Shown here: positions 1-64,000 of the stretch, piece after piece
Numbering within the stretch: the first letter of the stretch is position 1
Layout: each line of letters opens with the position of its first letter
Origin: Diphasiastrum complanatum
Lineage: Eukaryota; Streptophyta; Lycopodiopsida; Lycopodiales; Lycopodiaceae
Direction of reading: 5' to 3'
Length of the DNA: 64,000 nucleotides
Assembly: GCA_029204225.1 (NCBI GenBank)
Contig: CM055102.1
Location: 29,609,632-29,673,631 of the forward strand
Made by a program: the position numbers and the translations under genes
The notes under the pieces: generated by a model
The model's database searches: none
What the model was told of the DNA's origin: nothing
What the model saw: only the letters and a program-made list of their open reading frames with translations

Positions 1-730
1 TGTGCCCCAAAACTCAAGTAGAACAACAAGAGATGTGCATACATCCTTATCAGTCGATAATCGGGTCTATAACGTATTCTATGATCTGCACACGACCTGA
101 TCTAGCATATGCAGTAAGCACACAGTCTCATATACATGTCTAATCTAGACTTACAACATTTGAAGGCTCTGCAAAGAGTATTGAAGTACATTCAAGCTAC
201 GAAGCACTATGCTTTGTGCTATAGTGGTAATAAAATGTTGCACTTACATTAGTCACTTATTCAAATTTAGATTGGGCAGGAGACGTGGATACCAGAAAGT
301 CCACATATGGTTATATTTGTTTTCTTGTAGAAGGACCCATTTCATAGAACAACAAAAAACATAAATGCATTTCGTTGTCCTCTACAGAATCATAATACGT
401 TGCAACTACATCAGTAGTGAAGGAGATTATTTGGTCCATAAGGTTGCTACAAGATCTACAATTTCCACATATCGGTCCAACTATACTCCAGTGCGACAAT
501 CAGAGTTGTATAACTCTTTCTTTGAACCCATGAACTCATACTAGAACTAAATACATATAAGCTTAGTTTCATTTTCTTAGAGAAAAACTTCAGAGTAAAG
601 ATTTGTATTAAGTTATTGTCATACAGACAATATGTTGGCTGACATTTTGACAAAACCTTTGTCAAGAGATAAACATGCTACTTTAGTTGGTATGTTAAAT
701 CTCAATTTAAATTCAAAGTCATAGTAGTAA
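1..730 (+). pseudogene. Ty1/copia RT C-terminus and RNase H, decayed 3' end of an element
   Basis: Reading the plus strand gives the typical copia end of the reverse transcriptase (a GSITYSMICTRPDLAYAVS-like stretch near 60-118). RNase H follows: a W-AGD-DTRKST-GY core near 273-310 and an LSSTES motif near 376-395. Frames shift and stops interrupt it, so it cannot encode a working enzyme. It is followed directly by a polypurine tract and an LTR, as expected at a copia 3' end. The element's 5' part lies outside the window. Confidence 0.8.
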
Positions 731-743
731 GCTTAAGGGGGAG
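731..743 (+). other. Polypurine tract of the copia element
   Basis: The purine run GCTTAAGGGGGAG sits directly before TGTTGGA, the start of an LTR. In copia elements this tract primes plus-strand DNA synthesis. The same tract precedes the related LTR at 48,857. Confidence 0.75.
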
Positions 744-1404
744 TGTTGGAGTTTAATCTATCTCCTACTCATCCTAACTGGCCTACAATTCACTTAAGTA
801 AATTACTCTCTCCAAACAATCTGCATAAATGAGCTGTTTTTTGCACAGTTCACATTTTTCAAAAAAATTCGAAAAATGTGAAGACTTCGACAAGTGTCCT
901 ACTTAACTTTTCGAGCAACCAAGCACCAAAGTATTTTTGCGAGGAATGTGACACTATTCATATTTCAAAAGCTTGAAGGCTGAGACACAAAAAAAAGTTT
1001 TGCAAATAATACGACCCAACTACATATTTACATGAGATTTCATACTGTACCTATCTACGTCTTCATGCTCTGCTGAATAATTGATCTACGAATCAACTAA
1101 ACAGTTGTTAATGATCTTGTAATTGTAAGATTAGAATAACATAAGATCATCCAACAACTACATAAGCATATGAGCGATCAGAAGAAAGAGATTTTTTATT
1201 CGCTAATCGCAACGATCATCCATGGCATGGACATAGATCAAACGACTAAAACTGGTTTTCATTGTATCTGACTCCTCAAAGTTAGAGATCATAGAGAGAG
1301 AGAGAGAGAGAGTAAAACTATTCAGAACTATAGCGATTTTATTTGTTTCTGTAAGTAGGATCACGCGCTTATCAGCGCGATTGTCTTGTGATCTGATAAT
1401 GGAC
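744..1404 (+). repeat. LTR-A, 3' LTR of the copia element (3' end truncated)
   Basis: It starts TGTTGGAGTTTAATCT right after the polypurine tract. The first ~270 bp are matched in inverse orientation at 12,227-12,499. The central part (about 1,090-1,400, including a (GA)n run at 1,292-1,312) is matched in inverse orientation at about 47,540-48,185, also with a (GA)n run, so the dinucleotide repeat belongs to the family. The LTR's own 3' end is lost; a foreign gag fragment begins around 1,405. Confidence 0.7.
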
Positions 1405-1531
1405 TCTCAATCAAACAAAAGGATTTGAATCACTTGATGAAGGCTTCTTTCAAGAGTGACCAATCTCTTTTATCTTCACGATCCAAGTTGAAGAACCATT
1501 CTCCTGCTCGATCAATCATGGTCATAGAGAT
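1405..1531 (-). pseudogene. Gypsy-type gag fragment
   Basis: The minus strand reads a retrotransposon-gag motif (GEWFFNL, then DWSLLKEAFIK, then a stop). This resembles the A-x-W-Y/F-F-N-L...W..FK.AF signature of plant Ty3/gypsy Gag, also seen here at 10,380 and 63,055. It is about 40 codons long and cut by LTR-B at 1,532, so it is a remnant only. Confidence 0.55.
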
Positions 1532-2270
1532 TGTTAGCAATTGTGCTAACACAGAGAAAAACAAAAAGAAAAAAATAAAACTCTGTGGCATGTGTTTTGT
1601 AAGCCCAGTATGAGTATTTGTCAATATACTTCCACCATGGCATGTGTTTTGTAAGTCCATGAGTAGAAGCTTAAAATAATAATAAAATAGCTTAAACTTA
1701 GATTTAGAACTTAGACTTAGGAAACTTGGGCTTAGAAATATTTGTCTTAAGTTTTCCTAAGTTAGAAACTTTGAAGTTCTAAGTCCTAAGTTATAAGTTC
1801 TAGAACGGCTAGAAATAAGTTAGTCCCATAAGTTAGTGGATACTTATGGAAGACCCTCCTTGCCATAAAAGGAGAGGTATTTGTCATGTAAATAACACTT
1901 TTGAGATTATGCTAATTGCTCTCTCTTGATATTATCTTGCTATTTCACTTGTGTTCCCTTTGGAAAGGTGCATAGCTTGAGGGAAGGTGCTCAGGCCTCC
2001 TCTTGCCTCCTTTTCATCGACTTGCTAGTTGGGTACCGCCTTAGCAAGGTCTTATTATTTTGTTGATCTTGGTTAGTTGGGAAGCCTTAGCCAAGCGAGT
2101 TTTATTTCTGTATCGAGCACCAGTTGGGAAAGCCTTGGTGCTCTCGTCCTTGTTTGTTTATTTCCATTTGAAAGCTTTGGTAGATTCTTAAAAGGTGGAC
2201 GATCCTCTCTACACTATATTACACCCGTAAGTAGATCTAGCCATCGTGTAAACTAGAAATACTTTCAACA
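1532..2270 (+). repeat. LTR-B, solo or truncated LTR
   Basis: It begins with the palindrome TGTTAGCAATTGTGCTAACA and ends ...TTTCAACA. The following TTGGCATTGTTGTCG resembles the primer-site region (TTGGCGCCGTTGCCG) after many plant gypsy 5' LTRs; that resemblance is inference. A second copy lies inverted at about 58,250-58,910. Shared parts include a Leu-tRNA-unrelated region of AACTTAG/CTAAGTT words at 1,672-1,805 that folds on itself, a TATA-like CATAAAAGGAGAGG, and three imperfect AGTTGGGAAGCCTTAGC repeats at about 2,026-2,150. Confidence 0.7.
1864..1870 (+). promoter_or_regulatory. TATA-like box inside LTR-B
   Basis: CATAAAA lies about 330 bp into the LTR, followed by GGAGAGG. The inverted copy at 58,617-58,623 has the better form TATAAAA in the same context. 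The conserved position suggests the LTR promoter. Confidence 0.4.
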
Positions 2271-3236
2271 TTGGCATTGTTGTCGCGGAGTATCTCCCTT
2301 CTTTGCACCAACTGTGACTGATAAGTACCATTTAGGTACTCTCTTGGGAATTTTAGCATCAGGCTTGCCTTTGTCCAATGGATTTTCTATATCAAAATCC
2401 ACTTCCTTCTTGACATGTACTTTCGCTCCCTCATCAAAAGGTTCAGTGATTACTTTAGATTGTTCACCTTGGCCCATCTCGTCAAATGTAGCATTCCTAA
2501 AAATTACAAGCTTCTATGCATTTGTGTCATACATCTTGTATGCCTTGGCCTTCTCATCATATCCAAGGAAAATACACTTGATAGCTTTTGCATCCAATTT
2601 CCTTCGTTTCTCATCAGGAATATGAGCATAAGCATCACAACCAAATACTCTCAAATGAGAAATATTAGATTTCTTTCCAGTAACAGCTTCATGAGGTGTC
2701 TTACCTTCCACGGATTTTGTAGGACACCGATTCAGGATGTGCGTAGCTGTGCTACAAGCTTCTGCCTAAAAGGTGTTTGACAAACCCTTGCCTTTGAGCA
2801 TCGCTCTGGCCATCTCAACAATAGATATGTTCTTTTGTTCTGCAACTCCATTTTGATGTGGTGAATAAGGAGTTGTAGTCTGCCTCTTAATCCCTTAATC
2901 TTTGCAAAAATCAATAAATTCTGTCAAAAAATACTCACCACCTCCATCAGATCTCAAAGTTTTGATGCAACATCCTGTTGACTTTTCAACTAATGCCTTA
3001 AATTCCTTGAACTTAGCAACAACATATGATTTCTTGTTATGAAATAAATCCAAGTGCATCTGCTATAATCATCAATGAAGGTGATAAAGTAATAGTAGCC
3101 ACTAAGAGATCTAGTATGCATAGGTCCACATAGATCACTGTGGACAAGATCTAGGATGCCACTGGCTCTCCTTGCTCCACTTTTGGGAAACCTCTCTCTG
3201 TGTTGTTTTCCCAAAATGCAACATTCACAAATTTTG
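2271..3236 (-). pseudogene. Ty1/copia integrase and GKP region, decayed
   Basis: Reading from 3,236 downward: a pre-integrase zinc-binding end (CILGKQHRERFPKSGAR), the integrase core (LVHSDLCGPM, YYFITFIDDYSR), then in other frames the NGVAEQKN, TPHEAV and SHLRVFGCDAYAHIP blocks, and the post-integrase VPKWYLS region near 2,330. Several frameshifts split it. It is cut by LTR-B at its 3' side. At its 5' side it is joined in frame to an unrelated gypsy integrase. Confidence 0.8.
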
Positions 3237-4165
3237 GCTTGGTATTGCAGAACCTTATCTCCAACCTGAAACTCTTTGAGTTTTAAGGATCGATCATGCC
3301 ATGCTTTTTGTCGACGTTTGTGGACTTGTTGAGCATGGATGCTGATCCGACGTGTTTCACACAGTTTTTCCAGATGAAATAACCTATTTGCTAGGATATG
3401 TCGATTATCTAGCTCAAGATTATATGCTACTCGAAGGGACAGAATATGAAATTCTACAGGCATAACCGCTTCTTGGCCATATACTAGCTGAAAAGGGGTT
3501 AAGCTTGTGGCTCGCTTCGGGGTAGTGCGGTAGGCCCATAGGGCAGCATGAAGTTTTAGCTCCCAATCGGATCGGGTAGATTTGACGGTTTTGGTGAGAA
3601 CGCCACATAAGATTTTATTTGTGGATTCTGGCTGGCCATTGCATCGTAGATAATATGGGAAACTTTTGTGTATGTACCACACAAATTTTGAAAAGGAGAT
3701 ATGCTATGACGGAGTTAAGAAAATGTGTACTCCTATCGCTGATAAATTCTATAGGACATCCGAAACGAACAATAACATGTTCAAAGAGAAATTTTGCGAT
3801 AGAACGAGCGTCAGCATTGCGAACAGCTCTTGCTTCAGCCCATTTGGTACAATAGTCCATAGCTACTACGATATAGCGGGATTGAGTGTGTCTAGCAGCA
3901 TGATTAATGGGTCCAACATAATCAATTTCCCATTTCTGAAAAGCTTGATGAGTTGTGACCGGGTGCAAAGGCATGTAGTCAGTCTTTTGAAATCATTTGG
4001 TTCTTTGATTTCGGAAGAGAAATGACCTGCTCCAACACCTTCATGAGTGAGGGAGATGACAAAGGGTATTTCACCTTCAGTAAGACAACGTCGGATAATT
4101 CCATCTAACCCTTGTTTGTAAAGTTGGCCTGCAGTTAACATATAAGGTTTGGTTTTGAGGACCAA
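3237..4165 (-). pseudogene. Ty3/gypsy integrase (zinc-binding, DDE core, C-terminal part)
   Basis: The minus strand encodes the integrase zinc-binding region (YMLTAGQLYKQG...HEGVGAGHFSS), then the core with all three acidic residues visible: D in IDYVGPI, D in FISDRSTHFLN, E in GQPESTNKIL. After that come LWAYRTTPKRATSLTPFQLVYG and a C-terminal HDRSLKLKEFQVGDKVL. A frameshift near 3,615-3,682 and another near 3,900-4,000 break it. Its C-terminus runs without a stop into the copia integrase at about 3,237, giving a 230-codon chimeric reading frame (2,990-3,682). Confidence 0.85.
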
Positions 4166-4169
4166 CGCG

Positions 4170-4830
4170 TGTTATTTGGGTTTAGATAAGGATGGATCCA
4201 TCTGCCTTGAAGTTAAATATTTTGTGATTTCCTTGGCCCAAACAGGTGTAGAGTCTACCTAAAATAAGATGGCATCGGGTAAATCATCGTCGATGCCTTG
4301 ATCTGGGGTGGGTAGATTAGGGATTCGAGATAGATGGTCTGCTAAAAAATGTTGAACTCCCTTTCGAATCACAATCCTAAACTCAAATTCTTATAGTAAT
4401 AGGATCCATCGAGTAATACGACCAGTTGTGCAAGTCTTGTTGATGAGAAATAGGAGTGCTTGATGATCAGTGAAGAAGGCAAAAACTTTTCCCAGAAGAT
4501 AATGGCGAAACTTCTAAACCGGATATACCATTGCCAAAGCTTCACGCTCGGTAGTGGTATAATTGACTTCAGCAGGTATCAATTGTCTACCGAAAAATCG
4601 AATTGGATAATCCTTTTTGAAGTCTCTCAGTTGAATGAGCACTGTTCCAATGACATACTTGGATCCATCGGTATGCACATGGAACTCTTTGGAGTAATTA
4701 GGAGCCCGGAGGATAGGTGCATTGGTTAAGGGCTTCTTTGAGTTGATTGAATGCGACGCGTTGTCCATCAGTCCATTTGGGGACGACAAATACTTTGTAG
4801 ATTAATCATGCTTTATTAGCGAAGTAAAAA
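4170..4830 (-). pseudogene. Ty3/gypsy RNase H
   Basis: The minus strand gives an RNase H-like stretch: NYSKEFHVHTDGSKYVIGTVLIQ, then IRFFGRQLIPAEVNYTTTEREALAMVY. This is the usual RT-RNase H of plant gypsy elements. The order (integrase at lower coordinates, RT at higher) fits one minus-strand element. Downstream frames are broken by stops and frameshifts. Confidence 0.8.
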
Positions 4831-5873
4831 ATAAAGCACCGATAGTAGTTGGCGTGGCCAAGGAAAGAATATACTTCACGGATGATATGTGGTTCCGGTA
4901 GATTTTGAATGATGAGGATCTTTCTCGGGTCCGTTGCGATGCCATCTTTTGAAATGATATGTCCTAACACAATACAATGTTTTACCCATATCTGGCATTT
5001 TTTCAGGGTTTAGAGAGAGACCAAATCGTTGACATTTGATTTTTAGACAAATGTCGTCTTTCTTCTTAATGTGCTCCTAAATCATCCAAGTAAACTTCGA
5101 GGGTGTCGCCCATCTGCTGAGTAAAGGCAGCTTGCATAACACGTTGAAACGTGCTAGGAGCATTGTAGAGAAAAAAAGGCATGACTTTCAAACAGAAGGT
5201 TCCCCATTCTATGGCAAAAGCGGTTTTATGTTGATCTTCTTCAGCAATTTGGATCATATTATATCCGCTAAAGCCATCCTACTAGATTTTCGATGGATTC
5301 CCTGAAAGGTAATGGAAAATGATCACGTTATGTGATGGCATTAAGTTTCTTGAAATCAACACAAATCCGGAGTTTTCCATTTTTCTTAGGAACGATGACG
5401 ATTGGGGAGACCCACTCAGTATGTTCAATTTCATAGATGAATCATGCATCTAACAAGCGTTGGAGTTTTTCTTTGATTTTGGCCTTGTAGATTGGATTGC
5501 ATCGGTAGGGACGACTAGCAGTTGGCCTCGCACCCGGTTTAAGGGGAATATGATGCATATCTACTTGGGGTGAGACGCCTTTCATGTCTTTATAGGACCA
5601 AGCAAAGACATGTCTATATTTGCGCAATAGCTTTTCAAGTCGTCTACGTTGTTTGTGATTGAGATGAGCCCCGACATGGACAGTATATTCGTTAGTTTCA
5701 GTTGACTCACTCAAAGATAGAGTAATGTTGCGGATAGGGCCTTCATAGGGCGAATTACCATTTGGTTCACGTTGAGTTTGGGGTAGTTGGATTGTGACAT
5801 CCTCGATCGTATAGTCCTTTAAGTATTCAGGCACATCATGGGTTGGAGATTCAAGGGGGGCCTTGTCTTTCAA
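4830..5873 (-). pseudogene. Ty3/gypsy reverse transcriptase
   Basis: From 5,873 downward: a linker, then RT blocks VDMHHIPLKPGARPTASRPYR, WVSPIVIVPKKNGKLRICVDF (other frame), QIAEEDQHKTAFAIEWGTF, NAPSTFQRVM and the active-site box EVYLDD near 5,070. YLDD is intact here, unlike in the gypsy copy at 50 kb. Frameshifts near 5,260-5,440 and at the RT end make it a pseudogene. Confidence 0.85.
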
Positions 5874-6059
5874 CAGTCTGGATGATGATTTGGGAGGTTC
5901 GGAGTTTGATGTAGGAACAGATGCAATCTCATGAACTTCTCTAGCAGTGGTAAGGTCGCCAGGCGACTGAATTTGGAGGATTTCTCATCAATTTGAAAGA
6001 TTGTTTCCTCCTCATAGAGGTCCCATGGATAGTTTGGTCATTTGACCCAGTAGAACTTT

Positions 6060-6480
6060 GTATCAGGTTTTTTGATGGTATGGCTCAAACACTGAATTAG
6101 TGGTGGAGGATCCCTATCGTGAAACCATGCAGGTTTGAGTTTGCCAGATGAATCGATGGTGACACAACTGTCTCGATTTCCAAAGGTGACGCGGCCTTTG
6201 TTCCAGTCGTGAATGACTCATGCATTGGGGTGAGCCATGGGCGACCAAGTAGTAACTCATAGGAATAGGCATTACTGGGAATATCAAGTACTACTAGATC
6301 TATAGGAATCTTTAGACCTCCTAGTTTGATCAGCACTTGTGGAAGGAAACCAGTAGGTTGAACCGCACTTTGATCAGCCATCCTAAGTTGACAAGTGAGT
6401 TTGGTAAGCTTGTCTCTCAGATTTCATTCTAGCATGAGGGATGTGATATTGACACCTGAGCTACCGTCGATAACAGCTAG
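6060..6480 (-). pseudogene. Ty3/gypsy retropepsin-like protease
   Basis: The minus strand reads AVIDGSSGVNI (a degenerate D-S/T-G catalytic loop) near 6,480-6,440, then LPQVLIKLGGLKIPIDLVVLDIP and YELLLGRPWLTPM near 6,330-6,220. These are typical of plant gypsy aspartic proteases. Internal stops and a frame change separate the loop from the rest. Confidence 0.7.
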
Positions 6481-7440
6481 GACTTCGCAAAATTGGCGGT
6501 GAGCGGCTGAGATTTTGATGTTGCCTCATTCACTAAGTGGATTGGTGAAGTGTAATGGCATTTCGGGCAACTCATCCGGGGTGGTGGTGTCAGTGGATTG
6601 GATCTGGTGTTTCCATTTGCCAGCATGCTTCCATAGAACATGGAAAGGGAGAGTGACATTGGCTTGTAGTAAATCCCCCCAGACTTCAGTACCTTCAAGG
6701 GTTTTGCTTTCAAAAGGCTTGTGAGATACTTTATGGGAGGCGGAAGATTGTTGGTCGACATTGCGGATTTGCTGGAAATACTGATGATGCAGCCAAATTT
6801 CTTCAGATGGGTGAGGATAAACTATCGGGGTCGAATCTTCACTTGGAGGGACAACATGCTGCTAAGTTTTGTTGGGTGAAAGTGCAGGGGCTTGGCATTG
6901 GGTTTGTGCCCGAGTCAAGACCCATGCGGGATGAGTTTCAACTGGCAAAGTTTCTACTTGCACTGAACAAACAAGGGCAGCATGTTTGGATCGGGATGGG
7001 CAGTCCTTCATGTGATGTTCAATACCGCAGTTTTCACAAGCTGGAGAAAAACGAAGTTTATTAGGGCAGCGAATACTATGATGCTTACCTGCACAAATAA
7101 AATATCCTCGTGTTGCTGGGAGTTGGTGCGTGGCAAACACAGCTTGGTTAGGATCATAGGTCTGAGCATTGGCGTCAACCACCTGAGCATTAGGATCATA
7201 TGTATAATAAACAACGGTTTCAGTGGCGTACCTCGGTTGAGTCGTGTCTTCCACATAATATGTTGCTGGATCAATGGTACTGGGATCAAGGTAGTGAACA
7301 ACTTGTTGTGGAGTGGGTTGGTTGACGACAAATTGTTGACGAGGTTGATTCTAATTGGGTGTAATTGGTCATGGTTGAGGTACCCTTGGTCGTGGAATGG
7401 ACTGTTGGGGAGGGTAGGGGTGGTATACTCGACACATGGG
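6481..7440 (-). pseudogene. Ty3/gypsy Gag C-terminal part with zinc knuckles
   Basis: The minus strand encodes a Pro/Gln/Tyr-rich linker followed by ICAGKHHSIRCP and CENCGIEHHMKDCP, two CCHC-type zinc knuckles that bind RNA in Gag. The N-terminal Gag domain and 5' LTR are missing, because an LTR-C insertion begins at 7,449. The region between 6,481 and 6,860 is low-confidence linker sequence in several frames. Confidence 0.7.
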
Positions 7441-7448
7441 TCTAGGTG

Positions 7449-7714
7449 TTGACAAGAATCAGATATGCAACATCAAGCATTCACCATAAGCAATCACCAA
7501 GTAGGGAGGCGGAAGAAAAACACACAAGATCACTTTATCACACTACTATCATACTGAATATGAAATGTACATATAAACCCTGAACCCTGATAGAGAGAGA
7601 AAACCTACGAATAAACTAATAAACTAGCCTATGGCTAATTACAACTGGTAACAACTGTCAACATTAATGTACATCGTAAACAATAACAATGAAGTTTATC
7701 ATTGATTTCTAATA
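7449..7714 (-). repeat. LTR-C, 3' LTR of a minus-strand copia element
   Basis: The reverse complement reads TATTAGAAATCAATGATAAA ... GATTCTTGTCA. It closely matches the plus-strand LTR at 11,005-11,269 that has a perfect copia PBS. On the minus strand it is preceded by the purine tract TTGAGGGAGAG (7,715-7,726), so this is the 3' LTR. The first dinucleotide is TA rather than TG, a decay mutation. Confidence 0.8.
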
Positions 7715-7726
7715 CTCTCCCTCAAT
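7715..7726 (-). other. Polypurine tract of the minus-strand copia element
   Basis: The minus strand reads TTGAGGGAGAGT directly before the LTR-C start. It lies downstream of the RNase H remnant, as copia order requires. Confidence 0.6.
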
Positions 7727-7734
7727 GATAAAAT

Positions 7735-9460
7735 TACATTCTTCTATTCCTAATAGAGTACGAAACCTCTCAAATTTACATCTACCTAATGAATTGGTAA
7801 AAATATCTTCCATTTGATCTTCAGATTTCCAAAAAACAAGATCAATGGCTCCATCAAGAATTTATTTTGAATAAAATGATTGTGTATTTTGATGTGCTTG
7901 GTTCGAGCATGTAAAACTGGATTTTTGGCAAGGTGAATGCAGCTTTGATTGTCGCAAGATATAGTAGTCGCATCCACCTGTGGCTAACCTAAATCCACAA
8001 GCAATCTTCATAATCATACCACTTCTTGTGTAGCATTGCTGAGTGCTCGATATTCAGCTTCCGTTGATGATAAAGCTACTGTAGGTTGCTTTTTGCTGCT
8101 CCATGAAATTGCAGTTGTACCATAACTGAATGTATGACCACTGGTAGATCTTCTGTCATCAATATTACCTGCCCAATCGGCATCTATATAACCTACCAAC
8201 ATTGGCGCTTCAAGCTGATCATACTCAAACCAAAATTCAATGTCCCTCGAATGTATCTGAGAATATGTTTAGCAGACTTCCAGTGTGCTTGACTAGGATC
8301 TTGCATAAATTGACTAACAACACCAACAACATAAGAAATATCAGGTCGTGTGTGTGTCAAATAAATCAAACTACCCACCAGTTGTCTATACAAATAAGCA
8401 TCCACTTTCTCAAATTCATCATATGCAGTAAGCTTCATGTTGACATCCATAGGTGTACTCAAGGGCTTACAATCCTGCATATTGAACTTATAAAGCAAAC
8501 CACTTGCATATTTGCTTTGTGTAAGAAGCTCCATGTCTTCTTTTTGCCATACTTCAATGCCAAGACAGTGGTGCATCAATCCTAGATCACTCATGTCAAA
8601 AGCATTGGAAATATTTGATTTGATTTCATTAATTAACCTCTCATTACTTCCTATAATAATCAAATCATTCACGTACAACACAATGAACACTATATCTGAA
8701 TCTTGCCTTAGAATGTAAAGATTAGGATCAGCATCACTCTTTACCATTCCCCTTCGCTTGAAGTGCTCATCAATGCAAGAGTACCATGCTCATGGTGCTT
8801 GCTTCAATCCATATATGGCTTTGTTGAGTTTACAAACCAAATGATCTCTTCATGGTTCAACAAACCCTTGAGGTTGCTCTAAATATACCTCTTCATCCAA
8901 TACTCCATTAAGAAAAGCAGATTTGACGTCCATTTACTGGATTTTCCAACCATAGAAAGCAGAAATTGGAATGATAGAACGAATAGCTACCATTTTGGCT
9001 ACAGGTGCGAAGGTCTCCTCAAAGTCTATACCTTCCTGCTGCTCAAAACCTCTTGCAACTAGTCGTGCCTTGTACTTGTTGAGTTGCCCATCCGCTCCAT
9101 ACTTCATCTTGTAGATCCACTTACATGTGATAGGCGTCTTACCATCAGGTAGCTCAACCAAGTCCCACGTTTTGTTCTTCGATATAGCCTCCATTTCTAT
9201 TTCCATAGCTGCACGCCACTCCTTGTGTTCCTTTGTTTCGTTGAAAGTTTCAGCTTCTTGAGCCGTTAAGATGGATCCCATTAGGGCTAGATTCATCTTT
9301 AATCTTGCAGGAAGTTTTCGATTTTTACTTGATCTTCTAAGCTCTCCCTGCTCTTTTCGTTTCATTTTTTTCGCTTCCGTGTTTGTGTGTATGCTTTCTT
9401 GCTTTTTACCTTCACACCATAGCACGAGACTTCTCTCCAGGTCCTCAAGGAGATGCAAAT
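7735..9460 (-). pseudogene. Ty1/copia reverse transcriptase and RNase H
   Basis: From 9,460 downward: a polymerase N-terminal region (WRAAMEIEMEAISKNKTWDLV, ITCKWIYKMKYGADG, ARLVARGFEQQEGIDFEETFAPVA), then RT (LYVNDLIIIG, SKYASGLLYKFNMQDCKPLSTPMD, LVGSLIYLTHTRPDISYVV). RNase H follows (GYIDADWAGNIDDRRSTSG, ALSSTEAEYRALS, CDNQSCIHLAKNPVLHARTKHI). Stops and frameshifts separate the blocks. The RT active site is YVND instead of YVDD, which removes one catalytic aspartate. Gag, protease and integrase are missing. Confidence 0.88.
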
Positions 9461-9461
9461 C

Positions 9462-10179
9462 AACCTACCAAGTCGTGGTGAACAACACAAGTGTCAACTT
9501 GGGCATTTTCTTTGAAAGAAGTGACCCAAGTGACATTTTTTTCAACCAAACAGGTATATCAGAATTCGTTAGTTTGTCTGCAGCCATAACAGATAATGAT
9601 CTTCCATTTTATCACCTCCATGCTGACCCTGCTCAGATTCTGTGAAAACACCTTGATATACTATCAAAATCCACTATTTTTCAACCAAATCTTGGTCTTA
9701 GAATTCGTTGGCTTCACTGAGGCTAGATCTATCAAACATCAGTCCTCCAGCAGCTCCGCAAATTCTATCTCACATATTTTGTCTCTTTTTTGTCAGAAAA
9801 TCATCTTTTTCACTATTTTTCTCATCTGTCAACAAAATCTCAGTATAAGAATTCACTTGTCATACCACAAAATCACCCATAGTGAGTGAGAACAAATTCT
9901 CTGTACCCTCTACGAATTCTATCTCTAAATCTATTTATTTTTAAATATCAAAAAATCAGTATTTTGATAGAAAGCACCTCCTGTCAGAATTCGCGAGTAA
10001 TGTAGTTAGATTTATTTAACTGTCCACGATTTTTAGGCCTGTCCACGAATTCTCTCACAGTAGAAAAATCTAGTTTTTGTCCACATCTATTCTGCAAGAA
10101 AACTGTTCTTTTTGCCTTTTTGCCAAGTATAGTACTGCCCTAATCATCTATACTATTACTCTACTCCACACTCTACATC
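9462..10179 (+). repeat. Leader/LTR-like region of family D, copy 1, with GAATTC word array
   Basis: This stretch is homologous over its length to 62,138-62,847, and in both cases it precedes the same gag gene. It carries GAATTC at 9,562, 9,701, 9,849, 9,914, 9,987 and 10,047 (another at 10,235 inside gag). Many are embedded in CAGAATTCG or CGAATTCTATCTC. No clear LTR ends or PBS were found, so whether it is LTR or 5' leader is open. Confidence 0.6.
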
Positions 10180-11004
10180 ATGTCTCAGAATTGTGCTGAA
10201 TCTTCCAATCCAACCCCTCCATGACTAGAACGCAGAATTCCATGTATCGATGCACCAACGTACGTGGAGAATCTGACCCAATCCGATTTCTCCAAGACTT
10301 TGATAATGCATGCCATTTCTATGGAGATACCTCTGAGACTGAAAAGCTTCGCCTATTCCCCATCGTACTTTATGGAACAGCCAAAGAGTGGTATCTTAAC
10401 CTCGAAACTCATGATCTTGCTTCTTGGACCACTCTCAAAGATGCCCTCATAAAGCATTTCAAACCATCAAAACTGACTCAGAGCCCATTCATCCAAATTA
10501 ACCATATCAAGATGTGTCGCAAGGAGTCTATTCGAAACTACTTTGAGCGCTTTAAACGTCTCAAGGTTGAATGTGTTGACAAAAACATCATTGAACGAAT
10601 GGCCATAAAACTGTTGGATTGCCTAAAAACATCCGTCGTGAATTAAAACCAGTTGACCTTTATGATCAACTTAAAGACGTGATGACTGATGCTACCCGTG
10701 AGGAAGACGAAGGTTCCAACAATGACTTTGACCATCATGAAAAGAAATCTAAGAATCTCGTCCATCTTAATCACCCAAAGTCTGAAAATGCTGCCCAATC
10801 TTCTGAACTTCTGCAGCAAATGGAAACTTGGCAGAAAGCTCAACAAACTCATATGGATAAACTCACTGTTGATTTCCAAACGGCCATGAAAAATATTGCT
10901 AAAAAATCTTGTCCGGCAAGAGAGAATATCTAGTGTCCGATTTGCTCACATCATCACACTGCTAATGAGTGCCCTCAACTGCGAAATCATTTTCCATCAA
11001 CACC
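10180..11004 (+). pseudogene. Family D gag (Ty3/gypsy-type), copy 1
   Basis: It starts MSQNCAESSNPTPP, then a TGA where copy 2 (62,848) has CGA (Arg). The retrotransposon-gag domain follows: SDPIRFLQDFDNACHFYGD, EKLRLFPIVLYGTAKEWYLNL, WTTLKDALIKHFKPS, ESIRNYFERFKRLK. A one-base change shifts the frame near 10,610-10,620. An acidic linker ends in CPICSHHHTANEC, a CCHC-like knuckle. LTR-C is joined at 11,005, right after the knuckle, so protease and pol are absent. Confidence 0.8.
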
Positions 11005-11269
11005 TGTTAGAAATCAATGATAAACTTCATTGTTACCGTTTACGATGTACATTAATGTTGACAGTTGTTACCAGCTATAATTAGTTGTAGGCTAGTCTAT
11101 TAGTCTACTCGTAGGTTTTCTCTCTCTTTCAGGGTTCAGAGTTTATATGTACATTTTATATTCAGTATGATAGTAGTGTGATAGAGTGATATTGTGTGTT
11201 CTTCTTCCGCCTCCCTACTTGGTGATTGCTTATGGTGAATGTTTGATGTTGCATATCTGATTCTTGACA
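11005..11269 (+). repeat. LTR-C, 5' LTR of a plus-strand copia element
   Basis: It begins TGTTAGAAATCAATGA and ends ...GATTCTTGACA, directly followed by the primer-binding site. Its length of 265 bp is short but normal for copia. It is the inverted partner of the 3' LTR at 7,449-7,714. Confidence 0.88.
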
Positions 11270-11281
11270 TGGTATCAGAGC
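11270..11281 (+). other. tRNA-iMet primer-binding site
   Basis: TGGTATCAGAGC follows the CA end of LTR-C without a spacer. This is the standard plant copia PBS, complementary to the 3' end of initiator methionine tRNA. Confidence 0.9.
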
Positions 11282-11734
11282 TACGATAGTCCTGTGTGCC
11301 TGATCAGTGGATACAGCTTGTCACAGGCTCTGCAACGAAGTAAGAAAGTCCTTCACGGGAGGTGAAAGCTTTGAGAGACAAAAACGGCTGGAAGAAATCC
11401 TTCTTGATGTATTTTGCAGGTTTTGGAGCTCACAGTTATTAGTGGAGAATGAAGACATAGTCCCAGAGGCATCGAAAAGGCTAGGGCAGCATCAGACAGA
11501 TTGAAAATCTGTTGAGTGGGAAAAGTTTTACAATATTTTTTTAATCTTTGTGAAAAGTGTCATTTGTTAGAGAGTTGTGTCAAGAAATCTCTCATTTGTT
11601 TGTTTAGGGTACTGCAAATCACAACAGACAATGTCTAGAAATCTAAGCAAAGAGGAGGAGGTGTAGCCGCCGCGCCGAAGTAGGGAATCTAAAATATTCT
11701 CTCTGAAAGTTCTTATATTCTCTCCTTTTTTTTC
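11282..11734 (+). other. Copia 5' leader/internal remnant, no recognisable protein
   Basis: The sequence downstream of the PBS has one small open frame (11,307-11,504, 65 codons, lysine- and glutamate-rich) that I cannot assign. No Gag motif is visible. It is most simply the leader and a damaged gag start of the LTR-C element. Confidence 0.4.
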
Positions 11735-11980
11735 CGTACCAATATCGGATCCAACGCTAGCTGAAGAGAAACCCAAGTAGTTGTACATCTGCGCTCCAGT
11801 CCGATATTGCATGTTCGTACCGATATCGGATCCAAGCGCATGAGCTAAAGAGAATTCCGAGCAATTGTACATTTGCGCTCCAGTCCGATATCGCATGCTC
11901 CAATATCGGATCCACACGCACAAGTTAAAGAGGATCCTGAATAGTCGTACTTCCGCGCTCCATTCCGATATCAGGTGTAT
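11735..11980 (+). repeat. Tandem repeat, three units of about 80 bp
   Basis: Unit starts lie at about 11,735, 11,816 and 11,896 (periods 81 and 80). Each unit contains an AATATCGGATCC or CCGATATCGGATCC start, a GAGCTAAAGAG-like middle, a TTGTACAT-TGCGCTCCA block and a TCCGATATCGCATG end. Units differ at perhaps 20 percent of positions. A 13-base A run follows directly. Confidence 0.8.
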
Positions 11981-12090
11981 AACCAAAAAAAAAAAAATAT
12001 TAATACAGTTCTGTGGCGTGATAAAATTTGGAGACTAAGTTGTGTGCTCAGACTGAGCCATTTTTGTGATCCGAACTTGTCTATCCAGTA

Positions 12091-12226
12091 ATGGCAACTC
12101 TAAGCAAGAGTGTCCTCGATGAGTCAAGCAAATTGGAAGGAGCCGGCAACTATGCAGTTTGGAAATTCAAACTGAAGAACATTTTGATGGAAAAAGAGCT
12201 ATGGGAGATCGTGGCAGGTGCAGTTG
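12091..12226 (+). pseudogene. Copia Gag N-terminus fragment
   Basis: MATLSKSVLDESSKLEGAGN followed by YAVWKFKLKNILMEKELWEIV is the start of a copia Gag (the L-x-G-x-N-Y-x-x-W-K...L.....W motif). It is interrupted at about 12,227 by an inverted LTR-A segment. Confidence 0.7.
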
Positions 12227-12499
12227 GTCGCATTTTTCACAAAACCATTTTAGTGTCTCGGCCTTTGGGCTTTTGAGATATGAATAGTGTCACATTTCTC
12301 ACAAAAATACTTTGGTGCTCGGTTGTTCGGAAAGTTAAGTAGGACACTTTGTCGAAGTCTTTGCATTTTTTGGATTTTTCGAAAAATGCGAACTGTGTGA
12401 AAAATAGATAATTTTTGCAGACTGTTTGGAGAGAGTGATTTACTTAAGTGAATAGGAGGGCAGTTACAATGAGTAGGAGAAAGATTAATCTCCAACAAT
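12227..12499 (-). repeat. LTR-A 5' part, inverted
   Basis: The reverse complement starts TGTTGGAGATTAATCTTTCT and aligns with 744-1,030 throughout, including CCTACTTAACTTTC, AGCACCAAAGTATTTTTG and TGTGACACTATTCATAT. The distal part of the LTR is missing. The abrupt join to copia Gag at 12,226 suggests a rearrangement rather than an intact insertion. Confidence 0.8.
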
Positions 12500-12562
12500 A
12501 TCCTCCTCGATAACTCCATTGAGGAATGTTGTTTGTACATCCATCTGGTGTACCTCAAGTCG
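12500..12562 (-). pseudogene. Copia RT fragment
   Basis: The minus strand reads LEVHQMDVQTTFLNGVIEED, the conserved copia RT block around the first catalytic aspartate. It is only about 20 codons long. The same block occurs on the plus strand at 63,487. Confidence 0.7.
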
Positions 12563-12574
12563 ATATTGGAGATC

Positions 12575-13185
12575 TATGAGAATTCCCTTGAGATGAACCT
12601 ATGGCACAAGAGACTATGCCACATGAACTCAATGACATTGTATCAAGCAAGCCAACATGGAGCTATCACAGGGGTAAGCATCTCGAATGGAACCAATTCG
12701 ACTAGCTGTGATGCGTGCATGAAGGGGAAGGTGTCTCGAACTCCATTCACCAGAGACTCTTACAGAACAACAAAGATTTTGGAGCTCGTACACTCGGACA
12801 TCTATGGACCTTTCAATGTGATCTTAGTAGGAGGCTCAAAATACTATATTACCTTCATTGACGACTACAGTAAGTTCATCCGAGTCTACTTCATACACAA
12901 CAAATCAGATGCACTCGACAAGTTCACAGAATATGTGAACTGGACAGAAAGATGCATAGGAAACAAGGTGAAGCAAATCAGAACAAATCATGTTGAGAGT
13001 ACATCTCGAACCGATTCACTGATTTCTACAGTGATCGAGGAATCCTTCACAGAAGGACTACATCCTATACACCGCAACACAATGGTGTTGCTGAAAGAAA
13101 GAACAAGACTCTCACGTAAGCCGCAAGGTGCATGATGGCCTATTCAAAGGCACCAAGAGTGCTAAAAACCAAAAAAGAAAGAAAA
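12575..13185 (+). pseudogene. Copia pre-integrase and integrase core
   Basis: Plus-strand reading: LWHKRLCHMNSMTLYQASQH, CDACMKGKVSRTPF (the HHCC zinc-binding module), then LELVHSDIYGPF and YYITFIDDYSKFIRVYFI of the integrase core. A frameshift near 12,990 sends the main frame out. The NGVAERKNKTLT block is found in another frame near 13,080-13,120, followed by a stop. A close relative of the first block occurs on the minus strand near 51,550. Confidence 0.8.
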
Positions 13186-13806
13186 CTCATTTTAATGCTC
13201 AAACTCACCTACGAGTGACACCTTAGCTTTTAGCAAATCGTTAATATGTTGTCGCGACAAAGCTAACAAAGGAAAGTATGATGTTCACATATTAAGAGCT
13301 CAGTATGATGAGTGGCCTCTTGCATGAACATTGAACAAAGTGTATTTGAAGTAAGCTTCTATTTCCTTGCATAGAGGCTTAGGCTCAAAGAGATTGCAGA
13401 CCCAAGCAGGCCTCTTGTGATCTTCTACGATCACTTTGTTTCTATTGTATTGTCTTTTAACACCAAAACTTTGATGGTGGAATAAAACTAACATATAGAT
13501 GATGTCCATCAAATAGCATCTTCTTTTGGCCTTTTTTTTTTTGGTGGGTCCAAGAGTCAAAACTCTGAAAAAATGAAAGGACATGTATTAGGATGTTCAG
13601 ATATTGCATTTTGGACCCTTTTGGGTGACTCATGACTTAGCCTTATCACCATCCCACTTACGTAGCATCATCATGATCATCAGGTCAAAGATTAAATAGA
13701 ATATAGTTTCTTTTTGCATCATCTAATTCTAGAGACATGAAATTTTAGTTTTTTAAGTCTTTTAAATAAATGAACGTGAAGCCTTCTTTTTCATTGTACA
13801 CCACTT
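13186..13806. other. Non-coding interval
   Basis: No gene or clear element is seen. The first ~90 bp share words with 36,048-36,140 (TAATGCTCAA, GCGACAAAGCTAACAA), suggesting an old dispersed repeat. The rest is AT-rich with stops in all frames. Confidence 0.4.
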
Positions 13807-13923
13807 CATTATTTGAGTTTTACCCAACGGGGTTGGCTCAACTGGTTAGCTTGGCATCCAAAGTTTCTTTGGTCCCAGGTTCGAGCCTCCCCTTGGAAAC
13901 CAAGAAGCATTATTTGAGTTTTA
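13807..13923 (+). mobile_element. Short tRNA-derived SINE-like insertion with 16-bp target duplication
   Basis: CATTATTTGAGTTTTA occurs at 13,807-13,822 and again at 13,908-13,923, a perfect 16-bp direct repeat. The 85-bp body between them has a Pol III A-box-like TGGCTCAACTGGTTAGC and a B box GGTTCGAGCC at the spacing of a tRNA gene. The body is little more than the tRNA-related head with a short AAGAAG tail. Target duplication length and promoter fit LINE-mobilised SINEs. A folded tRNA cloverleaf is not obvious, so a tRNA retropseudogene is the alternative. Confidence 0.8.
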
Positions 13924-14530
13924 GAATGTTCTAAAATAGTTAACTTTCTAGGTATCTTTTCAACCAGGCCAACTAAACAAAACTTGGTGCTTTGTCTCTC
14001 AAGTTAAACCATGAGCACGAGGAGTATTTGGGGTTTAGTATGTTGACAGTAAAATAGAAAACTTTCACGTCGAGAGCAAAATATCTGATGTGAGATTGAT
14101 TCGCCCATACATGCAACAACCCACTTTTATTAGACATCAAACCTTACTATTTCAGCCTGGTATGGAATTTAACTTTTTAGTTTGACTTTTGATTAACACT
14201 TTGCTAAAAAAAAATCGAGCACTCCATGACAAGTAGGCCTTGGACACATGCATTACCCGTTGAAAATTCCTAAGCATGGAGTGTGGAATCTTGGATGCCT
14301 TGATGTTATATTGACCTGAGGTGGACTTGGGGTGGTGGGGAAGGGTAGGGGATAGATACTCTTGATCAGGTTTTGTTTTTACCTCTTTCCCTCTCTTGTT
14401 GGAGGTTGAAGGGAGGGCTAGATTATGGATAGGCTGAAGGGAGGGCCGAGTTATGGATAGGCCTACTGCCCCAAACATAGGGGCATAGGGCCAGTACTTT
14501 TATCTCTTTTCTCTCTCTCCCGCCTTTTCC
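13924..14530. other. Upstream flank of the GIP1 gene
   Basis: No supported gene. There is a near-duplicated GGAGGGC-AGATTATGGATAGGC-like stretch at about 14,410-14,462. It probably contains distal promoter sequence of the gene starting at 14,988. Confidence 0.3.
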
Positions 14531-14537
14531 TTACCAT

Positions 14538-14546
14538 TATATATAT
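14538..14546 (+). promoter_or_regulatory. Likely TATA box of the GIP1 gene
   Basis: TATATATAT lies about 440 bp before the first coding ATG. It is followed by a CT/CTT-rich stretch (14,565-14,620) typical of plant transcription starts and 5' leaders. No transcript data support it; this is position and composition only. Confidence 0.45.
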
Positions 14547-14987
14547 CCATCACATTAAACCCTTTCTCTCTTCTCGTTTTTCTTTTTCTTCTTCTTCTTC
14601 TTCTTCGTCTTCTCTCCTCTCCACGATCTTTTCTTTGACCTGGCTAGGGTTGTGTGATGCTGCTCCCTTCTCCGCGGTGGATCGAGCCTCAGCAGAGCTT
14701 CCAGTGCCTGGAAACAGGAGCGCGGAACCACTCATTGGCATAGCGTTTCTTCGGATTTCTCATTTTGTGTCTCCATTTTTGTGGGGATGATGATGTGGTT
14801 GTTAGGTTTCCTGAATCGTGCTAATCCATGTATGTAGGCCTGGGAAATCTGTGGTATCACAGCGGAAGGCTGCAGTAGCTTTGGTTTAGTTTAGGTTGAC
14901 AGCATCGGGGTATGCTGTAGTGGGCAAATAGCAGGGTTGTTGCTACTCCGCCACCTGTTCTGAGAGCTGCAGTGAGACGTTCCAGCG

Positions 14988-17900
14988 ATGAGCGGCAGCG
15001 GAGGCAGGAGTGTTGGCGGGGTAGCTCTGTCGCAGGCCATCCCCGGCATTTCACGCAAAGTGGTACAAAGCATAAAAGAGATATGTGGGAACCCTGATGA
15101 TGAGATCTATGCAATGCTGAAAGAATGTAACATGGACCCTAATCAGGCTGTGCAACGGCTGCTTAATCAAGGTTTGTTTACAAGTTTGTGACTGTTGTTG
15201 CTTTCACGCTGTGCAATTTCTTTCCGTTTCTCGTCAAAACAGCTTCTTTCACCTCGATCCACAAACTGTGAAATTTGAAGACATTCACCTCAAACTATTG
15301 ACAAGGCTTCATATTCTTACTTGCTGTAGTCTTGTACTTTGGACATTTTCGCGTTTGATCCCAGTAAGTTTAATCCGTGGGTGAAAAACTTGATTCAGTT
15401 TGTGTACCTTATCACCGTTTGGAACTCCCCAAGAGGCACTTGCAATAATTTTGATAATCCAGTGGGTCATACATATTTTAGCGGGACTAGTTATTTGTCT
15501 CTGCATGAAATATCTTACCCTCGCATTCATCCTAGAGTGTGCATATTCCGGTCTTTTTAGTTTAAGTTCTTCTTTATTGTAACTTCAGAATGATCTATCC
15601 GGGGCCCTAGGTATGTGCTTGACATGCTTTTTATTGAAGCTGCTGGTTATGTGTCCCCCAACCCTGCTCTACTGCACCCAAGTATGCTTTCTTTACTATG
15701 TAGCTGTTGCTATGCTGAACGTTTGCTTTGGCATTCTAAAATTCTGATTTTTGACAATTTTGTTGTTCGTGCTTAAGATCAAAATGTTAGGATATAGTGA
15801 CAATGATATACTTGTTTATGTCCTTATCGAAGGTTAAGTATCATGGTATTGCTGAATTCTCCTTAGATGGAATATGCCACTGAATTTTGAAGGTTTCTCT
15901 TCTCTTGCTTTTTGACTTCAAGCCATTGCTGGAATGTTTGGTTTACCAAACCTGTGAACAGTTTTTGAAAATGAATATGAACTTTATATGCATTCAAATT
16001 CACCCAGCTACTGAATAGTTAGTGTGAGCACGCTTGCACTCCACACTAATGCACGATTCAGTGTATAACTTGATAAAATGATCTGTATATAGTGTTTAGA
16101 CTTCACAAAGTTAGATGTATGCTGATTTGTATTTAGCCATATTATTGGCATTAACAGGAAGACTGTACTTTTTTCAATTTAAGCGTACTCTCTTTAGCTG
16201 AACAGAATTCTTCTGTATTTGCTTATATTAACAGCTGTTTTTAACAGCGCTGATCCAAGAGTGTTCAATGCAGATCCTTTTCTTGAAGTAAAACGAAAGA
16301 GAGACAAGAAAAAGGAGGTACGAGTAAACTGGATAGGAAAACATTTTATATGTCTCAACGTACAGGCTGCATCGTCATGTATTCTTTACACCATCAGATT
16401 TCAGATGCTGTGTTTCGGCTTTTTCTTATTAGCGCACATTGACATAAAATTTGTGATTGATTTCATGGAAGCTGTTTTGTTCACTGTCTGCAAACTTTTT
16501 CTAAAAACTGAGATATTCTCTCTATGGGACCATCGAAGTTTGAATATTCGTGAAAGTTTTAACCATATTAACCAAATTATCACAAGTTTTTGAGGTTTAC
16601 TGTAGTTATTCTTTTCCTAGTGTTTATAACCTTAGTTTGTAAAAACTCAAGTTGCATGATAAAACCAAATTTGTAAGCTTCTCTCACTATACGTTTGTCA
16701 GGAGAGAAGCTTACGAATTTGGTTTTATCATGCAACTTGAGTGTTTACTACCAGAATGTTAAAATGGACAAATGTAGTTCCATATGGCATTGCTCCTCTC
16801 ATGGAGGCGCAAGTTTTCTGAACTGGTAAAGCACTGAATTCATGCGATTGGTTTATGGTCTATAGTCTATTTTGAGAAAATCTATTGACTTTGAAACGTT
16901 CCTTATTTCATATGCAAGCAATTTAATTCTCACGCAAGATATGCGCGGCCTTTTTCAATCTCCTATAAGAAATCATTTTCTTGTTTTTTAGTTCTCTAGA
17001 TCCAGTTTTTGCATACAATCTGGCAGGTAGCTCAATTTGGTGTTCATGTTATGGATTTTGAAAGAGAATAACAAATTGATAGTGATGAATGCCATGTAAC
17101 CTCATGTTTGGGCGACAATGTTGTGTGCACCACATAAGGACAGTATCAATGTAAAACTACAAATTTATCACGACTTGGTACAAGAGTTTATCAGCATTTG
17201 GTACAAGAGGTTATGTTATGGTTTTGAAATGTTTTTGTGACCCACAATAATTAGGTCCAATAATTTTCGTCTTTCAAGCATGATGTCCGAGCTTCATGCC
17301 AACTTGTCAAGAAAAGTGTAGCATTCAAATATTCAAAGGAGGAAATTTGTAATGTGGTAATTTCATTTGACTACAATATTCAGCCTAGTTCAAATTCTTA
17401 ATTTTGCACGTTAATTCTTGTTTGATGCAAAATTTGAAATTTGATTCAAATATTTTAATCCACTTTTTTGAATACTGTACGTCATTTTGCTTGTAATTTA
17501 AATATGATGAATTTCCTCATCTATGTCTGTGAATAAGACCTGAGGGCACCAAAATAGTGTTTAAATATCGTGACTGATGGTAGATATGGTGAATCAGTGG
17601 TTATTAGGATGTTACCCGGGCACTAAAAGTTGGGTGCAATACTTCATGTGAAACGAGTAAGAACAAAATTTAGTGTATCGGTGGTAAGTTCATGAACTTA
17701 GGGCTATGAAACTTGAGTGGATGACTGAAATCGAGCTGGTCCTCTTGGCATTTGTGTGCACTGTGCATCAAGTCTTTGGACTGTGAACAAATTACACCCT
17801 ATAATGAATGTTCTTAACTATACACAAAATACTAGAGGTTTGATAACATTGCAATTTGCCGTGAAAATGGCTTTGGGTCTGAGCCAGAGATGAGTGAACT

Positions 17901-20900
17901 GAGATATATGCCAAAAGATGGCAGTCTGCGTGGTAACGAAAGATCAGTCTTGCATTTGGTCACCACTCTTTGAAGGGAGAATTTAGGTTGGGGAGCAACA
18001 TAAACAAACTATACAAGAACTTGAGCTTTCTTGAATAAGCCAAATATTGGGAATCTACTTAAAAAAATAACTAACACAGCATTTCAATATGCAAAGATTA
18101 TCATATAAGTATAATGTGTTAACACTAAAAATTTACATTTTCAAAGAGTTTTATTTTTTAGGAGCTCTATGCATGAAATGATTGCCTGTTTATAAGACTC
18201 ATCAATCAGCCATGTTTGATGGTGTTGTGCCCCCCCAGTATTACTAAAGAAGTTGAGTCTGAAAGGACCTTCATTCTTCCAGTTGCTTTTAGAGTGCTTG
18301 AGGTTTGCTCGGAGAGGGACTCTCTCTCCTCCCTAAGTTTTTCGCAAGAGGGTTTTAAATTACACTATTAATGTCCTACATAAAATGTTCGTTCACACAG
18401 CCTGTTTGAAGTTTGAAGCATTGTAGAACCTTCACACGTGTGGTACAAATGAATGTGTAGAAATGGGTTTGGCTGTACCTGTAATACCTCCATTTTAGCA
18501 AAATATTCATGCAAATATTTAAATTGTTTTAATATTTGCCAAGCTAAGTGAAAGATTTGATTGTTTTACGGTTTCGTCTGCTGAAAGTTAGTAATTGACC
18601 TTGGTACAGATCTGGATGTTGCTGGTAGCAGCTAAAGATGATACTTGATCAAGTACAACAACAAACATGGCAAATTACAATTGAATCAGACCTCATATTA
18701 AAAGACTATGAATTACTGATTGGAAATTGTTCATGATTATCCTATGTGTTTTCTTTGATGCACTTTTTACTTTTATGCCATCATTCTGAAATGTAGTGTC
18801 AAGATACCAGGTAACACAGAGTCCTTTAGTCTCAAGACACACTAGTCAGGGATTTGTTTTGCTAGAGCTACTGTATCTTTCTAAAATTTCCTACATGGGA
18901 AGAAGGGCATATTCCCCTTCATGGCAGGGGGCAGAGCGCATTTTGGCCCTTCTATTGGTGTCGTATGTAATGTTTCGTGGATGGTGTAGGTTCAGGTGAC
19001 TAACTACTCATTTAATGGTGTAGAAGTCGAGCAGCAAAGAACCAGCAGATAGTCGATCGAGGCCTGTTGCTGTTGGAGCTCCAAGAAGGGGTGGAAGAAA
19101 TGGTGTTGCCTCTGAACGTTCAGACAGACGAAGTTCTGTACCTGTTTACAATGCGAATGGTATGTTTTTCTATTTTCCTTTATCAGCAACATAAAAGTTT
19201 TTTGTCTTATGGCATGAATTCTTGCTACATTTACTTCCTGGTACTCTTTAATTTTGAACTCCTGTTACATTAATTTGATGTTTTGCATTAATTGGCGACT
19301 ATAATGTGAATTTGTTCTTAAACTTTGGCATTTAACCTTATTTTAGTTTGACTGTCAGCATTTATAGGTATAGTTCAATTGCTATTTAGTGCTAGTCTTT
19401 GTCGTGACTGAGTCTGGCCTTGACCTCTGGAGAAGTGTTATAACTCAGTACAATGGCTTTTCAAGTTTCTACAAATGTATGAAAGCTAATGTGGATGTAT
19501 TGTTGTGCATGTGACCTGCATCTAGTCTGATAAATTGAGTAGGATGTAGTAATGTTTGGTCCAAGCTATGCATGAGGTAGTAGATGGTTTAAGACTTTGT
19601 AGGTGGACCTCACAAGGTTGAAGATTTGCATGTCTTCTTTGCTATGTAGGTATTATCTCAGACATCACTTTTATATTTTACTAGTGGGTGTGATTTTGTT
19701 TACCACAGAGCCAGTCTTACTAAAAATTCTATGTTTATGTTAAAGGTCTTGGCATACTGCCTGTGTTATCGGTTAGGTTGTGTTCTTTGATGTGATGCTT
19801 ATAACCTGACTATTGTTCTTATTGTGCCCAAATCAAGAAGATTCTGGCAGCATTCGACCCTTGCAACCGGCCACAGCAGAAAATGGCACTCATTCAGCTG
19901 GAAAATCCCCTGCTTCAGCTGTTCTATCTTACAGTCAGCCTTCACCCAAAGCGATTTCAAGTTTTGTTGGGTAAGTATGCACTAAATGTGAGGTTTATTT
20001 TATGACAGGATACTTATCACTTCAGAAAAATGTAATGTGCGACGATATTTATTCAAAGATAAGGCAGGTCAGAAAGCTCTCTTTTTGTGGTGCAAGTTGG
20101 TCATGTACAGTTTTTCCATATGCTTTATTGGGTGATTGTTAGGCATAAAGTGTTCCCCGTGTTTTTAAGATACTTTTAAGATGCAATATATGCCTGTAGC
20201 ACAAGCTGTATGGAACAAAGGCTGGCGTTCTGGTTACCTCACGTAACCAATACAGCAGTTTGTGGATTGAGGTGCTTGGCATGTGTCTTTTTAGGGAGCT
20301 TTGTTGAGTTGCCAATTTCAAGAAAGGATATACCTCCGGAACAGAATAAGCAGTAAAAAGGAAATTTGAGGTTTTTGATTTAAGATTGAATTTGAAATGG
20401 ACTATCCTGATCTAGATCCTGATCTAGAGTACCCTATTACAAAGCTACATTCAGAATAATTAAGTATCAAAATTTATGAATTTTTATGCGACTGAAAATA
20501 GTCGTAAACTGATACTGAGAATAGTCGTGAACTGGCTGTGAGCCAATGCAATGTGGGGGGGCTTGCAGTGCTAGTTTTCAAAAGAATCTATAGAAAATTC
20601 TTTGTTAAACAAGTTTCAAGTACCTCGTTTCTTTGTATTTTTGATTATCCAAGAAGGGCACGCTCTTTGCGAACACTTACAAGAAGTATGCTGAGAGGAA
20701 TGTGTTTGATCCAAATCAGGTATTATAGATTTCATGCTAATGCGTTCAAATTAGAGCCCGTATTAGGGCCATCGTTTTCTCCTGCGACACTAGTATCCTT
20801 GAGACAAGCTTGAATTTTCACTCACATTAGTAGTTTGATTTTAAGTGACATTGTTCCATTACATTCTCTGCAAATGTTTATAAATTGTACAAAAGTCATC

Positions 20901-23900
20901 CTCTCATCCGCGCAACATATTATAGCAAAAATCAGAATTACAAATAATAATTTTGATCTGCCATAGCAATGGACATGCATTTCTCAATTGAGATCTTTGT
21001 ACAACTTGTGCCAGCTGATTGTTTGCTAATTCCTCCTGTCTTTAGTGGTGTAGTTCTTTTCATTGGCTACGTTTTCTTAGATAGTTTTTGAGCAAGCTGA
21101 AATCATGAAAAGTAGAATTTCTGTTTTCTTCTTTGAGGATTTCATTCGATTGGCAGTGCTCACTGAAACTCGTTTTATTCAATGAAACTTTTGTTTCGAA
21201 TGGGTCTGTTTCAACTGGACCGCGTACGAAATAAATTCTCATTGAATGAAACACATTATTAAAAAAAAGAAAAGCCTAAATTTTTTCTTCTATTTGATTT
21301 TTATTGGGTTCTCAACAAATTTACAGTTATGTTGAGTATTGTTGGGTTTTTTTGTGTGAGGGAGAGAACTTAGAAGTTAGGATAGTGTTAGTTTTAAGCA
21401 TAGTTGCACTAAGGTTCCAAATGCGGTCAGAAACGCTTTTCTGAATTGAGTTTCTGGTTTTGGACAGCGTTTCTCAGAAACGTTTTTTAATTTTTTTTTC
21501 AGGCAATATGGGTATCAAAAGGGCATTGCATTTTTATAGGTTGGCAGGTGTTATGGTTACAATTGGGTCCAGTAACTCCAGTTTAGGGCAATTTTAGGTC
21601 TAGTTTCATGCAATTTCAGGGCAAAATAAATATATAATTTGTTTTCTTTTTCTCAGCGATTCTGGTGCCCGAAACGCAATTCTCAGAAACGCGTTTCCGG
21701 GAACGTTATTGCCCAGAAACGCGTTTCTGTGCAACTATGGTTTTAAGATTACTGTTAGAATTTCGATTAGTGTGTTTTTTTGTATAATTGAAGGTTAGAA
21801 AGAAAATCCCAAAAAGAAAAGGAAAGCCTAAAACTTTTCACATATTCTTTTTCGGGGTTTGCCGATTCTTTCTCATTTCAAACCATTAACGTATGTACTA
21901 TATGCATCATGACATTAGTATTAGGTCGGACTCGGGAGTTCCAACTCTCGACTTAGAATTCAAGATTCATCATTTTGATTGTTGATTAATTGTAAACTTC
22001 ATTGCCTAAACACTAAAAAAAGCACTTATTTTTGCCATAAAAGGCTAGAAAATTAACTTGTCTTTTGAGTCGCATATTGGAAATAAAAAAGCATTCCTGA
22101 ATAGCGTTCCTAGGAATGCATTCCTGAACCCGTTCCGGAATGAGGGGTGCATCTTTGATATATATATATCCTTAGTTGCACGTTCTGATCCGGATCGCGA
22201 TCCGGGAATTCCCGTTAGGTTTTGTGAAATTTTACTTACATTTCATTATATAGTTACAACTACAAAATCATATTCTTTTCAGCAAAATTCCTCAATCAAG
22301 ATGAGCTTAGCTAGCAATTCATAGCATTAATTTTGTAGCTTTGTCTCATGATATGTGGTTAACCCTTAGGGTATCTCATACTGAGGGCAAATTTTGTAAA
22401 ATGTCCTTCAATGGTACTTAGATATTTTCTGTTAACAACATTAATGTTCATCACTTACTACAAATTCAGGAGCACTTTACTGTGTGATTTCTATGTTAGG
22501 TTTCAAATGATCTTGAAGTCTGCATGTGACTATGTATAGGATCAGGTTGTAGTATTTACTATGAGACATGTTTGTTGGCTCTCTCTTGCGTTATGACTTC
22601 ATGATGACAAAATTATGTTCAATCATCCATTGTACTGTTTTTTTAGTTACAGGGCCACAAATTTTCATGCCAGTTAGTTTGAAATTTAGTTAGCCATGTT
22701 CGCTCTACTAATAGAGATTTTAGTTTGTTGTGATCGTTTACTTTCTTCATGCCGGCATAGAACTTTCACATAGCAATATTGGTGTTTGAGCTTGCTGAAG
22801 AGAAACCGTTGTGGACATTAACCTAGTTCGAGGGTGATGGGTGCATGAAGGTTGTTGAATTTGATTTTCAATTTTCAGTTCAATATTTCTTGTGTATTTT
22901 CAAAAGGCTAGCTAATGTTCAGTTTCTGCATGATTCAGCAATAGTCTATCACACTCAGCTGCAGCATCAATCTCAGCTGGGATATCCAATGGGAGTCCTT
23001 TTAATGTACGGGCTGTATCTCCTTCCCCAGGAGCATGGGCTGTAGGTTCGAATCATGCAACAATGGCAGATGTTTTGAAGTCCAATGTTGTACCTGTTTC
23101 TTTGCCTTCAACTGTGGCCTCACAAGTGACTGTGAGCTTGGTATCAGACACTTCGAGCTATCAAGACTTTCCGTACCCCAATGGACCTACATCATTGGGC
23201 ATGTATGAATCCGTGAATGATCCTGTTCTTCATCCCTCACTTGACTCCCGTATGCCGGGTACAGGCAACAGCAAACGTGACGTTGGTACCGTTGGCAACC
23301 AACGACCCATTGGAGGTAAATCCTCTACTGTTCTGCCATTAGATGGAACTTATTTTTCACCCTCTACGTCACAACCCTTAAGCTCTTCTCAAAGCAGCAT
23401 CAATTCCACAGCTCTTTCTGTTAAACTTGAAAAGGATGTGCATGGTGCACAAGGCAGCGATTCTTCTACCCTTACAATTCAACATGAGAGTCCAGTTAAT
23501 CAGAGAGCTTTGTTGGATGATACCAGCCGATCTTTTGGGATACAGACTAGTCAATCGGGAGTGGTATCTCCTACTCCAGCATCAGTGACGGCTGCCTCAC
23601 GAACGACAGTTGTTACCAGTCAGATCAATGGGAGGCCTTTGTATCAACAACAGCCTTTCAGTTCTCAGAAAGGTTAGAACACAAGTAGTTTGATATCTTC
23701 GTACTTTTCTTGGAATCTTGCCCAAGTTTCGCTTAGCAAAGAAATAATTTCTCCTTTTTGCCAGTGCTTTAGACATGCGTTAGTTTCAAAAGTGTGTCAA
23801 ATTCGTGGTGAGTGGCTATCATGGTAAATCAGGTGATGTTTATTGGGTGTGGCAGTTCTAATCTTCTCTAGATAGTACCCTGTATGAGTCTTGTATATTG

Positions 23901-26343
23901 GAATGTAGGAAAGAACATTCAATATAGTTTTATACATCCTCAAGGCAGTGTTGCGCTTTAAAGATTGACTATTATGCAGGTATGGGAGCGAACCTGGAAT
24001 GGAAGCCCAAACTGACAACAGCAGGGGCTCATGGTATGCCAGAAGCGGTAGAAAGCTCCAATAAAGATATTGTTTCAGAGCCTGTGACTGTCAGGCCACC
24101 TGCTTTGGTTTCAAGTTCTGAGCAAACTGGAATAGTATCTGAGATCACTTCCAAGCTAAAATTCTTGAACACCCAGGATGAGGTACCGGTTATCATGCCT
24201 AACCACCTTCAAGTTCCAGAAGCAGATTATGCTCAGTTGAGCTTTGGAAGCTTTGGAGAAACTTTTGGATCTGCACTCTCGACAAGTTATGGGCCAGATG
24301 ACACAGATACTGATCCTGTGTCAATTTCCAGTACTCCAATTGCGTCAACTGTTGAGGAACTTCCTTTGAGGTATTTTTGCATATGATACTATGCGATAGC
24401 CTTGGCCTTGACTGTATCTTCGTATTTGGCTGTGCAATGTTGTCGGTAGTGTTTTTGTGATCTGTTTTACGTACCTATCCCAATGAAAAGAATACATCAT
24501 GCACTTGTATTTTTGTGAACTTATCAGCAAAAATACTTGCTCATTTGCCAGCCATTCATAATATAGGCATTGCTTTTTATTCATGGTAGCAAAGTGATGT
24601 TTGGAGTTTGACTTCTGGTATTGGCTTTTTATGCTGTTAGCACGGTGAGCTCAGTACCATCTCTGGCCAGCCAGAATACCGTTTATCATCAAGCAACTTC
24701 TGCAGCTGTGGAGCATTTATCTTCTACAACTGAGGTTATACCTGAGAGTGCACCTGAGTTGGTTGTCTCACAGTCTGAGGTGTCAAAATCAGTTCCAGCT
24801 GCTCGACAAGGCACTCAGTTTTCATATTTGCAAGCTGTGCCTAACTACTCTGGGCTAGGCTTGGTTCCTCAAGTGCCCAGTGGTTTGTACTCATATGATG
24901 TCTCTGAAGCTCATCCCCAGGATACATCAAGATTGCCAAGTCCAATGGTGAAGATCGTTTACGCTCTTAATAAAATTCCTAGAAATTTACTCTGATTTGA
25001 TGGCTTTTGTGGTTCATAAAACTTTTCCCCATCGAAATTGGATCTTATTGGGCTAACAGGATTTGGACTTGATTGCAGCAATCATATACAGATCCAGCTA
25101 CAAGCTACTATTCACCAGCATTTCGACCAAACTCTGATGCTGAGGGTCGTTATGCTCAATTCTTACCTTCCAATTCAGCAAACAAATACAATGGAAACTT
25201 GGCACTATTGGCTGCTCAAACTCTTTCACCTTTGCAAGATGTACGTTTCTTGTTTCTCAAAGTAGTTAGTTAGCCACATTAACTTGTCGGGACCATTTGG
25301 TTATATGATATGAGTTGTTGGTTTTTTTCAGACGGGTAATTCTGTGGTGCTATCATCCACAAGCCCAGTACCCCAGACATCAAGTGGACAGACTATTCCA
25401 ACTGTGCCTCAGCAACATGTTCCTATACATGCATATGCACAGCCTGCAGGGTTACCCTTGGGACATTTTACTAATGTATTTGGCTACCAGTATGTGCCTC
25501 CAAGCTATACCTACATGCATTCCCCGTACCAGCCTACTTATGCAGGAAACAGTGGTTACCCCCAGGCTCCTATTGGAAGTGGTTTTACTCCTACTCAAAG
25601 TAATTACCAGCCGAGTGGTGCAGCTGCTGTGAAGTATCCCTTTCCTCAGTACAAGCCATTGACAGCAGCAGGTACGACACCTCAGGCAGCAGGTGTTGCA
25701 GGATATGGTGGATATAACACAGCTTCTTCAGTTTATGCTGCTAATCCAACGGTAACAGCAGCAACTGCATCTAGCTATGAAGATGTTGGTGTTCCCCCTT
25801 ACAAAGAAAGCAGTGTTTTTATATCTGGCCAACAGGTACGTTTTCTCCTGCTGATAAAGGGAATAATTGCTTGAGCTCTGAGGTTAAGCCCGACTTTCTT
25901 ACTAATCTATCAAGCTTTTGTCATTACATTTTCCATGAGTATCAAACATTATATGCTTGGCTCCTTCAAGGTTAAGCAAATATCCTGCCATTTTTGCAGT
26001 TTTCATATGTCAATTTGTTTTTCAGGTTGAAGGCTCTACTATGTGGATCCAAGCACAATTGTCTCGCGATATGGTGGCAGCTGGAATGCAGCCAAACTCG
26101 TACTACAATCTTTCAGGGCAGGGTCAACATTCAGCTTATGCTCACACTCAATCTCTTGGACATGCTCACACTCATCCTGCTGGATATGCTAGTCTATACC
26201 ATCCAGCACAATCTGGAGCTGCACCTAGTATTCATCAACTCCTACAACCTCAAACCTTGGTAGGGGGCTCAGGTGCAGGTACTCAAGCAGCACCTTATCA
26301 GCAACCACAACGTGCACAGCAGACTTGGACCAATCCTTACTGA
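14988..26343 (+). CDS. GIP1: GBF-interacting protein 1-like (GIP1/DUF1296 family), 10 coding exons
   Basis: Ten exons join with consistent phases to 970 codons: 14988-15171, 16274-16317, 19024-19159, 19838-19970, 22939-23672, 23980-24370, 24641-24947, 25079-25240, 25332-25835, 26026-26343 (TGA). Residues ~18-76 form the GIP1 N-terminal UBA-like domain (GISRKVVQSIKEICGN, DDEIYAMLKECNMDPNQAVQ), ending in the basic VKRKRDKKKE. The rest is Ser/Thr/Pro/Gln-rich and disordered, with the conserved EWKPK at ~417-421 and a Tyr/Pro/Gln/Gly-rich C-terminus ending TWTNPY. In Arabidopsis, GIP1 binds G-box bZIP factors and raises their DNA binding; the same role here is inferred. The first ATG of the exon is used. 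All introns are GT-AG, two of them near 3 kb. The exon 4 acceptor is a tandem AAGAAG that would add or drop one Glu. 5' and 3' untranslated exons cannot be defined. Confidence 0.93.
16639..16748 (+). repeat. Near-perfect inverted repeat (hairpin) in GIP1 intron 2
   Basis: Arms 16,639-16,685 and 16,702-16,748 pair over 47 bp around a 16-nt loop. There is one real mismatch near the base and one position that becomes a G-U pair in the sense RNA. The innermost 40 bp are otherwise perfectly complementary. It could be a tiny MITE, a precursor of a young microRNA or a siRNA source. No target duplication is evident. Confidence 0.85.
21391..21747 (+). mobile_element. hAT-like MITE in GIP1 intron 4
   Basis: An 8-bp duplication GTTTTAAG (21,391-21,398 and 21,740-21,747) flanks a 341-bp element. 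Its 11-bp terminal inverted repeats are perfect, CATAGTTGCAC and GTGCAACTATG. The interior is packed with palindromic words, including CAGAAACGCGTTTCTG (21,714-21,729) and variants of CAGAAACG. An 8-bp duplication with the nTnnnnAn pattern is the hAT superfamily signature. There is no coding capacity, so it is non-autonomous. Confidence 0.82.
22060..22265. repeat. Palindrome-rich patch in GIP1 intron 4, possible eroded MITE
   Basis: It contains GGAATGCATTCC (palindrome), GTTCCGGAATG and GATCCGGATCGCGATCCGGG. A TAGTTGCAC near 22,174 resembles the terminus of the MITE at 21,399, and an approximate inverse GTTACAACTA lies near 22,252. No target duplication was found, so element status is weak. 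Confidence 0.35.
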
Positions 26344-27400
26344 CAGAACAGTTTAAAGGGCTCATGTACTGATCTCGTGTAGTGGGTTCACGTACCGAAG
26401 CTGTGCAACAGGCTGGTGATGGCATTTACAAGCTGCAGCTGGCTTTACGAAGGTGTACATAAGTCTTTGGACAAGTTGACAAGTCTTAGTTGCTATAAGT
26501 TTCAACTACGATAGTTTGGTTGGTATTGTTGCTGGGGCTTTAATGTTATTTCGAGCTCTTGAAGGCAGCTCATCATTAAGTCGTGATCAAGGTATTACAG
26601 AACAATCTCATACTTGATATTTCTGAGCAAATTTGACTATTCTATTTGTTTCTTAATCTGGGCTAGTGAAGTTATAGTTGAGGATCATATTGACTCTTGA
26701 GATTCCACAGTTCTTTGTAAGCTGCCAGTCGTCAGGTGGCATTTTTGTGAGAAATAGATTCTTAGCATACAGGTTCAGGATAAGATTCTATTCAAGTGGG
26801 TAGGGAGCTTGTTGGTGAAGCATGACAAGGCCTACCTTTGTCATAAGAGTAAACACAGGCCCCTTTCTGATACCAATTATTTCTCAGAATATTAAAATTT
26901 ATCGCAGATCATAACTTTGCTGAGTTTGAGTGGCAAAGATTTCTGATCTGTTTAAGGTTGCGGGGTACTTTTGCATCATTTCTTTGGCATGAGCTGGATT
27001 GTCTTGAGTTTCTACACTATCACAATCGTTGCAGGCCATGGTTATCAATCGTGCAAGATGATACTGCCTTGACAAATGAATTTTGTCATAGTAGTTAAGT
27101 ACGATTAATTCGAAATGCTCAAACTAAATGTCTGTTAGGTTTGAAGTTGCTTCAAAGAATCGGCATGTAAGGGTGTGCAATTCTTGTCTTTCTCAATGAG
27201 AACTTTGCACACATTGAGACAACCCTGGCAGGTAGAGTTGGTGGCTTTGGTTGTTTTTGACAGTTTTGTTTGGGAGTTTTCAAGCATTATTCTGCCAAGA
27301 GTGTGGAGCAATGCAAGGCTATTTAGCCGGATCAATATTTGCTCAGGAGTTGCTTTTAGGGCTCAAGATCTGGTGTCATTCAATCTGAAATAAAGATATA
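26344..27400 (+). other. 3' flank/UTR of the GIP1 gene
   Basis: No second gene is seen. AATAAA at 27,389-27,394 could serve as a polyadenylation signal, but nearer non-canonical signals are equally possible. Confidence 0.35.
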
Positions 27401-27597
27401 CTCCAATCCAACTGTCATTAATGATGACAGCTTTCATACTGCCATGTTTCTGGAGCCCTTAATGCTATAGTGGACTAATTTTGGAGATGATGGTGGATCT
27501 CTAGTGATAATGGGAACTAATCTATCTCTATATATAAGCTGCAGAATGTCCAAATAATTATTATATTATACTTAAACTGTGCATTTTTCAGATATTA

Positions 27598-27837
27598 GTT
27601 TTAATGTTGTCAAACAACTTGTGAATGAACCGTACCACGGTTCATGAACCGTGGAACAGTTCATCATAAATAAATAAATAAATATTTAATTAATGTTTTT
27701 TAAAAAATGAACTAAAAAATAAAATAAAAAAATAAATCAATAACTACACAGTTCACCACGGTTCTGGCCAAAAAAATTTGAGAACTGTACGGTTCTCAGA
27801 ACCGTGCTGAACCGCCCACAGTTTACTCCGTTTTAAT
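27598..27837 (+). mobile_element. Second palindrome-rich MITE candidate downstream of GIP1
   Basis: GTTTTAAT at 27,598-27,605 and 27,830-27,837 is an 8-bp direct repeat, nearly the same target as the intron 4 MITE. The enclosed 224 bp are full of GAACCGT/ACGGTTC words. These include the 20-bp palindrome CCACGGTTCATGAACCGTGG (27,635-27,654), around an AT-rich core with an AAAT/AAATAAAT run. Terminal inverted repeats are poor, so hAT assignment rests on target duplication and architecture. Confidence 0.55.
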
Positions 27838-29420
27838 CATATGGAGATACATTGGACCATAAAAATGCTCATATACTCAAATTATAGTTGAAAGGAACAG
27901 AAAAAGAATAGCCAGATAAAAGAGGAGTGATGCAATTGGGAGACAATGAAAATAATAGTCATTGTGGAGTATAGGGGTGCGGTATATGGAAAGTCAATGA
28001 TATGAATAGTAGAGACCGACTACAAAATACAAAATTCTTTATCTGCAATAGTTGTAGGAGGCACTTCGAATTTGAGAACAATTCTCATAGCGAGGCCGTT
28101 ATCAGCAATCACCTAGCACAAACCCCCTTAATTTAGACCAAAGCCTTATATATGTCAAATCCAATTGTGCAAATAGCAAGCATTGAACTTTGCACCTCTA
28201 GAGAGCTATACCAACGAAGCCACTTCCAGGGATAGACACTTCCAGGGATAGACCTCTAGAGGAAGAGATGAGGGGATATGGCTTGTTGTTTTGAAATTCC
28301 CAACAAAACATTAGGATCTGTAACAGTAGAATAGGTGAAATATTGACATGGCAAAGGGAATGGCAATGTTCTCAGAACGGAGACTACAAACGAGGTGTAG
28401 ATGTGAAAAAGTCGCAATAGATTAAATGATTTAGGATGTGGAAGCATATCCATATATTTTGAGGAAGATTGGTATTGTCAATTGGAGCAAGGTTCCATGA
28501 AACCCATGGACACAAAAACAATGGATTTTTTTGAATGACCTAAAAATACAAGAACAACAAGATTTCTTGGTATTCTTATTGACAATCCTTGTATTGAAGA
28601 TAATCGAAACTGTAAATATGTACAAAAATTGTACCAAGAAGACATTATGCAATGGCTTCCTAACATATTTAATACTTATGTTGTATATTAAACTACTAGT
28701 ATTTCTATAGTATTAATGTCCAACATAGTATTTCTATAGTATTAATGGCTTTCTAATATTATGCAATGTCCAACATCTAATACACCATGATACATAAATG
28801 ACGTAAAATTGTGCCACGGAATGTACTGGGTCAGAACGTTCTTTTTCTAAATATCAAAAAATAGGTAATAAGACACCTGCTGGCCGCATCTGCCGCATCT
28901 TCCTTCTTTCCGAGGGATGCATCTTGATATGCAATAAATGTGTAGAGGTTTTTTGAAAATCTTCTATTTGTTTATTTAGTCAGAATCAGCTTCTGGACCA
29001 ATGGATATCTTAGCTGACCGCGACATTCTCGTAGCCGCATACGAGAAAATCAAGTCGCGATCTGGCTGCAGACTCCAGGAGGCAACGAGCACTATGGGGG
29101 TGTTCAGTTCGCTCGTACCATGCCAAAAATCTATCTATGGAGGAGGTGATGCAGGTACCAAGTGACTCACCTACATGGAAACATAGTGATGAGTAGTGCT
29201 TTGAGTTCAAAAATGAACCTCATCATTTAAGATGTCATGAGCTACATGTAATGTAATTAGCCCATGAGCTTACTAAATGCAATGTTTAATATAGCCATGG
29301 AGCTAAATTAGACTAGAACTAGTCAATAAGATAGTTAATAAAGAGGCTTGAACAAGCGCGCTATATTTGTAAATATTAATAAAATTGGCTGCAAAATGAA
29401 TCCCAATCAAAGAAAAAAGT
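27838..29420. other. Intergenic interval
   Basis: No convincing gene. It includes a short tandem duplication at 28,698-28,747 (29-bp unit around AGTATTTCTATAGTATTAATG) and a doubled CTTCCAGGGATAGAC at about 28,223-28,254. Small open frames here have no recognisable family. Confidence 0.4.
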
Positions 29421-29719
29421 GTTGGAGAATGTACATTTCATTGATCTAGATTCAAACTATGAGCTAGAATCAAGACTAGTTACCAAAACTAGCTTATCTT
29501 GGCATTTAATTGCACAAGAGTCACATAGATTTGATCAAACACTCCAAAGAAAGGTGCGACAAGCTTCCTAGACATGTAATCAACTTCAGTAGCTTCCAAA
29601 ATGCAATAAAGAAGATCACTCACATATGGTAGTTCTAACTTGCTAACTTGCCACACAAAGACAATATGAATGAAAGTGAAAATTTCGAAATTTTCACCAT
29701 TAATCAAGAAGATTTACAT

Positions 29720-29755
<36 letters not shown>

Positions 29756-30036
29756 CCTTCTTGGATCTAGGGTTTAGGTTTACCCTTCCACCATATGTGA
29801 CCTAAACTTAAATTCAATACCCTAAAACAGGTCATCAATTCTAGAATGGACCTCGTGATCTCGAGATCCACCAACAAGGCAAAAATTGCTTCTCTCTACA
29901 ATGCTAATGTACATTTTGTGACCTCGTGTGAGAAATTAGCATGATTAGGCATAGGGCTATGCGTCTATACATGTGGCATGTGCCACACAAGTGGAATTAC
30001 ATCAAACTAGTCAAGCTAGAATTGTGAATTTCAACA
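29420..30036 (-). repeat. LTR-E, putative copia LTR on the minus strand
   Basis: The reverse complement starts TGTTGAAATTCACAATTCT directly after a GAAGAGGAG purine tract (30,037-30,045) and ends ...CATTCTCCAACA. This gives the TGTTG/CAACA termini expected of an LTR. A (TA)n run of about 29 bp (29,722-29,750) lies inside. The 3' border is a guess, and no partner LTR was found. Confidence 0.42.
29722..29750. repeat. (TA)n microsatellite
   Basis: About 14 TA units without interruption. Confidence 0.9.
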
Positions 30037-30278
30037 CTCCTCTTCACAATCTAGCTAGATGATAACATAGCTTTACTAATTAAGCCAAGGGTGATCTAAA
30101 CTTAAGAAGTTCAGCCGGCATCGACCGAAGAAATTCAGCCTTTTCATGTGCCACCATTCACCTGCGCTTACCTGCTGGGCCCACCCCAGCCCCAGCCCTC
30201 ATATATATATCTCCCCCTCCCTCGAGCGCACTGGTTGGCCGTCCACGGACCACGAGGCCCCACCTCCTGTACCCCTCG

Positions 30279-30402
<124 letters not shown>

Positions 30403-30739
30403 TACCCTTCCCTTTGACTTTGACCCCTTACTCCCTCACTTCCTCTCTCTTGCACCCTATCCACGGCCCTGAGCGCACCACGCCAACAGGCTGGGGCTAG
30501 GGATTTCTTTTTAAACATTTATTTATTTTTGCATAAATGTTTTTATGATCCCAAAAAATTTGCGAGCACTCTAATGCAGAATTATAATAGTCGTTAAAAA
30601 AATTTATCGTAAATTTTTTAATATGGGAAAATATATCTTATATAATGCTATATACATGGCTTACAACCTCAATATTGGAGCATTGTAGAAAGTAACTTGT
30701 AAAATACTTCTCTATAGCCTAGTTTTCAATTAAGGAAAC

Positions 30740-32051
30740 AATGGAATATGCATTAGAGTATGAGCAACGACAACAAAGGCTAAATCTGGAAGCCGAAAGG
30801 AAACAAAAGCAATCCAAGTGGTTTGAAGAAACGAAGATGTGGATGTAGAAATTGATTGTTCACAGTAAAGCATTAGTGGATCGACAACCAAAAAAAGTGC
30901 AAAAAGTAAAGATGTCTAGTAATGAGTCAAATGAGTGAAGCGACAATGACGAAGGGAATGAGCAAAGCAATGACAAATGAGTCAGATGGGCAAAGTGACA
31001 ATGATGAAGCATACGAGCAAAGCGATGACAATGAGTTGGATGAGCAAAGCGATGATGAAAGTCAAGTTTTAGATCCAGAAACAGTTGTAGACAACAAAAG
31101 TCCCATTCAAGATTCATATCATGATGCGACGACAAATGTAAAAATCATGATTTAGACGAAAGTCAGGATTCAAATCAGGATGCAAAGACAGATGAAAAAA
31201 ATTGGGACTCCGATCAAGAAGTATTCAGAGGTAGCTAACAAAGACAATGAGGATCATGGTTCATTTGAGGATGTAGAATTTGATCAGGGAAATGATGCTA
31301 AAGTGAATGATGATCAATTGGAAGAGAAAATTTCAGATGCAGATGATGGTCAATTGGATGAGTTTATTTTTGGTCAAGAGAAAAATCTTGAATTAATTGA
31401 TCATCGTTGGCAATTGGAACAACCTAACTTCCAGATAAATTGCAATGTATTAGTATTGAATATCCTTTTGAGTCTCACTTTAACCATCAAAGTCTAGAAC
31501 AAGACCTACATTAATGTCTTAATCTGACCATTGGACAAGCAACGATGGGCCATCAAATCAAGAATATTGCTATGCTCAAAGAAAGACAATGAAGGCATTC
31601 GCCATTCTTTTGAAATGAGGGCTATATGGCATCGATATTTCATCGCTTGGAATTGAGTGGCTATTTTAAGCATCCGATCTGTGAACCATTTCAAGTTGAC
31701 TTGGGAGCTTTAGAGAATATTTTTATTTTTGAGAACAATCTTATGGAGTATGAGGTATTCAACATGGATACTGCTAGCAATGAAGAGATTTCATTGTTCC
31801 ATAGGAATCCAAGTACTTGTATCAATATTACACATTATTGTTTGATGTCTCATGGATCCATTTCGCCAAAGCTTAAAGTGGCTACTGTTTATTCTTATGG
31901 ATTATCTGAAAATCAATTGGCAATATTTAATTCACGTTTATATTTAGAATGTATGGACGTGAATAATGATTGGAAATATTCTCTCAGTCAACCAACACTT
32001 TATAGGAAACTGATTTTAAAATATGCCATCAATTTGTATCAGTTTCTCTAG
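30740..32051 (+). pseudogene. Unrecognised coding relic with acidic repeat region
   Basis: Plus-strand reading gives a charged start (MEYALEYEQRQQRLNLEAER) with a stop, then an acidic Ser-Asp-Glu-Gln region (EQSDDNELDEQSDD). This region is encoded by repeated GAGCAAAGCGATGA units (about 30,950-31,075). A second acidic stretch reaches about 31,497, followed by a separate 141-codon open frame (31,626-32,051, starting MASIFHRLELSGYF). Stops and frameshifts separate the parts. I do not recognise a family. It could be a decayed host gene copy or the unique ORF of a transposon. Confidence 0.4.
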
Positions 32052-32369
32052 AGAGGTTTGCATTGCTCACTATATTCTAACATGGTCAATCTTATATTGA
32101 GTAATGTCAACAATGATTCTCCATGGTGGGAGAACCACAATGGCAGAATTGTTATTTTTATGGTTCAAGTTTATACATATACGTTCTCTTGAACCATTCA
32201 AATATACTCATGGCTAGTTATGGTTTTCAAATCTCTAAAAGTAAATGTTATCTGCTCTTATTCTTCAATTTGTAATATCAAATTTCAGTATCAAATAATT
32301 GATTTCCAATTGTAGTGCAACATGACATCATTCTTAAAGTCATCGATTTATCGACAAACTAAAGTTCCA

Positions 32370-33350
32370 GATGGATTCTCAAAGTAAGGCAGGTCTCATT
32401 GCAGAAAGCTGAATGGATCCAATTACTATTTGTGGAAATTTAAGATGAAGACCTTGCTAATCGCCAATGAGTTGTGGGATGTTGTCATAGGTATCGAAGT
32501 AAAGCTTGAAGACTACACAACCGACTGAAAGTGGAAGTTGAAGGATGGTAAAGCTTTTGCGCTTATTATTCTCAATATATCAGACACTCAGATTGGCCAC
32601 ATATCTGAAACTCAAACTTCGAAACAAGTATGGGACATATTGAGCTCACTATATGATGTGAGAGATGTAACTTCCAAGTTACATCTAAGGAAGAAAATTA
32701 TTCAATCTCAAGATGGCGAATGGTGATTCACTTCAGAATCACCTCCTTGTTTGTCATAGCTGCATCCTTGGAAAACAAACTAGGATTCCTTTTGAATTGA
32801 GTCATAGGCATGCAACAAAAGATGTTCTAGACGTTGTTCATTTAGATATATGTGGTCCAATGCAAAGTCCGTCGTTGCTTGATGCAAAATATTTCATTAC
32901 CTTCATTGACGAATATTGCAGAAGAACAACTATTTATTTCATTACGCAAAAATCAGAGGCTTTTAGAGTCTTTCGACAATTCAAAGAGCGTGCAGAAAAT
33001 GAAACTAGTAAAAGAACTAAAGCACTAAGGTCTGACAATGAGGGAGAATACATCTCTACTGAATTCAAGAAGTATTGCCTTAACAACGACATTGAGCAAC
33101 AATACATTACTTCCTATTCGCCTCAGTCGAATGGACTTGTTGAGAGAAAGAACAAAACCTTAGTCGAAGTGGCCAAGTGTATGCTTGCTCACGCGACACT
33201 TCCAAAGTCCTTCTGGGCTGAAGCTATTTCCACTGCAGCTTATATTAAGAACAGATGTCCGACTAAAGGTCTATCAGACAAAACACCATATGAAGCAATC
33301 ATTTCATTCAACATATTGGGCGAACATGCCATGTCATTACGAATTGGTTG
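32370..33350 (+). pseudogene. Copia gag joined to integrase, protease deleted
   Basis: Gag reads KLNGSNYYLWKFKMKTLLIA, ELWDVV, ALIILNISDTQIGHI and LHLRKKII (32,400-32,720), with a TGA early on. At about 32,710 it switches to another frame and straight into HSCILGKQTRIPF, LDVVHLDICGPM, YFITFIDEYCRRT, LRSDNEGEYIS, SNGLVERKNKTLVE and SFWAEA of the integrase. The CCHC knuckle and the aspartic protease are therefore deleted. It ends after NRCPTKGLSDKTPYEA. Confidence 0.82.
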
Positions 33351-33399
33351 AAACAAGGAGACAAAAAGATCATAATTTTATCACCATACTTAGTAGAAT

Positions 33400-34920
33400 A
33401 TGCCAATGAGAACACATCACATCGGACATAGATTATTCAATCAACCAGTGTCTTTACCAACCTCCATTCGATCACACATTCCCAAACCCATTTTTTACAA
33501 ACTTTGACAAAGCAAACCACAATGATGATTCCTGCAACAATCAATTGGAGCAAAATACATTTTACAAGCAACTTACTCCTTTCACAATTCTTGTCAAAAG
33601 GATCTAAACATTTCTAACAATTCTAAAATTACAATTGACTTATCAACAATTATCAGAGTCAAATATGGTATGTTGTTTATGTGCTTCAAATCTAAACATC
33701 AATGACATATTGGTTAATGGCTCAAAGGACATAACCAAACAAAAAAGAAACATAATGGCTGAAGACATTATTTAGATACAATTTTCTGATATGAATATAG
33801 GAGCCAAGATGAGATACCCACGAACAAATCAATACAATGTGGACATCTATACGACTACTTTTCAAAAAAGTACAAATTGGAAACAGTCATAGGGACGTCA
33901 TCAAAGCAGTTTCCAATCCAACTTGTAGTAGCACAAATAATACATAGTGCACAAGGATTAACAATGGATAAACTCGCATTTAATCCGAAAGGCATCTAAG
34001 TGCATGGTCTAATTAAGAGCACTAATAATTTGTACATCTGACAACCATGGCAACCAGAAAACTTCATCGTTGACAAAAAACTTAAACAAGAAATGAAAAA
34101 ACTACATGACAAAGTTGCTTGAAAACTTACTATTCATGACATTAACCAATACATGAACACACACCTCATCATACACTCTTTCAACACAATATCCTTACAA
34201 AAATACTACTTTGACTTGAAATCTACGGACCTCCTATTAAATTCAGATATACTTAACTAACAAGAAACACATCAGAAAATACAAGAATGACCTACTTTCC
34301 ACACATATTATGAGATTTTGATTCATTCCTTGGAAATACAAATTTTACCAAGCCAACACAGGTACTTCACAAACCTCCAACCTTCAACACCAACAATATT
34401 GAAATGACACTTGCAATATTCAACAAAGGAACATGATTCTACATGCAGATACTAGCTACATATAAGCATTCAAAAACAAACATTAAATCGCTACCGCAAA
34501 TTCTTCACAATGTGCTCCAAACAATACCCACAAATGTTCCCACAACCATAATAGGTGACTTAAATATCATTCTAAGTTCAATTCATCTACTCAACAACTT
34601 CAAAATTTCATGTCCATCCATGGACTACCTATACTTTCAAAGAGCGACAACTCTATACAACTCACAACTTGACCACATATGGACAAATTGTAATAATCAT
34701 GAATGCCATTCCAGTTCAACTTGTATATTTTAGTCAAATCACTCTCCAATATACTTCTACTACAAAATGAAAAGCCACTAAGCATCATTCATGCCAAACA
34801 TAATATCATCAAAGAACCATTGAACTCACAAACTAAAACCACGTTTCTTATAAGTTACTTTAGCTTGTCAAACCTACTCACCAAATACAAATTTCAATAT
34901 CATAGACATATTTCATGATC
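33400..34920 (+). pseudogene. Helitron-like relic: PIF1-type helicase C-terminus plus endonuclease domain
   Basis: Helicase blocks on the plus strand: NINDILVNGSKDI (about 33,695-33,733), then QFPIQLVVAQIIHSAQGLTM and DKLAFNPKGI-stop-VHGL (33,907-34,010). These match the end of PIF1/Helitron helicases (QFP...IHKSQGLT, ALSR region lost). About 430 bp on lies an endonuclease/exonuclease/phosphatase-type domain: PTTIIGDLNI (34,540-34,569), SQLDHIW (about 34,660-34,683) and SNHSPIYFYYK (about 34,735-34,768). A helicase followed by this endonuclease is typical of Helitron2/Helentron elements. Rep and element termini were not seen, and stops abound. Confidence 0.68.
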
Positions 34921-34969
34921 AAAATATTAAACCCATTGCAAGAAACTAGCATAAAATCAGGACTAATTT

Positions 34970-35295
34970 GTTTGCAAAATCACTTTATACGCATTTGTTT
35001 GATTTTTCGATTGGACCTCAAATGTCGACATTTGTAGCAGGAATTCAAGAGGCCCTTAAAGTCGATGATGGGTTGCAGATACACCCGATCCAAGCAGTGG
35101 AATTGCAATTGCTCCACTGAGGGTTGTGCAAGCTTCCACAAAATGCAAGCCCGAATGTGCAAAGAGGGGTTGTAAGTCCTTGTGGGTTGCACTAAGAGCA
35201 CTTTGCCTAGGCTATCGAGAATAGTGTCCAGAGAAGGCAGAAACTTGGGAGGAAAGAAGGGAAGCTCCACCCAAACTGGCACCTCCAATAATTTA
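34970..35295 (-). pseudogene. LINE-type ORF1 (DUF4283-like) fragment
   Basis: The minus strand gives VPVWVELPFFPPKF, then LDSLGKVLLVQ, RACILWKL and finally SCYKCRHL near 35,042-35,021. This order (VPVW-x-x-L, a LG+ helix, R-x-C-V/I, then a CxxC knuckle) resembles the DUF4283 plus zinc-knuckle protein of plant LINEs. About 100 codons are open. No LINE reverse transcriptase was found nearby. Confidence 0.5.
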
Positions 35296-36330
35296 GTAAG
35301 TGATTAATATATCATGAGAAGCTTTGCCTTTGACATGACATTAGAATGTCGAAAAATAGAGAAAACCAAGCCTTTGCATTTTAGAGGTTTATTTGAGATA
35401 GAGAAAATTGATTATATCAAGGTCAAATTCACACTACATGCCTGGTAAGTCCAAAATTTAAAATAGAGCTCTCTTATTGGTCCAGAATAAAAAAAGGTAC
35501 TCCCACCCTTTCACATTAACATCCACTTGCCATTATGTGGCATATGACATGGTAGGGACCCACTGCCACATAGGGGCAAGTCAAATCCATTTTTTGGGCC
35601 AACCAATGTCCCTTGGCATGTTGAGCTGGCACGTTGGCTTGCAATTTGAAGTTTTTTTAATCCTTTACTGCCAATATTCCTTTAAATAAAATGCATTTCA
35701 ATTTTGACCTGTCTAGTTGAAAGGTGATTGCTTGCAATAAAAACTTAGAGCACCCTTCAACCTTTTAACATGAAAAGTTTCATACTTGCATTTCAAATCA
35801 AAACACCTTAAATAAAATGCACCAATCGTATGTGAAGATTCAAATGGGCCAATCATATTGCAGCCCTTCATTCAACACTTACCAACCAAATGTGAAATGG
35901 GGGTATCAACTCACTTGTCTAAGCCTGGCCATGCACTTGAAAGAGTAAGTGCTACATGGAATTTGGGTGGTGAGCCAGGTTCAACACAAATGGGTGGCAA
36001 TTGAAAGGGCAGGCAAAGGACTTGACGGTAGTCTGAAACCACTCTAATGCTCAAGTTCACTTAAAAATGACTCCTCAACTTTTAACATATTGTTACAATA
36101 GCTTATCGCTATCAGCCTATAGCGACAAAGCTAACAACAACTAATATTGAACTAGATTCAAGGCTAGAATTCAGTTGCTATTCAAAAAAAATACATGTGC
36201 CCTAACTAGAATTGTAGGTGGAGAGGGGAGCTGGCATCATGATGAATAAATGGAAAATACATGGCACTCAAGGATATGCCAGCCTTTTATAATCTCTCCT
36301 CCTTCCTATATTTGGTTGGTGTAGTATACT
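35296..36330. other. Intergenic interval before RBOH
   Basis: No gene is seen. It contains a short segment at 36,048-36,140 resembling 13,186-13,270, and a stretch rich in GTGGCATATGAC/CCACAT words. Confidence 0.35.
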
Positions 36331-36361
36331 TCGATCGAGGAGGATGTTGGTCTATTTTTCT

Positions 36362-36370
36362 TTAATATAT
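36362..36370 (+). promoter_or_regulatory. Possible TATA box of the RBOH gene
   Basis: TTAATATATAG is followed about 45 bp on by a long purine-rich stretch (36,408-36,495) made of GAGA and GGAGATGG words, a common 5' leader or core promoter type in plants. The coding start is about 710 bp away, which allows for a 5' leader or leader intron. Weak evidence. Confidence 0.35.
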
Positions 36371-37080
36371 AGTGTAGTATATCATCGCGGTATAGCAGCA
36401 GCCGCCGTGAGAGAGGGAGAGATGGAGATAGTTGTAGGGGGAGATGGAGATGCTAATGGCAATTGCAAAGGAGAGGGGGATGGAGAGATAAAATATGGGA
36501 AATCGATGAGTGAGATGAATTGATGGGTGATCTTCTGCAATTGACTTGCTGCTGCTGCAGAAGCTTTATATTCTAGGACTATTTGTGAGAGTAATTATAA
36601 TATGGAGAGTAGTTTTTGGGTTTCACTCTCAGTGCTAAAGCAATGTGGCTAGGCTGATCCACGTTGCTGTGCAAGCTCAGCGTTGGGTAGTATTTATCCA
36701 CCGCCAATTTCTATGACGACTTAGAATAGTCTCCACTCTCGTCAGCCCACGGGAATAACCGCTAGTTGATCTTTCCACAGATTGTCCACAATTGTTCACG
36801 TCCGGGATGAAAATAGATTGGATGACGTCTATTCTTGAATGTGCATTCATAGCACAGAAAGAACTTTTCTTTCCAGAATAAGTAGCCAAATATCTCAGGA
36901 AAATGTTAGTTTTCTCATTGCCAATATTATTAGTTATAGAAAGTTTTTGGATCTTGAGATGCTGCAGCACAGAAAGAAGGAACTTATATTTCCTATTGCA
37001 ACGCTGTAGTTGGATCCGGAGGATCGTTTGAATAAAAGATAGAACGATAATTAGGTACGTGCAAAGCAGCGTTGTAGAAG

Positions 37081-40000
37081 ATGAAAAACTTGAGTGTTAT
37101 CTCGGAAGATGGCAACAGAGATGTCGAAAACATTGTCCAAGCAGCAACCGGGGTGGATGTTCATGATCCTTTCACTGCACCAGAAAGCGCATCTCAGAAT
37201 ATTTCACAGTTTGTGGAGGCTGCCGATCAAAGCCAAGCATCAGAAGGTTCAAGCAAATCCTTAATGGACACCGCTTCAGCGAGGGTGAAAAGACTGTTTT
37301 CTCACCAGATAAGGAACCCTGCTATCAAACACGATGTCCCTCTCAGCGATCAGATGCCCACTGCCAACACACAGAATCGTCTCACTGAACTTGTGCACTC
37401 TGTCACTCCTAAGCTCAGAAAACTCAGACGGTCAACGACTGCTGCTGCACATGGATTGAAAGGCCTGCGTTTTATTGCACATAAAACAGGCAATGCAGAT
37501 CCCAGGAAGCAGTGGGAGGCCGTGGAAAGTCAATTCCAGAAGCGTGCCTCGGCAGACGGAAGACTTGCTCGTGCTGATTTTGGCGCATGCATAGGTGAAA
37601 ATAATTGATGTTTGATCCCTAAGTATCGGTCATCCATTCTTTATTTTTTGATCAAATGGAGACGTCAAATATTGATTTTTTGATTGCTGAGACCCCCCTC
37701 CCCCCACCCCTCCCCTTGGGGACGCTTTGGAAGCTAATTTGACCAAAAAACTTGATCATGAATTTTCGAAAGATTTTGCAAATTTTTATTTGCAAAGAAA
37801 AGGAACCTCTTGGTAGTTAACCCACAAACATCTCTCGCAATGAGTCTCCGTATGATTTGTATTGAAGATTGCATCGATCTTATAATCGTAGCCCAAGCAC
37901 GCCAGATGGAAAGATAACTGCAATGCAAGGGACACAAAGAAAATTTGCTATTATGGTTATCAACCCAATACTATGATGTTTGAACCTGCCTCCCAAGACC
38001 CAAATACGAATTACTGGTGGAGCTTACATAAAGCTTGGTCCTTTCATCTAATTTGACTAATAATATGCTAGCAAGATAATCAAATGCACCCATTGCAACT
38101 GCTACCCAAAGCCCTACTGTTAGATAATCCAGGCTTAGTCAGTTTCCACCTTTGGATCACTCATACATAGTATTAGAATAAAGCAGCTAGGCTGCTCCTG
38201 ATCAGAAACTATACCGAAATGTGTTGGGTTATGATTCATGAAAGAATTATGCAATGTTTAAGGGAACGTGCTAATAGGCAAAAGCAACATGCTGGTTAAC
38301 ATCCTATGTGAGGCATTGAAATTTAACTTGCTGTCCATTCTACATCCTAAAAAACATCATACAAAATAGCTTGTTTAAGCTTCCACGTAAATTAGCTATA
38401 AATGCCAGGTAAAGGAGCTGATTCATGCCAAGAAAAGGGCAACTAGAATTCCCATGCTCAGCAATCCTGGCCCTCTTTCATCTGGACTGTGCACCTTGGC
38501 TGCGACTACTACTAACAAAGCCTACCAGAATGAAAACCAGGAGCACAAATCTACAGAGCATTTTCCATTGTGCCCTTCATGTACAAATTTACGAAAACTA
38601 CAAGCCGCCTCTACATGCATCTTGCATGCTCTACGTGGACTTATCTTCCTGTAATCATTAATGTACACCTATGCATGGTAATTCTACTCCTTTTTATACC
38701 TCAAATCAGTTGCTATTGTGCCCTACGTGCACAATAGAAGCTTCAAGCCATCCATTTTATGCAGCCATAGATTAGGTAAGTTGCCTTCAATGTACACCGA
38801 TGCCTTTTTAGCCTGTGATCGGTCTCAAATAGACAACAAAATTTTATAGAACGATACAACAGCTCTCATCGAGCTCATGTCATTGTCGTTGGAGTTTTCT
38901 CTTTCTCCCTATAAGTTGTTCAAGAAATCTTTCGTTTAGAACATTGCAATCTCATTCGCATATACAAGGTCTCCGGTCAGATTACCTTTTGGTAGAGATG
39001 GAAACCATTTCAAGAAACGTTGTATTCAAAACCACATCTATTCAAGTAGTAGAGAGAGACTGAACACATAAAGAACGCACAGAAGCTGTCTTCATTCAAC
39101 AAAGAAAGAGATTACAAAGAGCTAAATCGTGGTTGATGGCTGATATACACTACTGTCTACAGTAACATGCTAATAAGCCAAGGCAACATGCTGCTGGCTG
39201 ACATCCTACGTGAGGCATTGAAAATTTAACTCGTTGTTCAGTCTACATCCTGAAAAACATCATAAAAAATAGTTTGTTTAACCTTGCACGTAAATCAGCT
39301 ATTTATGCTAGGGCACCGAGGATTGCCATGCCTAGCTATCCTGGCCCTATGTCACAGAGACCGTGCACCTGGCACACTGGTTGCGATCACCACTAACAAA
39401 ATGCAATTTGAATGTTTTCTTTAAAGAGAAACTCTGCTTTTCATACGACACAAGCTTAATTTCAATCAAATAAATTTGGTGCTTTTCCAGATAAGTAAAG
39501 CTTTTCATATGGCAAAAGCTTTACTTCATTAACTGGGTTGTCATGACTTATTTCTGAGGCTTCGTTGTTTCCAGAATAAATTTTGAATGTCAAGCATGGA
39601 TGGTTGTATTGCTGTTAAGAAAGTTTGCCTGAAACTGGCTAACCATTGTGAATCCAACCAGTGGAGCCGTGGAGCTTAGTTGAGCAAGTTCTTGGTGATT
39701 GACTCCAGGAATGAAGGAAACTGAATTTGCAGGTGCCCTCTTTGATGCCCTTGCATGCAAAGGTGGCACAAAAGTGGAAAGCATTTCAAAGGAGGACCTC
39801 CATGAATTTTGGTTGCAGATGACAAATCAAGACTTTGATTTGAGAATGAGACTTTTTTTTCAAATGTAAGTACTTTGGTATCCATGCCTAGGAAAGTCCT
39901 TGCTTACTACATATATCTGCTGCATAATTTGCTTGACTTTTCCATGATACTTAACAGAGACCTGATCGATCCTGAGCAGGTGTGACAAGAACGGAGATGG

Positions 40001-43000
40001 ACGCATTTCACAGGAGGAGGTCAAAGAAGTAAGACTCTGTAATACTTCTGTGTAGATGAATGCTTGCATATTAGAAATTGCAAATTTCGTTACCTCTCTT
40101 TTGATGTTCAAAACCCTCATTCCCACTCCAAAGTCTTCCCCTCTCTCTTCCTCCTAGATCGTCACAAGTATCAACCTCTCAACCTCTACTATTTAAGTCC
40201 TCACAGAAATGTGTCCTTGGGGGTTCATTTTGAAGTTAAATTATGTGCCTTAGATAAGCAGGTCTGTTTGAAATCCGCTATTGCAGACAATCAAATTCTT
40301 ATACCTATAAGTAGGCCTCGGGCGCACAAGAAGAAGCTTGCAAAATAAATTTTGCACAGTAAGCTGGGGGAATCTAATAGTAGATCATGTATGTGCCAAG
40401 GAAATTCCTGCTTACGAGAACTTTCTTTGTGGAGCTTTACTCACATCACTATATCCAGCAAATATACCCTTCTTAGATATGGGATCTTCCTTAGTCCTAT
40501 CATCAAGAGTTATGTTAACATAGCATGTTCATTCAAAGATCTTCAAGAACTTAACACTCCGCATTTTTGGCATTCAATCAGTTAGAAACTATAAAATCAT
40601 CATATAGCGAATTATGGCTTGCAAATTCATCTGCTTAGCAAATTTTAAGGTCAAGGTGATGCGTAACCTCGACCCTCTATTTGAAACTGAACAGTTTGTA
40701 GTATATGGCAAAAGTAATTTTGTTAGAAATGACATTAACTTTGCTAAAGACTATTCAAGTAGCTGTCTTATGCTACCATCTTCTTGACATGACAAGATGA
40801 TTCTCTTTTTAAGGGGCACACGCGTATCCATGTTTCGTTTCTTTTACCACAGATTATCCTGCTTAGTGCATCTGCAAACAAATTATCAGCAGTCAAAGAA
40901 CAGGCTGATGAATATGCAGCCCTTGTTATGGAGGAATTGGACCCCAATGAACTTGGTTATATTGAGGTATGCCTAAGATTCTAATTTATTCTCTACACTT
41001 CAAACAATCTGAAAGTATTTCTTTCTTTGTTTCTTACAGAAACATTGTAAAGTCCATCTCGGTTTCCTGGACTAAATGCCAGATTTTTTATATTAAAGAT
41101 TTAACTCTCAATGATGAGGGGCTATGCTAATGCACCAATGATGTAAATTCTCCTCATTCAGTTAGGCCTGGTGTTAAGTAGGCTTGACAATGATCTAATG
41201 AGATGCAAGTGCAGTTATGGCAACTAGAGATGTTGATGAAAGTTCCAGCAGCAGATAATGCAAAGGACCCACTTTTGCACTATAAACAAACTTTGATTTC
41301 TCACAAGAGGAAGCATTTATTTCAATCATTCACCCACTGGTGCACATTATATTCTTGGAAAGAAAATTGGAGGCGCTTCTGGGTCATAAGTTTGTGGGTG
41401 GCTGCCATGGCTGGACTTTTTACTTGGAAATTTCTTGAATACAGACACAATCCGGGATTCAAAGTGATGGGATACTGTCTGTGCACTGCCAAGGGTGCCG
41501 CTGAGACTTTAAAGCTGAACATGGCAATGATACTCCTTCCAGTTTGTAGGAATACAATCACATGGCTTCGCTCCACAACGGTTGGATACATTGTGCCTTT
41601 CAATGACAATATCACCTTCCACATGGTAATAACGTAATAACACTTCAGCCAATTACGCTTTATGCTATGCACAAAATGTATATGAGTTGATGTAAGCACT
41701 CAGTTGCTAGTTGATTAAGCATACATGTTCTGACTAATGGGTCTTTCATTTCACCAAGACTTGAGACATTTAACCATCCCAGATTAAAATGCTGCTATGT
41801 ATGATCATACAGACTATAGCAGGAGCAATTGCTATTGGGGTCATCGTCCATGGTGGAACACACTTGGCCTGTGACTTTCCAAGGATAGAGGAGTCTTCAT
41901 ATTACAAGTTCATGACAACAATTGGCAAAGATTTTGATAACTCAAAGCCTTCATATGGAGATTTGTTGCTGTCCGTTGAAGGTGCTACTGGGATTGCAAT
42001 GGTTATCCTGATGACAATCATATTTGTGCTTGCCACTCACTGGTTCAGAAGAAACATTGTGAAGCTTCCATGGCCTTTGTACATGGTGACTGGATATAAT
42101 TCCTTTTGGTACTCTCACCATCTGCTTGTACTGGTCTACGCAATGCTTATCATCCATTCCATGTTCCTGTACTTATCACACAAGTGGACACAGAAGACAG
42201 TAAGAATATCTTGGCAGTAGTACATGTTGCCATCCTAATCTTATTTTTGAGACTATGCTTCATCGATTAGAATGTTATCACTCTCAAATACTGTTATCTC
42301 TATAACAGGATTCAAGCTTCCCTTGCTTCTTCAATTCTTGAATCTAAGTGGATATATGCCATTTGAGGCTTGCAGACATGGATGTACCTGGCCGTGCCAA
42401 TGCTTCTCTATGGGAGTGAGCGTATCCTACGAATCTTCAGATCCAACCAATATGAAGTTCAAACTCTTAAGGTGCACAGAATCTTACAATTTACTCGTTC
42501 TAGTTGTCATCAAACTCAAAGCGCTGGTTAACACAGACTTACCCTGTACCCTGCTGCATGCAAGTGATTGAGCAGGCTGGAATACACAAAGGAGATGTGT
42601 TAGCCTTGCAAATGCAGAAGCCTGCCGGATTCCAGTACAAGAGTGGCATGTACCTATTTTTGAAATGTCCATCTGTTGCCCGATTTGAGTGGTAATCAGC
42701 TTAAATCCATAGCTATTTTTCATGCCTCCTCGAAAATCTACATCACGAAATACAATTACCTAAGGCTATTATATGTATACAGTCTTCTAGATCTTCCTGT
42801 TTGTTTGCAGGCATCCATTTTCCATCACATCAGCCCCTAGTGACGATTATTTGAGTGTTCATATTCGCACCTTAGGTGACTGGACTCGGGAAATGAGGAA
42901 AGTTTTTTCAGAGGTGTGTTGATTAACAATCAGTAACCCAGTTTTCGACACTTAACCCTTACTGCATCCAACACTTAGAATATAGATGTTCCATGGTCTT

Positions 43001-44603
43001 ATTGATAGGCTCCAAGAAAAGGTGACTCAATAAGATTAAAATCTACAGGTGTGCCAGAAAGTTACAGACAGTAAAAGTGGCTTATTGAAGGCTGAGTGTG
43101 CTTTCAAAGAAGGGATGCAAAAGTCAAGGTTTGCATCGTCCTCCCATCTGATGCATATTTTCACATTGTGAACAGAGGTTATAGCGTGATACGATATGCC
43201 TATTCAGCTTGGTCATGCCTGTGGGCATCAAAGTCAACAATCCTTTATAGCAAACCGTGCAATTCCTCAAAATTGTTGCCAAGAGTGAAATTTTCTTGTT
43301 AAGATATCCTGGCATTGTCATGCCTCTTGAAGACAGATCTTGCTTGTTTGGCAGGTTTCCAGCCTTGCATATTGATGGGCCGTATGGAGCTCCAGCACAA
43401 GATTATAAGAAGTATGATGTACTTCTTTTAGTGGGGCTTGGAATCGGAGCCACGCCATTTATAAGTATTCTAAAGGACATGCTAAATCACGTCAGAAAGG
43501 CTGAAGAAGAAGAAAGCCTTGTGAGTTTGGTGATAACTTTGTAAGCGTTATAAGTTTTGCAAAACCCCAGGTTGAAGAGAAGAGACACGGAAACTATCTA
43601 GAACTCTCTATAGACCTTGAAAATCTCCCGGGTAGATCTTTAGTATTTTCTTCCCCTACTAAGTCTGGATACTTTCTGCAGAGTGCAGATATGGATAGCA
43701 GAGCAGATGTTGAAAACCTGGAAAAAGGAAAACATCACTTTGTCGGTCCCAGAAATGCTTACTTCTACTGGGTTACACCAGAACAAGGCTCCTTTGAGTG
43801 GTTCGAAGGAGTTATGAATGAGATTGCAGAAATTGACCAGGAGGTTGAGTCTTTTTCTCGTGTAAATTGGCTTAACAATTTCCTGAAGTTTATACTTCTT
43901 CTGTTTTCATTTTACACTACAATTTATAATGTTTGAACTGCAGGGTGTCATAGAGATGCACAACCACTTAACTAGTGTGTATGAACAAGGGGACGCTCGG
44001 TCGGCGTTGATAGCTATGCTACAGGCTCTGTACCATGCCAAAAATGGAGTAGATGTTTTGTCAAGAACAAAGGTATTGCAGATTATCTTATTGAATCTCG
44101 GGCAAATTGTCTACGTTTCTAGATTATTGTATAGATAATCACTCATTTATCAACTCCTAGCATACAGCTTGGAAAAAACTTTGAACTGATCAACAAGTGT
44201 TTCAGGTTCGAACACACTTTGCTCGACCTGATTGGAGAAAAGTTTTTGCACAACTTGCTGCAGCCTACAGAAATGCTAGAATTGGTAGGCGGTCGTCATC
44301 TTTGCCCAGGCCCATACACACAAAATGTCACCATGATCTAGCATTGGGTTCAGTCTGCTGAAGTGTATGGATCAAGTAGGATTAAGGGCTATTTTTTTTG
44401 CTTAATCTGATGCTGTGCATTACATAGTCCCTGGGCTATGGGAACACACAAAAAACATTAAAGCATACGGATACTGACAGTTGTTGAATGCAGGTGTTTT
44501 CTACTGTGGCCCAGTAGTTCTAGCAAAAGAACTGGATGCATTATCCCAGGAATTCACAAGTGTACGAGCCACACAATTTGACTTTCATAAGGAGAACTTT
44601 TAA
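37081..44603 (+). CDS. RBOH: Respiratory burst oxidase homologue (plant NADPH oxidase), 15 coding exons
   Basis: Exons 37081-37594, 39709-39865, 39980-40028, 40853-40966, 41215-41625, 41813-42199, 42376-42471, 42576-42691, 42811-42913, 43049-43128, 43355-43520, 43682-43843, 43944-44072, 44206-44284 and 44494-44603 join in phase to 890 codons. Order: cytosolic N-terminus; RBOH signature [20 protein letters not shown]-hand loop 226-237 ([12 protein letters not shown], canonical) and a weaker second loop from 270; six-helix ferric-reductase domain with haem histidine pairs 414/428 and 517/530 (spacings 14 and 13, as in gp91phox); FAD motif HPFSITSAP (616-624); NADPH sites GPYGAPAQ (684-691) and GLGIGATP (703-710); YCGP (858-861) and the C-terminal FHKENF. 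Family knowledge: a plasma-membrane enzyme passing electrons from NADPH to apoplastic O2 to make superoxide, activated by Ca2+ and phosphorylation. YCGP holds the cysteine that is S-nitrosylated in AtRBOHD. Exon 8 uses the CAG at 42,573-42,575; earlier acceptors hit a stop. Confidence 0.95.
37693..37715 (-). other. G-quadruplex-prone tract in RBOH intron 1
   Basis: The plus strand has C runs of 6, 6, 4 and 4 separated by single bases. The minus (template) strand therefore carries four G runs with 1-nt loops, a very stable predicted quadruplex type. It lies about 100 bp after exon 1. Confidence 0.7.
38267..38519 (+). repeat. Intron 1 duplication, copy A
   Basis: It begins GTGCTAATAGGCAAAAGCAA and ends CTACTACTAACAAAG. 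It aligns along its length with 39,166-39,400 (shared GTGAGGCATTGAAA, CTACATCCT-AAAAACATCAT, TATCCTGGCCCT-like blocks), with small indels and perhaps 20 percent differences. The function is unknown. Confidence 0.75.
39166..39400 (+). repeat. Intron 1 duplication, copy B
   Basis: Direct repeat of 38,267-38,519, starting 899 bp downstream. It lies about 300 bp before exon 2. No PBS, TG...CA ends or target duplication were seen, so a local segmental duplication is more likely than a TRIM-type LTR pair. Confidence 0.75.
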
Positions 44604-45375
44604 CAAGCCCAACCTGCAAAAACTGTCCAAGATTTTCTGCAGTATGGGTATGCATACCATCATCATGTTTGTTTATTGAGAGGCTTGAAAAGTTGCTGAG
44701 TTGAGGAAGACACAAGATTAAAAAATTCCAATATCTGAAAGGGAAAAGATCAGCTGAAAAAAAGGACATGTACTAACATAATAGAAGCTGAAAAAGCTAC
44801 ATGACAAAAAATAGGATGATCAAAGAATAAGGACAGGCAGCAACACACACAAAAGCAGATTCAATTACTCTATAATTCAGAATGCAACCGAGTAAAGATC
44901 AGCTCTGTTACATTGTATAGATCTATAGTTGACCACATCCCCTCATCAATAAAATACCCTTTGAAATCTTGTCAATAAGGCTCAATCAAAATAAATTGCC
45001 ATGTACATGGCCATTTTGCATAGCTGTTATTTGTACAATGACATTTTTATGATCAATAAGTATCCGACTTTTCTCCATCCAGCATTGCAAATCCTTCTTC
45101 ATGAAATATTTGCAAGTAAAGAAATTGGGAAGCTGAAACTGATGCAGCAGGATAGTGAATGGGTATTATGCCCTGACCATTAACTGGAACACTTCTTCCA
45201 TGCATGCTATAGAGGGATAACTATACCAATTCAATGATTATTTTAGCTAGCACTATTTTTTAAAATCTTCAAATTTAGGCATGTTAATTCCCAAAAACGC
45301 CCATATTTCATCATCAAAATAGAACTTCATGAACAACTAACTAGTTATAGCTTGCTTAGCTTTTAAGGGCTGGCT
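44604..45375. other. RBOH 3' flank and internal remnant of the LTR-F element
   Basis: The first few hundred bases are the likely 3' UTR; AATAAAATACCC near 44,949 is a possible poly(A) signal. The distal part lies downstream of a PBS read on the minus strand and should be element interior, but no protein motif is recognisable. Confidence 0.35.
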
Positions 45376-45388
45376 GGCTTTGATACCA
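45376..45388 (-). other. Copia-type primer-binding site of LTR-F
   Basis: The minus strand reads TGGTATCAAAGCC directly after ...TTTATCAACA, an LTR end. It differs from TGGTATCAGAGCC at one base. Confidence 0.6.
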
Positions 45389-46000
45389 TGTTGATAAACT
45401 TAGTGGTGGGCACACAAGGAGTACCTAGATCGACCCACCTCCCCAAACAAGGCATTGGTATCGACAGATTCCACATATATTAAAACATCATCTTATGTTT
45501 AGCCTTGTTCTAACTCCTCTTAGTTATAAGGCATATGAGGCCTTTTGTCTCCACACATGGAGGTGCATTCCTTCTTTAACAAAAACGTCTCATATAGAAC
45601 ACAATTCATAATAGTGAATAAAGAGGCATGTATTCATGAAGCATTTACGAGACAATCAGAAATAGCGTAACTCCATCTAACATAAAGCTAAAGAAGATAG
45701 ATGGATTCCAATATAGATAGAAAAAGTATGATAATTGGATATTGTAATAATGGTCATAATAGCATCGCAAAACAAAGAGTAGAAATGAGGGTCGTATACC
45801 TAGAAATAATAACCCATCTTTGTGATAAAAGGATGCGAAGAGTGCAAAATTGAAGCACACAAATATACTCCAAGGAAACTATATAAACCAAAATTGCCAT
45901 ATAGGAGCAACAATGGAGATGGACTTCAAGTATACAACCCAAGTGTCTACCAAACATATAACCCAATAACACCAAGCCACAATCATAGAAGATGATATGG
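45389..46000 (-). repeat. LTR-F, putative copia LTR (upper border unresolved)
   Basis: The only firm edge is the CA end next to the PBS at 45,388. The sequence continues AT-rich without recognised partners in the window. The end at 46,000 is arbitrary. Confidence 0.35.
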
Positions 46001-47536
46001 TGTATGTTAAAAAAAAGAAGCCCATGCTAGACACAATCTCCAAGTGTACTAATGCATATTAGCATCAATAGTTGATGCAAATTATAAAAATAGTGCCAAG
46101 GGTAATAGTGGGTACCAAATGGTAACTTATTAAGTGCAATAAAAAAAAGTGCACCTATAGATTAACTTGAACTTAGCCATATATACCATGAGATAAAAAA
46201 TTGAAAAAAAGTAATGCAATGAACATTTATGTGTTAGGTTAACCATGTAAATCGTGGAAAGTCCATAAGAGTAGTGGTAAATGCAAGCAACAAGTGCAAC
46301 ACAACAATAGATGCCATGCAAACTAGAAAGCTCACGAGTACCACCTAAAAGCAATAGTAGTGGTTGTGTGAGACACTATGTAAACCAATGCCTATTGTAA
46401 GATAAGAATGGTGCTACATTTATTCAAGATATGCCCTTATTTGATTGATTGTCCATAGCATTTCCATAACTTTAGAACGTAAGTACAATATAAAAAGATT
46501 GCTAGAATGTAGAGGAATAACTCGTAGGTGCATGGACAAGAGTACCACCCAACCAAAAAATTTACAACAACCTGATGTATGTAACACTCACCCAAGTTGG
46601 ATATGTTGGATCATGGATGGAGTCATAAAGATAAAGGGCACACACAAAGCCTTGTTGCAAAAGTTAGTCTCTAGAAAGCCCTCAAGAAAGAAGATTTTAT
46701 GCAATTCAAATTTTTAAAATTAGGAAGCCCTTATTGACTTTTATCCAACACTAATTTGTGCCAATAAAATCAATGCTTGAACCTTAAATTGGCTTTCAAA
46801 ACCGTTGTGTCTTCAATCGACATATTGACTTATCAATAGTACACAAGAGCGGCTTTGCTTGTCTTAAATGAGAAACTTCTAACTAGAACCTCATCTTTTT
46901 TGAAGCTTATGTAAATAAGTTGCTCCCTCCATTTTAAAAACTCAAAATCTACTCTCATCTTAAAGTCTCTTGGTTCCAATTATGATGAAACTAAATGACC
47001 TCCTTTATTGATCCACATAGTTAGAGTTGTGAATCTGTTTTGAAGTCAAGAGGCTATGACTAATCTAGGTCAATGAACTTTGAACATAAAAATTGAACAT
47101 GGCCTTCCCCTCTAAGATTTATTGAACTTAGTGCTTGTTGGTCTTAGGAGGTGAAAACATTTCGTTTCCAAGAAACAAGGGTGACCAACAAAGTTAAGAT
47201 TGAGCATTGAGCATGCTCTACCTTTAGATAATCATAATCCTATTTGAGTTATTTATGTTGTTCTTTAATAAAAAAAATTATTAGCTCTGATAAGGATATA
47301 TTATTGATGTACAACACATGATGGAGTGGTCGAGTTTTCAATTTTACTTTGATTGTGATCCAAATGAGCTTTTAAGTGTGCTTATTGAGGAAGAAGTAGT
47401 CAGTTCCCCTCGAATTTCAAATTTCAAATTTCAAATTGAAGCTCTTTCAAAAAAATCAGCCATATAGCAACCCAACTTGTGGGAGCAGACACTGATGTCA
47501 CTCTATGGGCGGAAATAGATATCACCACTAATACCA
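46001..47536. other. AT-rich interval without recognised genes
   Basis: Stops occur in all frames. Small open frames (for example 46,445-46,717) show no family motif. A short tandem TCAAATTTCAAATTTCAAATT lies near 47,416. It probably consists of decayed repeats. Confidence 0.35.
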
Positions 47537-47921
47537 CTTCTATTGGAAGAAAAACAAATTGTTACAAGCAGCAGGATCATGGATTACTAGAAGAATGGAG
47601 TTACGAGGAGTTCTTTGTGTGTGAAATCAGATTATCAGTGTAGGAGTCATAGACTGCCGTGAAAGAGAGATTGCAAAACAATTAGGCGTCTGAGACAACC
47701 ATGCAATTCTCTAATACTGATAACCTGATATTGAGAGAATGTAAAATCAATTTAGGCGTCGTAGATAGCCATACGATTATCTGATAATGGCAATGAAGTA
47801 GAACAATAGCGAATCTGTATAATGAAAGACTGTAAGACCAACAATCAGACCACAATACAATTGCATTGATAAGCACGTGATCCTACTAGCAGATTCAAGA
47901 CAATTGATAAGGTTGTAAAAT

Positions 47922-47959
<38 letters not shown>

Positions 47960-48185
47960 GATCACCAACTATGAGGAGTCAACTATTGATAAAAGGCGTT
48001 CTCTGCTATCTGACCTTACGTATCATCATCCTCTCATCTCCTTTGCCCTCGCTCAATTACATGTATATATACATATCAGCTGAAGAATCTTGTACTAGCT
48101 TAACTTTACAGCTACAAGATTGATAACAGCTGTAAAACTGATTAGTTCGTTGATGGAGCGTGAAGGCTTTCTGGTCTGATAGCAA
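47537..48185 (-). repeat. LTR-A central and 3' part, inverted
   Basis: The reverse complement aligns with 1,080-1,400: GTTATCAATCTTGTAGCTGTAA-like, GACTCCTC, ATCATAGAGAGAGAGAG and GTAGGATCACGTGCTTATCA blocks in order. A degenerate PBS-like TGGTATTAGTGG lies just beyond (47,536-47,525). It includes a (TC)n run at about 47,923-47,957. Confidence 0.6.
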
Positions 48186-48189
48186 AAAT

Positions 48190-48843
48190 TTGTGTATTTT
48201 TTGACAGACTGGAAATGCGACACCCTTTGGCCTTTGCCACCGATACACAGTGACTTACGTGGTCCTGTGAGCATACCTTCCTTGGGTAAGGCTCTATATT
48301 TTATTACATTCATTGATTACTACTCCCGATTTACCAGAGTTATGTTCATTAAGAACAAGTCAGAAGCATTCACTTGCTTCAAAAAATTCAAGTAATATTG
48401 AATCAGACTGGTCAGAAAATCAAGGCCCTACGGTCTGATTCGGGGGGAGAGTACCTATCAAATGCGATGAAGGACTATCTGTTGTCATGTGGCGTGCACC
48501 ATCAGTTTACTACAAGCTACACTCCTCAACAAAACGGAGTAGCTGAGCGGAAGAACCGCACACTGTTGGAAGCTGCACGATCCATGACAACCAATGCTAA
48601 TTTACCTCAAACATTCTAGGTAGAAGCAATCTCTACGGCCTGCTATCTGCAGAACTACTCTAGCACTAAAGCAGTTGATTCCAAGACACCGTTTGAAGCC
48701 TACTACAGATACAAACCAAGCTTGAAACATCTACGTGTTTTCGGATGTCTTTGCTATGCACAAGTGCCATCTGATCTGAGGAAGAAGCTGGACCCAATAA
48801 GCTGTAAGAACATCTCAATTGCAAATCAGATTCATAGCAGTTA
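48190..48843 (+). pseudogene. Copia integrase core, RT and RNase H deleted
   Basis: The plus strand reads IHSDLRGPVSIPSLGKALYF, FIDYYSRFTRVMFIKNKSEAF, LRSDSGGEYLS, HHQFTTSYTPQQNGVAERKN, TPFEAYYRYKPSLKHLRVFG. All three catalytic acids (D, D, E) are present. There is a frameshift near 48,390 and a TAG at about 48,617 where Trp is usual. From about 48,800 it jumps to the polypurine tract, so the whole polymerase is missing. Confidence 0.85.
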
Positions 48844-48856
48844 GCTTAAGGGGGAG

Positions 48857-49318
48857 TGTTGGAATTTAATCTAACTCCTACTCATCCCAACAGCCCTCCT
48901 TCCTTCTCTAAATTTTACTCTCTCAAATGTAACCTGCAGAAAATTGAACCGTCGCTACAATCTGGTTTTTTACTCACATTTTTTTACACAACCGAAAAAT
49001 GCGAAAAACCCGACACTGTGTTTTTACACTAAGTTTTCTGACAGGCGACACTGTAGTTTTATACGGTTTTCTACACAGGCGAAAAACCCGACACTGCAGT
49101 TTTACACGGGTTTTACACAGGCAAAAAAGACGAAAAACCTGACACTGTATTTTTACACGGGTCTTCTGACAGGCGAAAAATGTGACACTTGCCCTACAAA
49201 AAGCCGAAGGTGTCCTACAGGTAAAGACAGTGTCCTACAAATCCCGAAGGTGTCTTCCAAATGTCGAAGATGTCTTACAAATCCCGAAGGCTGCCCTCAA
49301 GTATCTAATAGACAATAA
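48857..49318 (+). repeat. LTR with LTR-A-type start and a tandem-repeat body
   Basis: The polypurine tract TTAGCTTAAGGGGGAG (48,841-48,856) precedes TGTTGGAATTTAATCTAACT, matching the LTR at 744. After about 120 bp the sequences diverge. This one becomes an array of CGACACTGT-TTTTACACGGG-TTTTCTGACAGGCG units (48,980-49,185) and then TGTCCTACAAATCCCGAAGG units (49,190-49,300). Confidence 0.7.
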
Positions 49319-49329
49319 GTTCTTTGTTA

Positions 49330-49538
49330 ATATGGGTACATAAGGTACACCATTAAGCTGTCTAGTGATGCCATCAGAGAATTGTAGTCGAATAGAGCCT
49401 TGGCCTTCGACTTGATGTGAACTGGAGTCACCAAAGAAGATGTACTTTGATTCTGTAGCTGTGAGTGTAGAGAAGAGGTCCTTGCATGGTGTCATGTGAT
49501 GAGAGGCACCTGAATCGAGATACCATTGATGGGCCTAA
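49330..49538 (-). pseudogene. Copia aspartic protease fragment
   Basis: The minus strand reads [14 protein letters not shown] (catalytic D-S-G near 49,517-49,503) and continues IFFGDSSSHQVEGQGSIRLQ and VPYVPILTKNLLSI. It is the conserved start of the copia protease, about 70 codons, with no stop inside, flanked by unrelated elements. Confidence 0.85.
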
Positions 49539-51500
49539 ATGGTTGTGAATTCTCAACAATTCTTAACTCAGTACATTTAGATCATGAACAAACAGTGAAA
49601 GAACAGATCATAAATGAATTTAGGGATGTTTTTGCATCTGAATTACCTCATGGTTTACCACCATCTAGATCAGTAGACGGCAAGATTGAGTTAATTCCAG
49701 GAAGTCAACCTGTCTCTAGACAACCTTATAGGTTCTCTCAGAAAGAGGAGACAGAGATTTCAAATCAACTAGAAAACTATCTGAGGATGGGACATATACA
49801 ACCTAGTAAATCACCATGGGGCGCTCCTGTTCTTCTTAAAGCGAAGAAAGATGGAGGTTTTTGGATGTGTGTGGATTACAAGGGTCTTAATAAAGTGACT
49901 ATCAAAAATAAATATCCATTACCCAGGATGGATGACCTTGTAGATCGTTTGAGTGGAGCATGGTATTTCATCAAGATAGATCTCAGGACAACGTACCATC
50001 AAATAAGAATTAAGTCGGAAGATGTCTAAAAGACAAAATTTCTTTCTAGATTTGGTCATTATGAATTCCTAGTATTGCCATTTGGATTAACGAATGCTCC
50101 AGCAACGGTCCAACAAATGATGAACGATTTATTTCGTCCATATTTGGGGAAGTTTGTGGTGGTATTCTTAGACAACATTCTCGTTTACAGTAAATCCTTG
50201 GTGGAACGCGTAGAACACTTAAAAATCGTCTTGATGAAAACGCTAAAGAGTCCAAGTGTGATTTCTTTAAGCAAGAGTTGCTTTATCTCGGTCATAAGAT
50301 CACAGTAGATGGGATCAATATTGACGAGGGTAAAATTAAGATTGTGATTGAGTGGCCAATTCCGGGAACAATGAGCCAAGTAAAGTCATTTTTAGGTTTT
50401 ACACTTTTCTTCAAGAGATTTATTGAGGATTATGCTAAGTTAGCAACACCGCTTAATAATCTGACAAAAGGAATTGTTAATAAAAAGAAAAAGAGGAATC
50501 AACCTAGTCTGCCTGTTGTTTGGAACGAGAAATTGAATCAATGTTTTGAGAAACTTAAAACAATGATTGTTTCCCTTATAGTGGTATTAGAGCTCCCATG
50601 TTACAAATTGCAAATCCAGATTTACCTTATGTCGTGAGAACAGACGCAAGTGATGTTGTAGTTGGAGCGGTTCCATTACAAATGGATAGGCCACTAGCGT
50701 TTGAGAGCAAAAAATTCATTGGTCCTTAGTTGCGTTATACTACACAGAAAAAGGAATTGTTTGCTGTAATCCATGCACTTAAAACCTAGAGACACTACTT
50801 GTATGGTAGTAAGTTTGTAGTGTATACGGATCACCAGCCTCTTAAGTATTTCTGTAATCAACATGATCTTCGGGGGAGAAAAGCACGATGGGTTGAATTG
50901 ATGCAAGAATTCAATCATGAAATCCTTTACATAACAAGCAGCTCTAATCAAGTTGCAGATGCTCTTAGTCGGATCGGTGAACTGAATGAGTTGTCATTCA
51001 CCCAGATTTCTACGGATCTATATCTTTCGCTGAGAGGAAAATATGAATCAGATTCCCATTTTGGTCACATTTGGAACATTGTTTAGGCTGAAAGAAATGT
51101 GGACAGTGTTGAGTCAGAAATACAGAGGACTCAACTAACTAAGAAAGATATGAAGGTTGTGGAACAATTCACCATTCGAGATGGATTACTATTTCGGAAT
51201 GGGAAAGTTTACGTACCTGGTGATGATGAGCTCAAACATAAGATTTTGTTTGAATGTCATGACATACCCTGTGCAGGACATCCCGGTATGCACAGGACTC
51301 TGGACTTGGTTAAGAGAGAATTTTATTGGCCAAAGCTCAAGCCATATGTTGAGCCATATGTTGTTAAATACAAACCCTTTCAACTAGCAAAGGTTGAACG
51401 CCATAAGGCTGGTGGTTTGTTGCATCTGTTAGATATCCCAGATAAGAAATAGGAAAGCATATCTATGGATTTTGTAGTTGGACTTCCAAAGACCCAACGA
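49539..51500 (+). pseudogene. Ty3/gypsy pol: RT, RNase H and integrase N-terminus
   Basis: Plus-strand order: [74 protein letters not shown], then the active-site box [17 protein letters not shown] replaces FLDD, so a catalytic Asp is lost. RNase H has VVRTDASD and YTDHQPLKYF (50,640-50,850). The integrase zinc-binding region HDIPCAGHPGMHRT (about 51,258-51,300) has kept its His residues, but the Cys pair has become Tyr and Phe (VKYKPFQ). Stops sit at Trp or Gln positions (near 50,027, 50,727, 50,788, 51,084). It ends at DFVVGLPKTQR, cut by a copia element. Confidence 0.9.
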
Positions 51501-52985
51501 TAAAGATGCTCACTCCTATAATTGCTCTATGATGGCTTGCTTGGTAAAGTGCCATTGAGTTCATGTGGCATAGTCTTCTGTGCCACAAAGTGTCTGGCTG
51601 GTCATCATGAGTCTGATGCACCTGATCTATAGGTAGGCATACCTTCAGATGATATAGATTACCTTTCCTTCTGCCTTGAGCGATCAGAGTACTGGTACTG
51701 GCATCAACCACGTTGCATGCTTCGTCAAAAAATGTCAAACGCATCCCTGCATCTGCTATTCTTGCTACAAAAAGCAAGTCTTGCTGCAGTGTAGGCACGA
51801 ACAGAACGTCTTCGTGCCGTCTGTCTCTGCCATTGGTGTTGAGCCACAGTGAACCAATACTATTCACTTGATGTTTAGATCCATCTCCAAGAACTATGAA
51901 TCTTGAAGGATCCGCACTTCTGAAATCAAACATTATTCATCTTGATTCACAAAGTGTGAGGTGGCTCCTGAATCTAGGATCACCTCATGTGTGTCACATG
52001 TTGATGCTGCACACACGTCTTCACAGATGTAGGCAGTCGAACAGTTTCTGTTCAATCTTTCTTCACTCATTTTTGAGCTCTCGGACTCCTTGACATAGGA
52101 TGAACTGTTGTTGTTCTCCTATCTGTTTTGTGCTGATTTGTTTCTTGGGTTCAGGCGGCAATCCACGGCTACATGACCCTTCTTGTGGCAGTGGATACAC
52201 TCAATCTTGGGATTGAGCCAACATGTATCAATTGTGTGTCCATCTCATCTGCATCTCATGCAAGTCTTCTTTTCTGCACCTTGATGCTTCGACCTCCCTT
52301 TGCTCTTCCAGTTGCCTTTCCTGGTCCCCTCTGCTTGCTGATCACGATCTTGCCTATGATTCGACTCCCTCTTAGACTTAAATTGTCTCTTGGATTTTTC
52401 TTTGTTGCCGCAGGGGGCCTGGTCAGAACCATCTTTGTGATCAAGATATTCTCTAGCCTCGACTTCCTCTCGAATCTCGACAATTGCCTTTTCGAGGTTC
52501 ATGGTAGGATCTTTCGCGAGCAGGGCTCTCATTGTCTGGAATGATCTGGGTAAGGCTCTGAACAGGTATGTGAGCTGCTTCTCAGCTGACACTGCATTCT
52601 CTGCTCCAGAGTTGTGTAGTGATAGAAACAGATCCTTTATCTTCCTCACAAAAGAAGTGAGGTCTTTTCCATCCCACTGTAGATTCGTCAGCTGATCTTC
52701 CAGCATCATGATTTGACTCGATGGATGAACATAGCAAGGCTACTACTGCCTTGTCATTTTTCTCCCTCCACTCGCGTAGCTCCTTGTCTGATGTCGTAGG
52801 CATTTCTTCTCTGCCATCCACCCAGGGGAATAAACCCTCGCCCTTGAGTGTCAGTGATGTCTTAACTTTCCAGGCTAGAAAGTTAGATCCTGAAGAATCA
52901 AGAATTGTGCAGATCTTGCTCTGCATGATGCTGATTGAAGCCGTTGCTTCTTGAAGTCTATTCTCTTGTTGATGGTTGTTCATTT
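51501..52985 (-). pseudogene. Copia Gag, protease and pre-integrase, decayed
   Basis: From 52,983: MNNHQQENRLQEATASISIM, NFLAWKVKTSLTLKGEGLF, then after a frameshift the Gag core (MMLEDQLTNLQWDGKDLTSF, LFRALPRSFQTMRALL) and a basic, Lys/Arg/Gln-rich linker. The protease loop EVILDSGATSHF lies near 51,983-51,950, followed by a frameshift, FIVLGDGSKHQVNSIGSLWL and the pre-integrase WHRRLCHMNSMALYQASHH. It is closely related to the plus-strand piece at 12,590. The 5' end lies 60 bp from a PBS and LTR, as expected. Confidence 0.87.
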
Positions 52986-53044
52986 GAATGCTTGGCCTCC
53001 TGGATCTGATAGTATTCTTGGCTACGTCAGATTATGACAAACCT

Positions 53045-53057
53045 GGCTCTGATACCA
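53045..53057 (-). other. tRNA-iMet primer-binding site of LTR-G element
   Basis: The minus strand reads TGGTATCAGAGCC one base after ...TTATCA, the end of LTR-G. The Gag start follows 60 bp downstream. Confidence 0.85.
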
Positions 53058-53058
53058 T

Positions 53059-53990
53059 TGATAAGGCCAAATTGCAGTCGCGAAAGTGAACCAACAACGA
53101 TGCAAAGCAATTCTGATGGAGTTCAGGTGTGGTCGCTGGACACTATCAGCTGAATCACTCCTACAGTCCTCCAAAATGTAGTCAGGCACTGCTGATCTAC
53201 GTTTACAAATTAATGTAGCATTCAACAATTTCAACCAATGTGCGGAATCAAATAAATGGGAGAATCAGACACACGAATAACAACATACACATTTGCATTC
53301 AAGATCATACATCATAAAAGAGACATGTGCACAATGGCTACAAGATCATCTATTGATTTTCTCTGATTGTTCAGGCACTACATGCAGATCCACGCAGTGC
53401 GTTGGCGTGAGAGAAAATACAGTTCTCTCACGAGTGGATGTCTCGCTTACTAGTGGACTTGTGGATCTCTATGGATCCTACGTACAGAACTCGTCTCGCA
53501 TGCAGGCGGACTTCTTGTCTTTATTTTCATCTTGATTGCTTACTACCATCAAACTACTTCATCATTCTCTGTGTGTATGTCAAATATCATCCAGTAAGTA
53601 TATAGTCGCTCTATGTAACTTCAAGATTAGAGTAATTAAGCATCTACAACTAATCAGAAAATTACAAGAGTGGCAGATTAGCCACGACCTAGAGTGTATC
53701 TGCTGACATCACGCCATCAGATCAGATATCTGTACTTCTGGGTACTTGCATGAACTTGCTGGTACTTCATGGAGCGTGAGGGCAGAAAGGGTTTCGCGAC
53801 GATTTTCATGTCGCGTCATTTGGTTCGTCGTCATCGTCTGACTTTCTCCTGCTGGACCGCAAAAGATTATCGTTCGCGAATCTTTCGTGCTTTGTGTCTC
53901 TTGACATTCGTGTTCGCGAACATTTTTCGTCAGGTAGAGGGCTGAAAGCTAGCAAAGCTTTGTAAATAGAAATGCTTTGTTTCTTCAAGC
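53059..53990 (-). repeat. LTR-G, 5' LTR of the minus-strand copia (upper border unresolved)
   Basis: The low edge is fixed by the PBS. A CATGGAGCGTGAGGGC word near 53,767 resembles LTR-A (48,155), and TTCGCGAA palindromes (near 53,874 and 53,913) resemble LTR-I at 61.5 kb. The family is therefore related to both. No TGTTGG start was found, so the LTR is probably truncated around 53.9-54.0 kb. Confidence 0.55.
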
Positions 53991-56900
53991 ACCATAGCAC
54001 CAACCGCTAAACCTACCACTCACTCGAAAAGTTCCTTGGAAACTTCCACATTACCACAACCTTACCAGATTGATAGTCAAACATAGACGTTATATGAAAT
54101 AAGTTATTGCAAGACAATGAGAAAACAAATATTCCATAATCTACCTCTATTCCCAGACAAAAGCAACTTCTCCAGCGAATTGAAATTTTCTCTGTGCTCC
54201 TGCAACCTCAAATCTATATGTCTTTCCACTTTCTGATGAGATTTCCAACAACTGGATATATCAAAACGAATCTGAGAATCAGAAATCTAATTTTATGAAT
54301 CTCATCATTCGAAGAATACTAATGGGAATAATATCTTCTCCTTCTATGCCTTTCAAGCCATATTTTACAATATCTGCTATCAATGATGGTAGATTTAGTG
54401 TCACCAATCCTGCCTTGTTTTGACAAGGGCATCTCAGAGTTTTTTCCATTACTCTAAAGACCAATGGCAAATTGCCATTATCAAGATGCCATATAAATGT
54501 GAATAAATAAAATTTTTGTTCGACAAGTGCCATACAATTATCAACTCTCTGTAACGTCAATATCTTTTCATGTTTTTCATTATCCTTTTTGTGAGATTGA
54601 TTTTTGCATGCAAAATAACTACTGCACATGAGTCATCATTGTAGAGTATCTCGAGAACAAATTTCTTATTCATCTATCTCTCTCCAGATCACCTTGTAGA
54701 GAGATTAGGATTTTTGTGCATCTTTCAAATCTCTAAAATCCATGTCACTTCAGAGTTGATTCTTGCATCTCATTGCCATATTAACTTTAGAGTCAACTAC
54801 AACAAGATTGAGACAAATTTAGTTAATTTTTGTTGAATCTTCAGTCCAGTCGCATGTTCAACGTTTTTCAATTGCGTGTTTCAAACAACGATCCAACCTT
54901 GAGCATGCAGGTTACAAGTAACAACATCCCCATCCACAGATCTTTTGGGGGGGAGAGAGTGGATTTGTAGGCATCCACTAGAACAGCCACGTTGCTAGCA
55001 ACACACCACCAGCCAAGGTCACAAAACCAAAGACGAAAAAGACAAGGCTAAGAAGACAAATGGGCAATCCAAAGGGACTCAATCAAAAGAAGTACCCCAG
55101 TCATGACAAAGATCCTTCAGTACATTGGAAGTACAAGTATTGAAAAATTAGACTTCTTCTTCCACTCCCATGCCTATTCTATCATCCACACCATTGATGT
55201 CACCACCACCACCCTTCCTTCCATTTCTCTATTTTCCATCATCTTGTTACCCATATGAAATCTCCAGTTTTTAGACCTTGATAGTCTTACCGAAGCAGCT
55301 AAGACATTGCAAGTGTTTTGCGGAGACCAACTACCACCTACAATGGATGGTAAGCCAAAAATAAGAAGATTAAGAAAGCAGACGAAGCAACTAGAAAAAA
55401 TAAAGAGAAAGAGCCAAGAAAATGAGGAGGAAAGGATGAAACTTAAGTAACAGATGAGTCAGATCGATCTTGGTCAAAAGAAACTCTCTGGAGCAATGAT
55501 AGTCGAATCTCCTCCTATGAAGCCCGAAGAGATTCCAAAGTAACGGATCAAAGGAAAGAGCTACATAAAAGAAAAAAATAAAAGACAACAGTGATCCTGC
55601 AAGACAAACTGAGTCCCTGAAGCCAATGGTGGTCAAAGCTCGACATTGCAAGGGTCCAAGGCTGCAACTGTAGTACTATTAGTTCCTTCATCCTTCCACC
55701 AAGTCCCTATCTAACCCATCCACCCAAATCTATTTCTACCACTAATTTGATGATAAGTCCATTCCCTTGAAGACTGATAACCCAAGGTTTGTGCAACCTG
55801 TCAATCGAAGATTCTCCTCTTCTCATCAAGGAAAGAGCATCGACAAGACTGGAACTTCAACTGAGAGAAGAACTGAGGAAACACCCAGAAGAAAATGGAG
55901 GATACAGACCTCCTAGAAGTCGGAATCTGCCAAGAAACTAAAAGTGAGACCATCCATGGCAGATGCAAAAAAATAAAGAAAAAGACAAAAAGGAAGCACT
56001 CAAGCATGCAAGGTTGTAAAGCAACTAGGAGCTCTCCAATTATGAAGAAAGCAACCATTTGCGGCATAGGACATTTTGGTTAAATTGCGACAATTTGCGA
56101 AAATAGTTTTTGTGGTACAAACCGACAACAATAAGCACTTGGTTTTATGCAAGCGAACAAGGATCCACACTTTTCCAAGTGATGATCGAAGATGCCAATG
56201 CGGAAGCAGAGCGATATCATCCAATATGGGTTGCAGTGGGTCCTGCAACACATTAGAGGTGGGATGATGTTGGTTGATTCTGGCGAATTCCCAAGATACT
56301 TGGCCAGAGCTACCCAAGAGCAGCTCTCACCTTAGATTGAGGAGGTCTCTGAGAAGATGAGGTGAACGAAGACTGAGAGTTGAGGAATGCTAGTTAAGAA
56401 TGAAAAGTAGAAACTGTGTGAGCCTCATGGTGAATCTTGATAGATGGAATGACCATGTAGAAACTAGTATTTCTAGACATTTGTAATTAATGCAAGTAGA
56501 CCCCTCTTAGAAAAGTAGGCTGCTCCTATCTGTTCCATGCAAGTAGAAACTTTTCCAGTTGAGCCTGGGTCTTGACTTGTGTACAAACCCAATGCCAAGC
56601 CCCTACCATTGCACCTAGCAAAACACAGCAACATGCCATACCTCCAAGTGAAGGATCTATACCCATTTTTTATCCTCAACCATTCGAAGGACTATATTAA
56701 ATCAAACAATGCAAACTATTAAGCAAATCAAAATTAAGCCAATAATCCAAGCTAGCATGGCAATTTACCAATTCCAATACATACTCAACTAGAGCACACA
56801 ATCCAAATCCAAAAAGAAACTTTTTTTTTCCTTGAAAAAAAGAGTGGCCCTACCTCAATTTCTTATAACTTAAACAATCCTCAACCAATTTCAGATTGGG

Positions 56901-57335
56901 TTAGATATATTAACTACTCTCTTCAAGGGCTATAAGAAGCATAAGGCACCCACCAAACTTGCTATTTTGAGATTAATGAAACTAAAGAACATGATTTTTG
57001 AGACACGTTTATAGTAAATCAGATCGCCTACTAATCACTTCCACTTTAATTCTAAAATAATCTCTTGAATACCTAAGATTGAGGTACAATTGATAAAGTC
57101 TCAAATTCTATATTCATGAAGACATCATCCACTTGAACTTAGTACCTCTGATAATTGTCAACTGTGAAAGAGTTCTGCAAGAAACTAAAAAGTTAGAAAT
57201 ATGCATAATGTATCACAAAATTGATTTTATCAAACTTGTGTATATAAAAGTACATTAAAAATCTCTTACCATGTCACACTAATCAAATTCTAACATCCGT
57301 TCTCAAGTAAATCATGCCCAACAATACAATTTTTT
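53991..57335. other. Interval without recognised genes
   Basis: A 116-codon minus-strand open frame (54,279-54,629) shows no family motif. Around 55,320-56,330 the plus strand carries Lys/Glu-rich, coiled-coil-like coding stretches (KIRRLRKQTKQLEKIKRK, QWVLQHIRGGMMLVDSGEFP) broken by many stops, perhaps a gag-like relic. The remainder is AT-rich. Confidence 0.35.
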
Positions 57336-57339
57336 GGTG

Positions 57340-58220
57340 GCTTGAAAAACATATACATCTTTTCTAGAGCTCAAAGAATTCCTCCTCACTTGGTGTATTT
57401 GCTTCATAAGCGCATTTTCTCATCATTGCAACTTCTAGGGCTTGACTACTAGACATCCAATTGTCTATAGCTTTATAGTCAATCTCATCCTTAAGACAAT
57501 CATATTCATATATAATATCAAAGAACTATGGTATTTTGTTTGACAAGACAAATACTATTTCATCTTCTCTAAGAGCCACAATATCTCTAGTATTATTTGA
57601 AGAGAGGTAAGGCTCATTATTTATCTAATAAACATGAATATAGAGCAATGCCTTAGACTTATTGTATTCTTCTACTTATGAAGTAGAGGATATGACAATT
57701 GCTTATGATCGGTAGAGTCAAATGATGAACCTATCTTTGGTTCGTCATCCTCATCCATCACTTCATCTCGAGTGTCTTACTTTGGATGAAAAGAACATTC
57801 ACATGAATAAGTTTCAAACTAAGATGTTTTTGATGATTTTGTCTCATTAGGAATAAGTGCAAATATGAAGAACATGAAAGCTAACCCTATGCTTGTGACT
57901 ATCTGTGACTTGCTTTAGACTATTATCAAACTCCATGAATTTTCTTAAATGTTTCTACTTACCTTCTAGCTGAGCACAAACCAAATCTATAAATTGCACA
58001 GACTCTATATGATCTACCAAGAGCCCATGATTAGCAATATTTTGACAAGTTTTGGTAAACAACCAAAAAAGCAAAATTTGTGCTGCATCACAAATCTTAT
58101 TGTATCAAACTTTTGGGCAAAATAACTTGAGCTAAAATAGTCATCCTGCTTGTAAACACCAACACCATACAAAAAGTTCCGAGTCCATAGGCCTCTTTTC
58201 CCTTGAGATGAGGATGCCAT
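57340..58220 (-). pseudogene. Unrecognised coding relic
   Basis: The minus strand begins MASSSQGKRGLWTRNFLYGV at 58,220 and stays open 68 codons. After many stops it regains a convincing coding run near 57,590-57,370: DIVALREDEIVFVLSNKIP, one stop, FFDIIYEYDCLKDEIDYKAI, DNWMSSSQALEVAMMRKCAY, EANTPSEEEFFEL. No family is recognised. It may be a decayed host gene or retroelement ORF. Confidence 0.35.
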
Positions 58221-58249
58221 CGTAAAAAATCAATATACTATCTTCTATT

Positions 58250-58910
58250 GAGATGACATAACCTAGCCTGTGATAAATCTAATACATAAGCAACTTTGGT
58301 GTATTGTGCTTGTGGAAATTAGTTGCATAGTGATTTTTGACTAAGGCTTACCCAACTAGCCAAGATCACTAAACTAGATTCTATTTTAACACCCAGAAGG
58401 CAGATGGAAATAACAAATTGCAGCTAACTAAGCAGTTAACAAATAAAGCATGCCACAATAAACCAATGAAAAGGAGACAAGAGGAGGCCCGAGCACCTTC
58501 CCTCAAGCTATGCACCTTTCCAAAGGAACACAAGTGAAATGACAAGATAATCTCAAGTCTAGAGAGCAATTTAGCATAATCTGAAAAGTGTTGTGTACAT
58601 GACAAATACCTCTCCTTTTATAGCAAGGAGGGTCTTCCATAAGTATACACTAACTCATGGGATTAGTTTAAAACTAGCCATTCTAGAACTTCTAACTTAG
58701 GACTTAGAACTTTAAAAGTTTCTAGCTTTGAAATTTAAGATAACTTAAGACAAACATTTCTAAGCTTAAGTTTCTTAAGTCTAAGTTCTAATCCTAAGTT
58801 TAAGTTATTTGATTATTTTAAGCTTCTACTCATGGACTTACAAAACACATGCCACGGAGTTTTATTTCTCTTTTTTATTTTGTTTCACTGTGTTTGCATA
58901 GTTGCTAACA
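58250..58910 (-). repeat. LTR-B, second copy, inserted in a copia protease
   Basis: The reverse complement starts TGTTAGCAACTATGC and follows 1,532-2,100 closely (TGGCATGTGTTTTGTAAGTC, CTTATGGAAGACCCTCCTTG, TATAAAAGGAGAGG, GGTGCATAGCTTGAGGGAAG). After about 58,450 it diverges. It sits exactly where the flanking copia protease breaks off (after EDSSTI). Confidence 0.75.
58617..58623 (-). promoter_or_regulatory. TATA box of the inverted LTR-B
   Basis: The minus strand reads CTATAAAAGGAGAGG, a canonical TATAAAA conserved in place with 1,864-1,870. Confidence 0.5.
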
Positions 58911-59775
58911 GATGGTGCTAGAGTCTTCGAGGTAGATTAACTGATCTTTGGTATAAGTTATGTACTTAGTAAACCATTCTCTTCGAGGTGTCATAATCAG
59001 AGGTGTGCTCCTTAAACTTCACCACATTGGTAGAGTTCGGTTGTTGTTGTTGCTGCTTCTTTGCCTCGTTGTAGATTCGGATGCGACACTCCTTGATGCC
59101 GTGGTTCGCCCTCTTACAATATCTACAAAAGAGCTTATTTCTCGGTTCACTGCTCTCTGATTGAGTTTGAGGCTTCTACTACTACTGTTGTTGCACTTGA
59201 TTCTTGCCCTTGAAATTATGCTTCTTCTTGGTGTTATACAGGGCCAAGGACTTGTCTTTAACAGACAGATCACTGGTCTTTCTCCACATTTTTTTTTGAA
59301 AAAGATGATCGATGACCTTTTCAAGAGTCGGGTCAGGTTGAGTGGAGATCATCACAACAAAGTGCTCATAGGACTTTGGTAGAGAAGAAAGCAAGGTCAT
59401 AACAGCATCATCATCTTGAATAACGCATCCTACAGTTGACAATTGATCTAATAAAAATTCAAAACTATTGATGTGAAAAGTGATGTCTGTAGAATCAGAC
59501 ATTTTGAGTGTGAAGGATTTCCTTCTAAGGTGCAACCTTGTGGTTACATCTTGAGTCTCATACAAATTTGATAACAAGTCTAGTGCTTCCTTAGAGGACT
59601 TGCATGTGGTAATGTGAGGTATTTGGGAGTCGGCCAGACTCAGCGTGATCGATGCTAGGGCCTTCTGATCCTTGATCTTCCATGCCTTTGCTAATTGATG
59701 ATCAGCGTCAGACCTATCTACAACATCCCAAAGATCTCTACCTATCAACGTCATCGGAGTTTTAACTTCCATATA
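58911..59775 (-). pseudogene. Copia Gag with CCHC knuckle and protease start (element H)
   Basis: From 59,772: MEVKTPMTLIGRDLWDVVDR, AWKIKDQKALASITLSLADS, TRLHLRRKSFTL, STVGCVIQDDDAVMTLLSSL, PKSYEHFVVMI. It stays open to about 59,182. In the next frame comes CRYCKRANHGIKEC, a CX2CX4HX4C zinc knuckle. Near 58,950 DQLIYLEDSSTI of the protease appears before LTR-B intrudes. A second, shorter copy lies at 60,600-61,254. The 5' LTR and PBS are in place upstream. Confidence 0.87.
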
Positions 59776-59902
59776 TAGAAGTTAGATCCGTTGAACTTGT
59801 CAATAATTCTAACTTCGTTAGATGAGAAACATGAAGAGTTACCAGTAAGAGACATATTGATAGTAATTCAAATAGAACAATCTCTTGGTTTATTGAGCTG
59901 AC

Positions 59903-59914
59903 GCTCTGATACCA
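59903..59914 (-). other. tRNA-iMet primer-binding site of element H
   Basis: The minus strand reads TGGTATCAGAGC three bases after the LTR end (...TTCCCACA GGG). The Gag ATG follows about 130 bp downstream. Confidence 0.85.
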
Positions 59915-59917
59915 CCC

Positions 59918-60510
59918 TGTGGGAACGCGGGAACGACCGGACCTAATCTTCGGATGGAGTTAAGTGCCACGCTCAACTACTGGCAAACTTACATGTAGAT
60001 CGGCATAGAACCCGTTCCAACAAGACTTGCGTTATTCTTGGTCTTTATGTTGGAATTCGATGCTCAGCCTCAAATCCATTCATAAATGAGCATCCTGAAA
60101 GCTGTACAAAAAACAAGAAAAAAAAGGCTCGAATTTTTGAGCAAAAGATCGAAAAATTTATGATCAAATTTTGTAGAATATTTCGATACTAGATTGACTC
60201 AAAAAATCCGTAAGTTTTTGAGTCAGTGTAAATTTTTGAGACATTGTATATTTTTGATATATTGTAAATTCTAATACCGTCGGTTAGAAATCCGATCTGC
60301 GTAAACAGTCCGCTTACTTTGTACATTCAAAGGCGGTTGTAATAAATGAGACAGATAGCATTTAATGCTAATCAGATATATAGCAAGTAGAAGATATTTT
60401 GTAATAGACAAATAAACTATGGATAGGAAGTTAGTTAAGAAATAATCTTCATCAAAAAACTTTTTCTGATTTTTTGAGTTGTTTAGTAGCAAGCGTTATT
60501 ACTCTCAACA
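59918..60510 (-). repeat. LTR-H, 5' LTR of element H
   Basis: The reverse complement runs from TGTTGAGAGTAATAACG to ...GTTCCCACA, with TG...CA ends and the PBS next to it. It has an AT-rich body with repeated CAAAAATTTACA-type words. The upper border rests on the TGTTG match only; no partner LTR is present. Confidence 0.55.
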
Positions 60511-60552
60511 AGCTGAAGTTATTACTTCAAGCAATTGTACTCATTGTTGATA

Positions 60553-60650
60553 TTAATCAGAGTGCAATTTTAATCAGAGTGCAATTTTAGTCCGATATTA
60601 ATTAGAGTGCAATATTAATCCGACTCTAGTGCATTTAGTCAGAGTAGTAT
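60553..60650. repeat. Short tandem repeat of TAATCAGAGTGCAATTTT units
   Basis: Two exact 17-18-bp units at 60,554-60,588 are followed by two or three diverged ones (TTAGAGTGCAATAT, ATCCGACTCTAGTGCA). It ends at the truncated protease of the neighbouring copia copy. Confidence 0.6.
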
Positions 60651-61254
60651 CTTCCTTGAGTATTGTACACTGCTCAAATGGGAAAGTAACAGTGTAGCCC
60701 TCATGAGTTATCTTAGACACTGATAATAGGCTCTTTGATAACTGAGGAACATGAAGGACATTAGAAACACAAATGGACAGATAGTTGTTGAAGTTGATCT
60801 TCATTGCTCCTTTGCCTTCCACACGTATGGTGCTAGAGTCTCCGAGGTAGATAAATTCGTCTCTGCTGTAAGCTCCGTGAGAAGAAAGCAAGGTCATAAC
60901 GGCATCATCATCTTGAATAGAACATCCTACAGCTGATAATTGATTTTGAAGCTATTGATGTGAGAAGTGATTGCAGTAGAATCAGACATTCTAAGAGTAA
61001 AGAACTTCCTTCTAAGATGTAATCTTGTGGTTACATCGTGAGTTTCATAAAGACTTGATAACAAGTCCAGTGCTTCCTTAGAGGTTTTGCACGTGGTAAC
61101 GTGAGATATTTGGGAGTCGGCCAGATTGAGTTTGATACATGCTAGGTCCTTCTGATCTTTGATCCTCCAAGCCTTTGCTTGATCACCATCTTCTGGTTTC
61201 AACTCTGCACCTTCTACTACATCCCAAAGATCTCTATCAGCTCCACAACATTAT
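60600..61254 (-). pseudogene. Copia Gag-protease, second copy of the element H type with internal deletion
   Basis: Gag pieces: DLWDVVEGAELKPEDGDQAK, AWRIKDQKDLACIKLNLADS, THDVTTRLHLRRKFFTLRMS. Then DDDAVMTLLSS runs straight into HGAYSRDEFIYLGDSSTIRV and VLHVPQLSKSLLSVSKITHE of the protease. The rest of Gag, the knuckle and the catalytic D-S-G are deleted. Identity with 58,950-59,775 is high but not complete. Confidence 0.82.
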
Positions 61255-61776
61255 TGACATGTATATTTTGCTATACTTAATCTGATAACAACTTTGTTTT
61301 GTTCTATGTTCAGATTTGTGTCAATACTACTATGCTTTTCTACATTCCGTCTGACTCTCTTATTACTCAATCTGGTAATCAGTTCTTAGCGAATTATTAT
61401 TAGTCTAGCTATTGCGACTAATATTTAGTCTTGCCTTTTGCGATTGATTATCAGTCGAGGTCAGTCTAGCTCTTCGCGAATCATTCGCAGCTAATAATTT
61501 GTCTAGTTGTTCGCAACAAATTATCCTTCTGATGTTTTGTTGCTTAATGTTTGGCTACGTAATCAGATCGACCGTGATTTCTATCACTAACGTTCTGTTC
61601 GTTTCTGATAGGCGTAGTCATGCTTAGGGAAAGAGTAATATAGCTCATTCCGCTGCGCACGAACATTTTCCGTTCGAGTTTGTTTCTCATTCGAGTTTTG
61701 AGTTCGCTTATTTTCATGTTCGTTTCTTTTTGAGCTATTTTAGTTTCTCACACTCACACACCCTCTTTCTCCAACA
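61255..61776 (-). repeat. LTR-I, putative copia LTR
   Basis: The reverse complement starts TGTTGGAGAAAGAGGGTGTG at 61,776. The body is rich in TTCGCGAA, ATTCGCGAAG and GTTCGTGCGCAG palindromic words. The 3' edge near 61,255 is inferred from the start of Gag homology; no clear PBS remains. Confidence 0.5.
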
Positions 61777-62137
61777 AAAGTAATGTATTTCTGCAGACTT
61801 GTTCTAAATGCAATTTTTGTGGAAGTCCTTGAAGATGGCCAAGTCTTCAATGACTTCAAGCTATTAAACTTGACATCTGAACTTTGAAATTATGACAAGA
61901 TTGGTTACCCTTTGCTGGAGATCAACTGGAAGTCCGTTGTAGACGTTCTTCAAATAAATTGGCTATCTAAGTTTGTGATTCTTGCAGGTATCATATGAGT
62001 AGACGTAGAACCAAAGTTGGTTTCACCTGACCCTAGATCAATGATCAATAAACATGCAGGAAGAATCATGAAATAGAAATTAGTCACTCACCAAGGAGGC
62101 AACTGTAGGCTTAAGTTCCAACACTGCGGAGCAACCT
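61777..62137. other. Interval without recognised features
   Basis: No motif or homology to the rest of the window was found. Confidence 0.35.
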
Positions 62138-62847
62138 ATCAAGCCGAGGGAAAACAACAAAAGTGTCAACTTGGGTACTTTCTTTGAAAGAAGTGACCCA
62201 AGTGCCTTTTTTTTTTTCCGACCAAACAAGTATTTCAGAATTCGTCGGTCTATCTGCAGCCATAACAGACACTGATTTTCCATTTTATCACCTCTACAAA
62301 TTTTGACCCTGTTCAGATTCTCTGAAAACTCCCTGATATATTGTCAAAATCCATTGTTTTCCAACCAAATCTTGGTCTTAGAATTCGCCGACTTCACTGA
62401 GGCTAAATCTATCAAAGATCAGTCCTCCAACAGCTCCGCGAATTCTATCTCAAAGATTTAGCCTGTTTTATGTCGAAAAAAAATACCTTTTTCACTATTT
62501 CCCTTGTCTGTCAATGAAACCTTTGTATCAGAAATCGCCAGTCATACCAAGAAATTGCCCACAGAGAGAATGATTTCTCTGTACCCTCTGCGAATTCTAT
62601 CCCAAATTTTTTTCTTCCAAAAAACATAAAAATCAGTATTTTGACAAAAAGCACCCCCAGTCAGAATTCGTGAGTACTGCAGTTGGATTCATCTGATTGT
62701 CCACGATTTCTAGTACTATCCACGAATTCTATTCCAATTTTTGTCCAAAATCTTCCATTTTGCAAGACAAATACTCTTTTTTACTTTTTGGCCAAGTACA
62801 GTACTGCTCTGATCATCTGTACTATTACTAGCTTCTCATACTGCATC
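62138..62847 (+). repeat. Leader/LTR-like region of family D, copy 2
   Basis: Aligned with 9,462-10,179: GTGTCAACTTGGG, GAAAGAAGTGACCCAAGTG, CTGCAGCCATAACAGA and CCAAATCTTGGTCTTAGAAT occur in the same order. GAATTC is present at 62,238, 62,381, 62,440, 62,592, 62,664 and 62,724. Confidence 0.65.
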
Positions 62848-63486
62848 ATGTCTCGAGATTGTGCTGGATCTTCCAATCTGGCTCCTCCACGACTAGAACG
62901 TAGAATTTCACGTATCGATGCCCCAAAGTACGATGGAGAATCTGACTCAATTAGATTTCTCCAAGACTTTGATATTGCATGCCGTTTCTATGGAGATACT
63001 TTTAAAACCGAAAAGCTCCGACTATTCCCGATGGTACTTTATTGAACAGCCAAAGAGTGGTATCTCAACCTTGAAGCTCGTGTTTTTACTTCCTGGACTA
63101 CCCTCAAGGACGCTCTCAAAAAGCGTTTCAAACCATCCAAACTGACTCAGAGCCCATTCATCCAAATCACCCATATCAAGATGCATCGCGAAGAGTCGGT
63201 TCGAAACTACATTGAGCGTTTTAAACGTCTCAAAGTAGGTGTTGACAAAAATATCACTGAACGTATGGCCATCAAATTGTTCTTGGTTGGACTGCCTAAA
63301 AACATCTGCCGTGAACTAAAACCAGTTGACCTTTATGATCAACTTAAGGACATAATGAATGATGCTATCTATGAAGAAGAAGAAGGTTCTGATGACGATT
63401 TTGATAATCGTGAAAAGAAATTTAAGAATTCTGAACATCTTAATCACCCGAAGCATGAACATACCGCCCAATATTCCGAACTTCCC
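62848..63486 (+). pseudogene. Family D gag (Ty3/gypsy-type), copy 2
   Basis: It starts MSRDCAGSSNLAPPRLERRI and SRIDAPKYDGESDSIRFLQD, then EKLRLFPMVLY and a TGA (GGA in copy 1), AKEWYLNLEA, WTTLKDALKKRFKPSK, ESVRNYIERFKRLK, LVGLPKNICRELKPVDLYDQ and an acidic linker. It breaks off before the zinc knuckle, where a copia RT begins at about 63,487. It keeps the frame around LFLVGLPK that copy 1 has lost. Confidence 0.82.
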
Positions 63487-64000
63487 TTGAAGTGCATCAA
63501 CTTGATGTGCAAATAGCTTATCTGAATGGAATTATACAAGAAGACATCTACATGATCCAGCCCAAAGTGTTCTGGAAGGTATGAAGAATCATGTTTGTAA
63601 ACTCCATAAGGCACTTTACGGCTTGAAACAGTCTGCCAGAGCTTGGTTTCAGAGGATCAACACATTCCTCGTCGAACAAGGTTTCCAACCAAGCACTACT
63701 GATTGCAACATCTATTCCAAGTTGGTGCATCAATCCTTCATTATCATCACCTTATATGTGGATGATACGTTGCTTTTTAGCAACAACACCAATTTGGTCA
63801 AGGATTCTAAACAGATGTTGTTTTCTGAGTTCGACATGACTAATCTGGGCGAAGCTCTCTTCAATCTGGGCATTCAGATCCATAGAGACAGAGTGAGATG
63901 ACTGATCTATATCACTCAACAAAGGTATCTCCACAATGTTCTTGACAGATACAATCTAATTAACTATAAGTTAGCTCACTCACCGATGGATCCAGGCCTG
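63487..64000 (+). pseudogene. Ty1/copia reverse transcriptase, running off the window
   Basis: The plus strand reads EVHQLDVQIAYLNGIIQEDI, KLHKALYGLKQSARAWFQRI, LYVDDTLLFSNN, FDMTNLGEALFNLGIQIHRD, ITQQRYLHNVLDRYN. The active site YVDD is intact. A TGA near 63,583 and another near 63,899 (Arg or Trp positions) interrupt it. The 3' continuation is outside the window. Confidence 0.88.

What the first reader, a model, noticed from the sequence alone, without database searches (positions are those of the whole stretch)
16639..16748. 47-bp-arm near-perfect hairpin in an intron of the GIP1 gene
Seen directly: arms pair over 47 positions with one mismatch and one G-U, around a 16-nt loop. Arms this similar mean the fold is either very young or kept by selection. 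An intronic stem of this size could be diced into 21-24-nt small RNAs (an evolving microRNA locus or MITE-derived siRNA source), or it could influence splicing of the short exon 2. No target duplication supports a simple MITE.
Basis: partly seen in the sequence, partly recalled or inferred. Interest (0 to 1): 0.72.

Follow-up and report, generated by a model that had tools for sequence, protein, structure and literature searches.

The report
Intron hairpin from template-switch copying
A near-perfect hairpin in an intron of a plant GIP1 gene was most likely made in one step, when DNA copying slipped back on itself and replaced a short stretch with a mirror copy of its neighbour; whether the hairpin does anything is untested.

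Summary
It lies in intron 2 of a gene with the GIP1_N domain. It is not a dispersed MITE: a genome search shows 7 places (a lower bound), all copies of this intron. Two carry the hairpin: the window and a 99.8% copy 125 kb away. Five are GIP1 gene fragments with the right arm, loop and inner TCTCTC, but 21-23 nt where the window has 49. Thirty-eight of the window's bases there are the reverse complement of the right arm: 35 of 38 against the closest fragment. Fragments fold near chance. Best reading: one intrastrand template-switch mutation, primed by a 6-bp inverted repeat, replaced about 10 bp with a 38-bp inverted copy. The rival, loss of the left arm in the fragments' ancestor, is less parsimonious but not excluded, because no outgroup intron is available. 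A microRNA, siRNA or splicing role is untested. It is a well-resolved example of a known mutational process, and a possible proto-miRNA seed.

The parts
14988..15173 (+). GIP1 exon 1 (approximate ends), N-terminal part of GIP1_N
   Evidence: Pfam PF06972 E 3.7e-20 on window:14976-15188; start is the first ATG of the ORF, end approximate: DNA homology to two further GIP1 genes ends at 15173 and 15180
16274..16317 (+). GIP1 exon 2, 44 nt, between AG and GT
   Evidence: Pfam GIP1_N positions 41-60, E 7.7e-6; splice sites read by eye; homology to the C1:74.08 Mb and C7:50.3 Mb genes ends at 16319
16639..16641 (+). GTA, shared by the outer end of the copied arm and the fragments' left sequence (inferred return point of the template switch)
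   Evidence: read; the register is an inference
16642..16679 (+). 38-bp new segment: reverse complement of the right arm, in place of about 10 bp in the fragment copies (most of the left arm)
   Evidence: 35, 31 and 33 of 38 identical to the reverse complement of the right arm of C1a, C1c, C13; scores 32, 21, 28 against at most 6 for 300 shuffled sources each
16680..16685 (+). TCTCTC, inner stem, present in five of five fragment copies
16686..16701 (+). 16-nt loop, homologous to the fragment copies
16702..16707 (+). GAGAGA, inner stem, present in C1c, C1d and C13; one mismatch (GTGAGA) in C1a, C1b
16708..16748 (+). rest of the right arm: inferred source (template) of the inverted copy; homologous in all five fragments

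Best explanation
The hairpin was born in one mutation: a short-range, probably intrastrand, DNA template switch in intron 2 of this GIP1 gene. Judging from the fragment copies, the intron before the event read GTTGTA, then about 10 bp, then TCTCTC, a 16-nt loop, GAGAGA and the right arm. A nascent strand that had copied the right arm, the loop and the TCTCTC box folded back through the 6-bp TCTCTC/GAGAGA repeat. It then used its own newly made right-arm sequence as template for about 38 nt, and returned to the old template at a short GTA homology. About 10 bp were thereby replaced by a 38-bp inverted copy, which gave a 47-bp near-perfect palindrome. Shown here: the homology of right arm, loop and flanks in five fragment copies, the missing left arm in all five, and the inverted-copy match. 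Inferred: the direction of change (gain in this gene), the strand, the priming and the exact switch points. Today the hairpin is most likely a passive passenger of the intron. If the pre-mRNA is cut by a Dicer-like enzyme, it would behave as a young, imprecisely processed siRNA/proto-miRNA hairpin. That step is unshown.
For: Seven genomic places, all the same intron. In five of five fragment copies (three distinct sequences: C1a/b, C1c/d, C13) the right arm, loop, inner TCTCTC and outer left flank align to the window, but only 21-23 nt stand where the window has 49. Thirty-eight of those 49 bases match the reverse complement of the fragments' right arm at 35, 31 and 33 of 38 (scores 32, 21, 28; shuffled maximum 6), while a straight global alignment to the fragments' left sequence scores -39 to -41, in good part from the length difference. 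TCTCTC is in five of five fragments; its GAGAGA partner is intact in C1c, C1d and C13. Arms differ at 1 of 47 in the duplicate copy and 2 of 47 in the window, against 11.7-19.4% divergence of the flanks from the fragments; P of 1 or fewer in 47 is 0.023 at 11.5% and 0.001 at 18%, P of 2 or fewer is 0.081 and 0.0056. Three fragments, one of each sequence, fold at z -1.04, -1.07 and -0.38 against -13.94 for the window.
Against: The five fragments may share one capture event (they share a block of about 110 bp that the window lacks), so polarity rests on one split, and no outgroup intron could be aligned: the two other full GIP1 genes share only exons with the window in the stretches held. The window-lineage right arm shows 0 private changes in 29 comparable sites against 18 of 196 in the flanks (P 0.06; Fisher 0.075), a weak hint of constraint or arm-to-arm conversion that a neutral recent birth does not predict. 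The fragments' left sequence has some complementarity to the outer right arm (8 of 10 in C1a and C1c), which a loss reading would predict; shuffles reach it 101 and 216 of 1000 times, and C13 reaches only 6 of 10 (988 of 1000 shuffles).
Confidence: 0.77

Rival explanations
1. The hairpin is old (present in the common ancestor) and kept near-perfect in the real gene by selection or arm-to-arm conversion, while the captured gene fragments lost most of the left arm by deletions.
For: MAFFT aligns the fragments' left sequence as a shortened left arm with gaps. The window-lineage right arm has 0 private changes of 29 sites against 18 of 196 in the flanks. C1a and C1c keep 8 of 10 complementarity to the outer arm.
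Against: It needs at least two deletions, both in the left arm, in the ancestor of the fragments. The aligned remnant would differ at 6 of 18 sites in C1a (hand count) against 18 of 196 in the flanks (P 0.004). The 8-of-10 complementarity is reached by 10-22% of shuffles. One template switch explains the same data in one step.
Confidence: 0.15
2. An ordinary MITE or other terminal-inverted-repeat transposon inserted in the intron.
For: A short palindromic element in an intron is a common source of such hairpins in plants (general knowledge, from no call).
Against: No target duplication seen (the sequences outside the two arms do not match). No copies found outside this intron (the tool warns that counts are lower bounds and that very common words are skipped). 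The right arm, loop and inner stem are present in copies without a hairpin.
Confidence: 0.02
3. A working microRNA or siRNA locus, or a splicing element, now under selection in GIP1 intron 2, whatever its origin (not exclusive of the two origins above).
For: The stem meets the fold requirement of a plant miRNA precursor. PMC1790633 (passages read) reports evidence for 16 Arabidopsis MIRNA loci from inverted duplication of protein-coding sequence. No private change in 29 sites of the right arm.
Against: No expression data. No Rfam family at gathering score. The only similar places found are copies of the same intron, so no evident mRNA target; a 21-mer search with mismatches did not complete (server busy).
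Confidence: 0.12

Closest known systems
Template switch mutations creating RNA hairpins (Monttinen and Loytynoja 2022, PMC8794818; abstract, section 5 and discussion read)
   Same: A single local event replaces sequence with a reverse-complement copy of the neighbour and makes a near-perfect stem; the paper infers this around human microRNAs such as MIR633.
   Different: Here it is a plant GIP1 intron, the pre-event state comes from paralogous gene fragments rather than from orthologues on a species tree, and no small RNA is known. A term search of that paper's main text gave 0 occurrences of 'plant'.
Short-range template switches in great ape genomes (PMC7954356, passages read), including quasipalindrome-to-palindrome conversion first proposed for bacteria
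   Same: Four-point pattern; the paper says that in a subset of events the ancestor already has hairpin potential, which suggests hairpin-mediated conversion; here a 6-bp inverted repeat sits at the inner switch point.
   Different: Found at one locus by alignment, without a formal pair-HMM test and without a species outgroup.
Inverted-duplication origin of young plant MIRNA genes (PMC1790633, passages read)
   Same: An inverted copy of gene-derived sequence gives a self-complementary foldback.
   Different: Those foldback arms resemble protein-coding genes, often the targets (one arm of MIR824 resembles a duplicated stretch in an intron); here the source is intron sequence a few bases away, copied in place, with no evident mRNA target.

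Membership tests
Template switch mutation (four-point model) | Derived sequence contains a reverse-complement copy of nearby ancestral sequence at the place of a mutation cluster | tested here: met
   38-bp segment matches the reverse complement of the fragments' right arm at 35, 31, 33 of 38; scores 32, 21, 28 against a shuffled maximum of 6
Template switch mutation (four-point model) | Pre-event sequence known from an outgroup | tested here: inconclusive
   five paralogous fragments show it, but they may form one sister lineage; the introns of two other GIP1 genes are not alignable
Template switch mutation (four-point model) | Intrastrand event: source synthesised before the switch point, with short priming complementarity | tested here: inconclusive
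   order fits; TCTCTC in five of five fragments, GAGAGA in C1c, C1d, C13, one mismatch in C1a, C1b; the strand and direction of synthesis are inferred, not tested
MITE / TIR transposon | Target-site duplication | tested here: not met
   sequences outside the arms do not match
MITE / TIR transposon | Dispersed copies in unrelated sites | tested here: not met
   7 places, all the same intron; 5 of those 7 with the left arm plus loop as query; counts are lower bounds
Plant microRNA gene | Single-stranded precursor that folds into a stem with few mismatches | tested here: met
Plant microRNA gene | Precise 21-22-nt miRNA/miRNA* duplex with 2-nt 3' overhangs in small-RNA data | not testable with these tools
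   no small-RNA reads
Plant microRNA gene | Member of a known family (Rfam gathering score; not required of a new miRNA) | tested here: not met
   0 matches at gathering score in the window; sub-threshold matches to nine miRNA families, best E 3e-10

The most novel reading that the evidence does not exclude
The intron hairpin is diced into 21-24-nt small RNAs that act in trans on the dispersed GIP1 gene fragments (C1, C13), which still carry the right-arm sequence: a plant proto-miRNA/siRNA locus born in one template switch, whose first targets are the gene's own captured copies.
Probability: 0.07. Interest if true: 0.7.

Novelty: new member of a known kind. Interest (0 to 1): 0.38.

Why it matters
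How long perfect hairpins, the raw material of new microRNAs, appear is an old question; in plants the usual answers are inverted gene duplication and MITEs. This locus offers a probable before-and-after pair inside one genome: the same intron with and without the left arm, with the priming repeat still visible. If an outgroup confirms the direction and small RNAs are found, it would be a concrete plant case of a microRNA-type precursor made by one replication error. If no small RNAs are found, it shows how easily such stems arise with no function.

Tried and rejected
Rejected: MITE (no target duplication, no dispersed copies found). Known miRNA family: nothing at gathering score; below it, nine different miRNA families match the hairpin (best E 3e-10), with mir-4524 matching both strands, which I take as the effect of a long perfect stem. 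Assembly artefact of a single copy: unlikely, since the second C11 copy has the same hairpin and differs by a point change inside it, though the duplication itself could be a misplaced haplotype. I first took the fragments' partial outer complementarity for an ancestral quasi-palindrome; shuffling did not support it.

Led nowhere: the other full GIP1 genes (C1:74.08 Mb, C7:50.3 Mb) share exons but no alignable intron with the window in the stretches held. The C2 fragment stops before the hairpin site, and in the held C17 stretches the site is missing. The C4 and C22 fragments matched only around exon 1. The search for downstream exons in held paralogue stretches gave only two weak overlapping hits. 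A 21-mer target search with mismatches and a protein search for a downstream exon did not complete.

Literature: six searches on template switching with hairpins or microRNAs and one on inverted duplication; I saw the listings only (the top 10-12 where more papers matched), and read sections or passages only of PMC8794818, PMC7954356 and PMC1790633. No plant microRNA attributed to a DNA template switch was seen in these listings; subscription papers are not held. I recall a 2023 PNAS paper on new miRNAs from template switching; the DOI tried from memory is not held, and PMC5453318 is not held.

Full report
Observation. As RNA it folds at -73 to -75 kcal/mol with z -13 to -14. It is one of 3 pairs listed in the 64-kb window and the only near-perfect one. 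In 13 other stretches of the genome (about 125 kb) 13 pairs with arms of 29-87 nt at 77-95% occur, for instance L009:550-629 (40 nt, 95%) and L034:7410-7508 (46 nt, 93%), so the class itself is not rare.

Setting. The gene is a GIP1 homologue: exon 1 and the 44-nt exon 2 both match Pfam GIP1_N, and exon 2 ends before a GT donor at 16318; homology to two other GIP1 genes ends at 16319. The hairpin starts 321 nt downstream of that donor. Downstream exons were not confirmed by homology (two weak overlapping hits only).

Copies. A 191-bp query over the hairpin found 14 matches at 7 places: the window; a second copy at C11:29500751-29500941 on the other strand, 99.8% identical over 1.6 kb; four places on C1 (C1a L009, C1b L010, C1c L011, C1d L012; a/b and c/d are pairs at 99.7% and 98.6%) and one on C13 (L013). 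A 63-bp query with the left arm and loop found 5 of these 7 places. The tool warns that counts are lower bounds. The C1 and C13 places are partial GIP1 copies in the 10-kb stretches held: C1a aligns mainly to window 15140-15779 and 16482-16932 and lacks exon 2, and C13 aligns in pieces from 16106 to 17099. Other fragments on C2 and C17 stop before or lack the hairpin site; those on C4 and C22 matched only around exon 1.

Before and after. All five informative copies have the outer left flank up to TTATAAC, the inner TCTCTC, the loop and the right arm. Between TTATAAC and TCTCTC the window and its duplicate have 49 nt, C1a-d have 21 and C13 has 23. Thirty-eight of the 49 bases, 16642-16679, are the reverse complement of the right arm: 35 of 38 against C1a, 31 of 38 against C1c, 33 of 38 against C13, scores 32, 21 and 28 against a maximum of 6 in 300 shuffles each. 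A straight global alignment to the fragments' own left sequence scores -39 to -41, in good part because of the length difference. Three of the five fragments, one of each sequence, were folded and do not fold beyond chance (z -1.04, -1.07, -0.38; 31, 30 and 65 of 200 shuffles as good).

Mechanism. This is the signature of a short-range template switch. The inner 6 bp, TCTCTC/GAGAGA, are present in C1c, C1d and C13 and differ at one base in C1a and C1b, so the nascent strand could have folded back there, copied its own right arm, and returned at a GTA shared by the two templates (16639-16641). About 10 bp were replaced by 38. PMC8794818 describes the same process for human microRNA loci (section 5 and discussion); PMC7954356 (passages) describes ancestral hairpin potential at some such events. 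The register of the outer breakpoint is inferred; a second register, in which the fragments' AGGTTGTATG corresponds to the window's AAGTTGCATG, is possible. That partial complementarity is not significant by shuffling (101 and 216 of 1000 for C1a and C1c, 988 of 1000 for C13).

Direction and age. Arms differ at 1 of 47 in the duplicate and 2 of 47 in the window, while intron flanks differ from C1a, C1c and C13 at 36 of 309, 49 of 282 and 49 of 253 sites. If the hairpin were as old as that split and neutral, 1 or fewer differences in 47 would have P 0.023 at 11.5% and 0.001 at 18%; 2 or fewer would have P 0.081 and 0.0056. The loss reading also needs at least two deletions in the left arm and a remnant that differs at 6 of 18 sites in C1a (hand count; P 0.004). 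Against my reading: the fragments may be one lineage, since they share a block of about 110 bp missing from the window, so there is no true outgroup; and the window-lineage right arm has 0 private changes in 29 sites against 18 of 196 in the flanks (Fisher 0.075), a weak hint of constraint or conversion between arms. That count used the C11 duplicate, C1a, C1c and C13 and only columns without gaps where the three fragments agree; C1b and C1d were left out as near-copies. I put the gain reading at 0.77.

Function. Nothing here shows that the hairpin is processed. The stem should be a good Dicer-like substrate (general knowledge), but it has almost no bulges and no evident target other than copies of its own intron, which fits a passive or siRNA-type hairpin better than a settled microRNA. 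The decisive data are small-RNA reads and an outgroup intron.

Verdict. It is a new, well-resolved member of a known kind of mutation; its function is open.

Noticed in passing
window 1-31857 and C11:29485800-29518677: The first 31.9 kb of the window has a second copy on C11 in pieces 99.3-99.8% identical. Window 1-2978 and 12219-31857 match in opposite orientation, while 3303-12220 match in the same orientation, so the copy carries a further inversion of about 9 kb. The hairpin copies are 125 kb apart. A recent segmental duplication or a misplaced haplotype (pieces over 500 bp and 97%).
   Followed up: partly
L009, L010, L011, L012 (C1), L013 (C13), L046/L049 (C17), L054 (C2), L025 (C4), L026 (C22): Dispersed GIP1 gene fragments with intron sequence and different internal deletions; some share sequence upstream of the gene part; may be DNA-level capture and spread of a gene piece by a mobile element.
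   Followed up: partly
window between 16570 and 16585; L009:4782-4892: A block of about 110 bp present in the C1, C13 and C2 fragments is absent from the window gene; no target duplication seen by eye, so deletion here or insertion there is open.
   Followed up: no
window 3615-3992 (-), 32689-33351 (+), 8193-8789 (-), 49514-51452 (+): Broken retrotransposon ORFs around the gene; the first two match the integrase core domain; the other two are judged by eye from the ORF list.
   Followed up: no
L034:7266-7646: Nested inverted repeats (87 nt at 85%, 46 nt at 93%, 38 nt at 87%) in one 380-bp stretch, another strong hairpin in this genome.
   Followed up: no
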